A DNA stretch of 56,717 nt. It comes from an uncultured Planctomycetales bacterium (GTDB lineage: Bacteria; Planctomycetota; Planctomycetia; Isosphaerales; Isosphaeraceae). A program made the position numbers and the translations under genes. Under the pieces are notes generated by a model. That model made no database searches. It was not told where the DNA came from and saw nothing but the letters and a program-made list of their open reading frames with translations. Below are positions 1-56,717 of the stretch, piece by piece (position 1 is the stretch's first letter; each line of letters begins with the position of its first letter). The stretch lies in NCBI GenBank assembly GCA_903926465.1, contig CAIYJE010000070.1:1-56717 (forward strand), written 5' to 3'.

Positions 1-536
1 CCTTCGAGTCGTACCCTTTGTCTGCAATCACCACCTCGAAAGGAACGCCTTCGATCAAGGTTTTTGCCTGAGTGACATCGGCGGCCTGGCCTGGTGTCAG
101 GATGTGTTTCACCGGCAACAGCCCACTCACTGCAGCGTGGACCTTGGTTCCGAATCCACCTCGGCTCCGTCCCAAGGCTTGGGTTTCTTTGCCTCCTGTG
201 CCGTTTGCTTTTTTTTGCGCCTGCCGCGCACGGATCGGCGCGGATGATCGTTGAGTCAAGAATCCGCCACTCCAGGTCGGGATCTTGCAGAGCGTCGAAG
301 ATCAGTTCCCAAGTTCCCTTGGCGGCCCAACGATCATATCGTCGCCAGACACTGTTCCAGTTTCCGAACCGTTCGGGAAGATCTCGCCAAGGAGCACCCG
401 TCCGAGCGATCCAGAGAACAGCATCGACAAACAGTCTGTTGTCTTTCGCAATCCAGCCTGTTTGGCCAGGTCGACCGGGTCAAAGATCCTTGATGCGGTT
501 CCAGTCGGCGTCGGACATCGCGTGTCGGTGCAGCAT
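1..536 (-). pseudogene. IS5-family (IS427-like) transposase, broken and cut by the window edge
   Basis: Read on the minus strand from an ATG at 536, the frame gives the usual IS5 N-terminal region (SDADWNRIKDL, then DNRLFVDAVLWIARTGAPWR, DLPERFGNWNSVWRR, LDSTIIRA). A TGA at 480-482 interrupts it after about 18 codons. At an A8 run (209-216 on the minus strand) the reading must shift frame to continue with GRSRGGFGTKVHAAV and VVIADKGYDSK. A shift at an A-rich slippery run is known in the IS427 group, so that shift may be programmed; the early stop is a real lesion unless a start after it is used. The C-terminal half lies outside the window. Confidence 0.75.
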
Positions 537-837
537 GGGTGGCCTTCCTTGGCGTGGTGGGGAGGCCGAAAACTACCCAAATTCCCGGCTAGGTGTCCAC
601 ACGACCTAAGGATTTCAACCGATCCAATCACCCGGCTCAGCCTTTGGAATTGGGGACAGGCACCTCGAAGCCGTCGGAGCCAGTCCCCAATTCCCCACCT
701 GCTTACCCTTGTAGGAATACTATTGCGTTTTCAAATCTACCTGTGTTCAAGTCTAGATCTATTAAGCCTGTCTAGATCAATTGCTTCATTGACGATCGCA
801 GCGAGTTCATGGAGTCTTCATAGATGCGGCCACGAGC
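537..837. other. Intergenic stretch next to the IS remnant
   Basis: No coding region was supported here. The left part (about 537-620) is probably the untranslated IS end, but I could not define a terminal inverted repeat. It contains the palindrome listed separately at 646-694. A lower-GC patch follows (about 715-800) in which GTCTAGATC occurs twice within 30 bases. Confidence 0.5.
646..694. repeat. REP-like palindrome with GGAATTGGGGAC arms
   Basis: The left arm GGAATTGGGGAC (646-657) and right arm GTCCCCAATTCC (683-694) are perfectly complementary over 12 bases. The 25-base middle (GGCACCTCG ... CGGAGCC) is itself partly self-complementary. The form fits an interspersed bacterial palindromic element, but only one copy was found in this window. 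Confidence 0.5.
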
Positions 838-1884
838 TTACTTCGCTTTGTCTGATCTCTTTTGTTGCGGCTGCTCAACGGGTGGCTGGAGCCAGTGCTG
901 GATGTGTGCCTGGCTTTTGGGTGGGCGTGTGGAAACTTGGTCTTCCAGGAGTTCAACCAGCCTGCGGTGCTGCCGGCTATTGGAACTCATGGACCAGTTG
1001 GCGGCACCCTTCATCACAATTCCGGTCCAGTCTTCACGGGTGAGGCCCAGTTTTTCGTTGAGTGATGTCAGGGCGTCGGCTATCTCTCCCTTGGCGCCCG
1101 GACGGCGAACGCTGGCCAGATAATCCAGATCCAGTTCCGAGAGCAAGGCCGGGTTTTTGGGGTCGGTCATGCCCAGGGTCTGGAGCACCGGCTCAAGGTC
1201 GGTCCCCGCCTGCGGGTTCGAGGCGATCACTTTCTGGATCCGGGTACGGATCACATCAGGCCGGTCGAGTACGTTCAAGATCTTTTCGATGGGCGGATAG
1301 TCGCCCGTGACATAGAAATCAATCCACAGCAGGTCCAGGTCCAGCGGCGTTCGTGGTTCCCGATCTCGCGGTAGTTTGAGCGATTGGTCGCTGAGCGCGG
1401 CCTGGATTTCCTCGATCTCGGGCCAGACATCGCGGAATGCCTCGTTCTTCTGCCAGGCGGTGAGGGCGGCCGGGGTTTCGTCATCAGCACACAATGCCAG
1501 CGCGGCCAGCATGAACCGTCGGCCGGCGGTGTCTCGGGCCTTTTGGAAGAATCGTTCATACAGCCGGACCCGTTCTTGCTTACCACGCGCCAGGTGGCCG
1601 TAGCCGTGCGCCAAGATCACGAACCGATCGGGCCGCTCCTGAAAGCTCGGGTCGGCCAGCGCCTGGGTTTTGAGCATCTGCTCCAGGTTCACGCAGGCTC
1701 GGTCGGCGTCGGGCTTCTCATGGAAGTGGCCCAGCAACTCAAACGCTGCACGCACCAAGGCCGGCGGCGGCCCCGCGGGCTGGTTGTTCGTCTTGGGCGA
1801 AGCAGTCTGTTGCGCGCCTGCAAGTGCCACCAGCCCCAGGGACCAGACACCGGCGAGGATTGGCAAGAATTTGAGCTGGGGCAT
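838..1884 (-). CDS. Secreted protein of unknown function
   Basis: A 348-residue protein that I do not recognise. Residues 1-24 form a Sec-type signal peptide with a hydrophobic core (LPILAGVWSLGLVALAGA) and a likely cleavage after AGA. The mature part is mostly predicted-helical with alternating charged residues, without cysteine-rich or catalytic motifs that I can name. A distal segment mentions DLDLLWIDFYVTGDYPPIEKI, followed by short helices suggestive of a helical-repeat scaffold. The C terminus is basic and glutamine-rich. No clear Shine-Dalgarno precedes the ATG at 1884. The neighbour upstream, 1970-3115, is on the same strand but separated by two palindromes, so they are probably not one transcript. 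Confidence 0.7.
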   Translation of the reverse strand: MPQLKFLPILAGVWSLGLVALAGAQQTASPKTNNQPAGPPPALVRAAFELLGHFHEKPDADRACVNLEQMLKTQALADPSFQERPDRFVILAHGYGHLARGKQERVRLYERFFQKARDTAGRRFMLAALALCADDETPAALTAWQKNEAFRDVWPEIEEIQAALSDQSLKLPRDREPRTPLDLDLLWIDFYVTGDYPPIEKILNVLDRPDVIRTRIQKVIASNPQAGTDLEPVLQTLGMTDPKNPALLSELDLDYLASVRRPGAKGEIADALTSLNEKLGLTREDWTGIVMKGAANWSMSSNSRQHRRLVELLEDQVSTRPPKSQAHIQHWLQPPVEQPQQKRSDKAK

Positions 1885-1897
1885 GATTATGTACTGT

Positions 1898-1964
1898 AGG
1901 ACAGCCGCGCTCGGCTGTCCTGTTTATGAGGCTTCAAATCCAGAGACAGCCGGGGGCGGCTGTC
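1898..1964. repeat. Pair of ACAGCCG palindromes
   Basis: Two hairpins of the same core lie 23 bases apart. The first is AGGACAGCCG/CGGCTGTCCT (1898-1907 with 1912-1921, loop CGCT). The second is GACAGCCG/CGGCTGTC (1945-1952 with 1957-1964, loop GGGG). They could end transcription in either direction, but there is no long U tract. The repeated core suggests a mobile palindromic repeat family. Confidence 0.6.
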
Positions 1965-1969
1965 CTCCG

Positions 1970-3115
1970 TCATGATGAACGTCGGGTGTAAGCCAGGGCG
2001 ATCAGGCTATACGCGGTGACCAGGTTGGGGTCCCCTTCCATGAACCGGTCGGCCGGGTTGACCCAGCCCCCTTCGGCGGTCTGGCGCTTGGCCAGCGCGT
2101 TCACCAATTCGCCGCGCCAGTCATGTTTTTTCCCTTGCGCGTCTGTGAACTGATCTTCGCCTAGCGCGCTCATGGCCTTGGCAAACGCCTGGTAGTAATA
2201 ATACAGCCCCTTCTCGCCCATGCCTGGGTTTTCATCCACGCTGTAGTTCTTGGCAATGTATGCCAGGGCCGCCTTCACGCGGGGGTCGTCTTTGCTCAGG
2301 CCGGCATAGACCATGCTCTTGAACCCGGCGTAGGTCATGCTGCCGTAAGATCGCAGCCCGCCGCCGCCCCCTTCAACCTCGCTGGCCATGCTCTGGCCAC
2401 CGTTGGCCGCGGTGTAGATGAAGCCGCCGTCATTGACCTTGCCGGCCCAGGGCTGGTCATTGAACTCACTTTCAAAGTTCTGGCAGCGAGACACGAACTG
2501 GAGCGCCTTCTGGAGCGCAGGATCATCGGCCGGTAGCCCCGTGTCACGCAGGGCTTCGATCATGAAGGCTGTGTTGGACAGGTCGGGGCGGCTGTTCGAG
2601 CCGCCGTAACCGGCCCCGCCGTAGAACGCGTCTTTGGGATCTTTTCCCTCGCTCTGGTCCCACTGCATGGTTTTGAGGAAGTCTTGGCCCCCCTTGATCA
2701 GGCTATCGTAGGTACCGCCGGCGTTGGCTTCTTTGTAGGCCATGAGGGTGATGGCCGTGGTGTAGTTGGCGTGGGCCCCATCGAACCCGCCCTGGGGGCG
2801 AAGGAACTGTTCGAGATAGCCTAGCCCTTTGCGAATCACCGGCTCGTTGGGGGTTGCCTGCTTGGATTTGAGCAGGCCGGTCAGCACCAGGGCCGTGATT
2901 CCCGGCTCATTCCGGCTGGTGGACCAGCCGCCGTTCTCTTCTTGCCGGGGTTTGAGAAACGCCACCCCCGTGCGCATCAGGGCCTCGGCCGTGGCTGGCG
3001 CTGGCGCATCTTGGCCACGCAACCAGGCGGGTGCCAGCGACAGGGAACCAACCAGCACCGACCCGTCTTTCAGGAACGATCGACGCGTGTGGCGTGAGGG
3101 TTGCAGAGGCGACAT
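1970..3115 (-). CDS. Tat-exported prenyltransferase/squalene-oxidase repeat protein
   Basis: Start chosen at the ATG at 3115, which follows GGAGAGAGAGCC and opens a twin-arginine signal (SRHTRRSFLKDGSVLVGSLS) of the type common in planctomycetes. The mature protein shows alpha/alpha-barrel repeats of the squalene cyclase/prenyltransferase superfamily: GVAFLKPRQEENGGWS, LGYLEQFLRPQGGFDG, and near the end LVNALAKRQTAEGGWVNP. The acidic DxDD motif of true cyclases is not visible, so a catalytic role in terpenoid chemistry is unlikely to be assignable; a structural or binding role in the periplasm is possible. An in-frame extension to 3289 exists but has no signal sequence at its front. Confidence 0.85.
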   Translation of the reverse strand: MSPLQPSRHTRRSFLKDGSVLVGSLSLAPAWLRGQDAPAPATAEALMRTGVAFLKPRQEENGGWSTSRNEPGITALVLTGLLKSKQATPNEPVIRKGLGYLEQFLRPQGGFDGAHANYTTAITLMAYKEANAGGTYDSLIKGGQDFLKTMQWDQSEGKDPKDAFYGGAGYGGSNSRPDLSNTAFMIEALRDTGLPADDPALQKALQFVSRCQNFESEFNDQPWAGKVNDGGFIYTAANGGQSMASEVEGGGGGLRSYGSMTYAGFKSMVYAGLSKDDPRVKAALAYIAKNYSVDENPGMGEKGLYYYYQAFAKAMSALGEDQFTDAQGKKHDWRGELVNALAKRQTAEGGWVNPADRFMEGDPNLVTAYSLIALAYTRRSS

Positions 3116-3289
3116 GGCTCTCTCTCCGAGGAAGTTCTGAAAACACCGGCGGTTCCCAATCGACCCGAACCAGCGGTGCTGGGTCAGGCCCTGACGGTTG
3201 TCATTATAGTACGAACCCGCACTAACCGCATCGGACGAAACCTCTGGTTCTAACCCAGCCGTTGGTTCCATCAGGCTGGCCTGGCCCAC

Positions 3290-4012
3290 TCAGGGCGGGG
3301 GCAAGGCCGCTGGTGGCGGCGGAACCACCGAGGCGGGAGCGGGCTGGGTGAACTGGCTCCGGCCTGGAGCCTGTTGCATCTGAACCGGTGGCCGGCCGGC
3401 GGGAGCTTGTTGCATCTGGCCGGGTGCTCTACCGGCGGGAGCCTGTTGCATTTGAACCGGTACTCTACCGGCGGGAGCCTGTTGCATCTGAACCGGTGGC
3501 CTGGAAGGTTGGCCGGGCACGCTGGTTGCCATGCGTGGCTGGGGGCCGGCGGCCGACTGTTGCACGAAGTATGGCTGGGGGCGTACCAGAACCATGCCGT
3601 AAGGGGTTTGCTGGTAGTAGGGCTGCCCGGTCGCCTGATACTGGATCTGGCCCTGGGTCTGGACCCCTGGACCCAGGCTTTGGTAGAGCCCGCCGGGGCT
3701 GGGCCCCTGGCTGTTAACTCGGGTGCCCGCGATGGTGCCGAACTGGGGCGCGGTCCCCACCCGCTGCACATTGCCGCTGGACTGCACGCTGACCCCTTGG
3801 CCGTACGGGGTGGTTTCGGTCCCTTGGTATCGCACCACGGCATTGGGTCCGTAGCCGTACTGTTCGTAACGGCTGTAACCGCCGTTGCTTGCCTGGCTGT
3901 AGATCACTTCCTGAGCGGGCAAGTGCATGGCCGGCAGCCAGGCGAGCAGTCCGCCCAGGCTCAGGCTAGCGCAGCGCGGGTAGGTCTGAAACTTGGCCAG
4001 GAGCACAGTCAT
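3290..4012 (-). CDS. Secreted Gln/Pro/Tyr-rich repeat protein
   Basis: Start chosen at the ATG at 4012, preceded by GGGAAGAGACTTT. The N terminus has a hydrophobic signal-like stretch (SLSLGGLLAWLPAMHLPAQE). The rest is low-complexity: YSRYEQYGYGP, QGQIQYQATGQPYYQQ, then three to four 12-residue repeats of the form PPVQMQQAPAGR, and a proline-rich end. No enzymatic motif is seen. Such composition suits a disordered surface or cell-wall-associated protein. An in-frame extension to 4114 lacks signal character. Divergent from the ABC exporter genes. Confidence 0.7.
   Translation of the reverse strand: MTVLLAKFQTYPRCASLSLGGLLAWLPAMHLPAQEVIYSQASNGGYSRYEQYGYGPNAVVRYQGTETTPYGQGVSVQSSGNVQRVGTAPQFGTIAGTRVNSQGPSPGGLYQSLGPGVQTQGQIQYQATGQPYYQQTPYGMVLVRPQPYFVQQSAAGPQPRMATSVPGQPSRPPVQMQQAPAGRVPVQMQQAPAGRAPGQMQQAPAGRPPVQMQQAPGRSQFTQPAPASVVPPPPAALPPP
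3367..3504. repeat. 36-bp tandem repeat inside a coding region
   Basis: Three full 36-base units (3367-3402, 3403-3438, 3439-3474) and a partial fourth (to about 3504). Each begins GAGC(C/T)TGTTGCAT on the plus strand and encodes one PPVQMQQAPAGR-type unit on the minus strand. Units differ by a few bases, mostly in the middle. Confidence 0.8.
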
Positions 4013-4170
4013 AAAGTCTCTTCCCGGTGGGTGGGGTTGTGCTGGCAATGCTCGGGACGGGGGAATGGAACACAGCCCCAGGCGATTGTGGCTGAATTCT
4101 ACCGTGCCGGCCAAGGGGCGGCCTGGAGAAATTCTCAGGAAACAGGCTCGAAATTGGCAGTTTCAGGGCT

Positions 4171-4204
4171 TTGTGTCACAGCCGATTTGCCACACCCGTA
4201 TAAT
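4171..4204 (+). promoter_or_regulatory. Possible promoter of the ABC exporter pair
   Basis: An exact TATAAT (4199-4204) sits about 75 bases before the GTG start of the first ABC gene. Upstream GTGTCA/TGTCAC at 4173-4179 is a weak -35 at suboptimal spacing. The -10 match is good and the -35 is poor. Confidence 0.35.
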
Positions 4205-4278
4205 GGGCCCGTGGCTTTTGAACTCTGGCGGGTTCGCCAGGATTGCAGGCGTGGAACCGAGACGAGGGATAGTCGACC

Positions 4279-6102
4279 GTGCACACGTTTCGCCGGATCT
4301 GGCACTGGTTGCAACCGTATCGTCACTGGGTTCTGGTGGCCAGCCTGCTCACGGGCTTGGCCTGCGTGCTGAACCTGGCGGCCCCATTATTGGTGCAGGA
4401 ACTGATTGACCAGGTCATTACCGCCGGGCACTGGGAGCGGCTGCCCTTTTACCCGCTCGCCCTGTTCGCCGTGTTTGTGGGTCAGGCCATTCTGGGGATG
4501 GTCAACGGCCTGGTGATCAGCCATGTGGGCCAGTCGCTGGTGCGCAACCTGCGGCATGAGGTGTACGACAAGCTGCAGCGCCTGGGGCTCTCGTATTACG
4601 ACAAGACCCCCACCGGCTCGATCATTGCCCGGATCATGGACGACGTGGGTGCGATCCAGATGTTCGTCACCGGCCAGTCCTTCAGCATTCTGACCGACCT
4701 GGCCACCACGCTGGCGATCACGGTGCTGCTTTTCACGCGCAATTTTCGCCTGGCGCTGGTGATGCTGGCCATTGTGCCGCTGTACGCCCTGAATTTTCGG
4801 TACTTCATGGGGCAGATTCGCCAGACCAGCCAGGTGATTCGCGACAAGATGGACGTGATCTTTGGCCACCTCAAGGAGAAGCTGGACGGGGTGCTGGTGA
4901 TCAAGGCGCACGCCACCGAAGCCACCGAGCGGACCGGCTTTGTGGCTGAGCTGGAAGATGCGCACGGGCCCCGCGTCCGGGAGGCCCGGCTGCGTGCCAG
5001 CTTTGGGAACCTGAGTGGCGCCATCAGTGGCGTGGGCACCTCACTGGTTTTTGGTGTGTGCGGCTTTGAGGTGCTGGCCGGCCGGATGACCCCCGGCGAG
5101 GTGGTTTCCACGGCCGCGTTGGCGGGCCTGCTGTTTGGCCCCATCGCCCGGCTCGCCGACCTGGCCTATGTGTTTGAGCAGGCGGGCGCCTCGGTCGATC
5201 GGCTGGGTGAGATTCTGGACCTGGAACCCGAGGTGGTTGAGCCAACCCATCCGGTACCGCTCCAGCGGGCGCGTGGGAAGGTGGCGTTTGACCGGGTGGG
5301 GTTTGGGTATGTCTCTGATCAACCGGTGGTCTGGGATATCCGGCTGGAGCTTGAGCCTGGTCAGAAGGTGGCTTTGGTGGGCCCCACCGGCTGCGGCAAG
5401 ACCACGCTGGTGAACCTGCTGCTACGGTTTTATGACCCCACCTGGGGTGAGGTCCGGCTCGATGGCACCTCGCTTCGCGCGGTGGCGGCGTCGGACCTCA
5501 GGCGGCAGATCGGGGTGGTGCTTCAGGAGCCCATCATCTTTCGGGCCACGGTGGCGGAAAACATTCGCTATGGCAACCCCCATGCCACCGACGAGCAGGT
5601 GGAGGCCGCCGCCCGCGCGGCCCTGGTACATGACTTTGCCACCGCGTTGCCCTTGGGCTACCAGACGATTGTGGGCGAGGGCGGGCACAAGCTCAGCCAG
5701 GGAGAACGTCAGCGGCTGGCCATTGCCCGGGCACTTTGTCTGGATCCGGCCCTGGTTGTTTTTGATGAGGCCACCAGCTCGCTCGATTCGGCTTCCGAGG
5801 CTCTGATTCAGGCCGCGCTGGTGAACCTACTGCGAGGCCGCACCGCGCTGATCATCGCGCACCGGCTCTCGACCATTGTTGATAGTGATCAGATTGTGGT
5901 CATGGACGGTGGCCTGGTGATCCAGAAAGGGACACATCAACAACTGATGGCTAACCGCGATGGGCTCTATTCGCAGCTCTGTCTGCGTCAGTTTGGGGCC
6001 CCTGCCCTGGCCAGGGTGGCCAGCCGGCCGGCCCCGCTGGCCGATGATGAACCCTTGAACTGGGCGCCGCTGGTGGGAAGCTTGAGAGCGGGGACCTCTT
6101 GA
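4279..6102 (+). CDS. ABC exporter half-transporter, subunit 1 (MsbA/multidrug type)
   Basis: A 607-residue fused exporter: six-helix transmembrane domain (about residues 15-300, starting LVASLLTGLACVLNLAAPLL) and C-terminal ATPase. Walker A GPTGCGKTT is at about 368-376, the signature LSQGERQR at about 472 and Walker B LVVFDEATS at about 492-500 with the catalytic Glu present; the H-loop is IIAHRLS. It would pump a lipid, peptide or drug-like substrate out across the inner membrane. The start is GTG. The stop overlaps the neighbourhood of the next gene's start, so the two are translationally coupled and probably form a heterodimer. The signature loop is SQGE rather than SGGQ, as in one half of asymmetric exporters. 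Confidence 0.93.
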   Translation: MHTFRRIWHWLQPYRHWVLVASLLTGLACVLNLAAPLLVQELIDQVITAGHWERLPFYPLALFAVFVGQAILGMVNGLVISHVGQSLVRNLRHEVYDKLQRLGLSYYDKTPTGSIIARIMDDVGAIQMFVTGQSFSILTDLATTLAITVLLFTRNFRLALVMLAIVPLYALNFRYFMGQIRQTSQVIRDKMDVIFGHLKEKLDGVLVIKAHATEATERTGFVAELEDAHGPRVREARLRASFGNLSGAISGVGTSLVFGVCGFEVLAGRMTPGEVVSTAALAGLLFGPIARLADLAYVFEQAGASVDRLGEILDLEPEVVEPTHPVPLQRARGKVAFDRVGFGYVSDQPVVWDIRLELEPGQKVALVGPTGCGKTTLVNLLLRFYDPTWGEVRLDGTSLRAVAASDLRRQIGVVLQEPIIFRATVAENIRYGNPHATDEQVEAAARAALVHDFATALPLGYQTIVGEGGHKLSQGERQRLAIARALCLDPALVVFDEATSSLDSASEALIQAALVNLLRGRTALIIAHRLSTIVDSDQIVVMDGGLVIQKGTHQQLMANRDGLYSQLCLRQFGAPALARVASRPAPLADDEPLNWAPLVGSLRAGTS

Positions 6103-6104
6103 CC

Positions 6105-7922
6105 ATGGATACCGAAGAAAAGAAACCAACCGAAGGCTTTGTGAAGTCGTTCACGCGACTTGAAAAACACTTCCTCAGGCCGTATCGCTGGACCTTTACG
6201 CTGGCGCTCGGCGGGCTGCTGGGGCAGTCGGCGCTCATGCTGCCAATCCCGCTGCTCCAGGGCTGGATGGTCGATCGCCTGGTGAACTTCATGGGGCACA
6301 AAGACAGCTTGCCCGAAAGTGCACGCACCGAGTTGAGCCGGGGCCTGTTGCTGGCACTGGTGGTGATGATTGTCTGCCACTTGCTGCGGGCTGTGCTTTC
6401 GTGGTGGGTGAGTGATACCACGGGCCGGGTGAGCCAGGAGGTGGTGGTGGCCTTGCGCACCGCCCTGCACTCCAAGCTAATGCGCCTTCCGATGGCCTAT
6501 TTTGACACCCAGCAGACAGGCCGGTTGATGGCCCGCGTGACCAGTGACGTGGGCTCAATCCTGAGCTTTGTTAACAGCGGCCTGCTGCAACTGATCAACG
6601 ACCTGATCCTGGCATTCGGGATTGCGTTTGTGCTGGTAACCTTGGACTGGCGGTTGGCCCTGGTCGCATTGGTGGTGGTGCCGTTATACGCGGTGAATCA
6701 GAACCTGTTCTCAGCCAAGATTCACAAGTTGTCGCTGGGCATCCGGGCGCAGATTTCGGCGATTTACGCGTTGCTCAGTGAGCGGGTCTCGGCCGTGCGG
6801 GTGGTGCGCTCGTTTGCGCGTGAAGACGCGGAGCTTGCCTCGCTCGATGCCCGGATTGACGAGCATCGCCGCCTGAGCTGGCAGAACACCAAGGTGAACT
6901 CTTATTTGGGTGTGCTGGCCACCATGATCAGCGGCCTGGGTACGGTAATTGTGCTGGCGCTCGGGGCCTGGTTTGTGGGTCAGGGAAGCTTGACCGTGGG
7001 CGGCCTGCTGGCATTTTACTCTCTGGTGGGGCAGCTTTACGGACCGATTGTGCGGCTCACTCAGTTTCAGGCCACAGCCCAGGCCACGTCCATCTCGATT
7101 GAGCGGCTGTTTGAAGTGTTCGGGGAGCCGGAACCGGTTTCCGACCGTGCCGATGCCCTGCCCATCCAGCGGCCACGTGGGGGGATTGAGTTCCGGGACG
7201 TGCGGTTTGGGTATCTGCCGGAAGGGCCCGATATTCTCAACGGCATTGATCTTGAGATTGAACCGGGAACGATGCTGGGGGTGCTGGGCCCCAGCGGAGC
7301 GGGCAAGAGCACCCTGCTGGCGCTGGCCGCGCGCATTTATGACGTGGCCGAGGGCCAGGGCGCGGTTCTGTTCGATGGTGAGGATGTGCGAGATCTCAAG
7401 AGTGACGACCTCCGGCGTGCCGTGGCGCTGGTGCCCCAGCAGGCGTTACTCTTCGAGGGAACGATCCGATCGAACCTGGCCTATGCGGTGGCCAATGCCA
7501 CCGACGCCATGCTCTGGAAGGCGCTGGAACTGGCCGATCTGGCTCGCACGGTGCGCGCCATGCCCCAGGGGCTGGATACTCCGGTCGGGGAACGCGGCCA
7601 GTCTCTTTCTGGCGGCCAGCGACAGCGGATGGCCCTGGCCCGGGCCTTGGTGGCCAACCCGATGGTCTTGCTGCTCGATGACTGCACCAGCGCGCTCGAT
7701 GCCGAGACCGAGTCCCGGATTCAAGATGCGCTGGTGGAGCACCTGCCGGGCCGGACCCGGGTGGTGGTGTCTCACAAGGCGGCCTCGATTCGCCGGGCCG
7801 ACCAGATCATTGTGCTGGATCAGGGCGGAATCATCGAGCGTGGCACGCATGACGAGTTACTGGAACTGGGCGGCCACTACGCGGATAACTTTCTAGCCCA
7901 GACCGAGGCCCTGACGGTTTAG
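6105..7922 (+). CDS. ABC exporter half-transporter, subunit 2
   Basis: Second fused exporter of equal size. The transmembrane domain begins near FTLALGGLLGQSALMLPIPLL and includes the typical FDTQQTGRLMARVTSDV coupling region. The ATPase has Walker A GPSGAGKST (about residue 395), signature LSGGQRQR and Walker B VLLLDDCTSALD. The residue after Walker B is Asp-Cys rather than Glu, so the catalytic glutamate is missing: this would be the degenerate site of a heterodimer with the preceding gene. The ATG at 6105 was chosen; a TTG at 6099 overlaps the stop of the first gene. Switch histidine present (VVSHKAAS). Confidence 0.92.
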   Translation: MDTEEKKPTEGFVKSFTRLEKHFLRPYRWTFTLALGGLLGQSALMLPIPLLQGWMVDRLVNFMGHKDSLPESARTELSRGLLLALVVMIVCHLLRAVLSWWVSDTTGRVSQEVVVALRTALHSKLMRLPMAYFDTQQTGRLMARVTSDVGSILSFVNSGLLQLINDLILAFGIAFVLVTLDWRLALVALVVVPLYAVNQNLFSAKIHKLSLGIRAQISAIYALLSERVSAVRVVRSFAREDAELASLDARIDEHRRLSWQNTKVNSYLGVLATMISGLGTVIVLALGAWFVGQGSLTVGGLLAFYSLVGQLYGPIVRLTQFQATAQATSISIERLFEVFGEPEPVSDRADALPIQRPRGGIEFRDVRFGYLPEGPDILNGIDLEIEPGTMLGVLGPSGAGKSTLLALAARIYDVAEGQGAVLFDGEDVRDLKSDDLRRAVALVPQQALLFEGTIRSNLAYAVANATDAMLWKALELADLARTVRAMPQGLDTPVGERGQSLSGGQRQRMALARALVANPMVLLLDDCTSALDAETESRIQDALVEHLPGRTRVVVSHKAASIRRADQIIVLDQGGIIERGTHDELLELGGHYADNFLAQTEALTV

Positions 7923-8028
7923 TTGGGTCGCGTTGGTTCATGGGTAGCCTGCTTCGATTGTGATCGTGCGTCAGCCCATTCCGCCCATAGCACCTGAGTG
8001 TTGAAGCAATTCTCCGAACCGTGTCAGC

Positions 8029-9189
8029 CTATGCTGGTCGGCGCCAGTTCGCGTAACAGACGCATGGCCAGTAAAGCAAGGCGATGGCAATGACCCAGAA
8101 GAGATAAGTCACGGCCAGGCTATTGCCGTACCCGTCCGGTGAATCCGCCAGAAACCGGAATAACCAGTCGATCGGAAAGCCCTGGAACCAGGCCACGATC
8201 ACGGCGAGCGAATGCACGAGCGGCCACTGGAGTAGATAAAAGAACAGGGGTGACCGGCCGAAGACGAGCAACGGTTGCCCGGCCCGACCCAGGCCGCCAT
8301 CAAGAACGGTTAAGGCCAGCAGCGCAGGGCCGATCGTCATCAACAGAAATAATAGCGATGGTGGATACTTCTGGCAGTTGAGAAATGCCATGACTGTACC
8401 CAGGGTACTGGCTTGCGGAGTCCAAGGGTCGGGATCTCCATAAACGTTCAACCACCTCAGAATCAAAAAACCACTAATGGTACTCCATCCCAGCATTTGC
8501 AGGATCGGTTGCCGCTGCTCGCTGGGTTTCGTGAACAACGGCCCCATCGCGTACCCACATGCCATCAGGCCAATCCAGGGAACAAGCGGGTACAGGAGCA
8601 AGATTGGTAGGCCACCGATGCTGCGGAATCCGCTCACATGGAGTAGGTCCCAGAGGGCCGAGAGATATTTCCCTTGCACCTGGACGCCATCGAAGAGGTT
8701 ATGCCCGCCGATCACTCCAAGGCCGATCACTCCAACCATGGTCCGAGGCAGATGGATCAAGACCGCAAGCGAGATCATGGACCAGCCGATTGCCCACAAA
8801 ACCGTGCCGAGCAGAGCTTGAGGGTAGGTGAAAAACATGGTCACGTTCACCCAGGTTTGCTCAAGAATGATCAACATCAGCCCGCGCGTTAGCAAATGAC
8901 GAGACTGTTCCCCCAGGGTCCGGTTCCTCCCCCACAGGAACGCACTTACGCCGGCGAGCAGTACAAAAGTTGGGGCACAGAAATGGGTTACCCATCGCGT
9001 GAAAAATGCCGCAGGTGTCGTAACCGCCAGGTTGGTCGGATCAAGGTCGCTGTTTCCGAAATATGCGCGAACATGGTCGAGTACCATCAAAACCATGACC
9101 AGGCCCCTGAGTAAGTCGATAGATGCGACTCGAATGGAAGGCGTTGGCACGTCTGGGTCTGGGGAGACACTCTCAGTTGCGTGCTTCAT
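8029..9189 (-). CDS. DUF1624-type multispanning membrane protein (acyltransferase-like)
   Basis: The N-terminal part reads RVASIDLLRGLVMVLMVLDH, then FCAPTFVLLAGVSAFLWGR: the signature of the DUF1624/heparan-alpha-glucosaminide N-acetyltransferase-like family. About ten hydrophobic helices follow, including LLFLLMTIGPALLALTVLDGG and FFYLLQWPLVHSLAV. Family members are inner-membrane proteins thought to acylate sugars across the membrane, but most bacterial ones are not characterised. The ATG at 9189 follows GGAAGG. The sulfotransferase upstream on the same strand is 55 bases away and may be co-transcribed. Confidence 0.85.
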   Translation of the reverse strand: MKHATESVSPDPDVPTPSIRVASIDLLRGLVMVLMVLDHVRAYFGNSDLDPTNLAVTTPAAFFTRWVTHFCAPTFVLLAGVSAFLWGRNRTLGEQSRHLLTRGLMLIILEQTWVNVTMFFTYPQALLGTVLWAIGWSMISLAVLIHLPRTMVGVIGLGVIGGHNLFDGVQVQGKYLSALWDLLHVSGFRSIGGLPILLLYPLVPWIGLMACGYAMGPLFTKPSEQRQPILQMLGWSTISGFLILRWLNVYGDPDPWTPQASTLGTVMAFLNCQKYPPSLLFLLMTIGPALLALTVLDGGLGRAGQPLLVFGRSPLFFYLLQWPLVHSLAVIVAWFQGFPIDWLFRFLADSPDGYGNSLAVTYLFWVIAIALLYWPCVCYANWRRPA

Positions 9190-9243
9190 TGCGAGAGGCC
9201 TTCCTATCCATCAAGAGACGATACCCCTGGTTGTGGCTTGGTT

Positions 9244-10134
9244 TCAGATCTCGAGCGAGGTGAGTGGCAAGCCGCTGAGCTGGCGAGCGAGCGTGACTTC
9301 CTGGCGAAAGTGCTCCAGTAATTTCTGCCTGACAGCAGCGGGTAAGTCCCTGGAGGGCGCGGCTGTTGAGAACGGCAGAAGAGCCAGGTTTCGCAGCGTT
9401 TCATAGACCGTAAACGGAAGCAGGCGTTTTGAGGTACTCAGCCATGATGATTGGAGGATTCGGACACCGGTCGTACTGGGAAACCGGCGACGCTTGCCTT
9501 CAAAAACTCTGCGCTGAAAAGCAGGAGAACGAAATTCGGGATCGACCCCCAGGAACTGAAAAATCTCACGGAGCGTACGTTCGCGATCGTGGTCGAGCGC
9601 GGCGGATTCTACGACGTGGATTGACGCTTTTGGGTAGTATTCGAGAATCGTTTTCAGTTGAGATCCGTAATCCGAAAAGTATCGAAAGACCGCGTAACGG
9701 GGATCGGCTACGAATTCCGCGAATGTCTCCGGGGCCGAGGTGGCATTGAGCCGCTCCATGAGGTAGTGAGACCACAACCGGTCCAGTGGTTCTCGGACCA
9801 GAAGCAGAATCCGGGCCTCTGGAATGATCAGACGCATACGTTCCACCACAAGTGGTAGCCAGTTCGCTTGTACGTAACCGGGTGAGATTTCCCCACAGAC
9901 CCGTTTGGTGGTCACAAAGTGACTGCGGTACCAGTTGATCCCGCGGCCCCAGTTGGTCCCTTTCGATATAGGCATGGTGGGTGTTGCGGCTTCTTCACCC
10001 ATAAAGAAGTTCAGTTCCTTGGGGCGTGAGACGTGCACATCGGGATGTTGTGAAAGATAGTAGTGAAGACTCGTCGTTCCGCACTTGACAGACCCCACCA
10101 CAATGAAATCCGGCAGTCGTCCGCATTTACTCAT
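9244..10134 (-). CDS. Sulfotransferase (PAPS-dependent)
   Basis: Transfers sulfate from PAPS to a carbohydrate or small-molecule hydroxyl. The 5'-phosphosulfate loop is VGSVKCGTTSLHYYLSQHP (residues 13-31); the 3'-phosphate site is the segment LLLVREPLDRLWSHYLM. A basic loop near the C terminus (VFEGKRRRFP) matches the family's end region. Start at ATG 10134, preceded by AAAGG eight bases away; an in-frame upstream start at 10209 would add 25 unlikely residues. Cytoplasmic. It lies beside a Mur-ligase-like enzyme, methyltransferases and an adenylating enzyme, suggesting decoration of a polymer or secondary metabolite. Confidence 0.9.
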   Translation of the reverse strand: MSKCGRLPDFIVVGSVKCGTTSLHYYLSQHPDVHVSRPKELNFFMGEEAATPTMPISKGTNWGRGINWYRSHFVTTKRVCGEISPGYVQANWLPLVVERMRLIIPEARILLLVREPLDRLWSHYLMERLNATSAPETFAEFVADPRYAVFRYFSDYGSQLKTILEYYPKASIHVVESAALDHDRERTLREIFQFLGVDPEFRSPAFQRRVFEGKRRRFPSTTGVRILQSSWLSTSKRLLPFTVYETLRNLALLPFSTAAPSRDLPAAVRQKLLEHFRQEVTLARQLSGLPLTSLEI

Positions 10135-10812
10135 GACTGGACCTTTGGTTATGTGAATCGCAAGCCTGTTTTTTAGACTGTGAACCGTCTGCCTGTTCCC
10201 GTGAGTCATGAGTGCACGACTGTAGTGGATCTGGAGATTTTATGAAATTTTCATGCGTTGTGAAGTACATTCCTTTTGGTGACGATGCCGTTTGTCAGGC
10301 GAGGTATTTGAAGAGTCTTACTAACCATGCGTCCAGGTTTCTGTGTTCCGTTTTGGATTTCGAGAGGCCGCTTATTGATGATTGTTTGAGGTGTCTTATT
10401 TTCAAGGCGTTCACCGGAGCCACCAAGGTCTCCAGATTGTCGAAGACTTGGATGGAGGACAGCCGTCTCTCGCTATCGTTGGATTCGGGTCAGAAATCAA
10501 GGCTGTCCGGGCCACACTCTGAAACCTGTCACTGAATGATCAATGGCGATCTGGCCATTTTCATGCCAAAGACCTGGGATGGGTGCCGAGTTTCAAAACC
10601 AGGATAATCGACGATCATCGCGATTTTTCAGAACTTCAGTCGACAGTCGTGCGTAATGTCCGTAATTTAAGACCAGTCTACATCAGCCAATGTTTGACCT
10701 GGGCCTCAAGTTTGATACTTTGTGATGTGCATGCGTTTTCTAATCATGGCAAACTTGCTGGAATGAGATTGGATAACTGCGGCTGCAACAGGGTTGGAGG
10801 GTTGGAATTGAC
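10135..10812. other. Lower-GC 680-base stretch without a confident gene
   Basis: This divergent gap between the sulfotransferase and the MurF-like gene is visibly richer in A and T than its surroundings. The only candidate is a short open frame (see 10242-10535). No repeat, IS fragment or tRNA was recognised. Divergent promoters must lie here, but I cannot place them with confidence. Confidence 0.5.
10242..10535 (+). CDS. Possible small protein, unknown
   Basis: A 97-residue frame starting ATG at 10242 with a fair ribosome site (CTGGAG six bases upstream). It begins KFSCVVKYIPFGDDAVCQAR and contains five cysteines. No family is recognised. Support is limited to the ribosome site and the length. 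It could equally be chance in an AT-richer spacer or a decayed gene. Confidence 0.25.
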   Translation: MKFSCVVKYIPFGDDAVCQARYLKSLTNHASRFLCSVLDFERPLIDDCLRCLIFKAFTGATKVSRLSKTWMEDSRLSLSLDSGQKSRLSGPHSETCH

Positions 10813-12135
10813 GTGCGGTTCTTGAACCGATCTCAGTTTTTCGCCTGGGATCGCTGTTTACAATTGCTGAATTATTATAGCTGGGGCCTGATTGCTCCGT
10901 TCGTGGCCTGTTATCGTCAGGTTACACGCAGCCGGCAGCGGTTGGTATTGATCACGGGTTCGGTAGGAAAAACCACAACCACTCGTGCAACCAGTGCCCT
11001 GCTTCTTGGTCATACGCCGGCTTGGATTCATGAGGGAGATAATTGTTTTGGTGCAGCCGGCTGGAACCTGATTCGTCAAGGCGCGCGTACTCCTTGTGTT
11101 CCCCTTGAGATTGGTATTGGAACACCTGGCCAGATGGACCGGTATGCCTGGGTTTTCAGGCCCGACATGGTGATCATGACGGCGATCGCCTCCGACCATG
11201 TGCGGAGATTCCATCGCGGAGGTAAAGAGTTGTGGCAAGAGAAGGCCGTGATCGTCCGTGCTTTACGCAGGGATGGGCTGGCCATTCTCAACGGTGATGA
11301 TCCTGTTGTGATGCGCATGGCCACCCTGACCAAGGCGCGTGTGGTCACCTTTGGGTTATCGCCGGACTGTGATTTCAGGGCCGAGCAACTCGAGATCCGC
11401 CCCACCGGGACGCGGTTTCTGCTCTGCGCACAGGGAATGTCGGTGGAGGTCCATAGTCAACTGGTGGGCCGGGACGCCGTTCGTTCTCTGGTTGCGGCGG
11501 TGGCTGCCGGTCGAGCCCTGGGCACGAGCCTGGAATTGCTCAGGACCAAACTGGAGAGTTTGTCTCCCACACCAGGACGGATGCAGCCGATCAGACTGAG
11601 TTCTGGTGCCACGGCCATTTGCGATGATTTCAAGGCCGGTTTTGAAACGGTTCAGTCGGCCCTGCGGACATTGGCCGAGATGAAGGCCCCGCGCAAGATC
11701 GTGGTCCTGGGCAGCCTTTATCGACCGCAGTGGCCGCGTGGCGATAAGTATACTCAGCTTGGAATGCAAGTCGCGGCATTCGCCGACCGGATTGTGCTGG
11801 TTGGGAAACGCGCCCGGTTGTATCGCAGAGGTTTTACAAATCTGCCGCCTGGCGTCCAGGTGGATGAGGTCCAAACCATTGATGAGGCTGTGACCTTACT
11901 CCGTTCCGAGCTTCAGGCCCAAGATGTAGTGCTGATTAAGGGGCGTGGTGAGGAGAAGTTGGCTCGAATTGCGCTTGAGCTTTCAGGCGCTCAGGTTCAT
12001 TGCAAAATTGCGTTTTGTAAGCTGGAAAACATCTTGTGCCAGGTATGCCCGTACCTGAGCCAGTCCTACGTCTCTGCACGCGGGAAAGGGGCAAGCCATG
12101 AGCCAGGTTTCGTTGCCACGTCGTCTGGTTCGTAA
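10813..12135 (+). CDS. MurF-like Mur ligase family protein, divergent
   Basis: ATP-dependent amide ligase of the Mur family. The P-loop is ITGSVGKTTTT (47-57), where MurF has GTNGKTT; LNGDDP (159-164) and the C-terminal LIKGRGEEKLARI match the central and third domains of MurF. The catalytic-domain stretch AIASDHVRRFH with a following WQEKA lysine context fits too. The MurF motif DxYNANP is replaced by CDDFKAGFETVQSAL (270-284), so it is unlikely to be the housekeeping peptidoglycan enzyme. GTG start. It overlaps the next methyltransferase gene by 38 bases. Its neighbours suggest it joins an amino acid or amino sugar acid to a surface polymer or metabolite, which is inference. Confidence 0.8.
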   Translation: MRFLNRSQFFAWDRCLQLLNYYSWGLIAPFVACYRQVTRSRQRLVLITGSVGKTTTTRATSALLLGHTPAWIHEGDNCFGAAGWNLIRQGARTPCVPLEIGIGTPGQMDRYAWVFRPDMVIMTAIASDHVRRFHRGGKELWQEKAVIVRALRRDGLAILNGDDPVVMRMATLTKARVVTFGLSPDCDFRAEQLEIRPTGTRFLLCAQGMSVEVHSQLVGRDAVRSLVAAVAAGRALGTSLELLRTKLESLSPTPGRMQPIRLSSGATAICDDFKAGFETVQSALRTLAEMKAPRKIVVLGSLYRPQWPRGDKYTQLGMQVAAFADRIVLVGKRARLYRRGFTNLPPGVQVDEVQTIDEAVTLLRSELQAQDVVLIKGRGEEKLARIALELSGAQVHCKIAFCKLENILCQVCPYLSQSYVSARGKGASHEPGFVATSSGS

Positions 12136-12784
12136 AATCCGCAAACTGCTGAGACGTCCGGGCTACTGGATCACGGCCAGGCGACTTTCGCGTGATGGTT
12201 TCGATCGGATCCATGGCACGGATACCAATCGACTGCTTGAAACGCGGTCCCGGCTTGGAATTCCGGTCCACCGTTATGAAACCGCCAGTGCCTCGGCAAT
12301 TCTCGCCGCCCTTGATAGTGTGCCCCTGGACCTGACTGGGTTCACATTCATCGACCTCGGCTGTGGTAAAGGGAAGCCACTCCTGATTGCGGCCGGTTAT
12401 CCGTTTCGTCGTGTGATTGGTGTGGATATCTCAGAACCGTGTCTGACGATTACCAGACAAAATCTTGCAAAATCTGGCCGGGATCATCGGGTGGAACTGG
12501 TGGTTGCGGATGTGCTGGAATACGAGTTGCCGGCGGGCCCTTTGCTGATCTACCTGTTCAATCCGTTTCCTGCGCCGGTGGTAGAGCATGTCGTCTCCAG
12601 ACTGGTCAAGCGACTCCAGGAATCCTCGGAGCAAATGGTTATCGTTTACATGTATCCCAAGTTTGCGGATGTGATCGAGCGCACGGGTGCCTTCGAACGT
12701 GTGGCGCAAATTCCAGGCCGAGAGGCTCCCCACGAGCGGGCTGATATTTTTCTCAGTCAGAATGCCCTGGCATCGCGTGCCTGA
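12098..12784 (+). CDS. Class I SAM-dependent methyltransferase
   Basis: 228 residues. SAM-binding motif I is FIDLGCGKGKPLLIAA (about 87-102), followed by the acidic motif II VIGVDIS and motif IV-like LVVADVLEYELPAGPLLIYLFNPF. This FNPF ending resembles small protein- or polymer-directed methyltransferases, where the usual NPPY is altered. Start at ATG 12098 after AAAGGGG; it begins inside the end of the MurF-like gene, so the pair is translationally coupled. The basic N terminus (RRLVRKIRKLLRR) may contact membrane or nucleic acid. Substrate unknown. Confidence 0.85.
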   Translation: MSQVSLPRRLVRKIRKLLRRPGYWITARRLSRDGFDRIHGTDTNRLLETRSRLGIPVHRYETASASAILAALDSVPLDLTGFTFIDLGCGKGKPLLIAAGYPFRRVIGVDISEPCLTITRQNLAKSGRDHRVELVVADVLEYELPAGPLLIYLFNPFPAPVVEHVVSRLVKRLQESSEQMVIVYMYPKFADVIERTGAFERVAQIPGREAPHERADIFLSQNALASRA

Positions 12785-12869
12785 GTCGCGGTTTTGAAGG
12801 CGATGTTGGGGGTGAACTCGCCACGAGAGTTGGTCATCAGTTGAGGTGACTCGCCCAAGTTGGATGCGG

Positions 12870-13697
12870 TCACTTTTCAGGCTTCACCGCGTGCATGGCA
12901 ATGTAATAGCCCGTAAGATACTGGGTTGGCCTGCCTTCGAGTAATTCCCACGACTCCAGGAACCTGCAATACGATTCTTGCACCTTGGAGCTAAAGTTTT
13001 CCAGCAGTCGGGAACCGAGAACCGCAAACATCCGCGGACAGTGCACGACCGAGGTCTTGTTCAAGATCTTCAAACCAGATCGACGGACCGCATTTTCGAG
13101 CCCCTTCGGACCCAAGGTTGTACCGACCTGGTAGGGTACGATCCCGCACCGGCGCAGCACCGCGTAGAGCGGTCCGTTTCGCAGCCAGATCAGGGGATTG
13201 GCCAGGTTGTCCAGGGTCAGAATCAAGGTGCCGCCAGGGCGGAGCACACGTTCGAGTTCCAGGATCGCGTTCTGGATTTCGGATTCCGAGGCCAAGTGGT
13301 CAAGTGTAGAGCCTGAATAAATCAGATCGAAAGTGGCATCTGCAAATGGTAGCTCGCGGATTTCCGCGACCACGGCTTCCAGGGCTGGATATCGCTCCAA
13401 CGCGGTCTCAACAATCATTGGCGAAACATCAATTCCCGTGACCAGACTCCCTCTGGCCTGCAGATGATGCACTAACCCCTTGCCTGCCACTTCATCGAAT
13501 AAATCGGTTTTCAGAACATGGAGCGGTGGTCCGTCGGTTCCCTGTGGTGCGATCGGCAGCCAGCGGTCAATCAGTGCAAGTTGCTGCCGGTCGCTAAACT
13601 GTCGCCACAGTCGGTAGTGACCCCTCTTCTGCCAGTGGCAGCCAACTGCGTCCCAGTAATCACCAAAGTTAGAGGTCAGGGTATCAGGGGGATTCAT
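12870..13697 (-). CDS. Class I SAM-dependent methyltransferase (Methyltransf_11 type)
   Basis: The acidic strand-2 motif GIDVSPMIVETAL, then the motif EIRELPFADATFDLIYSGSTLDHL and ELERVLRPGGTLILTLDN identify an UbiE/Methyltransf_11-like fold. The usual DLGCG glycine loop is replaced by HVLKTDLFDEVAGKG, a divergent motif I, as in some natural-product and sugar methyltransferases. Start at ATG 13697; a TTG seven codons upstream (13718) is possible. Convergent with the preceding plus-strand methyltransferase; same strand as the CapK-like gene behind it, with a gap of about 105 bases. Confidence 0.85.
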   Translation of the reverse strand: MNPPDTLTSNFGDYWDAVGCHWQKRGHYRLWRQFSDRQQLALIDRWLPIAPQGTDGPPLHVLKTDLFDEVAGKGLVHHLQARGSLVTGIDVSPMIVETALERYPALEAVVAEIRELPFADATFDLIYSGSTLDHLASESEIQNAILELERVLRPGGTLILTLDNLANPLIWLRNGPLYAVLRRCGIVPYQVGTTLGPKGLENAVRRSGLKILNKTSVVHCPRMFAVLGSRLLENFSSKVQESYCRFLESWELLEGRPTQYLTGYYIAMHAVKPEK

Positions 13698-13802
13698 GCT
13701 GTCTCGCAAAACCTGCAACTCTGGCCACCCATCACCCGTTCATTGCAAGGGATTATGGACCGAAGTCAACCCACGCCACAAGGGACGCTTTCGTTCTAAC
13801 CC

Positions 13803-15056
13803 TTATACATCACCTAGAGGAACAATCAATTTACGCTTTCCATTCCGTTCGGCTGGAATGCTGCTTACTGATTCTACCTTCACTCGTAATTCCGTTGGCA
13901 ACTGACAACGTAAGCGGGATTCAATCCGTTTGACGGTATTGGTATCTGGTGAGCGTAACACGGCCTTCACAAGCAGGTCACGCGGCGTTTCTTGGCAGAC
14001 TTGCCATTCCAGGAGATCCTGCTCGGTACCAAGCAGTTCATGAAAATAAGGCCAGAGGAGATATCGACCGTTTCCGAGCCTGATCGAATCCACAGCCCTG
14101 CCATGTACGGCCTTCAATCCCGGCAATGTCCTGCCGCATGGGCAGGTTTGTGTGGCGATCTCGGCCAGGTCTCCCGTTTCGTACCGAATCATTGGCATCG
14201 TCCACATTCCTAGCGCGGTCACCAGTAGATTTCCGGTCTGTCCTGGCGGTGCCGCCACCTCCACAATGTGGCTGTCGGCACTCACATGAAACTGGTCCCG
14301 CTGTTCGCATTGCCATGCAAAATTTGAGACTTCCACCAGCCCATAAACATCAACTGGATCGGTTCCCAGTTTTGCATGAACTTGAGCACGTGCCCGGGGT
14401 GTCAGGGGTTCGCTGTCAGAGATCACAATGCGAGGCGGCCGAGTTTCACCGCCTGTCACGGCCTCGGCCAGCAATTCCAGAGTTCCGGCACCGGCCACCA
14501 CGCATTCATGCCGTCTTTGAGCCAGTTGATGCGCCCACTTCGCTGGTGGATCCAGGATTGAGCCCCAGTCCTTGGGGGCAATTCCCAGTTTCTGGATCCG
14601 CTGGATGGGTCCTAGCGCCATGCGAATTTCCAGTGTTCGGTCGGTCCACCGGAATCCATGCTCAAACAGCACCCGCCAGGCCACGGCGCGATGCCAGCAC
14701 CGTTCATAAGGGCCCAGCACGATTTGCAGTGGCATTCCGGTCGAGCCACTGGTCGAAACCAACTGGCAGTGGGAGAGGTTCGTACCCAAAGCCACCGAAT
14801 CCTCAGCCCGCGTCTGCTTCAGAAGCGCTTTGGTCAACGGTGGGATCCGTGGCAGATCCTCAAGGGTCCGGAACGACTCTGGGTTGAAACCCGCCGCGTT
14901 ATAGAGCCGTTGGTAGAGCGGCACTTTCTGATAAGCATGGATTAGCAAACGCTTCATGCCCGATTCTTGACGCGCACGAAACCAGGCCTGTGGCCGCCGT
15001 GAAGCCGCGCGTGCCTCCTGCAGCAATTTCCAGGTGAGTATGGCTTCACTGATCAT
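13803..15056 (-). CDS. CapK/phenylacetate-CoA ligase-like adenylating enzyme
   Basis: 417 residues of the AMP-forming ligase superfamily. Visible motifs are the phosphate-binding loop QLVSTSGSTGMPLQI (near residue 105), VYGLVEVSNFAWQCEQRDQFHVS, and the C-terminal YETGDLAEI ... CPCGRTLPGLKAVHGRAVDSI that is typical of PaaK and CapK proteins. It would activate a carboxylic acid as an adenylate or CoA ester. CapK-like members often sit in capsule or exopolysaccharide loci and act on polymer substituents. The neighbouring MurF-like ligase makes a two-step activation and amide attachment possible, but that is inference. Confidence 0.87.
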   Translation of the reverse strand: MISEAILTWKLLQEARAASRRPQAWFRARQESGMKRLLIHAYQKVPLYQRLYNAAGFNPESFRTLEDLPRIPPLTKALLKQTRAEDSVALGTNLSHCQLVSTSGSTGMPLQIVLGPYERCWHRAVAWRVLFEHGFRWTDRTLEIRMALGPIQRIQKLGIAPKDWGSILDPPAKWAHQLAQRRHECVVAGAGTLELLAEAVTGGETRPPRIVISDSEPLTPRARAQVHAKLGTDPVDVYGLVEVSNFAWQCEQRDQFHVSADSHIVEVAAPPGQTGNLLVTALGMWTMPMIRYETGDLAEIATQTCPCGRTLPGLKAVHGRAVDSIRLGNGRYLLWPYFHELLGTEQDLLEWQVCQETPRDLLVKAVLRSPDTNTVKRIESRLRCQLPTELRVKVESVSSIPAERNGKRKLIVPLGDV

Positions 15057-15379
15057 GGATGATCTGCTCTATCCAGAAAGCCGTTACAAAGCGTAAGTGA
15101 ATGTCTCTCCCTGCCGTTGGTGATGCGCAGGCTGTTCACGTCGATAGCCGTTGCCCTTCAGCCTGTGGGCCATTCAAAGACCATCAGCGTTATCGATGCG
15201 GGAACGTACTGTCACGTTCAGTTTTGGTCGGTGTTGCTCATTCGCCGGTCACCGGCGAATAATGACGCCAGGATGAACCGTGTTCGGTAGTACCGACGGT
15301 TCAAGGGTGAGTGTCCTGGCAACGGTCGCGTCTGAGAATCATGCTCACGAAGCCACTGCCATTTCAATCCCTGGCCGGC
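15057..15379. other. Intergenic stretch with one hairpin
   Basis: No gene supported. It contains a perfect 9-base hairpin ATTCGCCGG/CCGGCGAAT with loop TCA at 15240-15260. It lies upstream of the CapK-like gene and downstream of the NlpC/P60-like gene and could end transcription of the latter, although no U tract follows. Confidence 0.5.
15240..15260. terminator. GC-rich hairpin, possible terminator
   Basis: Stem ATTCGCCGG (15240-15248) with CCGGCGAAT (15252-15260), loop TCA. Position suits transcript ends from the NlpC/P60-like gene, but without a T run it may also be a plain palindrome. Confidence 0.35.
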
Positions 15380-16306
15380 TCACGGTTCCAGCGCTCCACC
15401 CTCTTCAGCCTCGGCGGTTTCTCCCTCACGCACCTGGGCGATACCCCGAATAATCCGATGGGCGTGCGAGAAATCTTTGGCGTACCAGCTCTGTTCCGAG
15501 AATGGCCGAATATGAACGCCAATCGGGATTGGAGTGCCTGCGGAGTCGGTATGGCCAGACCCGGTCGAGTCAATAATCAGGGGCACGCTGTCGGGTGCAA
15601 CACCAACCTCACCCAGCCACATGATGACGTGAGCCACCTTGCCCTGATCGTTCTTGATATAGAGCAGGTCGGCCGGCTGTAACTCCTGGACGAGCTGGGC
15701 GTAGGGAACACGATCAATGCGTGCGATTGGCAGGACTCCTCGCCCGCCTGGCCCACGTACTTCAAGCCGCTCGGCCTGGGGGCGGATGCCGGTGTCAAGC
15801 TTGATTCCCAGCCCGTAGTTGTAATAAAACGAGCTGAAGTTGCTGCAGTCAATTCCGCGCGAGTTCTTTCCGTAGGCCACCTTATGCCAGGGCCATTGGG
15901 CTGGTGGGTTCCAGTCTGGGATGTGGTGGTGCTGGTACGGGTAGCCAATCCAGCGGGTGGCGGTGAAGATCACCCGGTCTTGCAGCCAGGTTGGGTCGCG
16001 TTGTTCCAGGCCGGGTGCCGCAGGATACTGCCGCGCGTGTGGGCCCCAGGCTCCCAGTTTGCGTTCCAGCCGACGTTCGTACCATTCGTGATACGGAATT
16101 GCAGACTCTTCACGCACATTATTCCAGGGTGGTTCCTGGAAGCCGGCTTCGAGCTGTTCAACAGGGTGGCGATACTTCAACTGGTAGGGAGACCGGTAGG
16201 TTGGCTCCTGAGACCACACGTTGAGCGGAGATGCCGATACCGTCAGCATTGCCAGACTTTGGCCCATATTGCGGATCCAGGATCGTCGCGTTTCAGCAGT
16301 GCGCAA
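15380..16306 (-). CDS. Exported NlpC/P60-like cysteine hydrolase
   Basis: NlpC/P60-fold enzymes cleave peptide bonds of peptidoglycan or related amides. The nucleophile region is RGIDCSNFSSFYYNYGLG (Cys154), the histidine lies in VAHVIMWLG (His226), and LIIDSTGSGH follows. The DCSNF replaces the usual DCSGL, as in divergent members. The N terminus carries a Tat-like signal (RTAETRRSWIRNMG then a hydrophobic stretch). The start is uncertain: I chose the TTG at 16306 because it puts the twin arginine at the front; the longer frame reaches 16519 and another ATG is at 16420, next to a TATAAT on the same strand. Divergent from the esterase gene. Confidence 0.75.
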   Translation of the reverse strand: MRTAETRRSWIRNMGQSLAMLTVSASPLNVWSQEPTYRSPYQLKYRHPVEQLEAGFQEPPWNNVREESAIPYHEWYERRLERKLGAWGPHARQYPAAPGLEQRDPTWLQDRVIFTATRWIGYPYQHHHIPDWNPPAQWPWHKVAYGKNSRGIDCSNFSSFYYNYGLGIKLDTGIRPQAERLEVRGPGGRGVLPIARIDRVPYAQLVQELQPADLLYIKNDQGKVAHVIMWLGEVGVAPDSVPLIIDSTGSGHTDSAGTPIPIGVHIRPFSEQSWYAKDFSHAHRIIRGIAQVREGETAEAEEGGALEP

Positions 16307-16553
16307 GCAACCTGCACCATGGTCATGGACTGTGATAGAATTTTCCTGACTGAATGACAAGAAGAAATTGGAGCGGGTTCTGCCGCGGGCTAAAGATTGA
16401 CATAAATTATAGTACCGCATCGACTCCGTTTGCTGGAGCCTTTTGGCTGGAAATTGCGGTGGATAGCTGACACGGGCACCGGCAGTGTCTAGGCTGGGCA
16501 GGGTCAAAACCTTACCCATCCTCGCCGTTCCAAGGGCGTCTGGAGCCTGTACT

Positions 16554-18152
16554 GTGAACCGTTGCTTTGGGATCCGCGTGAGTCTGGCTGTGCTGGGGTT
16601 GGGTTTGGCCTGGGATTGGATGATCCAGCAGGTTCAGGCCGAGGTCCGGATGCCGGCGTTGTTTGCCGACCACATGGTGCTTCAGCGAGATCGGCCCTTA
16701 CCGGTGTGGGGCTGGGCAGAGCCTGGTGAAAGGGTCAGGGTCACGCTGGGGTCGGAAAGCGTTGAGGGGGTTGCCGACGCGGATGGCCGGTGGCAGGTCA
16801 CTCTGCGGCCACAGCCGGTTTCCAAGACGCCCCTGGAAATGACCGTGGAGGGGAAGAACCGGTTGTTGATCCAGGACCTGTTGCTGGGGGATGTCTGGCT
16901 TTGCAGTGGTCAGTCCAACATGGAATGGGGGCTGGGTGGGTGTGATGCGCCTGACGACATCCAGAACGCGGATTTCCCCCAGATTCGCCAGTTCGGGGTA
17001 GAATATCACTTCGCGGCCACGCCCCAAACTGATGTGAAGGGGCGCTGGTCGGTCTGTTCACCGCAGACGGCGCCTGGATTCACGGCCGTTGGGTTTTACT
17101 TTGCGCGCCGGGTGCAACAAGAAACGGGCGTGCCCATTGGGTTGCTGCGATCGAGTGTGGGCGGCACCAATATCGAACTCTGGATGTCTCAAAACACGTT
17201 GATGAACACACCGGCCTTGGCCGCGTATGGCAATCAGATGCGGGAGTCTCTGGCCACTTACCAGCGCGATCTGGCCGCCGCGCTCCCTGCCGTTGAAGAG
17301 TGGACGGCACTATGCCGTCAATCGCTGCAGACTGGGAAGCCGCTTCCCATGCCACCGGCGATCCCTGAATTTCCATTCGGCGAGAAAGGGTTCCGGCCAC
17401 GGTGTGTAACCCTGCATAACGGGATGATTGCCCCCTTGGTTCCGTTCGCCCTGCGGGGCGTGCTGTGGTACCAGGGTGAAAACAATGCCGGTAACGCCGC
17501 CGATGGCCTGCAATACATCGAGAAAAAACGGGCCATGCTGGCCGACTGGCGGACCTGGTTTGGAGATCCTGAGTTGCCGTTTTACTTCGTGCAACTTGCC
17601 GCCTGGCAGAACCCTTCGGATGATCCGGCCGGGGGTGACGGCTGGGCCCAGATGCGGGAAACCCAGCGCAGGTGTTTGGAGCTATCGCACACGGGGATGG
17701 CCGTTGCCACCGACATTGGTGACGCCACCGATATTCATCCTAAGAACAAGCTGGACGTGGGGGAGCGGTTGGCACGATGGGCGCTGGTGAACCAGTATGG
17801 CAAGACGATCGAGCCATCCGGCCCGTTGTTCAAGAGTTTACGTTTGGAGGGCCGTCAGGCGATTGTTGAGTTTGATCATGTGGGGGCCGGCCTGATGGTT
17901 GGCCACAAACGCGGAGTCCAGCCGGCGGTGGAATCTCTGGGAGAGACGCTCCAACGGTTTGCCATTGCCTGCGAGGATCGTCGCTGGCGGTGGGCCGAGG
18001 CGAAGATTGTGGGGAACGCGGTGGTTTGCACCCATCCTGATGTGCCGCATCCCGTGGCCGTGCGGTACGGTTTTTCCATGAACCCGGCAGGAGCCAATCT
18101 CTATAACCGTGATGGGTTGCCTGCATCCCCCTTTCGCAGCGATGACTGGTAA
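16554..18152 (+). CDS. Secreted sialate O-acetylesterase-like SGNH hydrolase
   Basis: Start at the GTG at 16554, preceded by GGAG eight bases away and followed by a signal peptide (VSLAVLGLGLAWDW). The mature enzyme has the N-terminal beta domain (LFADHMVLQRDRPLPVWG) and the block I nucleophile in CSGQSNMEWGL (Ser121). Later come GVPIGLLRSSVGGTNIE, RGVLWYQGENNA (block III) and TDIGDATDIHPKNK, with the catalytic Asp-His pair in block V. The family removes O-acetyl groups from sialic acids or plant and algal polysaccharides; planctomycetes carry many copies. The in-frame extension to 16485 is less likely. Confidence 0.92.
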   Translation: MNRCFGIRVSLAVLGLGLAWDWMIQQVQAEVRMPALFADHMVLQRDRPLPVWGWAEPGERVRVTLGSESVEGVADADGRWQVTLRPQPVSKTPLEMTVEGKNRLLIQDLLLGDVWLCSGQSNMEWGLGGCDAPDDIQNADFPQIRQFGVEYHFAATPQTDVKGRWSVCSPQTAPGFTAVGFYFARRVQQETGVPIGLLRSSVGGTNIELWMSQNTLMNTPALAAYGNQMRESLATYQRDLAAALPAVEEWTALCRQSLQTGKPLPMPPAIPEFPFGEKGFRPRCVTLHNGMIAPLVPFALRGVLWYQGENNAGNAADGLQYIEKKRAMLADWRTWFGDPELPFYFVQLAAWQNPSDDPAGGDGWAQMRETQRRCLELSHTGMAVATDIGDATDIHPKNKLDVGERLARWALVNQYGKTIEPSGPLFKSLRLEGRQAIVEFDHVGAGLMVGHKRGVQPAVESLGETLQRFAIACEDRRWRWAEAKIVGNAVVCTHPDVPHPVAVRYGFSMNPAGANLYNRDGLPASPFRSDDW

Positions 18153-18330
18153 GTTTGCCATGGCCCTTGGATTCAAAAGATCAAATGGCCCTTGGAATTG
18201 TGTGTTCAGATGTCGGGCCAGACGTGAGGGGGGTTCGGCTGGGCTGAACTGACCAGGTTGCTTTCTAGCCGCCGATCGGCCGGGTGAGCCTTGGATGGCA
18301 AACTCCGTGGTGAACGTCGTTGCGATCTTC

Positions 18331-19545
18331 TCAGGTGCTGGCGGTGTTGCGGTTCAGACAGCCGGAAATGACGCGACGGGCGGCCTCGACCGAGTGTTCG
18401 CGTTCCACCCATTGATGAGCTTGCTCCGTGAGGTGCTGGCGGAGTTGGGTGTCTGTCGCCAGTCGAAGGCAGGCGGCGGCAAATTCCTCGGGAGTCTCGG
18501 CAATCAACAGGTGCTCGCCGCTGGTCACAGCCAGTCCCTCGGCCCCTTTGGCGGTGGAGACCACGGGGGTCCGGTGCATCAATGCTTCCAGGATCTTGAT
18601 CCGGGTTCCACTGCCGGCCCTTAACGGAACCACCAGCATGCCGGCGGCCGCATATTCGGGAGCCAGATCGGTTACGGCGCCGGCCACGGTCACGCCGGGT
18701 GTTGCAGTAAGTGCCTGAACGCGATCCGATCGACCCATGCCAACCACGCGGAACGCCATCTCGGCATCAACCTCGCGGATCAGCGGCAGGATTGAGCGGG
18801 CGAAGTGCAGAATGGCATCGTCATTGGGCAGATAGCTGAGCGTGCCCACAAACAGCATCTGTTTGGGGTTAGCGGTCGTACCGCTGGCTGCGGATAAGTT
18901 TGGCTTCCGCACGACGTTGGGCAGGTGGGTAAACGTGCGACCAGGATATTGTTGTGCCAACGCGCGGCAGTCGTTGGGGCTGGCCAGAAGCAGATGCTGA
19001 AACTTCGTCACCAGCACCCGACGAAACAGGCTGATCCGCGGCACGGCGCTGCGAACCGATTCGGCTCTGGTTGTATCGCCCGCGGCGTTGTGGAGCGACA
19101 CAAACTGTTCTTTGGCGTTGGCGTCATCATCGTCAAGGTCCAAGATGGTGATGGGCGGCCCAGGAACGGTGAGATCCAGACAGCTCAGAGCCGAGGGGGC
19201 CACATGCTGTCTGAAGGTATAGACCACATCCAGGGTTGATCCAGGTTCTTGGCACTGGATGAAATTGCGTACCAGTGACTTGATCTCGCCGATCCGGTTC
19301 AGCGAAACGGTGAAGTAGGCCGCGGCCCGGTCACGGGCCCAGTCTTCACGCACAAAATGGACGGCCTTGCCGGCCTCATCACGGCCCAGCACGATCGGCC
19401 GACCAGCTTCGCTATCCCAGACGGTGTGGACCACGATCACGGGATAGAGCGATGCGAGAACTTCCAGCGCCACGCTGGCGCGCATCATCGAGCCGCCGCC
19501 GGTGGGATAGGGAAGAAATGGCGTGATGTAGAGGCAGTACTTCAT
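18331..19545 (-). CDS. Glycosyltransferase family 4
   Basis: GT-B fold enzyme. The N-terminal domain starts KYCLYITPFLPYPTGGGSMMR, the glycine-rich acceptor loop. The C-terminal donor domain has QMLFVGTLSYLPNDDAI, VVGMGRSDRVQAL and VVPLRAGSGTRIKILEALMHRTPVVST, where the E of the EX7E-like region (KILEAL) is present. It probably adds a sugar from a nucleotide donor. Its ATG overlaps the stop of the upstream GT2 gene by four bases (ATGA). That gene in turn overlaps the PqqD-HprK fusion, so the three form one operon, with this gene last. Confidence 0.9.
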   Translation of the reverse strand: MKYCLYITPFLPYPTGGGSMMRASVALEVLASLYPVIVVHTVWDSEAGRPIVLGRDEAGKAVHFVREDWARDRAAAYFTVSLNRIGEIKSLVRNFIQCQEPGSTLDVVYTFRQHVAPSALSCLDLTVPGPPITILDLDDDDANAKEQFVSLHNAAGDTTRAESVRSAVPRISLFRRVLVTKFQHLLLASPNDCRALAQQYPGRTFTHLPNVVRKPNLSAASGTTANPKQMLFVGTLSYLPNDDAILHFARSILPLIREVDAEMAFRVVGMGRSDRVQALTATPGVTVAGAVTDLAPEYAAAGMLVVPLRAGSGTRIKILEALMHRTPVVSTAKGAEGLAVTSGEHLLIAETPEEFAAACLRLATDTQLRQHLTEQAHQWVEREHSVEAARRVISGCLNRNTAST

Positions 19546-20222
19546 GGGCCACCCGTTGCCAGGCCACGCCGCCTGGCCAGAAGCCAGGCCATGGCCCGTG
19601 GATAGTCGGCAATGGCCGTGCGGTCACGCGTGGTATTGTGTGCGTGGACACGGCGTTTGAAAAGCAGTTCGGGCAGAATCTTGGTTGAGAGACCCAGCGA
19701 TTGCGTCCACCCATACCAGGCAATAAATTCACCGCTCCGAAAATCTGGAAACAGCCCCGCCCGTTCAAAAACCTCTTTGCGTGTGAGCATGCTCGAACAA
19801 ATCGGGGTGTCCAGGGGCGTTGTTCGGCAGGGGAACACGCCGGTAGGATCGCTAAACTCCACGCACTGCGTGAAAACCATCTGGAGCTCTGGTTGCTGGT
19901 CCAGGATGGTGCACTGCCGTTTCAGTTTTCCAGGCATCCAGAGGTCATCGGCATCCAGAAATGCGATCAGGGGTGCCGTAGCTCGAAGCAGACCAGCGTT
20001 CCGGGCGCTGGGGAGCCCCTGTCTGGGCTCCTCAATCAATTCCACGGTTGAGCCGTAGGTTGTGGTGACAAGGGACACGGAATTGTCGGTGGAATTGTTG
20101 TTCACCACCAGAATCTGGAGTGTGAGCGCGGGATCGCTTTCAAGCTGAAGCAACACGCTGTCGATTGCCTGGCAAATGAACCGTGCGCCGTTATACACGG
20201 GAATGATCACGCTCACCTTCAT
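19542..20222 (-). CDS. Glycosyltransferase family 2 (GT-A)
   Basis: The start was set at the ATG at 20222, where KVSVIIPVYNGARFICQAI opens the GT-A domain; upstream in-frame residues belong to the preceding gene's region. ILVVNNNSTDNSVSLV, GLPSARNAGLLRATAPLIAFLDADD (the DxD metal site) and RKEVFERAGLFPDFRSGEFIAWY support the family. It probably transfers a sugar to a lipid or protein acceptor. It overlaps both neighbours by four bases (ATGA), so it is translationally coupled in the PqqD-kinase operon. Confidence 0.9.
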   Translation of the reverse strand: MKVSVIIPVYNGARFICQAIDSVLLQLESDPALTLQILVVNNNSTDNSVSLVTTTYGSTVELIEEPRQGLPSARNAGLLRATAPLIAFLDADDLWMPGKLKRQCTILDQQPELQMVFTQCVEFSDPTGVFPCRTTPLDTPICSSMLTRKEVFERAGLFPDFRSGEFIAWYGWTQSLGLSTKILPELLFKRRVHAHNTTRDRTAIADYPRAMAWLLARRRGLATGGP

Positions 20223-22156
20223 CGGTTGATGACCTGCGTCACGGCCAGCGGGATCTGTGTGGGATCGCTTCCCAGATGAAGGATGTACGCGGGGAGTTTT
20301 TCCACGAGGGACACAATTCGAGCACAATCGTGCTGGGTGGATGCCGGCAGTTGCCCCACGGTGCTGGGCAAGAGTGCCAGCAACGCCTCGGACCGAGGGC
20401 ACCCCTCAATGCGGGTATCGGGTCCAGAGTGCAGGCGAGGAATGACGAGGGCCCGTAGTGGCAGGCCCGCCACGGTCCGGCCTGGCCAGACGTCGGAGAC
20501 CGCAAAGACCCCTTTGCCCTCTCCGCCCGATTCAAAGCTATCGGAATTGATCGACTTGAGCCGGAGTTCGGGTAACCGCCCGAAGTCGTTCTGGTTCGTC
20601 AGTTTTCCAGTGCCATACAGGCTGTGAATCCATGGCTGCGCGTGATCTGAAACACAATCTGCCAGGCAGTAGTCATCGCCCACGAATTTCAGTCCGGCCG
20701 CGGTGCACAGCAAAGAGGTGGTGGACTTACCGGCTCCCCCTTTGCCCACCAGTAGCACGCCGCCCTGCGCATTTCCCACGGCGGCACCATGCACAGATTG
20801 CAGGCCCAGCGCTCCAAACCATTCATGGAGCGCAAACCGAAAGGGTGAACCAATCTCCCAGTAGGGATACGGGTGGTCATCCCCTTTGAAGACCCAGGCC
20901 CGTCCCGTTTGGAAATCGACCACGCTCAGCAGGTCGGGACCAGGGTTGAAGATCGCCGACACCTCTTCGCTATGCAGTTCCAGCACTTCGCCGCGTGGCC
21001 CGCTGGCCTGCTTCCAGTTCCGCGCCAGCTTGAGCACCAGATGGGCGAGTGCCGGCGACCTTGGCAATGTCGACCCGTTCCAGACATGGATCGTCAGGCC
21101 ATGGTGTGCGGCCCCCGAGTCGGCCACCAACAGATGTTCAAGCGCTTTCAAGAGCTGCTGAGATTGCTGCCCAGGCAGGGAACGCACCCGGACCGAGTGG
21201 CCACCCATTCGGTAATGCGTTTGATGCATGCTGCCGTGGGTCTCGGCGGCATCCTTGAAAAACTGATCCAGGCCGTCAAGGATGCCACGGGTCCGGTTGC
21301 TGGTGGCCAACCGTGGCGGTCGGGTGACAGGCAGCCAGGGGCGAATCTGGTCTTCAAGGTCCCTGAAGAGCGTGATGCTGGAACTGTCATCCATCATGGG
21401 CATAGAGAGTTGCGCAGCGGTTTCGGGCACGGTTTGGGTGAGCCCTGCGTCTGTCAGCGTGGCTGCGAGCGGTTCTGTGACCCGGACTGATCCATGCAGG
21501 AGTTGCGGCCACCACGCCTGGTTTCCACCCAGAGTGCAGTAGAGCCCCTGATCCCGGTTCACCACAATCGTTTGCCCGTCCATGTTCGCGGTCAGCAGAT
21601 CCAGGCCGGGGATCAGAGCCAGGACCCGCCCTTGCGGCACGGGAGTGTGAAGCTGGGAACGGTTCGCCCCGGTTCCGGGGGCCGGGGCGGAGAGTTCAGG
21701 GTCAGGGTTTCGGTGGGGCCAACCTGCAACTTCATCAACCTCATGCACGGGGTCGAGCAGAAACAGTTCCTGCAGGTCATTGTGAGCGCTGAGACTTGGC
21801 GGGGTATAAGCGGCCTGCCCCTGGGGTGCCAGCCTGGTTGCCGGCTGGAACGGTTCGGGGACACAAGCAGTGATCAGATCCAGTTGTTTTAATTGCGCAA
21901 CAAATGGTTGCAGGTCTTTGGCAATGGTCGCGCTGGGCACGCGGTAGTGATCTGCCAGATAGGTAACGACATCCTGGACCAAGGCACCCGTGGTTCCGAA
22001 GGCGACCCATGCGGTCCCGCCCACTTCGGACAGGCTGTAGTAACTCCCATTCCGAAGGTCGACCACCACAACCTCAGGATCAAAGCTCTGATGGATCACA
22101 TCAGGCTCATTGATCCGGAATCCCAGTTCATCCGGCATCGATATATACTCCTGCAC
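20219..22156 (-). CDS. PqqD-domain/HPr-kinase-like fusion protein
   Basis: 645 residues. Residues about 12-95 form a PqqD-like RRE domain (INEPDVIHQSFDPEVVVVDL, NGSYYSLSEVGGTAWVAF), the fold that binds leader peptides in RiPP pathways. Residues 135-149 hold the motif DPVHEVDEVAGWPHR. About 180-245 look like a second, degenerate PqqD domain (IVVNRDQGLYCTLGG). About 315-645 are HprK-like, with P-loop VGKGGAGKSTTSLL (470-483) and FVGDDYCLAD (491-500). HprK-related proteins of this type are known with PqqD partners near polysaccharide and lasso-peptide loci, where kinases act on peptides or small molecules. No HPr gene is visible here. It overlaps the following GT2 gene and probably lies after the nucleotidyltransferase gene in one transcript. 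Confidence 0.85.
   Translation of the reverse strand: MQEYISMPDELGFRINEPDVIHQSFDPEVVVVDLRNGSYYSLSEVGGTAWVAFGTTGALVQDVVTYLADHYRVPSATIAKDLQPFVAQLKQLDLITACVPEPFQPATRLAPQGQAAYTPPSLSAHNDLQELFLLDPVHEVDEVAGWPHRNPDPELSAPAPGTGANRSQLHTPVPQGRVLALIPGLDLLTANMDGQTIVVNRDQGLYCTLGGNQAWWPQLLHGSVRVTEPLAATLTDAGLTQTVPETAAQLSMPMMDDSSSITLFRDLEDQIRPWLPVTRPPRLATSNRTRGILDGLDQFFKDAAETHGSMHQTHYRMGGHSVRVRSLPGQQSQQLLKALEHLLVADSGAAHHGLTIHVWNGSTLPRSPALAHLVLKLARNWKQASGPRGEVLELHSEEVSAIFNPGPDLLSVVDFQTGRAWVFKGDDHPYPYWEIGSPFRFALHEWFGALGLQSVHGAAVGNAQGGVLLVGKGGAGKSTTSLLCTAAGLKFVGDDYCLADCVSDHAQPWIHSLYGTGKLTNQNDFGRLPELRLKSINSDSFESGGEGKGVFAVSDVWPGRTVAGLPLRALVIPRLHSGPDTRIEGCPRSEALLALLPSTVGQLPASTQHDCARIVSLVEKLPAYILHLGSDPTQIPLAVTQVINR
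21710..21754 (-). other. Coding segment for shared DPVHEVDxxxGWPHR motif, copy in the kinase fusion
   Basis: Residues 135-149 of the PqqD-HprK fusion read DPVHEVDEVAGWPHR. Eleven of 15 positions are identical with the small PqqD protein (28149-28193), and one more is V/I. The flanks are otherwise different in sequence. Confidence 0.8.
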
Positions 22157-22215
22157 GGCCTTTGGAATGCTGCCGAATTTTTGTGGTTACCCAAGCGTAA
22201 ATGATAAACCGTTGG

Positions 22216-23409
22216 CTAGTCGAGCATCTGGTCCTTGGCGTGCGCCAGCGTTCGGAGTTCTTGCCAGTGCATGGGTGTCAGACTCAGGGCCGAGCGCGCG
22301 AGTCGAGGCACACGCCGCCAGAATGTCCCCATTCTCAGATAGCGGTTCCATCCCAGAAACGCTCTGGAAACGACCTGGTGCCAGGCGCGACGACTGCCGA
22401 GTGCCGAAAGGTCGGCATTGATTGGCTCCGATCTCAGTTGCCGGGCATACAGGGTGGCCAGGTTTCTGGCGGCCGGGCTGGTGGTGTCCATTCCGGTGCA
22501 AGGGTTGGAACCGCCGGACTCACCGACGATCAGGGCCATGGCACCCAAGGGGGCGGAAAGTTTCCAGGATTGCGCATAGTCCAGGGCCACGGAGAGTTCT
22601 GCGGGAGACTGCGCCAGCAGGCGAAACCAGTCGGCCGCATCGAGCACATCTCTGGCCATTCGGTCGGGTACGAAGTTATTCCGGAGCGCGTGGTGGACCG
22701 AGAGCAGCAGCCCGAACGCAGGGCAGACCACCGGCACCGAGAACCCAAGCAGATTCACTTGCCGCGCGGTTGCAAGCAGCTTTGCGGTGTCGAATCGCCC
22801 GAGTTTCCAGTGTAAATCCAGTGCGTTTCCCCGCGGGTTGGTCAGGCTTGTGGCCAGATTGCCGGCGGAATCGGGCGAGCTTTTCAGAGACGCAATGTAG
22901 CTTGTCAGGTCAAGTGCTGCGGCCTCTCGCCGATAGCCGGCCTGTTCCAGCCGTTCCAGGGCCCTTGGTAGGTCCTGGTCACTGATCAGCAGATCCACAT
23001 CCTGCACCATCCGGCTCCTGGCACCGGTCTGGCTATGAAGCCAGGCGATCGATGCAAATCCCTTGAAGCCAACGGCCGGGATACCGTCATCGTTCAACCG
23101 TTGGATGGCTTCGCAACCGGCCCGGATGCAGAGCGTTGAGCGGAAAAATAGAGTTCCGGCTTCCTGGCCCAGGCCCTTGGCTTCAGCCGGTGTTAACCTC
23201 AGATCGATCGCGGCCACCCGCTCGGCCAGGGCTGGAATCACATTCCAGTCGCGACAGATCTGGAACACGGTTGGCCACGCGCCAGCCTCTGAGATCTCAT
23301 CGGCCACTGCTCTGGCAAGTTCGTGCTCAGGGTGCGTGAACTCAGCATGAACGGGGGTCAGTAGCAAACGCATGACCCACTGTCTTGCTCGCTGCTGGGG
23401 GCAATCCAT
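22216..23409 (-). CDS. Nucleotidyltransferase family protein (PF14907-like)
   Basis: GIPAVGFKGFASIAWLHSQTGAR followed by SRMVQDVDLLISDQDLPRALERL is the core of the uncharacterised nucleotidyltransferase family PF14907. Lys116-Gly117 forms the KG step and Asp137/Asp139 the metal-binding DxD (numbering from the ATG at 23409). Downstream, NALDLHWKL supplies the third acidic site. Such proteins often occur with PqqD and HprK-like genes; a transferred nucleotide and its acceptor are not known. The start is ambiguous: GTG at 23481 and ATG at 23373 are in the same frame; 23409 has CAGG nine bases upstream. It lies 59 bases before the PqqD-HprK fusion on the same strand. Confidence 0.83.
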   Translation of the reverse strand: MDCPQQRARQWVMRLLLTPVHAEFTHPEHELARAVADEISEAGAWPTVFQICRDWNVIPALAERVAAIDLRLTPAEAKGLGQEAGTLFFRSTLCIRAGCEAIQRLNDDGIPAVGFKGFASIAWLHSQTGARSRMVQDVDLLISDQDLPRALERLEQAGYRREAAALDLTSYIASLKSSPDSAGNLATSLTNPRGNALDLHWKLGRFDTAKLLATARQVNLLGFSVPVVCPAFGLLLSVHHALRNNFVPDRMARDVLDAADWFRLLAQSPAELSVALDYAQSWKLSAPLGAMALIVGESGGSNPCTGMDTTSPAARNLATLYARQLRSEPINADLSALGSRRAWHQVVSRAFLGWNRYLRMGTFWRRVPRLARSALSLTPMHWQELRTLAHAKDQMLD

Positions 23410-23815
23410 GGTCTTGACCTGAAGGCAGGCGAGGGCTGAAATTCCTAGGTAAGCACGGATCCTCACTTTAAAGGAGGGCACTTTTTACATTGTACGAGAT
23501 TGCGGAGATCTGGTGCATTACCCACCAGAAACTTCCTGGCTCTTGGCCCGTTGTTTCAGCCAGGCAATCTCAAAACCGCCCGATCCAGCGGGATGGCGGC
23601 TTGAGGGAGACTGAGAATTTGTGTTTTTTAATCGAGTCTCCAGGCGTTGAGATTTAACCACGAGGAATGCCTTGTTGGGGGCTGGGCCAAACTGGGGCAT
23701 GGACTGGCTTCTCATGTCACCGGGCTGGGCTATCATGAATCGGGTCTTGGGTTTTCAAAACCAATGGCCGTGCGGTTTCCACCCCTTTCTCTTCCCCAGT
23801 ACCTGGTTGACCTGT
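23410..23815. other. Divergent intergenic region of the PqqD-kinase locus
   Basis: It separates the nucleotidyltransferase gene (minus) from its inactive-looking relative (plus). A minus-strand TACAAT at about 23488-23493 could be a -10 box for the former. A small minus-strand open frame (23518-23700) lies just upstream of the nucleotidyltransferase and is listed on its own. No repeats were noticed. Confidence 0.4.
23518..23700 (-). CDS. Small open frame, possible short peptide gene
   Basis: A 60-residue frame on the minus strand from ATG 23700, preceded by GAGAAG at about eight bases. It begins PQFGPAPNKAFLVVKSQRLE and ends with the basic, glycine-terminated tail WLKQRAKSQEVSGG. It sits 36 bases or more upstream of the nucleotidyltransferase, where RiPP-like precursor genes are often found. 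No leader motif of a known RiPP class (for example YxxPxL of lasso peptides) is visible. It may be chance. Confidence 0.25.
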   Translation of the reverse strand: MPQFGPAPNKAFLVVKSQRLETRLKNTNSQSPSSRHPAGSGGFEIAWLKQRAKSQEVSGG

Positions 23816-24829
23816 ATGACAGTTCGAGCCCATTCCGGGGAAACCCAGGGGGATCCGCCGCTGAAGATGCAAAGGTGGACTGGGCCGATCCCGTCCCGGC
23901 TTCAACGCTTGCTGCTGAACGCCTGCCTGGCGCCGATGGATGGGGCACGCGCGGCCTGGGATCAATGGTTGGCCTGCTGCCGTTTTGACCTTGAGGATGC
24001 GGCGAGCATTGAGCTGGCGGCCCTGGCGGTGGCCAGGCTGGGTGAGGCCGCTGGTCACAGCTCTCAAGCGCAACGCTGCCGGGGTTGGAACCGCCGGGCC
24101 TGGTTCGTCTCGGAACTGGCCCGGGATGCGGCCCAGCGGGTAGCCAGGCGCAGCCATGAACTGGGACTGGAAACGGTGGCCGTGGGAGATCTGGTCACCG
24201 CGCTGGCGGGCGTCACTTTCGCTGGGCGAGTGTTCCCGGTGCGGTCACTGATTCTCAGGGTCTCCCCAGGCTCAGTTGAGAACCATATCGACCTGGATTC
24301 ATTACGCCTGGTTGCCCTGGAAGGTCCCGCAGGAGACGCCATTCGCACTCGCAAACTGCCGATGGCCATTGAGGTCACCACGACTGGGCCTTCCAAGCCC
24401 GCAGGGCCGCCGCCTGGCGCGGTCTGGCTACCGTCCCCCTGGGAGGGGATGAAGGGGCTGGAGCCAGCCGAGCAAATTGCCTGGCTGGCCGCGCGAAACT
24501 GGTGCCGTCAGCCATCCGGCCGGCTCCGATGGATGCTTGAGGTGATTGCCATTGCCGAGTCGCAAAAGGCTGACGAGGAACTGGGTCCGCGGGTGGCTTG
24601 CGCGGCTGAGCGAGATGGGAACGCCGCCTCGGTCCTGGCGGCGTTTCGGTGGATTGGCAAACTGCCCGGGACAGCCGCAATTGCCCCGGTGTTGGCGGCC
24701 ATGGAGTTAACGCCGGTCTCGTTTCGTTCCCAGTTGAGGCGATGCCGGATGACGAGTCGGTTGGGGCCGGCCTGGGTGCGGCTCAATCGCTGGCGTTTAC
24801 GCTGGCAACGGACCAACCCTTCCACCTGA
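23816..24829 (+). CDS. Nucleotidyltransferase-like protein lacking catalytic residues
   Basis: 337 residues from the ATG at 23816 (an in-frame start also at 23672). Its layout resembles PF14907 proteins: LQRLLLNACLAPMDGARAAW, then helices ending WFVSELARDAAQRVARR, then a core strand pair. The core reads GLETVAVGDLVTALAG where active members have the KG step, and GRVFPVRSLILRVSP where they have RxMxDVDLLV: both aspartates and the lysine are absent. A later LPMAIEVTTTG replaces the usual acidic LELHW-type strand. I infer a non-catalytic paralogue that may bind the same partner or substrate. The resemblance is by eye and needs profile confirmation. It is the only plus-strand gene in the locus and is convergent with the GT4 gene behind it. 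Confidence 0.6.
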   Translation: MTVRAHSGETQGDPPLKMQRWTGPIPSRLQRLLLNACLAPMDGARAAWDQWLACCRFDLEDAASIELAALAVARLGEAAGHSSQAQRCRGWNRRAWFVSELARDAAQRVARRSHELGLETVAVGDLVTALAGVTFAGRVFPVRSLILRVSPGSVENHIDLDSLRLVALEGPAGDAIRTRKLPMAIEVTTTGPSKPAGPPPGAVWLPSPWEGMKGLEPAEQIAWLAARNWCRQPSGRLRWMLEVIAIAESQKADEELGPRVACAAERDGNAASVLAAFRWIGKLPGTAAIAPVLAAMELTPVSFRSQLRRCRMTSRLGPAWVRLNRWRLRWQRTNPST

Positions 24830-24864
24830 GCCGAACGCGGCTGGTATCTGGGTCTCAGGCTGGC

Positions 24865-26289
24865 TCACGCATTGACCTGATCTCGGGGGATCAAGGGGGC
24901 AGGAATTTGGGCGGGATCCAGGCCCAATTGCACGGCGGCCTGAAATTCTTGACCTGCGGAGTCGTGTTTTCCCGCGTGTCGTGCGATCAGGCCAGACCAG
25001 TACCGCAGGTGTGGGCTTTCCGGGTAGGTGTTGCGATAGTGGATCACCCCCCCTTCCCCTTGGGCCAGCACGGCTGACGAATTCGCGATCGTTTGATCGG
25101 CGTCGGCAACAGCCTGGGGAGTCGAAGCCGAGAATCCTTCGAGGCTGATGGCGAACGGCCCGGCCAGGTCACCCAGGCTCAGGACAAACTTGTATGCGGC
25201 AGGTCGATTACGCCCAGGCCAGGGCGTGGGCCGCCGCCTGGGAAGAGCTGCGGTCGATTCAAAAAGGTCACGCAGGCGGGCACTGTTACGTACGGGGTCA
25301 AAGTTTTCGTGGGCGAAGTTTCGGGCCGCAGCCCCCAGCCGCCGCCGGAGCGGCGCATCCATTGCCAGTCGATCAATGGCGCGGGCGTAGTCAGCTTCCG
25401 AGTCACACACGATCCCCGTTTGATCGGTTTGGATCAGTGCTGCGGTTCCATTTGTGGCCAGAACTACCGGTGGGATACCTGCCCACATGGCTTCCTGGAT
25501 CGATTTTTCGCTGGTGGCATACGTATCTTCAGCCAGCGGATAACCGAACACATCCAGTTCTGAAAAAGCCGTGTTCAGGTCCTCCACATGGCCGTGGAAC
25601 CGGACCCGTTCACCGGCACCCAGAGCCGTGAACCGGCGTTTCAATTCAGGGCCCCAGGCCCCGTCTCCGTACACCTCAAAGCGCACCTCGGGGCTACGAA
25701 CGGCCGAGCAGAGTTCCGCGAACCGAGGGTGCATTTTGGTTGGGTCAACCAACCCCAGGTATCCTACGCGGACCCCTTGGTGTTCTCGGTGCAAAAACCC
25801 TTCCAGACGAGTCATGTCGGCCAGTGAGGGGATAAAGACGACGGGACAGTTGGCCTGCCTGGCGGCCTGTACCGCGGCCGTTGGGCCACTGGCGGGGCTG
25901 GAAATCACCAGGGCGTCGGCAAGCAGGCCCAGTTCACGCACAAGGACCTGGGGCCGGCTCGATCCGCTAATTGCGCATCGGATTAGCAGCCGTGCCGGAG
26001 GCAGATCTTCACGTAAAAGATCGAGTAGCCGTGGATGGTTCCAGTAGGTGACCTCCACCAGGTCGGCGGCTTCGATGGCGGCTCTGAGCGTGTGGAGATT
26101 CGGGGCCGGCAGCAGCTTGATCCCGAGCTTTCTGGCCCTGAGTAACAGCGGCGCGGAGATGGGTGGATCCAGCACGGCCACCTGATGGTCGGTTGTCAAG
26201 CCGGCATTGCGCCAGGCGGCGGCCATGGCCAGCAGATGGCGTTCAGGTCCGCCGCCCAGGAAGCGGGGAATCACGTGCAGCAGCTTCAT
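24865..26289 (-). CDS. Glycosyltransferase family 4, with C-terminal extension
   Basis: The N terminus KLLHVIPRFLGGGPERHLLAMA is the glycine-rich GT4 loop. The donor-binding half contains VRVGYLGLVDPTKMHPRF, FEVYGDGAWGPEL, RVRFHGHVEDLNTAFSELDVFGYPL and SEKSIQEAMWAGIPPVVLAT with the conserved glutamate. Residues after about 345 form an unusual tail (SLGDLAGPFAISLEGFSAS, then HLRYWSGLIARHAGKHDSAGQEFQAAVQLGL) reminiscent of a single tetratricopeptide unit. It overlaps the upstream GT2 gene by four bases (ATGA). Confidence 0.9.
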   Translation of the reverse strand: MKLLHVIPRFLGGGPERHLLAMAAAWRNAGLTTDHQVAVLDPPISAPLLLRARKLGIKLLPAPNLHTLRAAIEAADLVEVTYWNHPRLLDLLREDLPPARLLIRCAISGSSRPQVLVRELGLLADALVISSPASGPTAAVQAARQANCPVVFIPSLADMTRLEGFLHREHQGVRVGYLGLVDPTKMHPRFAELCSAVRSPEVRFEVYGDGAWGPELKRRFTALGAGERVRFHGHVEDLNTAFSELDVFGYPLAEDTYATSEKSIQEAMWAGIPPVVLATNGTAALIQTDQTGIVCDSEADYARAIDRLAMDAPLRRRLGAAARNFAHENFDPVRNSARLRDLFESTAALPRRRPTPWPGRNRPAAYKFVLSLGDLAGPFAISLEGFSASTPQAVADADQTIANSSAVLAQGEGGVIHYRNTYPESPHLRYWSGLIARHAGKHDSAGQEFQAAVQLGLDPAQIPAPLIPRDQVNA

Positions 26290-26975
26290 GGCTGGTGGGT
26301 TCCGCGGTTGCGTTCAATGAAGCGCCGCGCCACGGTTAGCAGTTCGCGGCGGTACGCGGCCACATCGCTTGAAAGGCTGGTTCCTCGCGCCCCTTTCCAG
26401 AGCACGACTTGTTCGATCTGGACCACAGGATAGGCTGATTGTTGCAGTCTCACAAACCAGTCACTATCGGTACCAATGGCCAGCGACTCGTCGAACACCC
26501 CGATTTTCTCGAATGCCTCCCGCCTTGCCAGCAACGCCCCGGGTGTGAACCCAGGAACCGGTTGGCCGATCCTGCTCCGTTGCGCGGCGGTTGCGGTGGC
26601 GCTGCCAATCGCTTCCAGGATCACCCGGCCAATCACGGCGAGCGCGTGCGGGTTGGATTCAAAGGCCTGAAGTCTGAGTGTCAGGGCGTTCTCAGCCCAA
26701 CGATCGTCACCGTCGCAAAAGGCGATCCAGGGGCTGCGGCTTTTTTGGATCGCCTGGTTGCGGGCCGCGGCTAATCCGCGGCCTTGCTGATGGATCAGAC
26801 GGACATCTGGGTAGCGTTCGGCAATCTCCAGGGTGCCATCCGTGGAGCCGCCGTCAATCACCAGGATCTCAGCCGGGCGTGGACTCTGCGCGCGTACGCT
26901 TTCCAGGGCCGTCGCAACATGGGCGGCGGCATTCCTGACAGGCACGATTACCGAGACCGGGGCCAATGAATTCAT
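26286..26975 (-). CDS. Glycosyltransferase family 2
   Basis: GT-A enzyme of 229 residues. PVSVIVPVRNAAAHVATALES opens the fold; ILVIDGGSTDGTLEIAERY, GRGLAAARNQAIQKS and WIAFCDGDDRW (the DxD-equivalent metal site) follow, then GALLARREAFEKIGVFDESL and TDSDWFVRL of the acceptor side. It is the middle of three glycosyltransferase genes overlapping by four bases each, which points to stepwise assembly of one oligosaccharide. Confidence 0.92.
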   Translation of the reverse strand: MNSLAPVSVIVPVRNAAAHVATALESVRAQSPRPAEILVIDGGSTDGTLEIAERYPDVRLIHQQGRGLAAARNQAIQKSRSPWIAFCDGDDRWAENALTLRLQAFESNPHALAVIGRVILEAIGSATATAAQRSRIGQPVPGFTPGALLARREAFEKIGVFDESLAIGTDSDWFVRLQQSAYPVVQIEQVVLWKGARGTSLSSDVAAYRRELLTVARRFIERNRGTHQP

Positions 26976-28054
26976 GGTGATTGTGCTTTTGCAGCCTCAC
27001 GCATGGTCTCAAGCAACTGGTTGAACAGGGGTGAAGCGACCCCCTGGGCGACCAGATGTTCGAGCGCGGTCAGTGACTCGGCCGCCACAGCGAACGGAGT
27101 AAGCGGGTGCCGCGCTCGGGGGTCGAGTGGCAAGGTCATGCCTCGGCCGATCATGCGCGCCATTCGCCATGCCATGGACGGAGCGTGGCAGCCGGCCATC
27201 AATTCCACCAGCAGAGCCGCGCGATCGTAATTCGGTTCGAGTTCGTGGCGCTCGCCAGCCCCAGGCAGTCGGGCTTCGCCCACCGGGATCAGAGCCCTGA
27301 AATCCTGTTCAAAGGTGGTCCGGGTGGCCTCGCGACCAATCCCGGTATTGCGCACCAGGTTGACGGACGAAACAATGGCGGTGTCGCCCGCTATCACCCT
27401 TCGCAACGAAAAGATTACATCCCAGGCCACCAACTGGCCACGTCTGAAGGCTTGCAAGGCCAGGGTGTAATGCTCGGTCAAGAGGGGGTCCAGGTTGAGC
27501 CTTGCGATTTCAAGGGCCGCCTGATCGGGATCGCCTGCCAGGTTGGTCCCCTGGATCCGACGCCAGGCGGCGGCCGTGCCGGCCCAGCCCCAGATGCTAC
27601 CCCGGTGGGCGTGGAGATGATCTTGGCAGGCCGCACCCCACTGTCCCAGGGGATTTGTCCCACTGATCAGGCCAACACGTTCGTGGTCTTTGTAACGCTC
27701 AAGCATTGCCGCGGCCCAGGGGAAAAAACTGGGGTGCGGCAGGATGTCGTCTTCCAGAACAATGGCTTGGTCGGCTCGCGTGAATACCCAGTCTAGACCC
27801 GATTGAACCCGCCTGTCACAGCCAAGGTTCGATTCCGAGAACTCTCGCTCGATGGTGCAGGGCCAGTCGATTGCACCCAGCGTTGCGCGTACCGCGTGGC
27901 AGCGCTGGGTGTCATCCGGATGGGTTGGTCTGGGTCCGTCCGCAATCACCAGAAGCCGGCTGGGGCGGATCCACCGGAGCCTGGCGATCAATTGCTGGGC
28001 CTGCTGGGGGCGGTTGAAGAGGATCAGAACGACGGGGGTCTGGAAGTCTTGCAT
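26972..28054 (-). CDS. GT2-like glycosyltransferase of the HlpA type
   Basis: TPVVLILFNRPQQAQQLI, LLVIADGPRPTHPDD, ESNLGCDRRVQSGLDWVF and QAIVLEDDILPHPSFFPWAAAMLERY match the family often annotated as glycosyltransferase or haemolytic protein HlpA-like. LEDD is the metal-binding DxD-type site. VNLVRNTGIGREATRT is another family landmark. The function is probably sugar transfer in surface glycan synthesis; the haemolysin name is historical. Follows the small PqqD gene by 76 bases and overlaps the next GT2 gene by four bases. Confidence 0.87.
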   Translation of the reverse strand: MQDFQTPVVLILFNRPQQAQQLIARLRWIRPSRLLVIADGPRPTHPDDTQRCHAVRATLGAIDWPCTIEREFSESNLGCDRRVQSGLDWVFTRADQAIVLEDDILPHPSFFPWAAAMLERYKDHERVGLISGTNPLGQWGAACQDHLHAHRGSIWGWAGTAAAWRRIQGTNLAGDPDQAALEIARLNLDPLLTEHYTLALQAFRRGQLVAWDVIFSLRRVIAGDTAIVSSVNLVRNTGIGREATRTTFEQDFRALIPVGEARLPGAGERHELEPNYDRAALLVELMAGCHAPSMAWRMARMIGRGMTLPLDPRARHPLTPFAVAAESLTALEHLVAQGVASPLFNQLLETMREAAKAQSP

Positions 28055-28130
28055 CGCAATCGAATCTCGTTCCCTGCCGTGGGCGAAGCGTTACCAGCAA
28101 CTCTGCATCACCCGCGCCCGGATTCCACGC

Positions 28131-28559
28131 TCAGTTTGGGCTGTCCTGGCGATGGGGCCAGCCCTCCGCGGGGTCAACTTCGTGAATGGGGTCCATGGAA
28201 ATGATGTCGGCAATCTGGTCGTACCGTTCCATGGCTGGGGCAACGAACCGATCGGGGCAGGCAATGTCCTGGATTGGGGCGGGTGCCTGATCAGCCAGTG
28301 TCCCCTGCCGCACCATCTCATTTTGCTCAAGTTGTTCGAGAAATCGGAGCGTGGGTTCGGCCGCCTCTGGCCCGAACCGCGTCACCACCTCTTGCACCAC
28401 AGTTTCAAACGTACCGCCGGTGGCCAGCCGTTGCCACAGCCAGGGGCCGATTCCCGTGAACAGGAAGAGGTGCCCTCGTTCCGAGTCGATGAGTACGGTC
28501 TCACCTTCCAGGGTATCGTGAGGGAAACGATCGGCATTTGTGAAGAAGATGTTGGCCAT
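28131..28559 (-). CDS. Small PqqD-family (RRE) protein with C-terminal DPIHEVD motif
   Basis: 142 residues from the ATG at 28559 (a GTG at 28640 is in frame). Residues about 3-88 form a PqqD fold: GETVLIDSERGHLFLFTGIG aligns with the PqqD strand pair, then FETVVQEVVTRFGPEAAEPTLRFLEQLEQNEMV gives the winged-helix end. After a linker come YDQIADIISMDPIHEVDPAEGWPHR (113-137) and a short tail RQDSPN. The motif DPIHEVDxxxGWPHR recurs in the PqqD-HprK fusion. PqqD domains bind leader peptides; having the conserved segment on the same chain suggests a built-in substrate or docking sequence. It starts the three-glycosyltransferase transcript. Confidence 0.8.
   Translation of the reverse strand: MANIFFTNADRFPHDTLEGETVLIDSERGHLFLFTGIGPWLWQRLATGGTFETVVQEVVTRFGPEAAEPTLRFLEQLEQNEMVRQGTLADQAPAPIQDIACPDRFVAPAMERYDQIADIISMDPIHEVDPAEGWPHRQDSPN
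28149..28193 (-). other. Coding segment for shared DPIHEVDxxxGWPHR motif, copy in the small PqqD protein
   Basis: Residues 123-137 of the small PqqD protein read DPIHEVDPAEGWPHR, five residues from the C terminus. A serine lies at position 140. Compare the copy at 21710-21754. Confidence 0.8.
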
Positions 28560-28832
28560 CAAACGCCCGTCCCAGGGTGCAGAGGTAGGGAATTCTTGAT
28601 CAAGATTCAGGTTACAAGGTTGATCCAGGATTGAGAACACTCAAACGGGTGTGGTTCGGGCTTGGCCCACGCTGAGTTCAAGCGAACCTTGAATGTGAAT
28701 CCGATTATGCTTTACCGGTATCGTACCACTTCACTGGCGTGAGGTTTGGAGTGGCAGCTCAATCGATCCGCACCGGGTCCGTTGGAGCCCACCGAGATTG
28801 GTTGTCTGAGTTCGAGTCTCAATGGCTTGGGG

Positions 28833-29363
28833 CTACAGATCGCCGGAATCGGAGCGGCTTCCACCGGCTGTGTCGTCCTTGGAGTGCCCGTACCCTTTTT
28901 TATGGGTCTTCTGTCCGCGTTCGAAGAATTCTTCAATGGCCGTGCCACCAATCAACACGGCCAGTGTGAGCAGGCCGGCGATCAGCACGGGCACCCAGGC
29001 ACCCAGTCCGCAGGCAATTCCCAGGCAGGCGGCCAGCCAGACCGTGGCGGCCGTGGTGAGGCCGCGAACCTTGTCTGGCGTATGCAAAATCACACCGCCG
29101 CCCAGGAAGCCGATCCCGGAGACCAGGCCCTGGATCACGCGGCTGGCTGCGTCGGCGTTGTGGCCGGAACCGGCCTCGGCCAGATGCATGCCCAGAACGG
29201 CCATGAGGCTACTGCCGAGCGCCACCAGGGCGTGAGTTTTGAGCCCGGCCGGTTTGTGGCTCAGCTCACGATTGAGACCAATGATCGCGCCGGTGAACAC
29301 GGCGGCGGCCAATCGGCCCGCCACTTCGATCATCTCAGGTGTGGCGCGTGAAACGATCGACAT
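28833..29363 (-). CDS. MgtC/SapB family inner-membrane protein
   Basis: About 176 residues from the ATG at 29363 (TTG at 29372 also possible). GRLAAAVFTGAIIGLNREL, KPAGLKTHALVALGSSLMAVLG and VSGIGFLGGGVILH are the conserved blocks of the MgtC/SapB family, with four to five membrane helices. Family members affect magnesium homeostasis, acid or intracellular stress and sometimes ATP synthase or phosphate transport; the role here is not evident. The N-terminal half is the MgtC domain and the charged tail (RGQKTHKKGYGHSKDD) is not conserved. It lies 36 bases after carB on the same strand. Confidence 0.9.
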   Translation of the reverse strand: MSIVSRATPEMIEVAGRLAAAVFTGAIIGLNRELSHKPAGLKTHALVALGSSLMAVLGMHLAEAGSGHNADAASRVIQGLVSGIGFLGGGVILHTPDKVRGLTTAATVWLAACLGIACGLGAWVPVLIAGLLTLAVLIGGTAIEEFFERGQKTHKKGYGHSKDDTAGGSRSDSGDL

Positions 29364-29399
29364 GGCGTTCAAGACTTCCGGGAACAGCGAATGGCAAAG

Positions 29400-32300
29400 T
29401 TACTGGGCTTTGGCGGCTGGCTTCAAATTCAAGAGGTCCTGCAAGGCGAAAACCTCGAACTTGCCGTCACCGGAGTGAAGACGTTCCATGGCGGCCACGG
29501 CGGCACGCGCACCGGCGATGGTGGTGATGCAGGGAACACCATGACTGACGGCGCTGGCGCGGATCCGGCCCTCGTCGGTGCGGGCCCCTTTACCGCTGGG
29601 GGTATTGATAATCAGGTCCAACGCGCCGTTGGCCAGCCGGTCGAGCACGTTGGGGCGGCCCTCGTGAATTTTACGCACAACCTCAACCGAGATCCCGTGC
29701 TCACCCAGCGCGGCGGCCGTGCCTGAGGTGGTGGCTAGCTTGTAACCCAGTGCCAGCAAGCTCCGGGCAATGGGTACGGCCGCGGCCCGGTCTCGTGCGG
29801 CCACGCTCATGAACACGGTGCCGGTCATCGGCAGCCGGCAAGACGCGGCAAGCTGGCTCTTGGCAAAGGCCGCGCCAAAGTCATGATCAATGCCCATGAC
29901 CTCGCCGGTGGAACGCATCTCAGGGCCAAGCACAATGTCCACACCCGGGAATTTGGAGAACGGGAATACCGCCTCCTTCACCGACACGAATGTGGGTACC
30001 GGGTCATCGCCCAGCTTCTGCCCGGTCAGCGTTTGGCCAACCATTACCCGAGCCGCCACCTGGGCCAGGTTCAGGCCCGTGGCCTTGGAGACAAAGGGAA
30101 CCGTTCGGCTGGCCCGGGGATTGACCTCCAGCACGTACACCAGCCCATCTTTGACGGCGAACTGGATATTCATCAGGCCGCGCACGCTCAGAGCGTCGGC
30201 CAGCAGTCGGGTCTGGCGTTTGAGTTCGGCAATCACTTCCGGGCTCAGCGAGAATGGCGGCATGGCACACGCGCTATCGCCCGAGTGGATGCCCGCCTCC
30301 TCGATATGTTCCATCACCCCGCCCACCAGGGTGCGTTCGCCATCGGACACCGCATCAACATCCACTTCAATGGCGTCTTCAAGGAACTTGTCGATGAGCA
30401 CCGGCCGTTCGGGACTGGCCTCCACCGCGTGGGTCATGTAGCGATCGAGGCTCAACTCGTCGTACACAATTTCCATGGCGCGGCCACCCAGCACGAAGCT
30501 GGGCCGCACCACCACGGGGTAACCAATGCGCTCGGCAATCCGGCGGGCCTGCTCGGGATTGGTCGCGGAATCGCTGGGCGGTTGCTTGAGCTGGAGCTGG
30601 TCAATGAGCAGCCGGAACCGATCTCGGTCTTCGGCCAGGTCAATACTTTCGGGAGTGGTGCCCACAATTGGCACGCCGGCCGCCTCCAGAGCGCGCGCTA
30701 GGTTCAGCGGGGTCTGGCCGCCGAATTGAACGATGACGCCCATCGGCTGCACGCGGTCCACGATATTCAACACATCTTCCACCGTCAGGGGCTCAAAAAA
30801 GAGCCGGTCCGAGGTGTCATAGTCGGTGCTGACGGTCTCTGGGTTGCAGTTGACCATCACCACCTCGTAGCCATCGGCCTTGAGGGCGAATGCTGCCTGA
30901 CAACAACAGTAGTCGAACTCAATCCCCTGCCCGATCCGGTTCGGGCCGCCGCCCAGAATCATGACCCGGGGCTTATCGCCCACACGAGACTCATCTTCGC
31001 GGTCAAACGTGCTGTAGTAATACGGTGTAAACGCTTCGAACTCGGCGGCGCAGGTATCCACCAGCTTGAACACGGCCTCAACCCCACGCTGGAGCCGATT
31101 GCGACGGACATCACCCTCGCTGGTGCCCCAGATGTGGGCAAGCTGGCGGTCGGAAAAGCCGCTCTGCTTGGCGCTTCGGATCTGATCGGTGGTGGCGGAC
31201 TCCAGGCTGCCAATGGCGCGTAGTTCCACTTCTTGGCGAACAATCAGGTCTAGTTGGGTGAGGAACCAGGGGTCGATCCGGGTCAATTGATGGATTTCTT
31301 CCAGGCTCATTCCCGCCCTGAGCGCATAGTGCAGGTACCAGATCCGGTCTGCGTTGGGGGTGGCCAGCTTGGCCATGATCTCGTCATTGCTGGGCTGACG
31401 TGGGGTGCCCCAGAGGTCTTTCTTGTCGGCCCCAAAGCCGAACCGGCCGATATCGAGCCCTCGCAGGGCTTTCTGCAGGCTTTCCCGGAAGGTCCGGCCA
31501 ATGGCCATCACTTCACCCACGCTCTTCATCTGCGTGGTGAGGACCGCATCGGCCTCTGGGAACTTCTCAAACGCCCAGCGCGGGATTTTGGTCACCACGT
31601 AGTCAATGGTGGGTTCAAAGCAGGCCGGTGTCTCACGGGTGATGTCATTGCGAAGTTCGTCGAGCCGGTAACCCACGGCGAGCTTGGCGGCAATCTTGGC
31701 GATCGGGAAGCCGGTGGCCTTGCTGGCCAGGGCCGACGATCGACTGACGCGCGGGTTCATCTCAATCACCACCATGCGGCCGGTGTGGGGATCGACGGCA
31801 AACTGCACGTTGGAGCCGCCGGTCTCAACGCCGATCTCGCGGAGGATGGCGATGGAAGCATCGCGCATCCGCTGGTATTCCTTGTCGGTCAGGGTTTGCG
31901 CGGGGGCCACGGTAATGCTGTCGCCGGTGTGGATCCCCATGGGGTCAAAGTTCTCAATGGAGCAGACGATGACCGCGTTATCCGCATGGTCACGCATCAC
32001 CTCCATCTCGAATTCTTTCCAGCCCAGCAAGCATTCCTCAACCAGAATCGAGTGGACCGGGCTGAGTTCCAGACCGTAGGCCACCATCCGGTCAAATTCG
32101 TCCTTGTTGTAGGCAATGCCACCGCCCGACCCGCCCATGGTAAAGCTGGGTCGCAGTACGCAGGGCAGCCCCAACATTTCATCGCGAATCCGTTTGGCTT
32201 CGTCCAGGCTATGGGCCAGGCCGCTACGTGCCGATTCCAGGCCGATCTTTTCCATGGCCTGTTTGAACAGAGCCCGGTCTTCGGCCTTGCGAATGGCGTC

Positions 32301-32660
32301 GGCCTGAGCGCCGATCAACCGGCAGCCGTACTTCTCAAGCACCCCGGAGTCATGCAGGGCCAGTGCCACATTCAGGCCGGTCTGGCCACCCAGGGTGGGC
32401 AAGAGCGCGTCTGGCCGCTCCTTGGCAATAATTTGCTCGACCACTTCCGGGACCACCGGCTCGATGTACGTCCTGTCTGCCATATCCGGATCGGTCATGA
32501 TCGTGGCCGGGTTCGAGTTCACCAGCACAACCTTGTACCCTTCCTCTCGAAGGGCCTTGCAGGCCTGGCTGCCAGAATAGTCGAACTCACAGGCCTGGCC
32601 GATGATGATCGGGCCGGCTCCGATGATCAGGATCTTCTCGATGTCGGTTCGCCTGGGCAC
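29400..32660 (-). CDS. carB: Carbamoyl-phosphate synthase large subunit
   Basis: Makes carbamoyl phosphate from bicarbonate, ammonia (from glutamine via CarA) and two ATP, for arginine and pyrimidine synthesis. 1086 residues, the usual length. Two ATP-grasp halves are visible: [20 protein letters not shown] with [20 protein letters not shown], and [20 protein letters not shown] with [40 protein letters not shown] follows in the second half, and the end is the MGS-like allosteric domain ([28 protein letters not shown]). The start is GTG, with GGAG eleven bases upstream. carA is not in the window. Confidence 0.98.
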
Positions 32661-33014
32661 GTCGAAGCTCTCTCCGCTGGATGGGACGCGGCGGTTTATA
32701 GGAAACGGGTCGAGGTTTCGCTGGAAATCGACCCCTCTGCGCGCACAGCCGCCCCAACCTTCTGGCGAGTCGGCCCTGCGGAAAATTTGCCGATCCTAGC
32801 ACGTTGACCAGACCCTCCACAAGGGCTGGACGGGCGTGTAAGCGTGCAGGCAACACGAACTTCGCCAAAAAGGCTGGGTACAACACGCTCGCCTTCCGTT
32901 CCTGGAATTTCTTATGCTGCCAAAAGGACTGGGCCCATCCACGCCCAGCCGCGTCCTGGCCATGGTCGGTCCTGTCACTACCAACCTGAGTACTTGCCAA
33001 AAAAGTGGGACCCC
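32661..33014. other. Divergent region between carB and an amylase gene
   Basis: No gene supported. On the carB side a TATAAA-like -10 (about 32696-32701, minus strand) is possible, without a good -35. No leader peptide, PyrR- or ArgR-like operator or attenuator could be recognised by eye. Confidence 0.35.
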
Positions 33015-34886
33015 ATGTTCTCATTCCACCACGTGCGGTTGAGCCTTGTGTGGTTGGTTCTCCTGCTGGCTTCAACCTGGCCCCTGTCTCAGGCGGATGA
33101 ACTTGTGGTGGACTGGATTGAGCCCCCGTCGTGGTGGACCGGCTCGGCCCCTCAGGAACTGACCCTGCTGGTGGAAGGCGCGGGACTTCAGGGGGCCCGA
33201 GTCACCAGCGGTCGCCCCTCGGTTACCGTGGTGAAGGTGGCCAGTCCGGCATCGGGCCAGGCCTTGCTGGTGAAGGTGCGGTTATCGGCCGGCACGCCGC
33301 CGGGTGAGGTTCCACTCCGGTTCGATCACGACGGCGTGCTGGTTGAGCGAACCTGGACGGTTGAGCCAGAGCCGGACTTCCGCCCTGCGCCGGTGGGGCC
33401 CGACGATGTGATCTACCTGGTGATGCCCGACCGGTTCGCCAACGGCAACCCCGGCAATGACCGGGCCGAGATGCAGCAAGACATGCTCGATCGGAGCAAT
33501 CCCCACGCCTACCATGGCGGCGACTTCCAGGGTTTGGAAGCGAAACTGCCATACCTGGCCGATTTGGGAGTCTCGGCCCTTTGGCTCACGCCGGTTGTCA
33601 AAACGGCCCCCACCTGGTTTGTCCCACAGCCGAACGGCTCGAAGTACTCCGATTTTCACGGCTACAGCACGGTTGACCACTTTCAGACCAATCCCCGGTT
33701 TGGGACCTCCGCAGAGTATCAGGCGCTGGTGCGGGCGGCTCACCGGCATGGGATCAAGGTCATTCAGGATCAGGTGCTGGGGCATGTTGGCCCGCAGCAT
33801 CGGTGGGTCAAGCGACCGCCGACTCCTGACTGGTTTCACGGGCCGATGGACCATCCCCCGGCTTGCAACTTCCGGTTTGATGCCCTGGCCAACCCCCATG
33901 CGCTGGAGTCTGAGCGGCGGGGACTGACGGACGGCTGGTTTTTTGGGATCTTGCCCGACCTTAACACTCAGGATGAGTTTGTGAAGCAGCATGCGATCCA
34001 GCAAAGCCTGTGGTGGGCCCGGCGGTTTGAGGCCGATGGGATCCGGCTAGATACCTATCCCATGGTCGATCGTAGCTTCTGGCATGAGTGGTCGGAGCAG
34101 ACAAAGCGTGTGAGCCCCGAGATGTGGGTGGCGGGCGAGGCCTGGACCACTGATGCGGCCGACCTGAGCTTCTTTCAGGGGGGCCGGACCGGCTGGGATG
34201 GCATCGACCCTGGGGTCGATAGCGTGTTCGACTTCCCGCTCAACGCCGCGCTTCAGGAGGTGCTTACAGGCAAGGCCCCTGCCGGGCGCCTGGGCAAGGC
34301 CCTTTCGCGCGACTTCCTGTACCCGCGGCCCGATGCGCTGGTGACGTTTTTGGACAATCATGACATGATCCGGCTGGCGGCCACCCCCGATCTGTCGCCC
34401 GCCCGGTACCGGTTGGCGGTTGCCTTTCTGTTGACCTCACGCGGTGTCCCCCAGCTTACCTGGGGGAACGAAATTGGCTTGCTGGGCCACGGAGATGACC
34501 GCCTTGATTTTCCGGGCGGCTGGCCGGGCGATGCGCGTGATGCGTTTGCCCAGGCTGGACGCACACCTGAAGAGCAAGCCACGTTTGAGACCTTTCGTGA
34601 TCTGTTAAAGCTCAGGAAGGCGCACCCTGCGCTCAGGCGTGGCACCACCACCCAGGTGGCCGCTACGGATCAGGCTTACGCTTACACTCGCCAGGGAGCG
34701 GGGGAACAGATTCTGGTCGTATTCAACTTCGGCAAAGCTGCGGCCAAGCTTTCACTTCCCGTTGAGATTGGGGGCTCAGGCAGAACCTTCCGCCGTGTGT
34801 GGGGTGAGGGAATGATCCAGGCGGAAACGCTAGCCCCATTGGCCGAAGTGCCCGCCGAGCAGGCGGCCGTGTTTATGATTGAGTGA
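33015..34886 (+). CDS. Secreted GH13 alpha-amylase/cyclomaltodextrinase-like enzyme
   Basis: Hydrolyses alpha-glucans outside the cytoplasm. ATG 33015 opens a signal peptide (LSLVWLVLLLASTWPLSQA). An N-terminal Ig-like domain of the cyclomaltodextrinase type follows (WIEPPSWWTGSAPQELTLLV), then the (beta/alpha)8 barrel: VIYLVMPDRFANGNPGND, then DQVLGHVGPQHRW, where the usual DxVxNH histidine pattern is altered. Next are DGIRLDTYP with nucleophile Asp346, GEAWTTD with acid/base Glu375, and LDNHD with Asp450. The C-terminal beta domain ends the protein. The in-frame extension to 32844 is not needed. It leads a three-gene plus-strand run. Confidence 0.92.
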   Translation: MFSFHHVRLSLVWLVLLLASTWPLSQADELVVDWIEPPSWWTGSAPQELTLLVEGAGLQGARVTSGRPSVTVVKVASPASGQALLVKVRLSAGTPPGEVPLRFDHDGVLVERTWTVEPEPDFRPAPVGPDDVIYLVMPDRFANGNPGNDRAEMQQDMLDRSNPHAYHGGDFQGLEAKLPYLADLGVSALWLTPVVKTAPTWFVPQPNGSKYSDFHGYSTVDHFQTNPRFGTSAEYQALVRAAHRHGIKVIQDQVLGHVGPQHRWVKRPPTPDWFHGPMDHPPACNFRFDALANPHALESERRGLTDGWFFGILPDLNTQDEFVKQHAIQQSLWWARRFEADGIRLDTYPMVDRSFWHEWSEQTKRVSPEMWVAGEAWTTDAADLSFFQGGRTGWDGIDPGVDSVFDFPLNAALQEVLTGKAPAGRLGKALSRDFLYPRPDALVTFLDNHDMIRLAATPDLSPARYRLAVAFLLTSRGVPQLTWGNEIGLLGHGDDRLDFPGGWPGDARDAFAQAGRTPEEQATFETFRDLLKLRKAHPALRRGTTTQVAATDQAYAYTRQGAGEQILVVFNFGKAAAKLSLPVEIGGSGRTFRRVWGEGMIQAETLAPLAEVPAEQAAVFMIE

Positions 34887-35011
34887 ATTTTGTGTTCAAT
34901 GGATCGTTGGCTTCGCTTGGCGGCCAGGAAAGTAACCTCGACTTCCCGTATTGTAACGTTCAAGAACCCGGCCTTCGGCCTTCCCATCTGCCATCTCAAG
35001 GATGCACGCCC

Positions 35012-36322
35012 ATGAAAAGTTCGGTTCTCAACCGCCTGATGCCTGGGTTACTGGCAACGAGTTTTTACTGTCTCTTGGTTCCATTGCCCGCACCGGCTCA
35101 GTTCTCATCGGGCGCACCGTCGTTCTCTCGACCGGGCGGCAATGACCTGGGCACGCTTCAGCAACTGTCTCGGGCGCTGACGAACGAAGTTCAGCAGGCC
35201 GCCGACAATGCTCAGTATGAGCTCTCAGGCACGAATATTTCGGGGCAGGTGTCGCTGCGTTTGAATGCCCTGGCGCAGTCAGTGAATGCGTTTGGAGATC
35301 AGGTCCGCAACAACAGCCCCGACATGCGCCGGGCGTTTACCGATTTTGATCGAGCGTATGCGGAACTTGCGAGCCTGGTCGGGTCGTTCGCGGACTACGC
35401 CCCCAGAACGTCCAATTCGATGGATCGGCTGCAGCGGTTGGCGTTCCAGACCCGCCAGGCCATCGGTTCTTACAATCCAGGCGCGCCGGGGTTGCCCCAG
35501 GATGCAGCGCCCGGCTTTGATGCCCGGCGGCTTGGAGTGGCCACCAGCAACCTCCAGATTGCGGTGGATCGGGTTCGCCAGGTGCTGCCTCCGCCCTCCA
35601 ATCCCGCGTATGAGGCCGCCTCCAGTTCCGCCCGCAACCTGGGGGACCAGAACCGGTTCTTTCAGGGGATGCAAAGTACCACCGTTCGTCAGGCAGAACT
35701 CTGGCAGATGGCTCAGCAACTTCGGCTCGCCTGTTGGGACCTGTTCCAGTTGCCCCGTGTGGCCCCGGTGAGCCCCGTTCTCCGAGATTCGATTATTAGC
35801 GTCAAGCAGCAACTGGACCAGGTGTGCCGGTTGGTGGGTATTGATCCCAACAGCCCGATTCCGGACCCAGGTGCTGCGCCTGGAACCGGACGCATTGTGA
35901 AGCCGGCACCTCCCGACCCCGCGCAGGGTGGGCCAATCCAGGCGTTTCAGCCGGCGGCACCGGTTCAGGGTCCAGGCGGCTTCGGGCAAGCTTCCAATTT
36001 TCTGGGCGTGCTGAATACGGCCCTGAATCAGAGCGATGCCTACTTGCAAGCGGTGGAAAGCCGGGTCAACTCCATGGTTCAGGGTTACCAGTTTCAGGCC
36101 GAGGCGCGAAAGCTTCGGAGTAACCTGCTGGCGTTGAATCAGCAGGTTCGTGAGGGGCGTTCGCCTCAAGAACTCAGAGCGGTCCTTGACCAGGTGATTC
36201 AGGCCTCGCAGGCGCTTTCAAACCGGATTCGTGCCCTGGCCGGCGACCGTGGTGGACCCGTGATCGACCTGTTCCGCGCCACCGAACAGTCGGTTTATCA
36301 ACTCGACCAGATGCTGCGTTGA
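35012..36322 (+). CDS. Secreted helical protein of unknown function
   Basis: 436 residues from ATG 35012 (AAGGA ten bases upstream). A signal peptide (LMPGLLATSFYCLLVPLPAPAQ) is followed by long amphipathic helices: TLQQLSRALTNEVQQAADNAQ, SQVSLRLNALAQSVNAFGDQ-like stretches, and near the end LALNQQVREGRSPQELRAVLDQVIQ. A proline-rich linker sits at about residues 280-330. No catalytic motif. The helical halves resemble one another in design, suggesting a duplicated coiled-coil or four-helix domain in the periplasm. I do not recognise the family. It follows the amylase gene by 125 bases. Confidence 0.75.
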   Translation: MKSSVLNRLMPGLLATSFYCLLVPLPAPAQFSSGAPSFSRPGGNDLGTLQQLSRALTNEVQQAADNAQYELSGTNISGQVSLRLNALAQSVNAFGDQVRNNSPDMRRAFTDFDRAYAELASLVGSFADYAPRTSNSMDRLQRLAFQTRQAIGSYNPGAPGLPQDAAPGFDARRLGVATSNLQIAVDRVRQVLPPPSNPAYEAASSSARNLGDQNRFFQGMQSTTVRQAELWQMAQQLRLACWDLFQLPRVAPVSPVLRDSIISVKQQLDQVCRLVGIDPNSPIPDPGAAPGTGRIVKPAPPDPAQGGPIQAFQPAAPVQGPGGFGQASNFLGVLNTALNQSDAYLQAVESRVNSMVQGYQFQAEARKLRSNLLALNQQVREGRSPQELRAVLDQVIQASQALSNRIRALAGDRGGPVIDLFRATEQSVYQLDQMLR

Positions 36323-36388
36323 TCGGAATTATTGCAAGGCGATTCCACAAAGAGATTTTGTTCATTCAATCGATTCAGGAGCGGGATC

Positions 36389-37603
36389 ATGGTCGTGTTT
36401 GGATTGACGGTCGGCCTGGCATTACTGGCCCAGGTCGCCCCGGCGCAAGAGCCGGAGCAAATTCTTGCAGAGCCCAATCGGGTAGACCCGGCGTTTGCCG
36501 AAATTCTGGAAAAGTCCACGCGCCTCATGGCGGGGTTCGAGAAGTTCTCGGTTCAAGCCATGGTGGTGGTGACCCAGCGCGATTCTGAGAAAACCAGCCG
36601 ATCCACGTCCACCCAAACGATCACCGCGCATCGTCCTGGGCGATTCGTGGTTTCCGCCGACTGGGCGGCGTTTGGCGAGGAAGCGGAGCGGCCGGTGCTT
36701 CGAGTGGCCAGCGATGGTCAGCAACTCACAACGTACTATGAGCCCGCCCAGTTGTATTCGACGTATTCCGGTCCGGATGTGGTGGCCCAGGTGCGCAGGG
36801 AACCGATCATCCGATCCACGCTCAGCCAGTCTGGGCTAGACATTCTGGTCCGGCCGGACATGGTGGAGTATGTGCTGAGTCATACGACGGAGGCCTCTCC
36901 CCAGGGGCGAGAGCCGGTTGCGGGCGTTGATACGGCCAAGTTTCGGGTGGTTTATGACGGCCTGGAAATTTTCATGTGGATTGGACCTCAGGATCAGCCG
37001 TTGCTCCGACGGTTCGCCATGACCACGCGGCAGGTCGTTGCCACCAAAGAAGTGCTGGTGACTGATTCTCGCTGCGATCTGAGCTGGTCGCTGGATCTCC
37101 AGATCCCAGACAGTCTGTTTCAGGTTCAGGTGCCAGCCACGGCCGTTCGGGTGTACAACATCTTTGATACCCTGATGAAAGACGAGGCCGACTCACTACT
37201 CCAGAAGCCGGCACCGGCCATGACCCTGGTGGGGCTTGAAGGCAAGGGCGTGGCCCTGGAAAGCCTGCGCGGGAAGCCGGTGGTTCTAATCTTCTGGGCG
37301 ACCTGGGATGGCAACCCTGAGGAAACATTCAAGATGCTCAGTCAGGTGCGCGAGGCGGTGAAGGACCAGGCCAGCCTGTACGCTGTGAATGTTGGTGAGG
37401 AATTGAAACTCGTGAAATCAAGGATCGAGAATGTGACAGGATTACCGCCGATCTTGCTCGATCCGGAAGATCGACTGGCGGGCGCCCTGAGCATCAAGCA
37501 CTTGCCTTCCGTGGTGGTGATCGACCGCAATGGCGTGGTCGTCGATTTGGCACCCGAAATTGAGACCGGGCGAATTGTGGAAAAGGTTCAGGCTTCCAAA
37601 TAA
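36389..37603 (+). CDS. Secreted DUF2092-like protein with thioredoxin-like C-terminal domain
   Basis: Start at ATG 36389 behind an excellent AGGAGCGGGATC. Signal peptide VVFGLTVGLALLAQVAPAQ. Residues about 30-255 resemble outer-membrane lipoprotein-sorting-like DUF2092 proteins (FEKFSVQAMVVVTQRDSEK, HRPGRFVVSADWA, VRVASDGQQLTTYYEPAQLY). The last 140 residues have a TlpA/AhpC-like thioredoxin fold (LRGKPVVLIFWATWDGNPEE). The active-site CxxC is replaced by DGNP, so it cannot carry out thiol redox; KHLPSVVVIDRNGVVV keeps the cis-Pro region. Such two-domain proteins are common in planctomycetes. Function not known. Confidence 0.85.
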   Translation: MVVFGLTVGLALLAQVAPAQEPEQILAEPNRVDPAFAEILEKSTRLMAGFEKFSVQAMVVVTQRDSEKTSRSTSTQTITAHRPGRFVVSADWAAFGEEAERPVLRVASDGQQLTTYYEPAQLYSTYSGPDVVAQVRREPIIRSTLSQSGLDILVRPDMVEYVLSHTTEASPQGREPVAGVDTAKFRVVYDGLEIFMWIGPQDQPLLRRFAMTTRQVVATKEVLVTDSRCDLSWSLDLQIPDSLFQVQVPATAVRVYNIFDTLMKDEADSLLQKPAPAMTLVGLEGKGVALESLRGKPVVLIFWATWDGNPEETFKMLSQVREAVKDQASLYAVNVGEELKLVKSRIENVTGLPPILLDPEDRLAGALSIKHLPSVVVIDRNGVVVDLAPEIETGRIVEKVQASK

Positions 37604-37696
37604 GCCCCATGCGGATCCTGATGGGGTTGCGTGAGCCCGGCAATCTCATCAGGAATCGCATCAATTCAAAGAATCAAATACCAAAGTCTTGGTTAT

Positions 37697-39088
37697 TCAT
37701 GCGTTTTGGCGATCTGTGTTCTGTTTCCTGGGCGTGGTCCGAACACCCGCATATGCAAGAACTTTGTAAACCCGAAGCACCGACCAGGCCCAGAGCCGAT
37801 AGAGGCCTGGGAACCCAACCCGTTGGGCCGCCGCATAGATGCGTGGGCTCCACCTGCTGATTGTGTGTCGTAGGCGATATATGAGCTTTCTTCGCAACCT
37901 GATGCCGTTGGTTCGCGGATTGACCCGTTTTCGCGGCCTCAGGCCAGAGTGTGGCCAGGTCAGGCGGTATGCCAGCCCTTCTCGGCGCTGGCGAATGCCT
38001 GCGGCCTGCGTGCGTGCCACGAAGTTGCCGTCAACCGCGGTGAGGTTCAGCCGGCCGTTGGAGATCCCGTGGCGGACGATGGCTTCGAGCGTGGCGGATC
38101 GTGTGATTACAATATTCGTTCCACCGGGATCGGACGCGTATGGCTCGACCCAGGCATCTCCACAGGAGGCATCGGCCGTTTCGGCCACCACATCGTCGCA
38201 AAAGTTGCAGGCGGAATTCATGAAGAATCCAGCCCCCCAGTCACCATCGACGAGCTGACGCCAGGGGCCTTCGATGTTGCGTCCATCGGTGAGCATCAGG
38301 TGGAAGTGGTAGGCATTGGCTGGTCGGTGTGGGGCCTTTCGCCTGAAATCAATGCGCTGGACCTGCTCAAGCGGAACACCGATCTGCATCGCAATGCTTT
38401 CCACAAATCGAGTGCTCTTCATGTGTCCACACACGAGACCTAGTGTAAACGCGATCCGTTCCCGCAAGATCGGATCTTGCCGCCGAAGCAGTTGGACGGC
38501 CTTGATGAAGCACGGAATCCCTACGACGGCGTAACGGCCTGGAAGCCGCTGGATCTCTGCCAGAACCTGGGAGAGTTCCACGGGATAGTAACGGGATTGT
38601 GCGCCCTGGTGAATTTCCTCGGGCGTCCGAGAGGTCTGGTACCTGAAGAATCGGCCGTCGCTTTGTGGGTTGTTGCAGGCTTTGACGTGAGCAACACCAT
38701 CAATCTGTCCTGTGCGCAGCAGTTCTTCCAGCAGCCAGGTCAGCATGCCGCCGGAACTTGCTCGCTCTCGAAAATTCCCTTCCGAGACGTACCCCACGTA
38801 AGCCGCCAGGAAGCGACCGATTTCTGGATGGGATTGCCTGGATTCAGGAAAAAGAGATTCCGAGAGAAAATCTTCGGTGGGAGCCTCTGGAGAGAACGGG
38901 CAGAGCTGGGGAAACAGGCGTGATCTCAGATCTTTTGTCTGGACATTGACGGGTATGAGATTCCCTTGACCGTTGAACTGCATCTGTCCTACCGCTTGCA
39001 TTGACCCCACGCAGACGCCACAGCCGATGCAAAGGTCGGCCTGAACCATCAGCTCTGGGTTTACAGGTAGATTGTCTTCGACCTTCAA
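37697..39088 (-). CDS. FrhB/FdhB-like (coenzyme F420 hydrogenase beta-subunit family) iron-sulfur protein
   Basis: 463 residues. N-terminal CIGCGVC and a later LFPQLCPFSPEA suit a [4Fe-4S] site; YVGYVSEGNFRERASSGGMLTWLLEELL and AVVGIPCFIKAVQLLRRQDP are landmarks of the FrhB/FdhB family, and GLVCGHMKS with FCDDVVAETADASCGDAW closes the core. Many bacterial members lie in exopolysaccharide loci rather than with hydrogenases; the redox partner is not evident, and F420 use should not be assumed. The start is a TTG with GAGG seven bases away, one base after the stop of the pyruvyl transferase gene, so the two are coupled. Confidence 0.85.
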   Translation of the reverse strand: MKVEDNLPVNPELMVQADLCIGCGVCVGSMQAVGQMQFNGQGNLIPVNVQTKDLRSRLFPQLCPFSPEAPTEDFLSESLFPESRQSHPEIGRFLAAYVGYVSEGNFRERASSGGMLTWLLEELLRTGQIDGVAHVKACNNPQSDGRFFRYQTSRTPEEIHQGAQSRYYPVELSQVLAEIQRLPGRYAVVGIPCFIKAVQLLRRQDPILRERIAFTLGLVCGHMKSTRFVESIAMQIGVPLEQVQRIDFRRKAPHRPANAYHFHLMLTDGRNIEGPWRQLVDGDWGAGFFMNSACNFCDDVVAETADASCGDAWVEPYASDPGGTNIVITRSATLEAIVRHGISNGRLNLTAVDGNFVARTQAAGIRQRREGLAYRLTWPHSGLRPRKRVNPRTNGIRLRRKLIYRLRHTISRWSPRIYAAAQRVGFPGLYRLWAWSVLRVYKVLAYAGVRTTPRKQNTDRQNA

Positions 39089-39089
39089 T

Positions 39090-40163
39090 TTACGCCCTCA
39101 ACACCTGGTTCAGGTACGCCTGCGAGCATTCTCGTAGCCCGTTGATCCGTGCCAGGATCTCTGGATTCAGTGGTATGTTCAAGCGTTCGGTCCAGGATTC
39201 CGCCATGTTCTCTGGACGGACCTGGTGCCTTTCAGCCCCCAGTGTTGCCAGGAGGTCCTGAATCTTGATGGCGCGATACGGCAACGCTTCACACACGAAG
39301 GGCCGCTCGTATCTCAAGGAAAAGATACAGCCGTGGAAGTAGTTGGTTACGACCGCGTGAGCGTTGCGCATCAAATGTATGAAGTCATCGGGACTTGCCG
39401 ACAGACGGCTCTCGTCGGCCCAGGCGTTGTAATAGCCCACGCTGACGAGCCGGACCCCGGCTCCCGTGGCCCATCGTTTCACCTGCTGTGCAAATGGCCG
39501 GGTGAACCCCAAGCCGTAAACCACCGCATAAGGCTGATCCGGGAGCTGGCTTTCGGAATCGGGTGTGGGCTCGAATTGCAGGCAGGGATCGAGTACCAAT
39601 ACGGGCTCAACGCCAACCTCATCATGGATGAGTTGTCGCGAGTTGTGGTCTCGGACCGAGATCGCTTCGAATTGCCGCAAGTCATCGGAAAATTGGCGAG
39701 GAAGCTGCTCAGAAGCCGGGTAATTCCCAAAGCTGGCGGCATACGACACCAGACGAGGGCTCCGGATGCCTTGTCCGAAGAAGATTTCAACCCCCCCATA
39801 CCAGGGGTGCTTCAGATTCCAGACCTCATCGCTGCCCACAATCACCAGGTCAAACGCGTCCATGCTTGCAGGCTGATGGAGCGAGAATTTGGGTGAGAGC
39901 GGAAGCCGGCTTCTGGCTTTCTGAAATGCACGAAGTTTACCGCTGTAAGCGGGCCAGGCGGTCAGAGACCGGAACTCCAGCGAACTCGGAAAAAATCCGC
40001 ATTTCCATTCCGAGAGGTTCACCCGCCAGGAGTGATGGTCCAGAATTACCGCATTGTGGCCTAAGCCTCTTACGGCTTCCACCAGGCACCGCGCCTGCCA
40101 GTAAGCGCCATAGTTGAAGCACTTGTGGAACGTCAAAATTCCAATTCGCTGGGAACAGGCCAT
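39090..40163 (-). CDS. Polysaccharide pyruvyl transferase family protein (CsaB-like)
   Basis: Start at ATG 40163 (the frame opens at a TTG at 40169). GILTFHKCFNYGAYWQARCLVEAV, AFDLVIVGSDEVWNL, LVSYAASFGNYPAS, AISVRDHNSRQLI and VVTNYFHGCIFSLRYERPFV are the conserved blocks of PF04230 ketal-pyruvyl transferases. The family adds pyruvate from phosphoenolpyruvate to sugars of exopolysaccharides or cell-wall polymers; related members act elsewhere. Paired with the FrhB-like gene, a combination often seen in surface glycan loci. Confidence 0.88.
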   Translation of the reverse strand: MACSQRIGILTFHKCFNYGAYWQARCLVEAVRGLGHNAVILDHHSWRVNLSEWKCGFFPSSLEFRSLTAWPAYSGKLRAFQKARSRLPLSPKFSLHQPASMDAFDLVIVGSDEVWNLKHPWYGGVEIFFGQGIRSPRLVSYAASFGNYPASEQLPRQFSDDLRQFEAISVRDHNSRQLIHDEVGVEPVLVLDPCLQFEPTPDSESQLPDQPYAVVYGLGFTRPFAQQVKRWATGAGVRLVSVGYYNAWADESRLSASPDDFIHLMRNAHAVVTNYFHGCIFSLRYERPFVCEALPYRAIKIQDLLATLGAERHQVRPENMAESWTERLNIPLNPEILARINGLRECSQAYLNQVLRA

Positions 40164-40476
40164 GCGCAAAATCTCTTGCCAACGAGATTTTCAGTCTGTC
40201 AATCGGGACCAGATTGACCGCCAAAAAGCTACCGTTCGAATTTGCTTACCTTACCTTACCATTCACGGCGAGTCTCTGGTCAGGCCAAAAGCGGGTTACG
40301 TGTGCTTCTGAAGTATGCCCGCCGTCAAACCGCGATCGGCCTTGACACTATCTGGTCCCTTGGTAGAACTCCGTTCGGTCCGCGCCTTCATGGCGTCTGT
40401 CCTTGCGCTTTGCCCCCATTGCTTCACTCCCGGACGGTTACGTGGATGATCCGTGCCTGTTTCGGGAGGGGTTTGG
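40164..40476. other. Divergent region before the DUF3006/ComEC-like genes
   Basis: No gene supported. It holds the candidate promoter at 40342-40369 and is otherwise unremarkable. Confidence 0.4.
40342..40369 (+). promoter_or_regulatory. Possible sigma-70 promoter of the DUF3006/ComEC-like pair
   Basis: Perfect -35 TTGACA (40342-40347), 16 bases, then TAGAAC (40364-40369) matching four of six in the -10. It lies about 110 bases before the ATG of the DUF3006 gene. Confidence 0.35.
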
Positions 40477-40722
40477 ATGTCTGTCTCGCTATCGGTCGAT
40501 CGATTTGAGGGGGATGACAACGCGATTGCCGTGCTGCTGACCGAAGACGGCCAGTCGTTCAACTTTCCCAAGGCGCTGCTGCCCGAGGGAACCGAAGCTG
40601 GTGAAGTTCTCCAGCTCACGCTCAAGCGAGATGCCAAGGCCACCGCAGACCTCAAGAAAGAGGCGCGGAAGATTCAGGATAAACTGGCCGAGCGTGATCC
40701 CGGCGGGGATGTGACCCTGTGA
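40477..40722 (+). CDS. DUF3006 family small protein
   Basis: 81 residues from ATG 40477, behind GGGAGGGG. SVDRFEGDDNAIAVLLTEDG and FPKALLPEGTEAGEVLQLTLKRD are typical of DUF3006 proteins, short beta-barrel proteins of unknown role. These genes are frequently next to ComEC/Rec2-like metallo-hydrolases, as here. The TGA stop shares bases with the GTG start of the next gene. Confidence 0.88.
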   Translation: MSVSLSVDRFEGDDNAIAVLLTEDGQSFNFPKALLPEGTEAGEVLQLTLKRDAKATADLKKEARKIQDKLAERDPGGDVTL

Positions 40723-41837
40723 GGGGTTTCCTGTTCCGGGCCCGAAGCGTGGCCCTTGCCTTACTGCTGCTGGTTGGGGTCTTGCCCCTGGACCTTGAGG
40801 CCCAGGGGCGACGATCTGCCGGTTCGGTGACCATCTCATTCCTGGACGTGGGACAGGGAGATTCGATCCTGATCCGCTCACCGGAAGGCAAGACCGCGCT
40901 TATCGATGCCGGCACCTCCAGTAATGTGGTGAACACCCTCAAATCTCTGGGTGTAAATTCCATTGATCTTGTCGCCGTTAGCCATCACCATAGTGACCAT
41001 TACGGTGGCATGGATAACGTGGTCAGAACCTTCCGTCCCAAGTATTTCCTGGCCAGCAAAAGCGGTCATGTGACCTCCACCTATAAGCGTCTGCTGGAGG
41101 ATGTTCGAAACGAGGATGTGACTCCGCTTTATCCGACATCCAAGGGTGCTCGGGTTCTGAAGCTGGGCTCCGTGAATTTGATTGTGCTCCCCGAGCGGCC
41201 GGACGAAGACACCAAGAACGAAAACAACAACAGCATTGGGATTGTGGTTTCGTACGGCAAATTTGCCGTGCTGCTGACGGGCGATAGCGAAGAGACCGAG
41301 CGCGCGTGGTGGCTCAAACAGTGCCCAGACGCACTCAAGGACATCACCGTGCTCAAGCTGGCGCATCACGGTAGCCGCAATGGCACCAATGCCCAATGGC
41401 TCGATATCACGCAGCCGGAAATTGCCGTCGCCAGCCTGGGGACCGGCAATGACTACGGCCACCCGCACAAAGAAACCCTGGACCTGCTCAAGAAGTACAA
41501 TCTGACCCTGCTCAGGACCGATCAGCGGGGGACGATCACGATCGAAAGCGATGGCCAAGACTGGGATCTGGTGGGCAGCGGCCGGTCCAATTCCGAGATG
41601 GCCCAGCGTGATACTGGGAGTAACTCCCGGAGTGGCTCGTCCGGATCCACACGTAAGCTCAACCTGAATACGGCCAGTGCCAGTGACATTGCCAGGCTGC
41701 CCGGAATTGGCTCAACCACAGCCGAAGACATTGTGGCCGGCCGACCGTATCGTTCGATTGACGAATTGATGGAGGTCGATGGCATGGGCCGGGGTCGGGT
41801 CGATAAGATTCGCGGCCAGGTGACCGTGACTCGGTGA
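40719..41837 (+). CDS. ComEC/Rec2-like secreted MBL-fold hydrolase with ComEA-like HhH domain
   Basis: 372 residues, GTG start overlapping the DUF3006 stop. The signal peptide is VALALLLLVGVLPLDLEA. The metallo-beta-lactamase domain has VSHHHSDHYGGM (HxHxDH), LLTGDSEETE and LKLAHHGSRNGTN (metal ligands). Residues after about 300 have a serine-rich linker and a helix-hairpin-helix domain of the ComEA type (LNLNTASASDIARLPGIGS ... IDELMEVDGMGRG). The transmembrane part of real ComEC is absent, so it is a stand-alone extracytoplasmic enzyme that may act on DNA or nucleotides. A DNA-uptake role is inferred from the domains only. Confidence 0.9.
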   Translation: MRGFLFRARSVALALLLLVGVLPLDLEAQGRRSAGSVTISFLDVGQGDSILIRSPEGKTALIDAGTSSNVVNTLKSLGVNSIDLVAVSHHHSDHYGGMDNVVRTFRPKYFLASKSGHVTSTYKRLLEDVRNEDVTPLYPTSKGARVLKLGSVNLIVLPERPDEDTKNENNNSIGIVVSYGKFAVLLTGDSEETERAWWLKQCPDALKDITVLKLAHHGSRNGTNAQWLDITQPEIAVASLGTGNDYGHPHKETLDLLKKYNLTLLRTDQRGTITIESDGQDWDLVGSGRSNSEMAQRDTGSNSRSGSSGSTRKLNLNTASASDIARLPGIGSTTAEDIVAGRPYRSIDELMEVDGMGRGRVDKIRGQVTVTR

Positions 41838-41853
41838 TTCTGATCGCCTACGC

Positions 41854-42933
41854 TCAGTCTGTTCCAAAGAGGTTGGCCAGGAACGGGGCAACCACGGGCT
41901 CCCAGAGTTCGGCCGCGCGGTCGAAATTCACCGCCATCGCGGGAACCGTGCGCGGGGTCTCAATCCGGGGTTGGGTCTCGACATTGGGGTTGAGCGGAAT
42001 CTGACCGCTGGCCCCCTGCGCCAGGGCGGCCTCCACTTTGGGACCAAGCAGGAACCCGGCCAGAGCTTCGGCCTGCGCGGGGTGAGGCGAGTTTTTGACT
42101 CGTGACAGGGTGTTGGGGATGAACAGGGTGCCTAGCGCGCCGGGAGCGCGGTCTGGGTAAATGATCGTCACCGGGCTGCCCGCATCCATCTCGGCAAGTG
42201 CGTCGTCGGTGTCGGTCAGGGCCACGGCCACTCGCCCCGAGCCTGCGGCGGCGGCCGCTTGGCGGTTGCCTGAAAGCACCAGCACGCCGTTCTGCTTCAG
42301 CCCCTGGTAAAAGGCTTTCGCTTCCAGTTCGCCCAGGGTCGCGAACAAGCTGGCTGCCTGGGTACCGGTGGTCCCGAACAGGGGCTTGGCCATTGCCAGC
42401 CTGTCTTTCCAGCGTGACTGGAGCAGATCGTGCAGGTAGGCTGGCCGCTCAACCTCGGGGACCAGGTTTGTGTTCACCAGCAGCACCCGCGCTCGGGCGG
42501 CAAAGCCGTACCAGGTGGCATCGGGATCGCGATACTCGGCTGGAAACGCTTCAGCGCCCGGCGGATGAAACGGGCTCAAGAGCCCTTTGCGCTTGAGTCG
42601 TAGGGTGTTGAGGATCTCATTATTCCAGAACAGGTCGCAGCCTGGAGCCCGAGCCTCAACCTCAATCCGCCGCTCCAGCCCGAATGACTTGGTGCTTTCG
42701 ACGTCATAGGCCGCCAGCACCTGCACATGTTTTTGTTTCTCATAGATTCGCAAGAGCGGCTCGGAGAACTCACGATCGAGCGCGGTGTACACCACCACCT
42801 CGTCATCGCCGGAGGTCACCCCCCTGCCCCCGCAACCGGCGGCCCCTGCGGCGACGAGTGCCGAAAGCTTGCCCAGGAACCAGCGTCGGTTCCCGCCGTG
42901 GTGATCAAGGTGCGGGGGCCAGGTGGCTTGCAT
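41854..42933 (-). CDS. Iron(III)/solute-binding lipoprotein (FbpA-like), orphan
   Basis: Extracellular solute-binding protein of the ferric ABC transport type. The N terminus has a Tat/lipobox combination (GNRRWFLGKLSALVAAGAAGCGG, lipid Cys). The body reads VVVYTALDREFSEPLLRIYEK, TKSFGLERRIEVE, DLFWNNEILNTLRLK, then FIPNTLSRVKNSPHPAQAEALAGFLLGP and GQIPLNPNV. Ligand Tyr residues cannot be assigned from sequence alone. No permease or ATPase is nearby, so it may share another transporter. The ATG at 42933 follows GGAAG. Convergent with the metallo-hydrolase gene, 17 bases apart. Confidence 0.88.
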   Translation of the reverse strand: MQATWPPHLDHHGGNRRWFLGKLSALVAAGAAGCGGRGVTSGDDEVVVYTALDREFSEPLLRIYEKQKHVQVLAAYDVESTKSFGLERRIEVEARAPGCDLFWNNEILNTLRLKRKGLLSPFHPPGAEAFPAEYRDPDATWYGFAARARVLLVNTNLVPEVERPAYLHDLLQSRWKDRLAMAKPLFGTTGTQAASLFATLGELEAKAFYQGLKQNGVLVLSGNRQAAAAAGSGRVAVALTDTDDALAEMDAGSPVTIIYPDRAPGALGTLFIPNTLSRVKNSPHPAQAEALAGFLLGPKVEAALAQGASGQIPLNPNVETQPRIETPRTVPAMAVNFDRAAELWEPVVAPFLANLFGTD

Positions 42934-43075
42934 GGGGCACTTCCGCGTGTTCTCAGGAGATGGTCTACAGGTCTCTTAACCAGGATACATCACAAGCCCT
43001 CCAGGCCCCAGGCAGACCCCTGTATTGGGCTCCGCCTGGTCGCTGGCCGCGCGAGTTGGCGTGGAAGGTTTACTT

Positions 43076-43234
43076 CTATGGTTGCAGACGCTTCAGTTGC
43101 TCATCCAGTTGGTTGAGTTGGTGTTCAACCGCTTGCGTGTGCTGTCTTTGCACTTCGAGCTTATTCTCTACCGACCGGGGGCTTGGAACAATTCGCAAAC
43201 CTTCTGTCTCATTGATTTCGGCCGCGTTCAACAT
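43076..43234 (-). CDS. Possible small coiled-coil protein
   Basis: A 52-residue frame from ATG 43234. The sequence NKLEVQRQHTQAVEHQLNQL with a following DEQLKRLQP is strongly heptad-like. In frame upstream it is preceded by KGRKNTIRV, a basic-hydrophobic run reminiscent of the strand of a ribbon-helix-helix DNA binder, but no start codon opens that longer frame before a stop. Thus it may be the decayed tail of a larger gene. No clear ribosome site. Confidence 0.3.
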   Translation of the reverse strand: MLNAAEINETEGLRIVPSPRSVENKLEVQRQHTQAVEHQLNQLDEQLKRLQP

Positions 43235-43261
43235 GACACGGATCGTATTCTTGCGACCCTT

Positions 43262-43337
43262 GATCGGCCTGGTGGCGGTCGCTCTGTTCGATCTGGGCGT
43301 CTTGTGCCTGGGTTCGCCGTGGCACGGCTTGAGGCCT
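43262..43337. repeat. 76-bp direct repeat, copy 1
   Basis: Direct repeat partner of 44216-44291: 68 of 76 bases identical, no gaps, same orientation. The best-conserved core is 38 bases from GGTGGCGGTCGCTCTG to CTTGTGC. It lies upstream of the toxin-antitoxin pair. Confidence 0.8.
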
Positions 43338-43624
43338 TTTGTAGTGACACTTTATTGGGGCCGAAGCCTCCCCGAAGCCCTAAATCCAGGGTTCACCTAT
43401 GAGCCCCATGAGTCAGTGAGGAATCTTTGGTTCTTGCTTTTTATGGCGGGTTGGTTGGGGGCCCTCTCGAAATCCGCAATTTCAAAACGCGTGAACAGGG
43501 GGATTGTTTCTTAAAATGCCAATCTGGTCGTCAGGTTTCGGGCAGGATATGCTTGATAATGGCACAGGATTGGATTGAGCTGAGTCGTTCCTAGCAAGAG
43601 GTCTCACCGGGAGAATGTGATCCG

Positions 43625-43852
43625 ATGGATCTCAAGAGTGTACTTGATGAAGTTGAATCGTGGCCTGTCCAGGATCGACTGAGACTGATCGAGGAAGTGT
43701 GGGGCTTAATCTCAGCCAGTCCAGAGTCGTTTGTTCTGAGTGAGCCTCAGAATCAGGATCTGCGTCGTCGCCTCGATCGCGTCCGTGCTCATCCCAACCT
43801 GGGAGCTTCTTGGGAGGTGGTCGAAGCAAGGTTGCGGGGGATGGGTCGGTGA
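43625..43852 (+). CDS. Addiction-module antitoxin (TIGR02574/PF09720 type)
   Basis: 75 residues. VLDEVESWPVQDRLRLIEEVWGLI followed by LSEPQNQDLRRRLDRVRAHP is the conserved pattern of the putative addiction module component family: a short N-terminal helix pair and a C-terminal toxin-binding extension. It should neutralise the ParE/RelE-like toxin encoded next. Its TGA stop shares bases with the toxin's GTG start, so they are translationally coupled. Confidence 0.92.
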   Translation: MDLKSVLDEVESWPVQDRLRLIEEVWGLISASPESFVLSEPQNQDLRRRLDRVRAHPNLGASWEVVEARLRGMGR

Positions 43853-44145
43853 ATCTGCCGCTGATCATCAATCCCGAGGCCGAGGCTGATCTTGAGGAAG
43901 CCAGGGATTGGTACGAATTTCAGCGGGTTGGTCTTGGCCTGGAGTTTCTCGATCGGGTTGGGGAGGCTTTCGGCCAGATTCGCCAGAACCCGCTATTGCA
44001 CGGGAAAGTCTTCGAGGATCTCCGGATCGCGTTGGTTCGTCGCTTCCCCTATGCGGTGATCTATCAGGTGGATGAAGCTCAGATCACGGTCATCGCGGTT
44101 TACCACACGCGCCGAGCGCCAAGAGGGTGGCAGGAACGAGCCTGA
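43849..44145 (+). CDS. ParE/RelE-superfamily toxin
   Basis: 98 residues from the GTG at 43849 (LPLIINPEAEADLEEARDWYE). This opening and FLDRVGEAFGQIRQNPLLHG, RIALVRRFPYAVIYQVDEAQITVIAVYHTRRAP are typical of ParE-like toxins, with the basic beta strand and the C-terminal HTRR. ParE inhibits gyrase and RelE cleaves mRNA; sequence alone cannot choose, though the lack of RelE catalytic residues in the end favours ParE. It directly follows its antitoxin. Confidence 0.9.
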   Translation: MNLPLIINPEAEADLEEARDWYEFQRVGLGLEFLDRVGEAFGQIRQNPLLHGKVFEDLRIALVRRFPYAVIYQVDEAQITVIAVYHTRRAPRGWQERA

Positions 44146-44215
44146 TGGTTTGGCCAGTGGGCGGTGCAGATTTTTTCTGAACGAATTTCGCGTTGAACCA
44201 GAATTCTGGAAGGCC

Positions 44216-44291
44216 GATCGGCCCGGTGGCGGTCGCTCTGTTCGATCTGGGCGTCTTGTGCTAGGGTTCGCGGTGTCACGGTTTCGGGCCT
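44216..44291. repeat. 76-bp direct repeat, copy 2
   Basis: Second copy, 70 bases behind the toxin stop. It matches 43262-43337 at 68 of 76 positions; the changes cluster in the last third. The two copies are 954 bases apart from start to start and enclose the toxin-antitoxin genes. Confidence 0.8.
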
Positions 44292-44358
44292 GGGGTCTGA
44301 GCCGTGTCGCGGTAGGGGTCGGAAAGTCCAGGGATGGGCTGGGCCCGGGAGCAATCGG

Positions 44359-46350
44359 ATGCGAAGCCAGCATGGCGGCTCGGAACGGGGCGAGATAGCT
44401 GGCCGTTCCGCCACGGATCGGTTGCGGTTGCGTCCTTCAAAAACTTGGACCAGGGTTGAGACCGATCCAGACAGCCGACGACTGGCTGAGGTCAAGCCAC
44501 TGATCAATCCGGTTCCCCGGCCCACGATGTGGCTGGGGCTAAGTGTGCTGGTGGCGGTGATACCAGGGTTGCTCGCGTTACGGCACTGGGACCTGTCTCC
44601 GCCCGGCCCGTGGTGGGGTTTGCGGGGCCTGGCGGTGCTGGAAGGTTATACGCTGGATCAGGTTGCGCTGGAGGGCGTGGGTACGCCGATTGAGGGCTGG
44701 GCATACCGTCAGGTTGCCATGCATCCCCCCCTGTATGCCTGGTTAGAAGCGGCTGCGCTGGCAATTAGCGGCGACCGGGCTCCCATTGCAACCGTGGTGC
44801 CGAGCTTCCTGGCTGGCCTTTTTCTGGTGCTGCTGGTTTATCGGTTGGGTGTGTTATGGGGTGGTCCGCCGCTGGGTGGCGTGGCCGCCATTCTGACCGG
44901 TTTGAATCGACAACTCCTGAATCACATGCAGTTTGCAAACCCGGCCACGTTGGGCCTGGCGTTTGCGCTGGCCGCCCTGCTGGCGGATGGCTATGCCATT
45001 CAGGCTGCCAGCCACGGGCGACGTCGTGCCTGGCTCTGGACTCTGGCGTCGGGAATTGCGCTGGGGCTGTCGCTGCTTTCGGTGGCGTTTTTCGGGTTAC
45101 TGGTCCCGATCATTCTTGGTCTCCAGCGCGTGCTGGTGGGTGGCGAACCGCTGCCCCCGGTGCTCCGATCTCGGTGGCCGCTCTTTCGTCGGATTGTTTG
45201 GCGTGCCCGAGGGGCGTTGACCACCTTGGCTGCGCTGGTGATTGGGTTGGCTCTGGCGGCCCCCTGGCATTATCTGATGGCCCAGCGGCATGGCTTGCAG
45301 TTCTGGCGTGCGCTGGTGCATCCTCCGTTTAGCGGTGCTGGAATCCCTGGCGGCCCGCTTGAGAAACTCCTGCAACTGGCGCCGGCAACGCTGGGCCTGG
45401 CGGTTTATGGGGCGTTCCTGGCCGTGCGGCGGCTCAAGAACGCCGAGCGGGGATCGACCGATCCCCGTGTGGTGAGTTCGGCTTTGGCCCTGGCGTGGAT
45501 TGCGGTGACGGTGGTGTTGCCTCTGATGTTGCCGGCTGGGCCGAGGCCGGTCTTGCTGCTGTTTTTGCTGGTGCCGCTCAACTTGCTGGCCGCGCGACTG
45601 ATGCTGGATCTGGCCCTGCGCCGGGTGGGAATTCAGGCGTTGCTGGTGCTGGTGCCGGTGTCCGCGGTTTGTCTGGCATGGTGGGCGTGCCCGCCCTTGC
45701 GTGATGCCTCGGGGGCGTTATTGCGTGGCCAGGTCAGTTCGGCCGTGATGATTGCACTGCCCCTCGGTTTGGCCTTGCTGGTGGCGTTTCGGTTCTTTGC
45801 GCAGCAGACCATTCGCTGGGCAGGGGTGAATGACGGTCGCCGCCGAGGCCTGCTAGGTTCGTTTCTGGGCCTGGTTTTCCTGGTGACTCTGGCGGCTGGA
45901 ATTCATGAGGTCGAGTACCGCCATCGGGAAACCCTGGATCTGCTCTCGCTACGGGAAGCGGTCTTGCGACGTCAGTCTACGCAGCCGTTTACGCGGGTGA
46001 CCGTGCTCGGGTTGGGTTCCGAATGGAGCCCGCTGGCCAGTTTATTGTCCCCCTCGGTTCCGTTCACAGCCGCCAATTTTCCGACGGTGGCACCGGGCGG
46101 TCGGCTTCGGTTTGTGCTCAGAAGTGCCTTGCCGGGCGTGTCTGGGACGGAAACGGCTCGTGTGGAGGATCTGGCGATGTCTGGCGAAGGTCCGCAACTT
46201 GTGGTGCTGGCGGGTACCGGCAGTCGCCTCACGTATTCCGCACAGGCAAGACTCAGGCTCGAGTCCATTTATCCCAGTCGGGGTGGTTTGCTCGATGCCT
46301 ATGCCACGCCCATTGTGCATCACGATCGGCCTGTGGGCCGTCGGCGTTGA
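44359..46350 (+). CDS. GT39/ArnT-like membrane glycosyltransferase
   Basis: 663 residues with about a dozen membrane helices. GVGTPIEGWAYRQVAMHPPLYAWLEAAALAI resembles the first periplasmic loop of dolichyl-/undecaprenyl-phosphate mannosyltransferase-like proteins (PMT_2), where acidic residues before the YxxHPPL act in catalysis. Further hydrophobic spans are SFLAGLFLVLLVYRLGVLWG and LGLAFALAALLADGYAI. They transfer sugars from a lipid carrier to lipid A or other acceptors outside the membrane. A good ribosome site (GGGAG seven bases from ATG 44359) supports the long form; an ATG at 44527 would remove 56 mostly polar residues. Confidence 0.83.
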   Translation: MRSQHGGSERGEIAGRSATDRLRLRPSKTWTRVETDPDSRRLAEVKPLINPVPRPTMWLGLSVLVAVIPGLLALRHWDLSPPGPWWGLRGLAVLEGYTLDQVALEGVGTPIEGWAYRQVAMHPPLYAWLEAAALAISGDRAPIATVVPSFLAGLFLVLLVYRLGVLWGGPPLGGVAAILTGLNRQLLNHMQFANPATLGLAFALAALLADGYAIQAASHGRRRAWLWTLASGIALGLSLLSVAFFGLLVPIILGLQRVLVGGEPLPPVLRSRWPLFRRIVWRARGALTTLAALVIGLALAAPWHYLMAQRHGLQFWRALVHPPFSGAGIPGGPLEKLLQLAPATLGLAVYGAFLAVRRLKNAERGSTDPRVVSSALALAWIAVTVVLPLMLPAGPRPVLLLFLLVPLNLLAARLMLDLALRRVGIQALLVLVPVSAVCLAWWACPPLRDASGALLRGQVSSAVMIALPLGLALLVAFRFFAQQTIRWAGVNDGRRRGLLGSFLGLVFLVTLAAGIHEVEYRHRETLDLLSLREAVLRRQSTQPFTRVTVLGLGSEWSPLASLLSPSVPFTAANFPTVAPGGRLRFVLRSALPGVSGTETARVEDLAMSGEGPQLVVLAGTGSRLTYSAQARLRLESIYPSRGGLLDAYATPIVHHDRPVGRRR

Positions 46351-46444
46351 GTAGGTTCTCGCCTGCATTCGGCTTATACTGTAGCTTGGCTTTAACGGGC
46401 TGCTTCTCCAAGGCCTCAGCGATCCCACGGTCTTCCAACGAACC

Positions 46445-47368
46445 ATGACGACTTCAAGCTATAAACCACCCCGGGCCAACTACCTCTACAAAGGAGACTG
46501 CCTGGCAGGTCTTGCTGAGCTTCCCGACGGCGTGGTGGATCTGGCGTTCGCCGACCCGCCGTTCAATATCGGATACGAATACGACATTTATGAAGACCGT
46601 AAGAGCGCTCAGGAATACCTGGACTGGTCCAAGCGCTGGATTACCGAGGTTGCGCGGGTGCTCAAGCCCGACGGTACGTTTTGGTTGGCGATTGGCGATG
46701 AGTATGCCGCTGAGTTGAAGGTGATTGCCCATCGTGAGGTTGGCTTGCATCTGCGAAGCTGGGTCGTGTGGTATTACACATTTGGTGTGAACTGCAAGCG
46801 AAAGTTTTCACGAAGTCATGCCCATATGTTCTACTTTGTGAAAGATTCCGCCCAGTTCACATTTCGTGATCAGGAGATTCGCGTTCCCTCGGCGCGGCAA
46901 CTGGTGTATGCCGACAAACGCGCAAACCCAATGGGGCGGCTTCCGGACGATACCTGGATCTTGCGGCCCCAGGATGTGCCCGATGGGTTCACCGCCGAGG
47001 AAGATACCTGGCATGTACCACGCGTTTGCGGCACCTTCAAAGAGCGAGCCGGCTGGCATGGGTGCCAGATGCCCGAACAGGTTCTGGGGCGAATCATTCG
47101 CTGCTGTTCAGAGCCCGGCGCACTTGTGCTCGACCCTTTTGCAGGCAGTGGCACCACGCTGGTGGTGGCACGCAAGCTTGGCCGCCACTACATCGGCTGC
47201 GAACTTTCCGAAGAATACGCGGCGCGAGTGGAAAGCCGGCTGGCCGCAATCGAGCCGGGCCAGCCACTCGATGGCTCAGACGCTCCCTTGGCGCCAATTC
47301 GCAGGCAACGAGATCCTGCAAGTGCCGCCAAGCCACGCGCTCGAAAATCCAAGCCGGCCGAGAAATAG
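46445..47368 (+). CDS. Orphan DNA methyltransferase, DPPF type
   Basis: Site-specific DNA-methyltransferase (N6-adenine or N4-cytosine). Motif [18 protein letters not shown] comes first and the SAM-binding [23 protein letters not shown] last, so it has the beta-group order. The middle ([14 protein letters not shown] ... [13 protein letters not shown]) is the target region. No restriction endonuclease gene neighbours it, so it is probably a regulatory or protective orphan enzyme. The C-terminal tail is basic and low complexity (KPRARKSKP). It ends before two hairpins, in a convergent arrangement with surE. Confidence 0.9.
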
Positions 47369-47422
47369 CGGCTCGGCCTGAGCGGATGGCTAGGCTTCCG
47401 TAAGCCCGCCACGCTCTCTTTT

Positions 47423-47452
47423 CCATGAGGTAGGGGTAGCCCTACCTCATGG
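47423..47452. terminator. Perfect 13-base hairpin, possible bidirectional terminator
   Basis: CCATGAGGTAGGG (47423-47435) pairs with CCCTACCTCATGG (47440-47452), loop GTAG. It lies between convergent genes. TTTT is found just upstream (47419-47422), so it might serve the minus-strand transcript. Confidence 0.55.
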
Positions 47453-47526
47453 GAATCTGGTTCAAAGACTGGGTTGAACGACCGGGCCAAGATCAAGAGG
47501 TTACGCGCGGATTGTGGCACCGTAAG

Positions 47527-47550
47527 GCTTGGTCTCAGGCGAGACCAAGC
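47527..47550. terminator. 10-base hairpin, possible terminator
   Basis: GCTTGGTCTC (47527-47536) with GAGACCAAGC (47541-47550), loop AGGC. It is just downstream of the surE stop on its strand. No T run follows. Confidence 0.45.
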
Positions 47551-47576
47551 TGGTGGATTGAGGTGAATGTTTGAGC

Positions 47577-48341
47577 TCAGAGCTTGGGCCAAGTCCACCC
47601 ACTGACCTGGTTCATCTGTTGCCGGTGGGTCAGGTCGAAGTGGAGCGGGGTCACGGTGATAAAGCCCTCGGCCAGCGACGAGACGTCGGTCCGTTCCCCT
47701 TCCAGGTTGTAGGGTGGCGCGTAGCTTAGCCAGTAATAGGTGCGTCCCCGGGGATCGGTGCGGCGTTCAAAGCATTCACCGTGGCGGCCAATGCCCATGG
47801 GCACGGTCTGAACCCCTTGCGGTTCTCCACGCGCGTGGGCCGGCAGGTTCACGTTGAACAGTGAGCCTGGGTCAGGCTTGTTAGCCAGAATGGCTTCAAT
47901 CACCCGAACCGCTTGTTTGGCGGCGTGGGGATAGTCAAAATGCTCGGCCAGTTCCAGCGAAACGGCGATGCTGGTAATCTTGAAGAATGCCCCTTCAATG
48001 GCGGCTGCAACCGTCCCTGAATAGAGGACATTAATCCCGACGTTGGCTCCAGCATTGATTCCGGAAACGATCAGATCGGGCGGGCGATCCATCAGTTCCA
48101 GAATGGCCAGCTTCACGCTGTCGGCCGGGCTCCCTTCCACCATGTAACCCAGGGTGGTGCCATCCTCTTCATCCACGGTCTTGACCACCAGTGGGGTGAG
48201 AATCGAAATCGAGTGCCCTACGCCCGACTGTTCCTGGGCCGGGGCGACCACCGTCACGTCTCCCAGGCGTTGCAATTCCTTGCGCAGGGCTCGCAGGCCA
48301 GGCGCAAATACACCGTCATCATTCGTGAGCAGAATTCGCAT
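47577..48341 (-). CDS. surE: 5'/3'-nucleotidase SurE
   Basis: Metal-dependent nucleoside-monophosphate phosphatase of stationary-phase survival. MRILLTNDDGVFAPGLRALRKEL has the metal-binding Asp pair (residues 8-9); VVAPAQEQSGVGHSISIL, DLIVSGINAGANVGINVLYSGTVAAA and AIEGAFFKITSIAVSL follow as in the family. 254 residues is the usual length. The ATG at 48341 has CAGG upstream. Confidence 0.96.
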   Translation of the reverse strand: MRILLTNDDGVFAPGLRALRKELQRLGDVTVVAPAQEQSGVGHSISILTPLVVKTVDEEDGTTLGYMVEGSPADSVKLAILELMDRPPDLIVSGINAGANVGINVLYSGTVAAAIEGAFFKITSIAVSLELAEHFDYPHAAKQAVRVIEAILANKPDPGSLFNVNLPAHARGEPQGVQTVPMGIGRHGECFERRTDPRGRTYYWLSYAPPYNLEGERTDVSSLAEGFITVTPLHFDLTHRQQMNQVSGWTWPKL

Positions 48342-48652
48342 GATGGGGCCTGGATGAACCGGGAAGGAGGGAAGTTCCAGTTTAGGACGATGCTAACGGG
48401 GCGCCTGCTTTGCCGTCAATCGGCCGAAATCCGGCTGGTCTACCCAGGTTGGTCCAGGTCAGGAATGGACAAGATGGACGGAATGGACCCGAACATATCC
48501 ATTCCGTCCATCACGTCCATTCTACTCAAAAGGCCCCGCTACTGTTCCAGGTGACGACACCGGGCGTTCCGGATATGATCGGGGTGAACCGACCCGGAAC
48601 GGTTCCGTGCCTTCAACGCCGCGCACTCATCGAGATTTGATTCGCCCATCCC
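48342..48652. other. Divergent region surE/bestrophin with large palindrome
   Basis: No gene supported. Most of its middle is the 60-base inverted repeat at 48463-48522. Promoters of both genes lie here but were not identified. Confidence 0.45.
48463..48522. repeat. GTCCAT-rich inverted repeat, left of the bestrophin gene
   Basis: A 22-base arm (48463-48484, based on GAATGGAC and GATGGACGG) pairs with 48501-48522 with two mismatches, separated by 16 bases. The unit GATGGAC/GTCCATC is repeated in each arm. A related element lies at 49549-49618. Confidence 0.8.
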
Positions 48653-49522
48653 ATGATTGACTACGACCCCCACGACTGGGATTCGCACCTGTTTGACATC
48701 AAGGGTTCGGTGGTCCTGGAGATCATGCCCCGGGTGGTACTTTGTGTAACCTGGGCGGTGCTGGTGGTGCTGGTCAACCATCGAGGCTTCGATCTTTCCA
48801 TTCCGTCGGTTGCCCACAATATGATGGGGTTTGCGCTCGGGATGTTGCTAGTTACGCGGACGAACAGTTCGTATGACCGGTTCTGGGAAGGGCGCAAGCT
48901 CTGGGGTGGGATTATCAATGAGAGCCGTAATATGGCACGCGTTGTCCGCACCTGGCTGCAGGCGGATCCTGCTTTGATGCGTGAAGCGCTACACTGGACG
49001 AGCGTGTTTGTGTACACGATCAAAAGCGGGTTGCGCGGCCAGACCGAACTAGGGCCATCTGTGGCACACCTGCCCAGTGAACAGGTGGAACTGGTTCGGC
49101 GGGCACGTCATCCAGGATTGGCCGCGGCCACGCAGTTGACTTTATGTTTAAGGCAGGCCCGCGATCGCGGGTTGATCACCGACATCGTGTATCAGGTGAT
49201 TGACCAGAACGTGCAGCAACTGGTGGATTATCAGGGCGGCTGCGAACGCATTCACAGCACGCCGCTGCCTTATCCGTACATGGTCCACCTGAGGCGCGCG
49301 ATTATTGTGTACTGCCTGACGCTGCCATTCGCCTTGGTGCATGATTATAGCTGGAACACGGTGATCGCCGTCTTCTTGATCTCGTTCCTGTTCTTCGGTG
49401 TGGAAGAGATTGGCGTAGAGATCGAAGATCCGTTTGGCGAGGATCTGAACGACCTGTCTCTCGATCTCTTCTGCGAGAAGATTGACGCCAGCCTGGACGT
49501 GGTTCACGACCTCAAGGGCTGA
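48653..49522 (+). CDS. Bestrophin family (UPF0187) membrane protein
   Basis: 289 residues. MPRVVLCVTWAVLVVLVNHRG, FALGMLLVTRTNSSYDRFWEGRKLWGGIINESRNMAR and the loop before GVEEIGVEIEDPFGEDLNDLSLDLFC are characteristic blocks. Family members are pentameric channels, chloride in animals and cation-selective in the known bacterial one. LPFALVHDYSWNTVIAVFLISFLFFG is the last membrane span. The ribosome site is weak. It is single in its transcript and lies between two GTCCAT palindromes. Confidence 0.92.
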   Translation: MIDYDPHDWDSHLFDIKGSVVLEIMPRVVLCVTWAVLVVLVNHRGFDLSIPSVAHNMMGFALGMLLVTRTNSSYDRFWEGRKLWGGIINESRNMARVVRTWLQADPALMREALHWTSVFVYTIKSGLRGQTELGPSVAHLPSEQVELVRRARHPGLAAATQLTLCLRQARDRGLITDIVYQVIDQNVQQLVDYQGGCERIHSTPLPYPYMVHLRRAIIVYCLTLPFALVHDYSWNTVIAVFLISFLFFGVEEIGVEIEDPFGEDLNDLSLDLFCEKIDASLDVVHDLKG

Positions 49523-49548
49523 AGCCGGGTTCTGATTCCGCCTGGTCG

Positions 49549-49618
49549 ATTCCCTCCATAGGGTCCATTTGGTTTTCTAAAAGTACCAGCCCTTATGGAC
49601 TTGATGGACGGTATGGAC
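49549..49618. repeat. GTCCAT-rich degenerate inverted repeat, right of the bestrophin gene
   Basis: The right part ATGGACTTGATGGACGG (49595-49611) followed by TATGGAC matches the arm of the element at 48463-48522 closely. The left part (about 49549-49568, CCCTCCATAGGGTCCAT) is its imperfect complement, 15 of 20 matching. Confidence 0.65.
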
Positions 49619-49639
49619 GACGAGTAAACACCCGGTTGA

Positions 49640-50821
49640 TCAATTCGGGGCTTCCTCGCCAGGCCCTGCGTCCGGTGCTTCTTCGAGCTTGAATTCTTGG
49701 AGTTTCTTGTGCAGGGTGTTGCGGTTGATGCCCAGGCGGGCGGCCGCCTTGATCTGCACCCTGTCACAGGCAATCAGAACCTGTTCGATCAGTTCGCGTT
49801 CCACCAGACCGACCACCCGTTCATGCAGGTTGCTGGCCTGTGGTCCAGCCGTGGCAACGCCCAGGCGCACCAGTTCGGCGGCCAGAGTTTCGGGGTCGGC
49901 GCTGGAGTGGGTGCGGGGCCGGATCGGTTTGGGCGGCGTCTCGCCCCGGAGCTGTGGCGGCAGGTGCTCGATGCGTAGTTCCACGCCGCCCCAAAGCACG
50001 ATCGCACGCTCGACGTAGTTCTGGAGTTCGCGGACGTTGCCAGGCCAGTCATGTTCACAAAGCAGGCGCATGGCCTCGCGATGCACGCCCGGTACTGGGC
50101 AGCGATTCTGGGCGGCATAACGCTCAAGGAAGAAGCCCACGAGTTCGGGGATATCTTCCCTGCGTTCACGCAGCGCGGGGATATGAATGGGCACGACGTT
50201 CAGCCGGTAATACAGGTCTTCCCGGAACCGACCGCCCACAATTTCTTCCTGGAGATCGCGGTTGGTGGCGGCGATGAACCGGGTATCCACCTTGATCGTC
50301 TTGGTATCGCCAACCCGCTCGAACTCCCCTTCCTGCAGCACACGCAGCAGCTTGACCTGGAGTTTGGGGGTGGTGCTGTTGATCTCGTCCAGGAAGATGC
50401 TGCCGGTATGGGCGGCCTCAAAGCGACCGGTCCGGTTCTCGTAGGCGTTGGTGAACGCCCCTTTGACGTGGCCGAACAGTTCGCCTTCGAGCAGGCTCTC
50501 ACTGAGCGCACCACAGTTCACGCGGATGTAGGGGCCACTCTTGCGGGGGCTCAGGTCATGGATGGCCCGCGCGATCAATTCTTTGCCTGTACCGGTCTCC
50601 CCCACCAGCAATACACAGGCTTTGGCGGGGGCCACCTGCCGGGTGGTTCGGTAGACCTCGCGCATGGCGGAGCAGGAACCGATCACGCCCGGCAGCGTGG
50701 CATCGGTGGTTCCGGGTCCAGTCGCTAACGGTTCGCGGTTCATTCGAGATCCGTGGGGGCGAGGTGAAGACTCATCGGTGTAAATCTCGGTGGTTGATGG
50801 TGCAGATGCCGGACGCGACAC
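49640..50821 (-). CDS. Sigma-54-dependent transcriptional activator without receiver domain
   Basis: Bacterial enhancer-binding protein. A short N-terminal region is followed by the AAA+ domain: Walker A VGETGTGKEL, ELFGHVKGAFTNAYENRTG with the sigma-54 contact loop GAFTNA instead of GAFTGA, Walker B SIFLDEINSTTPKLQ, and R-finger RFREDLYYRLNV. DWPGNVRELQNYVERA follows. The C-terminal Fis-type helix-turn-helix is EQVLIACDRVQIKAAARLGINRNTLHKKL. The GTG start at 50821 lies three bases behind the stop of the HEAT-repeat gene; ATG 50743 is an alternative. There is no sensor domain, so regulation might come through the coupled neighbour. Confidence 0.93.
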   Translation of the reverse strand: MSRPASAPSTTEIYTDESSPRPHGSRMNREPLATGPGTTDATLPGVIGSCSAMREVYRTTRQVAPAKACVLLVGETGTGKELIARAIHDLSPRKSGPYIRVNCGALSESLLEGELFGHVKGAFTNAYENRTGRFEAAHTGSIFLDEINSTTPKLQVKLLRVLQEGEFERVGDTKTIKVDTRFIAATNRDLQEEIVGGRFREDLYYRLNVVPIHIPALRERREDIPELVGFFLERYAAQNRCPVPGVHREAMRLLCEHDWPGNVRELQNYVERAIVLWGGVELRIEHLPPQLRGETPPKPIRPRTHSSADPETLAAELVRLGVATAGPQASNLHERVVGLVERELIEQVLIACDRVQIKAAARLGINRNTLHKKLQEFKLEEAPDAGPGEEAPN

Positions 50822-50824
50822 GGC

Positions 50825-53287
50825 TCAGGCGGGAGGAATAACGGCCGAACCCTCGGCCGGCCCAGCGCCGGGTGCGGTGGTTGGTTCTGAGGGAATTCCC
50901 GCAGGTGCCGGAACCTCCGCAGGCGTAACCATGGTGTTGGGCATCGAGTACGCTTGGTTGATCGAACGCAGCCGGCGTGTGGTGGTGGCGGCGGTCGGTT
51001 GGAGCACTCCCAGGACGGCCGCCAGTTCGGTTCTCACGGCTGGGTCAGACTCAAATTCGAGCACTTCCAAGAGCCGCCGTTCCTGGGAATCCTGCAAGAG
51101 CGGGCCGAACCGCTGAATTGAGCGAACGAGCTGGCTGCCGGCGTTGCGGCGCAGGTCGGCTGGTTGGCCAGGATCGAGCAGCGAATCGGCCAGGCTACGC
51201 TGGGCTTCCACTTTGGGGACATCACTCAGCGCGTTGGACGCGGGAATTTGTGCGGCCGGGTTTCTGAGCGCCAGAGCCAGTTCAGGTTCAACCGCGGCAA
51301 GGTCTTTGGCATATGGGCTACCAGGCTGCGCAATCCTGGCCAGCAAGGTTGCGGCTCCCTGGGCATATTTCTGACGTTCGGCGGCGGAAAGTGGCTGCAC
51401 CCCCATGGCGGCCAGTTCCCGGTTCAGCTTGGGTTTGAGCTTGACGGGGTCGCTGGGGGTGTACAGGAACCCCACGCGTAGGAAGCGATCGAAACTCGGT
51501 CGAAGCTGGTCGTCAATCTCCCGGGGGCCGGTCAGGAAGATCGGGATGCCGGCGGTCCGAGCATCGGCGCGGAGATTGGTGATGGTGTCGAGCCAGCTCC
51601 AGTGGTGGAGCGCGAGCGGGTCGATCAGAATCACCTCGGTATCGGCGGCATCGGCTGCCATGCGGAACCCTTCGGGACCATCGCTGGCCACCTGGGTATC
51701 ATAGCCAAGGTTTCTGAGGGTGGCGGCCGTAACGCTGCCGCGTGAGGAACTTCCATCAATCACCAGGGCTCTGGGGGCGGCGGCCTGAGCCCCCACAAAG
51801 CGGGCCAACACGGGCACCACGCGGCTTGAGCCGGCGAACCCAGCCGGTGGGTCCAGGTTGATCAACGCCTCGGCGGCCGCGTATTGAATCCGCCGGTCGG
51901 GCGCGGAAAGGGCCCCAATCAGGGGATCGGGTCGGCCGGGCATGGCCACGGTCTCACGGTTGGTGACCCGCCCCAGTGCCTGGGCCACCACCTGGGCCAG
52001 CGGGCTGTGACCGTCGGCAATGGCGGTGCGAAGCACGTCGCCCAGCAGGGCTGGGCCGGCCGTCAGGGCTGCGGCCAGTGACCCGTCTGGATCCTGAGCG
52101 GCCACGGCATCCGGACCACCGGGCCCTCGGGCCGCGTGTTCCAGCGACAGGCTGATGAGGGCCTTTTTCGCGTCGAGATCGGTCGGGTCGAGCTGGACGG
52201 CTTGGCGGGCCAGTTTCATGCCGAGCTGGGAGGCGGCCTCTGCCCGATTCACCACCGTGGCCTTGGGCGCATCACCCTGCCAGCTCCAGAGCTCTACCAC
52301 GTCTGACGGGAACGGCACTTTGCCGCGATGGTACTGCCAGGCCAGGTCGGTGAGCCGCTGGGCTGGGCTTTTGGGGTAAATTCCGAACGGCTGGCCGGTC
52401 AGGCTCTGGATGGCCCGACGGGCCGCATCGCCCACGGCAGGCGGTGCCTCGGCCCGGCTCGCCTGATAGATCAAGGCAGGTACGGCACGCCGATCTTTGA
52501 GCCGGCCCAGGGCGTTGGCGGCATCACTAGCGATGGTCGGATCAGGCGATTCCATCGCCGCGATCAGGGGTGGAATCACGCGACCATCGAGCCGGCCCAG
52601 ACACTCGGCCAGCCGGGCCCGATCCTCGGGCGAGCGGCTTGGTTCTCCTATGGCTTTGAGCAGTGGTGGTACCGCCCCGGCCCCAGCCTGGCGTAATTGT
52701 TCCAGCCCCACCGTTTGTTCATCGGCGGTGCCGGTGAGCTGAGAGATGGCCCGGGCAATCTTCTCGGGTTGGTTTGCATCTCGTGCGCTGGCCCGCTTAA
52801 GGCGTTCCAGCAGTTGCAGAGCGAGCCCCTGGGTTGCGGGGTTATCCTGGAGTCTCAAGATCGAGCCAATCCCGTAAGTGTCACGCACTTCGACCAGGGT
52901 GGCGTCGTCTGGGTTCGACTTCAGGAACTGGGTGAAATACGGAACGGCGGCGGCTGCCTGGTCCGAGCGCACCAGATAATCACCGGCATCCCAGAACTCA
53001 AGCGGAGTTTTGGGTGGTACGGCAAACGACTCTGGCCCAGGCGGAACGACCTGGGGGAATCTGGAGCGGGGCCGTGGTTGGCTGGCGCTGCCAGGCACCG
53101 ATCGGATCTCGGATCTGCGTATCGTGGGGGCCACACCTCCCCCGCCCATCGCCGTCTGGTTTTGCTGGGCCCAGGCCGGCGTGAGGGGTGTTCCCGCGAC
53201 CAGAGCCCCCATCGCCAGCGCCTTGAGCGCACGGCGGGACCCGGTAGCCGTTCGTTTCGCGTCGCGCGGATCGATGGATCGAGGCAT
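50825..53287 (-). CDS. Secreted HEAT-repeat protein with receiver-like domain
   Basis: 820 residues from ATG 53287 (frame open to 53344). A signal sequence (RRALKALAMGALVAGTPLTPAWAQ) follows a basic start. HEAT repeats fill about 130-360 (VPPLLKAIGEPSRSPEDRARLAE, VIPPLIAAMESPDPTIASDAA, AVPALIYQASR). Residues about 505-630 look like a response-regulator fold: ALVIDGSSSRGSVTAATLRNLGY, TEVILIDPLALHHWSWLDTI, GIPIFLTGP. The phospho-acceptor Asp region is DPLALHH, so the pocket may be incomplete. Exported location would be odd for a receiver; its role is unknown. The gene directly precedes and is coupled to the sigma-54 activator. Confidence 0.82.
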   Translation of the reverse strand: MPRSIDPRDAKRTATGSRRALKALAMGALVAGTPLTPAWAQQNQTAMGGGGVAPTIRRSEIRSVPGSASQPRPRSRFPQVVPPGPESFAVPPKTPLEFWDAGDYLVRSDQAAAAVPYFTQFLKSNPDDATLVEVRDTYGIGSILRLQDNPATQGLALQLLERLKRASARDANQPEKIARAISQLTGTADEQTVGLEQLRQAGAGAVPPLLKAIGEPSRSPEDRARLAECLGRLDGRVIPPLIAAMESPDPTIASDAANALGRLKDRRAVPALIYQASRAEAPPAVGDAARRAIQSLTGQPFGIYPKSPAQRLTDLAWQYHRGKVPFPSDVVELWSWQGDAPKATVVNRAEAASQLGMKLARQAVQLDPTDLDAKKALISLSLEHAARGPGGPDAVAAQDPDGSLAAALTAGPALLGDVLRTAIADGHSPLAQVVAQALGRVTNRETVAMPGRPDPLIGALSAPDRRIQYAAAEALINLDPPAGFAGSSRVVPVLARFVGAQAAAPRALVIDGSSSRGSVTAATLRNLGYDTQVASDGPEGFRMAADAADTEVILIDPLALHHWSWLDTITNLRADARTAGIPIFLTGPREIDDQLRPSFDRFLRVGFLYTPSDPVKLKPKLNRELAAMGVQPLSAAERQKYAQGAATLLARIAQPGSPYAKDLAAVEPELALALRNPAAQIPASNALSDVPKVEAQRSLADSLLDPGQPADLRRNAGSQLVRSIQRFGPLLQDSQERRLLEVLEFESDPAVRTELAAVLGVLQPTAATTTRRLRSINQAYSMPNTMVTPAEVPAPAGIPSEPTTAPGAGPAEGSAVIPPA

Positions 53288-53367
53288 CGTGATCGTTCCC
53301 AAGGGGGGGGGTGAGGTGTGGTTACCGCCAGAACCGTAGAGCATGAACCGGCCAGTGCTGCCCTGGC

Positions 53368-54669
53368 TTAGCCGGCGTGCGGCTTGAGGAATTCCTGTTC
53401 GGGACCGAGCAGGTCATCAAGGGTTTCTCGGCGTCGAACCACGCGTGCCTGATCTCCTTCAACAAGGATCTCAGCGGCTCGCGGCCGGGTGTTGTAATTG
53501 GAGGCCATGACCATGCCGTACGCGCCTGCCGAGAAGATCGCCAGCAGGTCTCCCCGGTGGAGCGGAGGCAGCGGGCGATCTTTGGCCAGGAAGTCGCCGC
53601 TTTCGCAAACCGGTCCCACCACGTCGCATGGGGCGGTGCCGGGGATCTCGGCTTCAAAGTCGGCTGGTGGAGCGGGTAGGCCGGCCGGAACCGAGACTGG
53701 CCAGACCTTGTGGAAGCTTTCATAGAGCGCAGGGCGAATGAGGTCGTTCATGGCCGCATCTTGGATCAAGAACGTCTTCTCGCCCGACGTCTTGGTGAAG
53801 ATGACCCGGCTTACGAGCAGGCCAGAGTTCCCTGCAATGACCCGACCTGGCTCCAGCACCAAGCGGCAGCCGGTGGACTCGACCTGGGGCACAATGACCT
53901 TGGCGAAATCCGAAATGGCTTTGGCTTCTGGCCCTCGGTAGGCAATGCCGAAGCCGCCCCCCATGTTGAACCAGGCGATCGGATGCCCCTGGGCCCGGAA
54001 CCGGCTGATCAGATCGACCCCCTTGGCCACCGCCCCCGCATACGGCTCGACCGTGGTGATCTGGGAGCCAATGTGCATGTGCAGGCCGATCATCTCCAGG
54101 CCGGGCAAGGCCTGGACGTGACGCGCCACCCGCTCGGCCCGTTCGATGTCCATGCCAAACTTGGATTGCTTCTTGCCGGTGCTGATATACCGGTGTGTTT
54201 TGGGGTCAACATCCGGGTTCACCCGGAGCGCGATGGGAGCCACCCGACCCATGGACAGAGCCACCTGGTTGATGGCTTCCAGTTCAGCCTCACTCTCAAC
54301 ATTGAACATCAACACGCCGGCTTCAATGGCGGCCTTGATCTCGGCATCGGTCTTGCCCACGCCGGCAAACACGGTCTTGCCGGGGTCACCGCCCGCGGTT
54401 TGCACGCGATGCAGTTCGCCGCTGGAAACCACGTCAAAGGCGCTGCCATGCTCGGCCAGTAACTGGAGCAGGCTCAGGTTGGAGTTTGCCTTGACGGAGA
54501 AGCAGACCAGCGGCTTGAGCGCGGCAAACGCGTGCTGGATGGCTTGCAACTGTTCCAGGAGCGCAGCCCGGCTGTAAATGTAGAGCGGAGTGCCATAGGT
54601 CTCCGCCAGGCGGGCGACGGGAACAGATTCACAGTAGAGTTGGTGGTCTTGGTAGTGGAAAGGTTCCAT
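53368..54669 (-). CDS. lysA: Diaminopimelate decarboxylase
   Basis: Last step of lysine synthesis: meso-diaminopimelate to lysine, PLP-dependent. FSVKANSNLSLLQL holds the PLP lysine (Lys60); GSAFDVVSSGELHRVQTAGGD, HMHIGSQITTVEPYAGAV, NMGGGFGI (phosphate loop), VLEPGRVIAGN, VCESGDFLAKDRPLP (catalytic Cys) and FSAGAYGMVMASNYNTRPRAAEILV follow in order. 433 residues is usual. It lies between argH and the HEAT-repeat gene on the same strand; 168 bases separate it from argH. Confidence 0.97.
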   Translation of the reverse strand: MEPFHYQDHQLYCESVPVARLAETYGTPLYIYSRAALLEQLQAIQHAFAALKPLVCFSVKANSNLSLLQLLAEHGSAFDVVSSGELHRVQTAGGDPGKTVFAGVGKTDAEIKAAIEAGVLMFNVESEAELEAINQVALSMGRVAPIALRVNPDVDPKTHRYISTGKKQSKFGMDIERAERVARHVQALPGLEMIGLHMHIGSQITTVEPYAGAVAKGVDLISRFRAQGHPIAWFNMGGGFGIAYRGPEAKAISDFAKVIVPQVESTGCRLVLEPGRVIAGNSGLLVSRVIFTKTSGEKTFLIQDAAMNDLIRPALYESFHKVWPVSVPAGLPAPPADFEAEIPGTAPCDVVGPVCESGDFLAKDRPLPPLHRGDLLAIFSAGAYGMVMASNYNTRPRAAEILVEGDQARVVRRRETLDDLLGPEQEFLKPHAG

Positions 54670-54837
54670 GGTCAGCCGGGTTCCAGAGTCTATGGGAGGA
54701 GATCAGACAGGACAGGTAAACACGAAAAACCGGGGCAAGTTACCCTGGCAGGTCAAGCGATCCCGGATGGGCCGAGTGCTCGTGGGTGGCTTAGCGACGA
54801 GTGTGGGCCGGCGTGCGGGTCTTCAATCCTGACCGGG

Positions 54838-56223
54838 TCAAGGTTCGGACCGGAGCAGCTCTTCCCAGCGTGTCAGTTGCCGTTCAACTTCGCCTGGTGC
54901 GGTTGATCCGTACGACCGGAACGCCTTCACGGCGTTTGCAACACCAAGACTCTTACGGAGATCGGCATCGAGGGCCGGGTGAATCGCGGCAAAGTCGGCG
55001 TCGGTGAGGTCCACCAATCGGCACGACCGGCCATCGCAAAGGGCGACCAGCTTGCCAACGACCTCGTGAGCGGTGCGCTGGGGGACACCGCGACCGATCA
55101 GGTATTCCATCAGGGTGGTGGCGTCAAGGAACCCTTCGTCGAGTCGGCTGGCGATATGCTCGGCCCTCAGTGCGGCCCCTTCCACCACCACGGCGGCCAG
55201 TTCAAGTGAGGCCTCGACCGTGTCGAAGGCGTTGAAGATTGGCTCTTTGTCTTCCTGGAGGTCGCGGTTGTAGGCCATTGGCAGCCCTTTCACCAAGACC
55301 AGCAGGGTGGTGAGCGACCCGACCACCCGGGCTACCCTGCCCCTGATCAGTTCGCAGACGTCGGGATTCTTCTTCTGGGGCATAATGCTTGAGCCGGTGC
55401 AAACGGCATCAGGCAACTTCAGGAAACCAAACTCCTGGGTGGACCAAAGCACCCACTCCTCGGCCCAGCCCGAGAGGTGCTCGGCGATCAGGGTGAGCAC
55501 GAACACGCTTTCCAGGGCGAAGTCGCGATCGGAGCTCACGTCCAGGCTATTGGCGGCCACGCTATCGAACCCCAGTTCCCTGGCCACCAGGTCGCGGTTG
55601 ATCGGCAGGGTGGTACCGGCCAGCGCCGCCGCCCCCAGCGGCAACGTGTTCAGCCGCTTGCGGCAATCGGCCAGTCTGGTCCGATCTCGGGCCAATTTCT
55701 CCACATATGCCAGCGCATAATGTGAGCCCAGAACCGGCTGGGCGCGTTGGAGATGCGTGTAGCCGGGCAAGATCACCGCGTGATGACGCCTGGCGAAGCC
55801 GACAAACGCCCGCTGGAGCGCCAGCGCCCGGCCATCGATCCGATCCAGAGCTTCACGGACCCAGAGTTTGAGGTCGGTGGCCACCTGATCATTGCGGCTG
55901 CGAGCCGTGTGCAGCTTGCGGCCGGCATCACCAATGCGCTGGGTGAGTTCGGCCTCAATGTGCATGTGGATGTCCTCCTTCTCCAGGCAGAAGGGGAACG
56001 TGCCGGCCTCAATCTCAGCCTTGATCTCGGTCAGGCCCTGCTCAATTTGTGCGCATTCCTGGGGTGTGAGCAAGCCGACCTCGGTCAGCATCTTCGCATG
56101 GGCAATGGAACCGGCGATATCCTGTTCGAATAGCCGCTGATCGAAAGAAATGGACTCGGTAAAGACCTCGACCCGGCGATCAGTCGCCTGGGAGAACCGG
56201 CCGCCCCACGCTTTGGATGACAC
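54838..56223 (-). CDS. argH: Argininosuccinate lyase
   Basis: Cleaves argininosuccinate to arginine and fumarate. The GTG at 56223 ([20 protein letters not shown]) gives 461 residues, the normal size; the open frame to 56523 adds 100 unrelated residues. [39 protein letters not shown] and the signature [21 protein letters not shown], followed by [15 protein letters not shown], are clear. With carB 22 kb away it is part of arginine synthesis, but no other arg gene is nearby. It starts the minus-strand run argH-lysA. Confidence 0.97.
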
Positions 56224-56535
56224 AGCAACCCCGCTCGCTCGGACCTGGAAATGCACGAAGTGTTGGCAGAGAGCGTATGATTTTAGGCACTGGATGCGGG
56301 GGGTGTCAATCAAGCAAGCGTGGGATGTGGTTCTGGCTACGCGGACTGTTCTGGTCTTCCGGTCTGGCCTCGTGTTCCTGGCCCATGGCTCCGGTCCATT
56401 CTCAATTCCACCCGCCTCCTGCGCAAAAAAAAGAGAGGGCAGCCTCAGCATCGAGACTGCCCAGCGATTTCCCCTCAACGGTTGCACCAGCAAGCCTGGC
56501 GATCCAGGCCCTGCCCGGGGCACGCGTCATGCCAT
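56224..56535. other. Intergenic stretch between argH and the PEP-CTERM gene
   Basis: It holds the terminator at 56425-56462 and the argH upstream region. No other gene supported. Confidence 0.5.
56425..56462 (-). terminator. Rho-independent terminator of the PEP-CTERM gene
   Basis: On the minus strand GGGCAGTCTC pairs with GAGGCTGCCC (one G-T pair, loop GATGCT; 56437-56462), and TCTC then T8 follow. Stem strength and T run are textbook; position 70 bases behind the stop at 56536 fits. Confidence 0.9.
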
Positions 56536-56717
56536 TCAGGCCACAACGGTACGGGCCGCACGGCGGCGGTAGAACACGCCGCCCAGGCCGCACACCAGGC
56601 CGGCCAACACCATCGTGCCTGGCTCAGGCACGGCGGCGGGTGTGACCGTGATGGTGCCACCCTGCAGGGTCAGAGGTAGGATCTCGCTCAGGCCCGCGTC
56701 ATAGATCTGCGTACCGC
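56536..56717 (-). CDS. PEP-CTERM sorting-domain protein, C-terminal part (cut by window edge)
   Basis: The visible 59 residues end in VPEPGTMVLAGLVCGLGGVF followed by YRRRAARTVVA and a stop: PEP motif, hydrophobic helix and basic tail, the recognition signal for exosortase. Before it are LTLQGGTITVTPAA. Such proteins are exported and processed at the membrane, usually ending on the outside in surface or exopolysaccharide matrix. The N-terminal part and identity lie beyond the window. No exosortase is seen here. Confidence 0.9.
   Translation of the reverse strand, partial: GTQIYDAGLSEILPLTLQGGTITVTPAAVPEPGTMVLAGLVCGLGGVFYRRRAARTVVA

Follow-up and report, generated by a model that had tools for sequence, protein, structure and literature searches.

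A conserved two-part tail behind PqqD-type RRE domains and its possible role as a precursor-like peptide

Two tailed RRE genes in a glycosyltransferase-rich locus

The window, the whole 56,717-nucleotide stretch of planctomycete DNA analysed here, encodes on its minus strand two proteins in which a PqqD-type RRE domain is followed by the same kind of tail. The smaller protein ends with this tail; in the larger, the tail leads on to an HprK-like kinase. The two genes flank an NTP_transf_5 gene together with glycosyltransferase genes, and the features are listed below.

28131..28640, minus strand: small RRE(PqqD)-tail protein, 169 aa (ORF; PF05402 at 6.2e-8; AlphaFold2 mean pLDDT 82.5)
28305..28553, minus strand: RRE domain of the small protein, residues 30-112 (family HMM match over 30-112)
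28221..28247, minus strand: leader-like segment FVAPAMERY, residues 132-140 (modelled extra strand; fits [FYW]xxPx[LVIFMA])
28149..28193, minus strand: reported motif DPIHEVDPAEGWPHR, residues 150-164, where a presented core would lie (translation; pLDDT 60 for block 151-160)
20219..22156, minus strand: RRE-tail-HprK-like kinase fusion, 645 aa (ORF; HMM matches to RRE at 13-97, tail at 115-150 and kinase at 282-644)
21866..22120, minus strand: RRE domain of the fusion, residues 13-97 (PF05402 and family HMM)
21782..21808, minus strand: leader-like segment YTPPSLSAH of the fusion, residues 117-125 (strand 121-125 in the AlphaFold2 model)
21710..21754, minus strand: second motif copy DPVHEVDEVAGWPHR, residues 135-149, internal in the fusion (translation; pLDDT below 50 at 134-146 and 148-152)
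21485..21598, minus strand: degenerate second RRE-like hairpin of the fusion, around residues 187-224 (RRE HMM over 191-224, i-E 1.9e-4)
20225..21313, minus strand: HprK-like kinase part of the fusion, residues 282-644 (P-loop GKGGAGKS, DDY; family HMM 359 bits, with this kinase itself in the profile)
22216..23481, minus strand: NTP_transf_5 nucleotidyltransferase (PF14907 at 4.6e-22)
24865..26289, minus strand: GT4-type glycosyltransferase (PF13692)
26286..26975, minus strand: GT2-type glycosyltransferase (PF00535)
26972..28054, minus strand: unassigned protein of 360 aa, its gene lying between those of the small RRE protein and the glycosyltransferases (no Pfam or NCBIfam match at E 0.1)
19542..20402, minus strand: GT2-type glycosyltransferase (PF00535 from residue 64); the ORF overlaps the 3' end of the fusion gene and its start is probably further in
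18331..19545, minus strand: GT4-type glycosyltransferase (PF13692)

Both proteins qualify as PqqD-fold RREs, with PF05402 scores of 33.3 and 43.2 bits against a cut-off of 23.4. The initial annotation had described a motif common to the two, and this sharing was reproduced. The translations of 28149-28193 and 21710-21754, DPIHEVDPAEGWPHR and DPVHEVDEVAGWPHR, agree at 11 of 15 residues, more than in any of 30 shuffles of the fusion protein; the best 15-mer match to the small protein had 6 identities in 19 shuffles, 7 in nine and 8 in two. The serine three residues from the end of the small protein is likewise present, in the C-terminal QDSPN that forms the five residues past the motif. As first described, the motif was real but incomplete, as similarity also extends upstream ([FY]xxPx[LM]xx[YH]). 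The genome has a third copy on another contig, C35, within a PqqD protein of 140 aa (L003:1483-1905, minus strand) whose gene adjoins a separate kinase gene. A tail profile of 41 rows, both window tails and the L003 tail among them, matched the two window copies at E = 1.7e-19 and 2e-19.

The C35 operon (L182) runs RRE-tail, kinase, GT2, GT2 and NTP_transf_5. Its surroundings encode a proline racemase, a DAO oxidoreductase, a DHDPS-like protein and an aldehyde dehydrogenase, which look like a set for hydroxyproline breakdown. The HprK-like label reflects partial PF07475 matches, all below cut-off, together with the P-loop and DDY motifs, which align with those of 27 other kinases. Scores for the window kinase fell short of the cut-offs of both HPr(Ser) kinase families (21.3 of 33.3 bits for PF07475 and 19.4 of 240 bits for TIGR00679); the C35 kinase had no Pfam match at 1e-3 and was linked through the family HMM at 354 bits. 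Between the tail and the kinase of the fusion, the degenerate hairpin was modelled with strands between residues 187 and 209, at low confidence from 201 onwards.

The 20 window proteins scanned with Pfam yielded no PQQ-enzyme name besides the PqqD domain. Two ABC exporter halves are encoded on the plus strand at 4279-7922, more than 10 kb from the kinase gene. Adjoining them, within 4279-10209, are heparan-glucosaminide acetyltransferase-like and sulfotransferase genes, and this segment is possibly part of the same glycan locus.

The tail is widespread, RRE-linked and found with one kinase family

In an alignment of relatives, the full tail spans about 37 residues, [FYW]xxPxLxKYTDMQ[DE]LLLLDP[IV]H[ED]VDExGWP, of which the reported motif is the second half. 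Relatives were collected by scanning genome contigs with two peptide patterns that covered [LF][QNR]K[YF][TS]D[ML]Q[ED] and LL[LI][LV]DPIH[ED]; the 246 matches comprised 188 confirmed relatives, the best 80 of which were kept, and 58 unconfirmed ones. The genomes concerned are mostly MAGs. The motif is present in these related PqqD proteins: DP[IV]H and GW both occur in 78 of the 80 loci (the best 80 of 188), and the other two keep DPIHEV without the G or the GWP. Among the same 80, judged by record title, tailed relatives occur in Planctomycetota, Cyanobacteria, Chloroflexi, Acidobacteria, Nitrospirota, Bacteroidetes, Verrucomicrobia, several proteobacterial groups, Bacillota, Actinomycetota, Gemmatimonadetes and other phyla.

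An alignment of 81 rows combined the 78 loci that passed a DP[IV]H...GW filter with three rows from the window's genome. Its invariant columns, in this sample from the best 80 of 188, are the P of FxxP and the D, P, H, G and W of the motif. Because the scan patterns chose loci by their DPIH and TDMQ parts and the rows were filtered on DP[IV]H...GW, conservation of DPIH, TDMQ and GW is partly by construction. The F and P of FxxP lay in neither the scan patterns nor the filter, and [FYW]xxPx[LVIFMA] was found in 81 of 81 rows. The aromatic at position 1 is Phe in 72 of 81 rows, where the published motif has Tyr or Trp. The linker between the RRE and the tail is unconserved in these rows.

The link to the RRE was also seen with an HMM of the tail alone, run over sets of 10, 301, 244 and 59 genomes (about 610 different ones) with E <1e-8 counted as strong. 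All 36 strong matches, 10 of them in genomes picked for a tail and three in the window's own genome, lay in ORFs that also carry an RRE domain, as did a 37th, weaker match (L124). A free-standing precursor with the same motif was not among the 36, and four weak matches without an RRE (L125, L126, L146 and L147) look like chance. The other PqqD-type matches in the window's phylum, 17 of 17, have no tail; 16 of these proteins end 2-14 residues past the domain and one has 48 unrelated residues more. Two scans of viral contigs gave no relatives. In a small-genome group from the phylum of G295 (L136-L143), DPIHEV..GW is kept and the FxxP spacing is missing, and two of nine kinase-linked tails (L168 and L169) lack [FYW]xxP. 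In L107 (...DPIHEVTPAAAP) and L124 (...DPPMPGVMDFPWQEPS), the first half of the tail and the RRE are kept and the second half is changed, as would be expected if the two halves have separate roles.

A kinase HMM match, counted anywhere in the locus and up to 6.8 kb from the tail gene, was present in 65 of the best 80 tailed loci (of 188). Among the 48 of these with at least 8 kb downstream, 42 held a kinase, 36 an NTP_transf_5 gene and 29 an ABC protein, and one held none of the three. The initial annotation had asked whether the motif always stands behind a PqqD domain and near an HprK-like gene; every strong match lay behind such a domain, and 6 of the 48 long loci (best 80 of 188) gave no kinase match. 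The five ABC proteins checked from kinase loci all had ABC_membrane and ABC_tran domains over cut-off, the domains of an exporter.

Several loci have other gene sets. In the loci that are Chloroflexi-type by record title, L100, L090, L078, L079, L087 and L059, tailed RREs occur with an ABC protein and without a kinase or NTP_transf_5 match; in L100 the ABC partner is an importer-type permease, and an AMP-binding/carrier/acyltransferase protein is encoded as well. The tailed RREs of L120, L121 and L122 adjoin an NTP_transf_5-like gene (81-82 bits), with no strong kinase match in their 3-kb loci. In the small genomes of another phylum (L138-L142), the kinases that stand beside tailed RREs themselves give a weak RRE match, as the window fusion does between its tail and kinase.

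The association was also approached from the kinase, with a kinase profile run over 201 genomes from the phylum of L060 and 246 from that of the window. Each of the nine kinases scoring at least 88 bits had a tailed RRE beside it or fused to it, and none of the 23 scoring 86 bits or less did. The profile contains four of the nine (L150, L164, L165 and L166), which limits the independence of this test. No tail was seen in any of the 20 wider loci taken around 21 of the weaker kinases; 15 of the 20 hold an RRE, which in 14 cases ends 2-10 aa past the domain. Two of the 23 small tail-less loci, L171 and L174, had their RRE cut by the locus end, and both are covered by the wider loci. Seven of the nine tail-linked kinases match the profile over nearly its whole length, and the other HprK-like kinases match its C-terminal part only (from position 118 or later). 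By sequence, tailed RREs co-occur with one HprK-like kinase family.

None of the 41 tails matched an NCBIfam model, apart from one unrelated weak match. The strings DPIHEVD, DPIHDVD, LDPIHEV and LDPIHDV were absent from the literature searched, a body of text to which most subscription papers do not belong. The same literature gave no match for PqqD together with HprK, lasso and kinase, or for RRE together with borosin, fused and 'in cis'. One paper, PMC10352776, matched PqqD combined with a C-terminal extension and a leader peptide. According to a 2025 survey (PMC12710340), 21% of PF05402 proteins exceed the size of a discrete RRE without other annotation, and the tailed RREs could be among these. 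Related literature on RREs includes RRE-Finder (PMC7470986) and the PadeB1 paper (PMC5067487). The tail is real, conserved and undocumented in the searchable literature, and its architecture is a new variant of RRE-guided peptide systems.

A leader-like half and a loosely modelled half

The AlphaFold2 model of the small protein, made from an alignment of 77 sequences, shows a confident RRE, a strand at 136-140 inside FVAPAMERY, a short helix and then a looser end. Block 131-140 has a pLDDT of 97. The C-terminal end that holds the motif has block means of 71, 60 and 67, and the N-terminal 20 residues are equally loose. The fusion is modelled with the same extra strand, at 121-125, and with its motif below a pLDDT of 50. 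The motif had been envisaged, among other roles, as an intramolecular ligand, and a plain strand of the PqqD fold was named as an outcome that would speak against a special role. An intramolecular ligand suits the upstream half, with its confident strand, and does not suit the reported motif, which is loose in both models; a plain strand finds no counterpart in either model, where the motif is not built as one.

Among solved structures, the small-protein RRE is closest in sequence to lasso and LPP RREs and in fold to lasso RREs. Some of these structures are complexes with leader peptides; TbiB1 (5v1v) is the best fold match, and the closest folds are lasso RREs of 83-88 modelled residues. The RRE-binding leader motif is given as [Y/W]xxPx[L/V/I/F/A] in PMC13381572. 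In the PbaB1 complex described there, strand beta-4 and helices alpha-1 to alpha-3 form the cleft that holds this motif, and the sheet is continued by the residues that follow PxL (PMC13381572). The modelled strand at 136-140 covers residues 137-140, which align with L-10 to L-7 of PbaA; in the crystal structure, three of these PbaA residues lengthen the sheet (PMC13381572).

The groove itself can be compared column by column within the best 80 of 188 relatives. Columns aligned with the pocket-lining PbaB1 residues Y39, L41, I48, Y69, F83, L87 and L92 are conserved in tailed RREs, the one aligned with L65 is of mixed hydrophobic character, and those aligned with the Trp-holding I44, V71, E75 and Q79 are unconserved. 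A changed first leader pocket is in line with Phe in place of Trp or Tyr at position 1. With a modelled strand at the matching place and conserved pocket columns, the upstream half of the tail is probably a leader-type RRE ligand in cis whose first pocket has changed. Its placement in the leader groove we infer from the match with known complexes, drawing on pLDDT and DSSP.

The second half of the tail, the one that would be presented, was also checked for acceptor residues. The initial annotation had raised a C-terminal serine as phosphate acceptor, and the family does not bear this out: Ser occupies -3 in 6 of 80, and 18 of 80 have a Ser among their last four residues (best 80 of 188). Within DPIH..GWP, Ser or Thr is found in 41 of the same 80, and no Ser, Thr or Tyr is conserved in the presented half. 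The Y[TS]D position has Ser or Thr in 73 of 81 rows and E, D, G, V, A or N in the rest, in a column that was partly selected (best 80 of 188). An invariant Asp lies 18 residues past the aromatic in 81 of 81 rows (best 80 of 188). LppA has a Tyr at -16 and a phosphorylated Ser3 (PMC13381572); the Asp spacing equals that from Tyr-16 to Ser3 and would fit a pseudosubstrate, as a single coincidence of numbers.

A role for the motif as a docking tag, also proposed earlier, is weakened in its plain form of kinase docking. The motif is retained by the kinase fusion as well as by loci that gave no kinase match, and L124 lacks IHEVDxxGWP and has a kinase that still scores 232 bits. Since fusion to the kinase has not cost the protein its motif, the motif does not act merely as a kinase recruiter. 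The presented half may be a cis-substrate or a fixed docking or pseudosubstrate ligand; the enzymes of the locus, being of the kind that modify RRE-presented peptides, favour a substrate.

Separate peptides of the leader type were found at loci with a tail-less RRE. In L183 (the same place as L152), a small ORF at 6250-6453 (MKYEQPLLLEHGALRDVTGTG...) lies on the same strand in the order RRE-precursor-kinase. Small ORFs in L185 (7157-7330, ...YQAPKLEV...) and L197 (7591-7701, ...YQTPEVES...) each stand beside a tail-less RRE and an HprK-like kinase. All three discrete YxxP precursors were judged by eye; a strict screen of 20 tail-less loci (196 kb) found two and missed the one in L183. To judge by these ORFs, tail-less loci can have a separate YxxP peptide, once exactly where a fusion would put the tail. 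The genomes of L183, L185 and L197, from the phyla of L060 and the window, hold possible LPP-like loci outside Bacillota. The strict screen of 78 tailed loci (704 kb; best 80 of 188) gave one candidate, which is implausible. None of 80 candidate YxxP precursors from a looser screen of tailed loci (best 80 of 188) was convincing by eye. Neither the 15-34 kb part of the window nor L182 has a convincing small ORF with even the YxxP part.

Peptidases and cyclases were sought as well. For an SpI-type (archaeal-type) leader peptidase, the genome gave no TIGR02228 match and PF10502 only on contig C21; a crude pattern test, S[GNPWHED]SMxP in ORFs of 90-260 aa, found none in the relatives' loci (best 80 of 188). 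The lasso B2 leader peptidase family PF13471 had one match in the genome, below cut-off, on contig C87, and the six genome matches to the Asn-synthetase-like cyclase family PF00733 lie outside both C70 (the window) and C35. Release of a peptide is unlikely, since these searches turned up no leader peptidase and the kinase fusion carries its copy of the motif inside the chain.

Known systems and a possible cis-presented peptide

Linear polyphosphorylated peptides (LPPs) of Bacillota, encoded with LppA/K/B/S/D/N, are the nearest comparison. In PMC13381572, their enzyme set comprises an RRE, an HprK-like kinase, an NTP transferase and an MsbA-like exporter, in polysaccharide loci. Tailed loci share with them a discrete RRE (the small protein is RRE and tail only), an HprK-like kinase, an NTP transferase, in many cases an ABC exporter, a glycosyltransferase-rich setting and an RRE ligand of the [Y/W]xxPx[L/V] type. 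LPP loci differ in having a discrete precursor, YxxPxVLxHQxIxFETxxS, and an SpI-type peptidase, neither of which was found at tailed loci; the tailed peptide is fused to the RRE, fixed and spread over many phyla, whereas that of LPPs is variable and belongs to Bacillota (PMC13381572). The HprK-like peptide kinases of the paeninodin type are also P-loop kinases beside an RRE and an NTP transferase, but they phosphorylate a Ser of a separate precursor (PMC13381572), and tailed loci have no conserved Ser.

Of the solved structures, discrete lasso RREs (TbiB1, TfuB1 and PbaB1/PadeB1) stand nearest in sequence, with TbiB1 and TfuB1 nearest in fold too, and they share the leader-binding logic of tailed RREs. 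Their leaders, by contrast, are separate chains recognised in trans, and they work with a B2 protease and a cyclase; the window's genome has no B2 match over cut-off. In borosins, the peptide is carried at the C terminus of a biosynthetic protein, which is the modifying methyltransferase. Tailed proteins resemble them in where the peptide sits and differ in the fusion partner, which is a recognition domain rather than a methyltransferase.

The explanation that we prefer, with belief and doubt about level, is that the tail is a precursor-like peptide fused to its own RRE, its leader-like half docked in cis and its DPIHEVDxxGWP half presented. The first half, [FYW]xxPxLxKY, would occupy the leader groove of the RRE in cis, and the second, LLLLDPIHEVDxxGWP, would extend unbound at the position of a RiPP core, offered to the HprK-like kinase, the NTP_transf_5 protein, the glycosyltransferases and often an ABC exporter. 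The initial idea of a core peptide behind its own leader-binding domain agrees with this architecture, through the leader-like strand and the discrete YxxP precursors of related loci; its C-terminal serine acceptor does not survive. Most likely, the arrangement started from an LPP- or lasso-like phosphopeptide locus in which a discrete precursor gene became joined to the RRE gene next to it, and the peptide sequence would have become fixed after the fusion. Several observations run counter to this explanation. The presented half is fixed across phyla (best 80 of 188), and LPP precursors have variable C termini (PMC13381572); it also offers an HprK-type kinase no conserved Ser, Thr or Tyr, and its release is unlikely. 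The tails of L136-L143, without the FxxP spacing, and of L168 and L169, without [FYW]xxP, speak against it too, as do Phe at position 1, the unconserved part of the first leader pocket and the six long loci with no kinase match.

That the locus enzymes modify the presented peptide while it is attached to the RRE is a weaker proposition, towards which we lean slightly sceptical. More tentative again, and on balance rather unlikely as a whole, is a self-contained RiPP-like architecture shared by many phyla, in which the leader would be docked in cis and the fixed DPIHEVDxxGWP would be phosphorylated, nucleotidylated and/or glycosylated without leaving the RRE, and would serve surface-glycan synthesis as a protein-bound carrier or as a cofactor instead of being released as a natural product.

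The alternative that survives best, which we regard as possible though doubtful, is a fixed adaptor or pseudosubstrate. The leader-like half would then plug the groove permanently and DPIHEVDxxGWP would be a docking or activating ligand that is never modified, with the invariant Asp perhaps a mimic of a phosphorylated residue. A fixed, acidic second half without a conserved hydroxyl agrees with this, as do the Asp 18 residues past the aromatic (81 of 81 rows, best 80 of 188), which has the LppA spacing of PMC13381572 as one match of numbers, and the pairing of tailed RREs with one kinase family, seven of nine members being near-full-length profile matches. However, the motif persists in the kinase-fused protein and in loci without a kinase match, AlphaFold2 leaves it undocked on the kinase (pLDDT <50, a weak test given the shallow alignment), and a pseudosubstrate would leave the kinase without a known substrate.

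A removable plug is improbable. The tail would fill the groove of an otherwise unstable RRE until a precursor encoded elsewhere displaced it, which recalls the insolubility of LppB without its leader (PMC13381572), and binding through Phe at position 1 may be weaker than through Tyr or Trp. Yet no convincing discrete precursor was found near tailed loci, in a search of the loci themselves, and the fixed DPIHEVDxxGWP half would be left unexplained. Least probable is a purely structural role for the motif within this PqqD subfamily, unconnected with presentation. In its favour, the motif matches the fold in conservation (partly by selection), and all 36 strong matches had an RRE in the same ORF. 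Against it, the RRE core is modelled with confidence and its closest folds are lasso RREs of 83-88 modelled residues; the motif, like the N-terminal 20 residues, belongs to the most loosely modelled parts of the protein; and L107 and L124 retain the RRE with the motif missing or altered.

If the tail is indeed a precursor-like peptide presented by its own RRE, then an RRE would need no separate peptide, reader and peptide being one chain, and this would explain the absence of a found precursor at tailed loci. It would define a group of genes that general models label only as PqqD, and would offer a testable substrate or ligand for the HprK-like kinases and NTP_transf_5 proteins of tailed loci. 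It would also mean that loci with glycosyltransferases in many phyla have preserved one fixed peptide.
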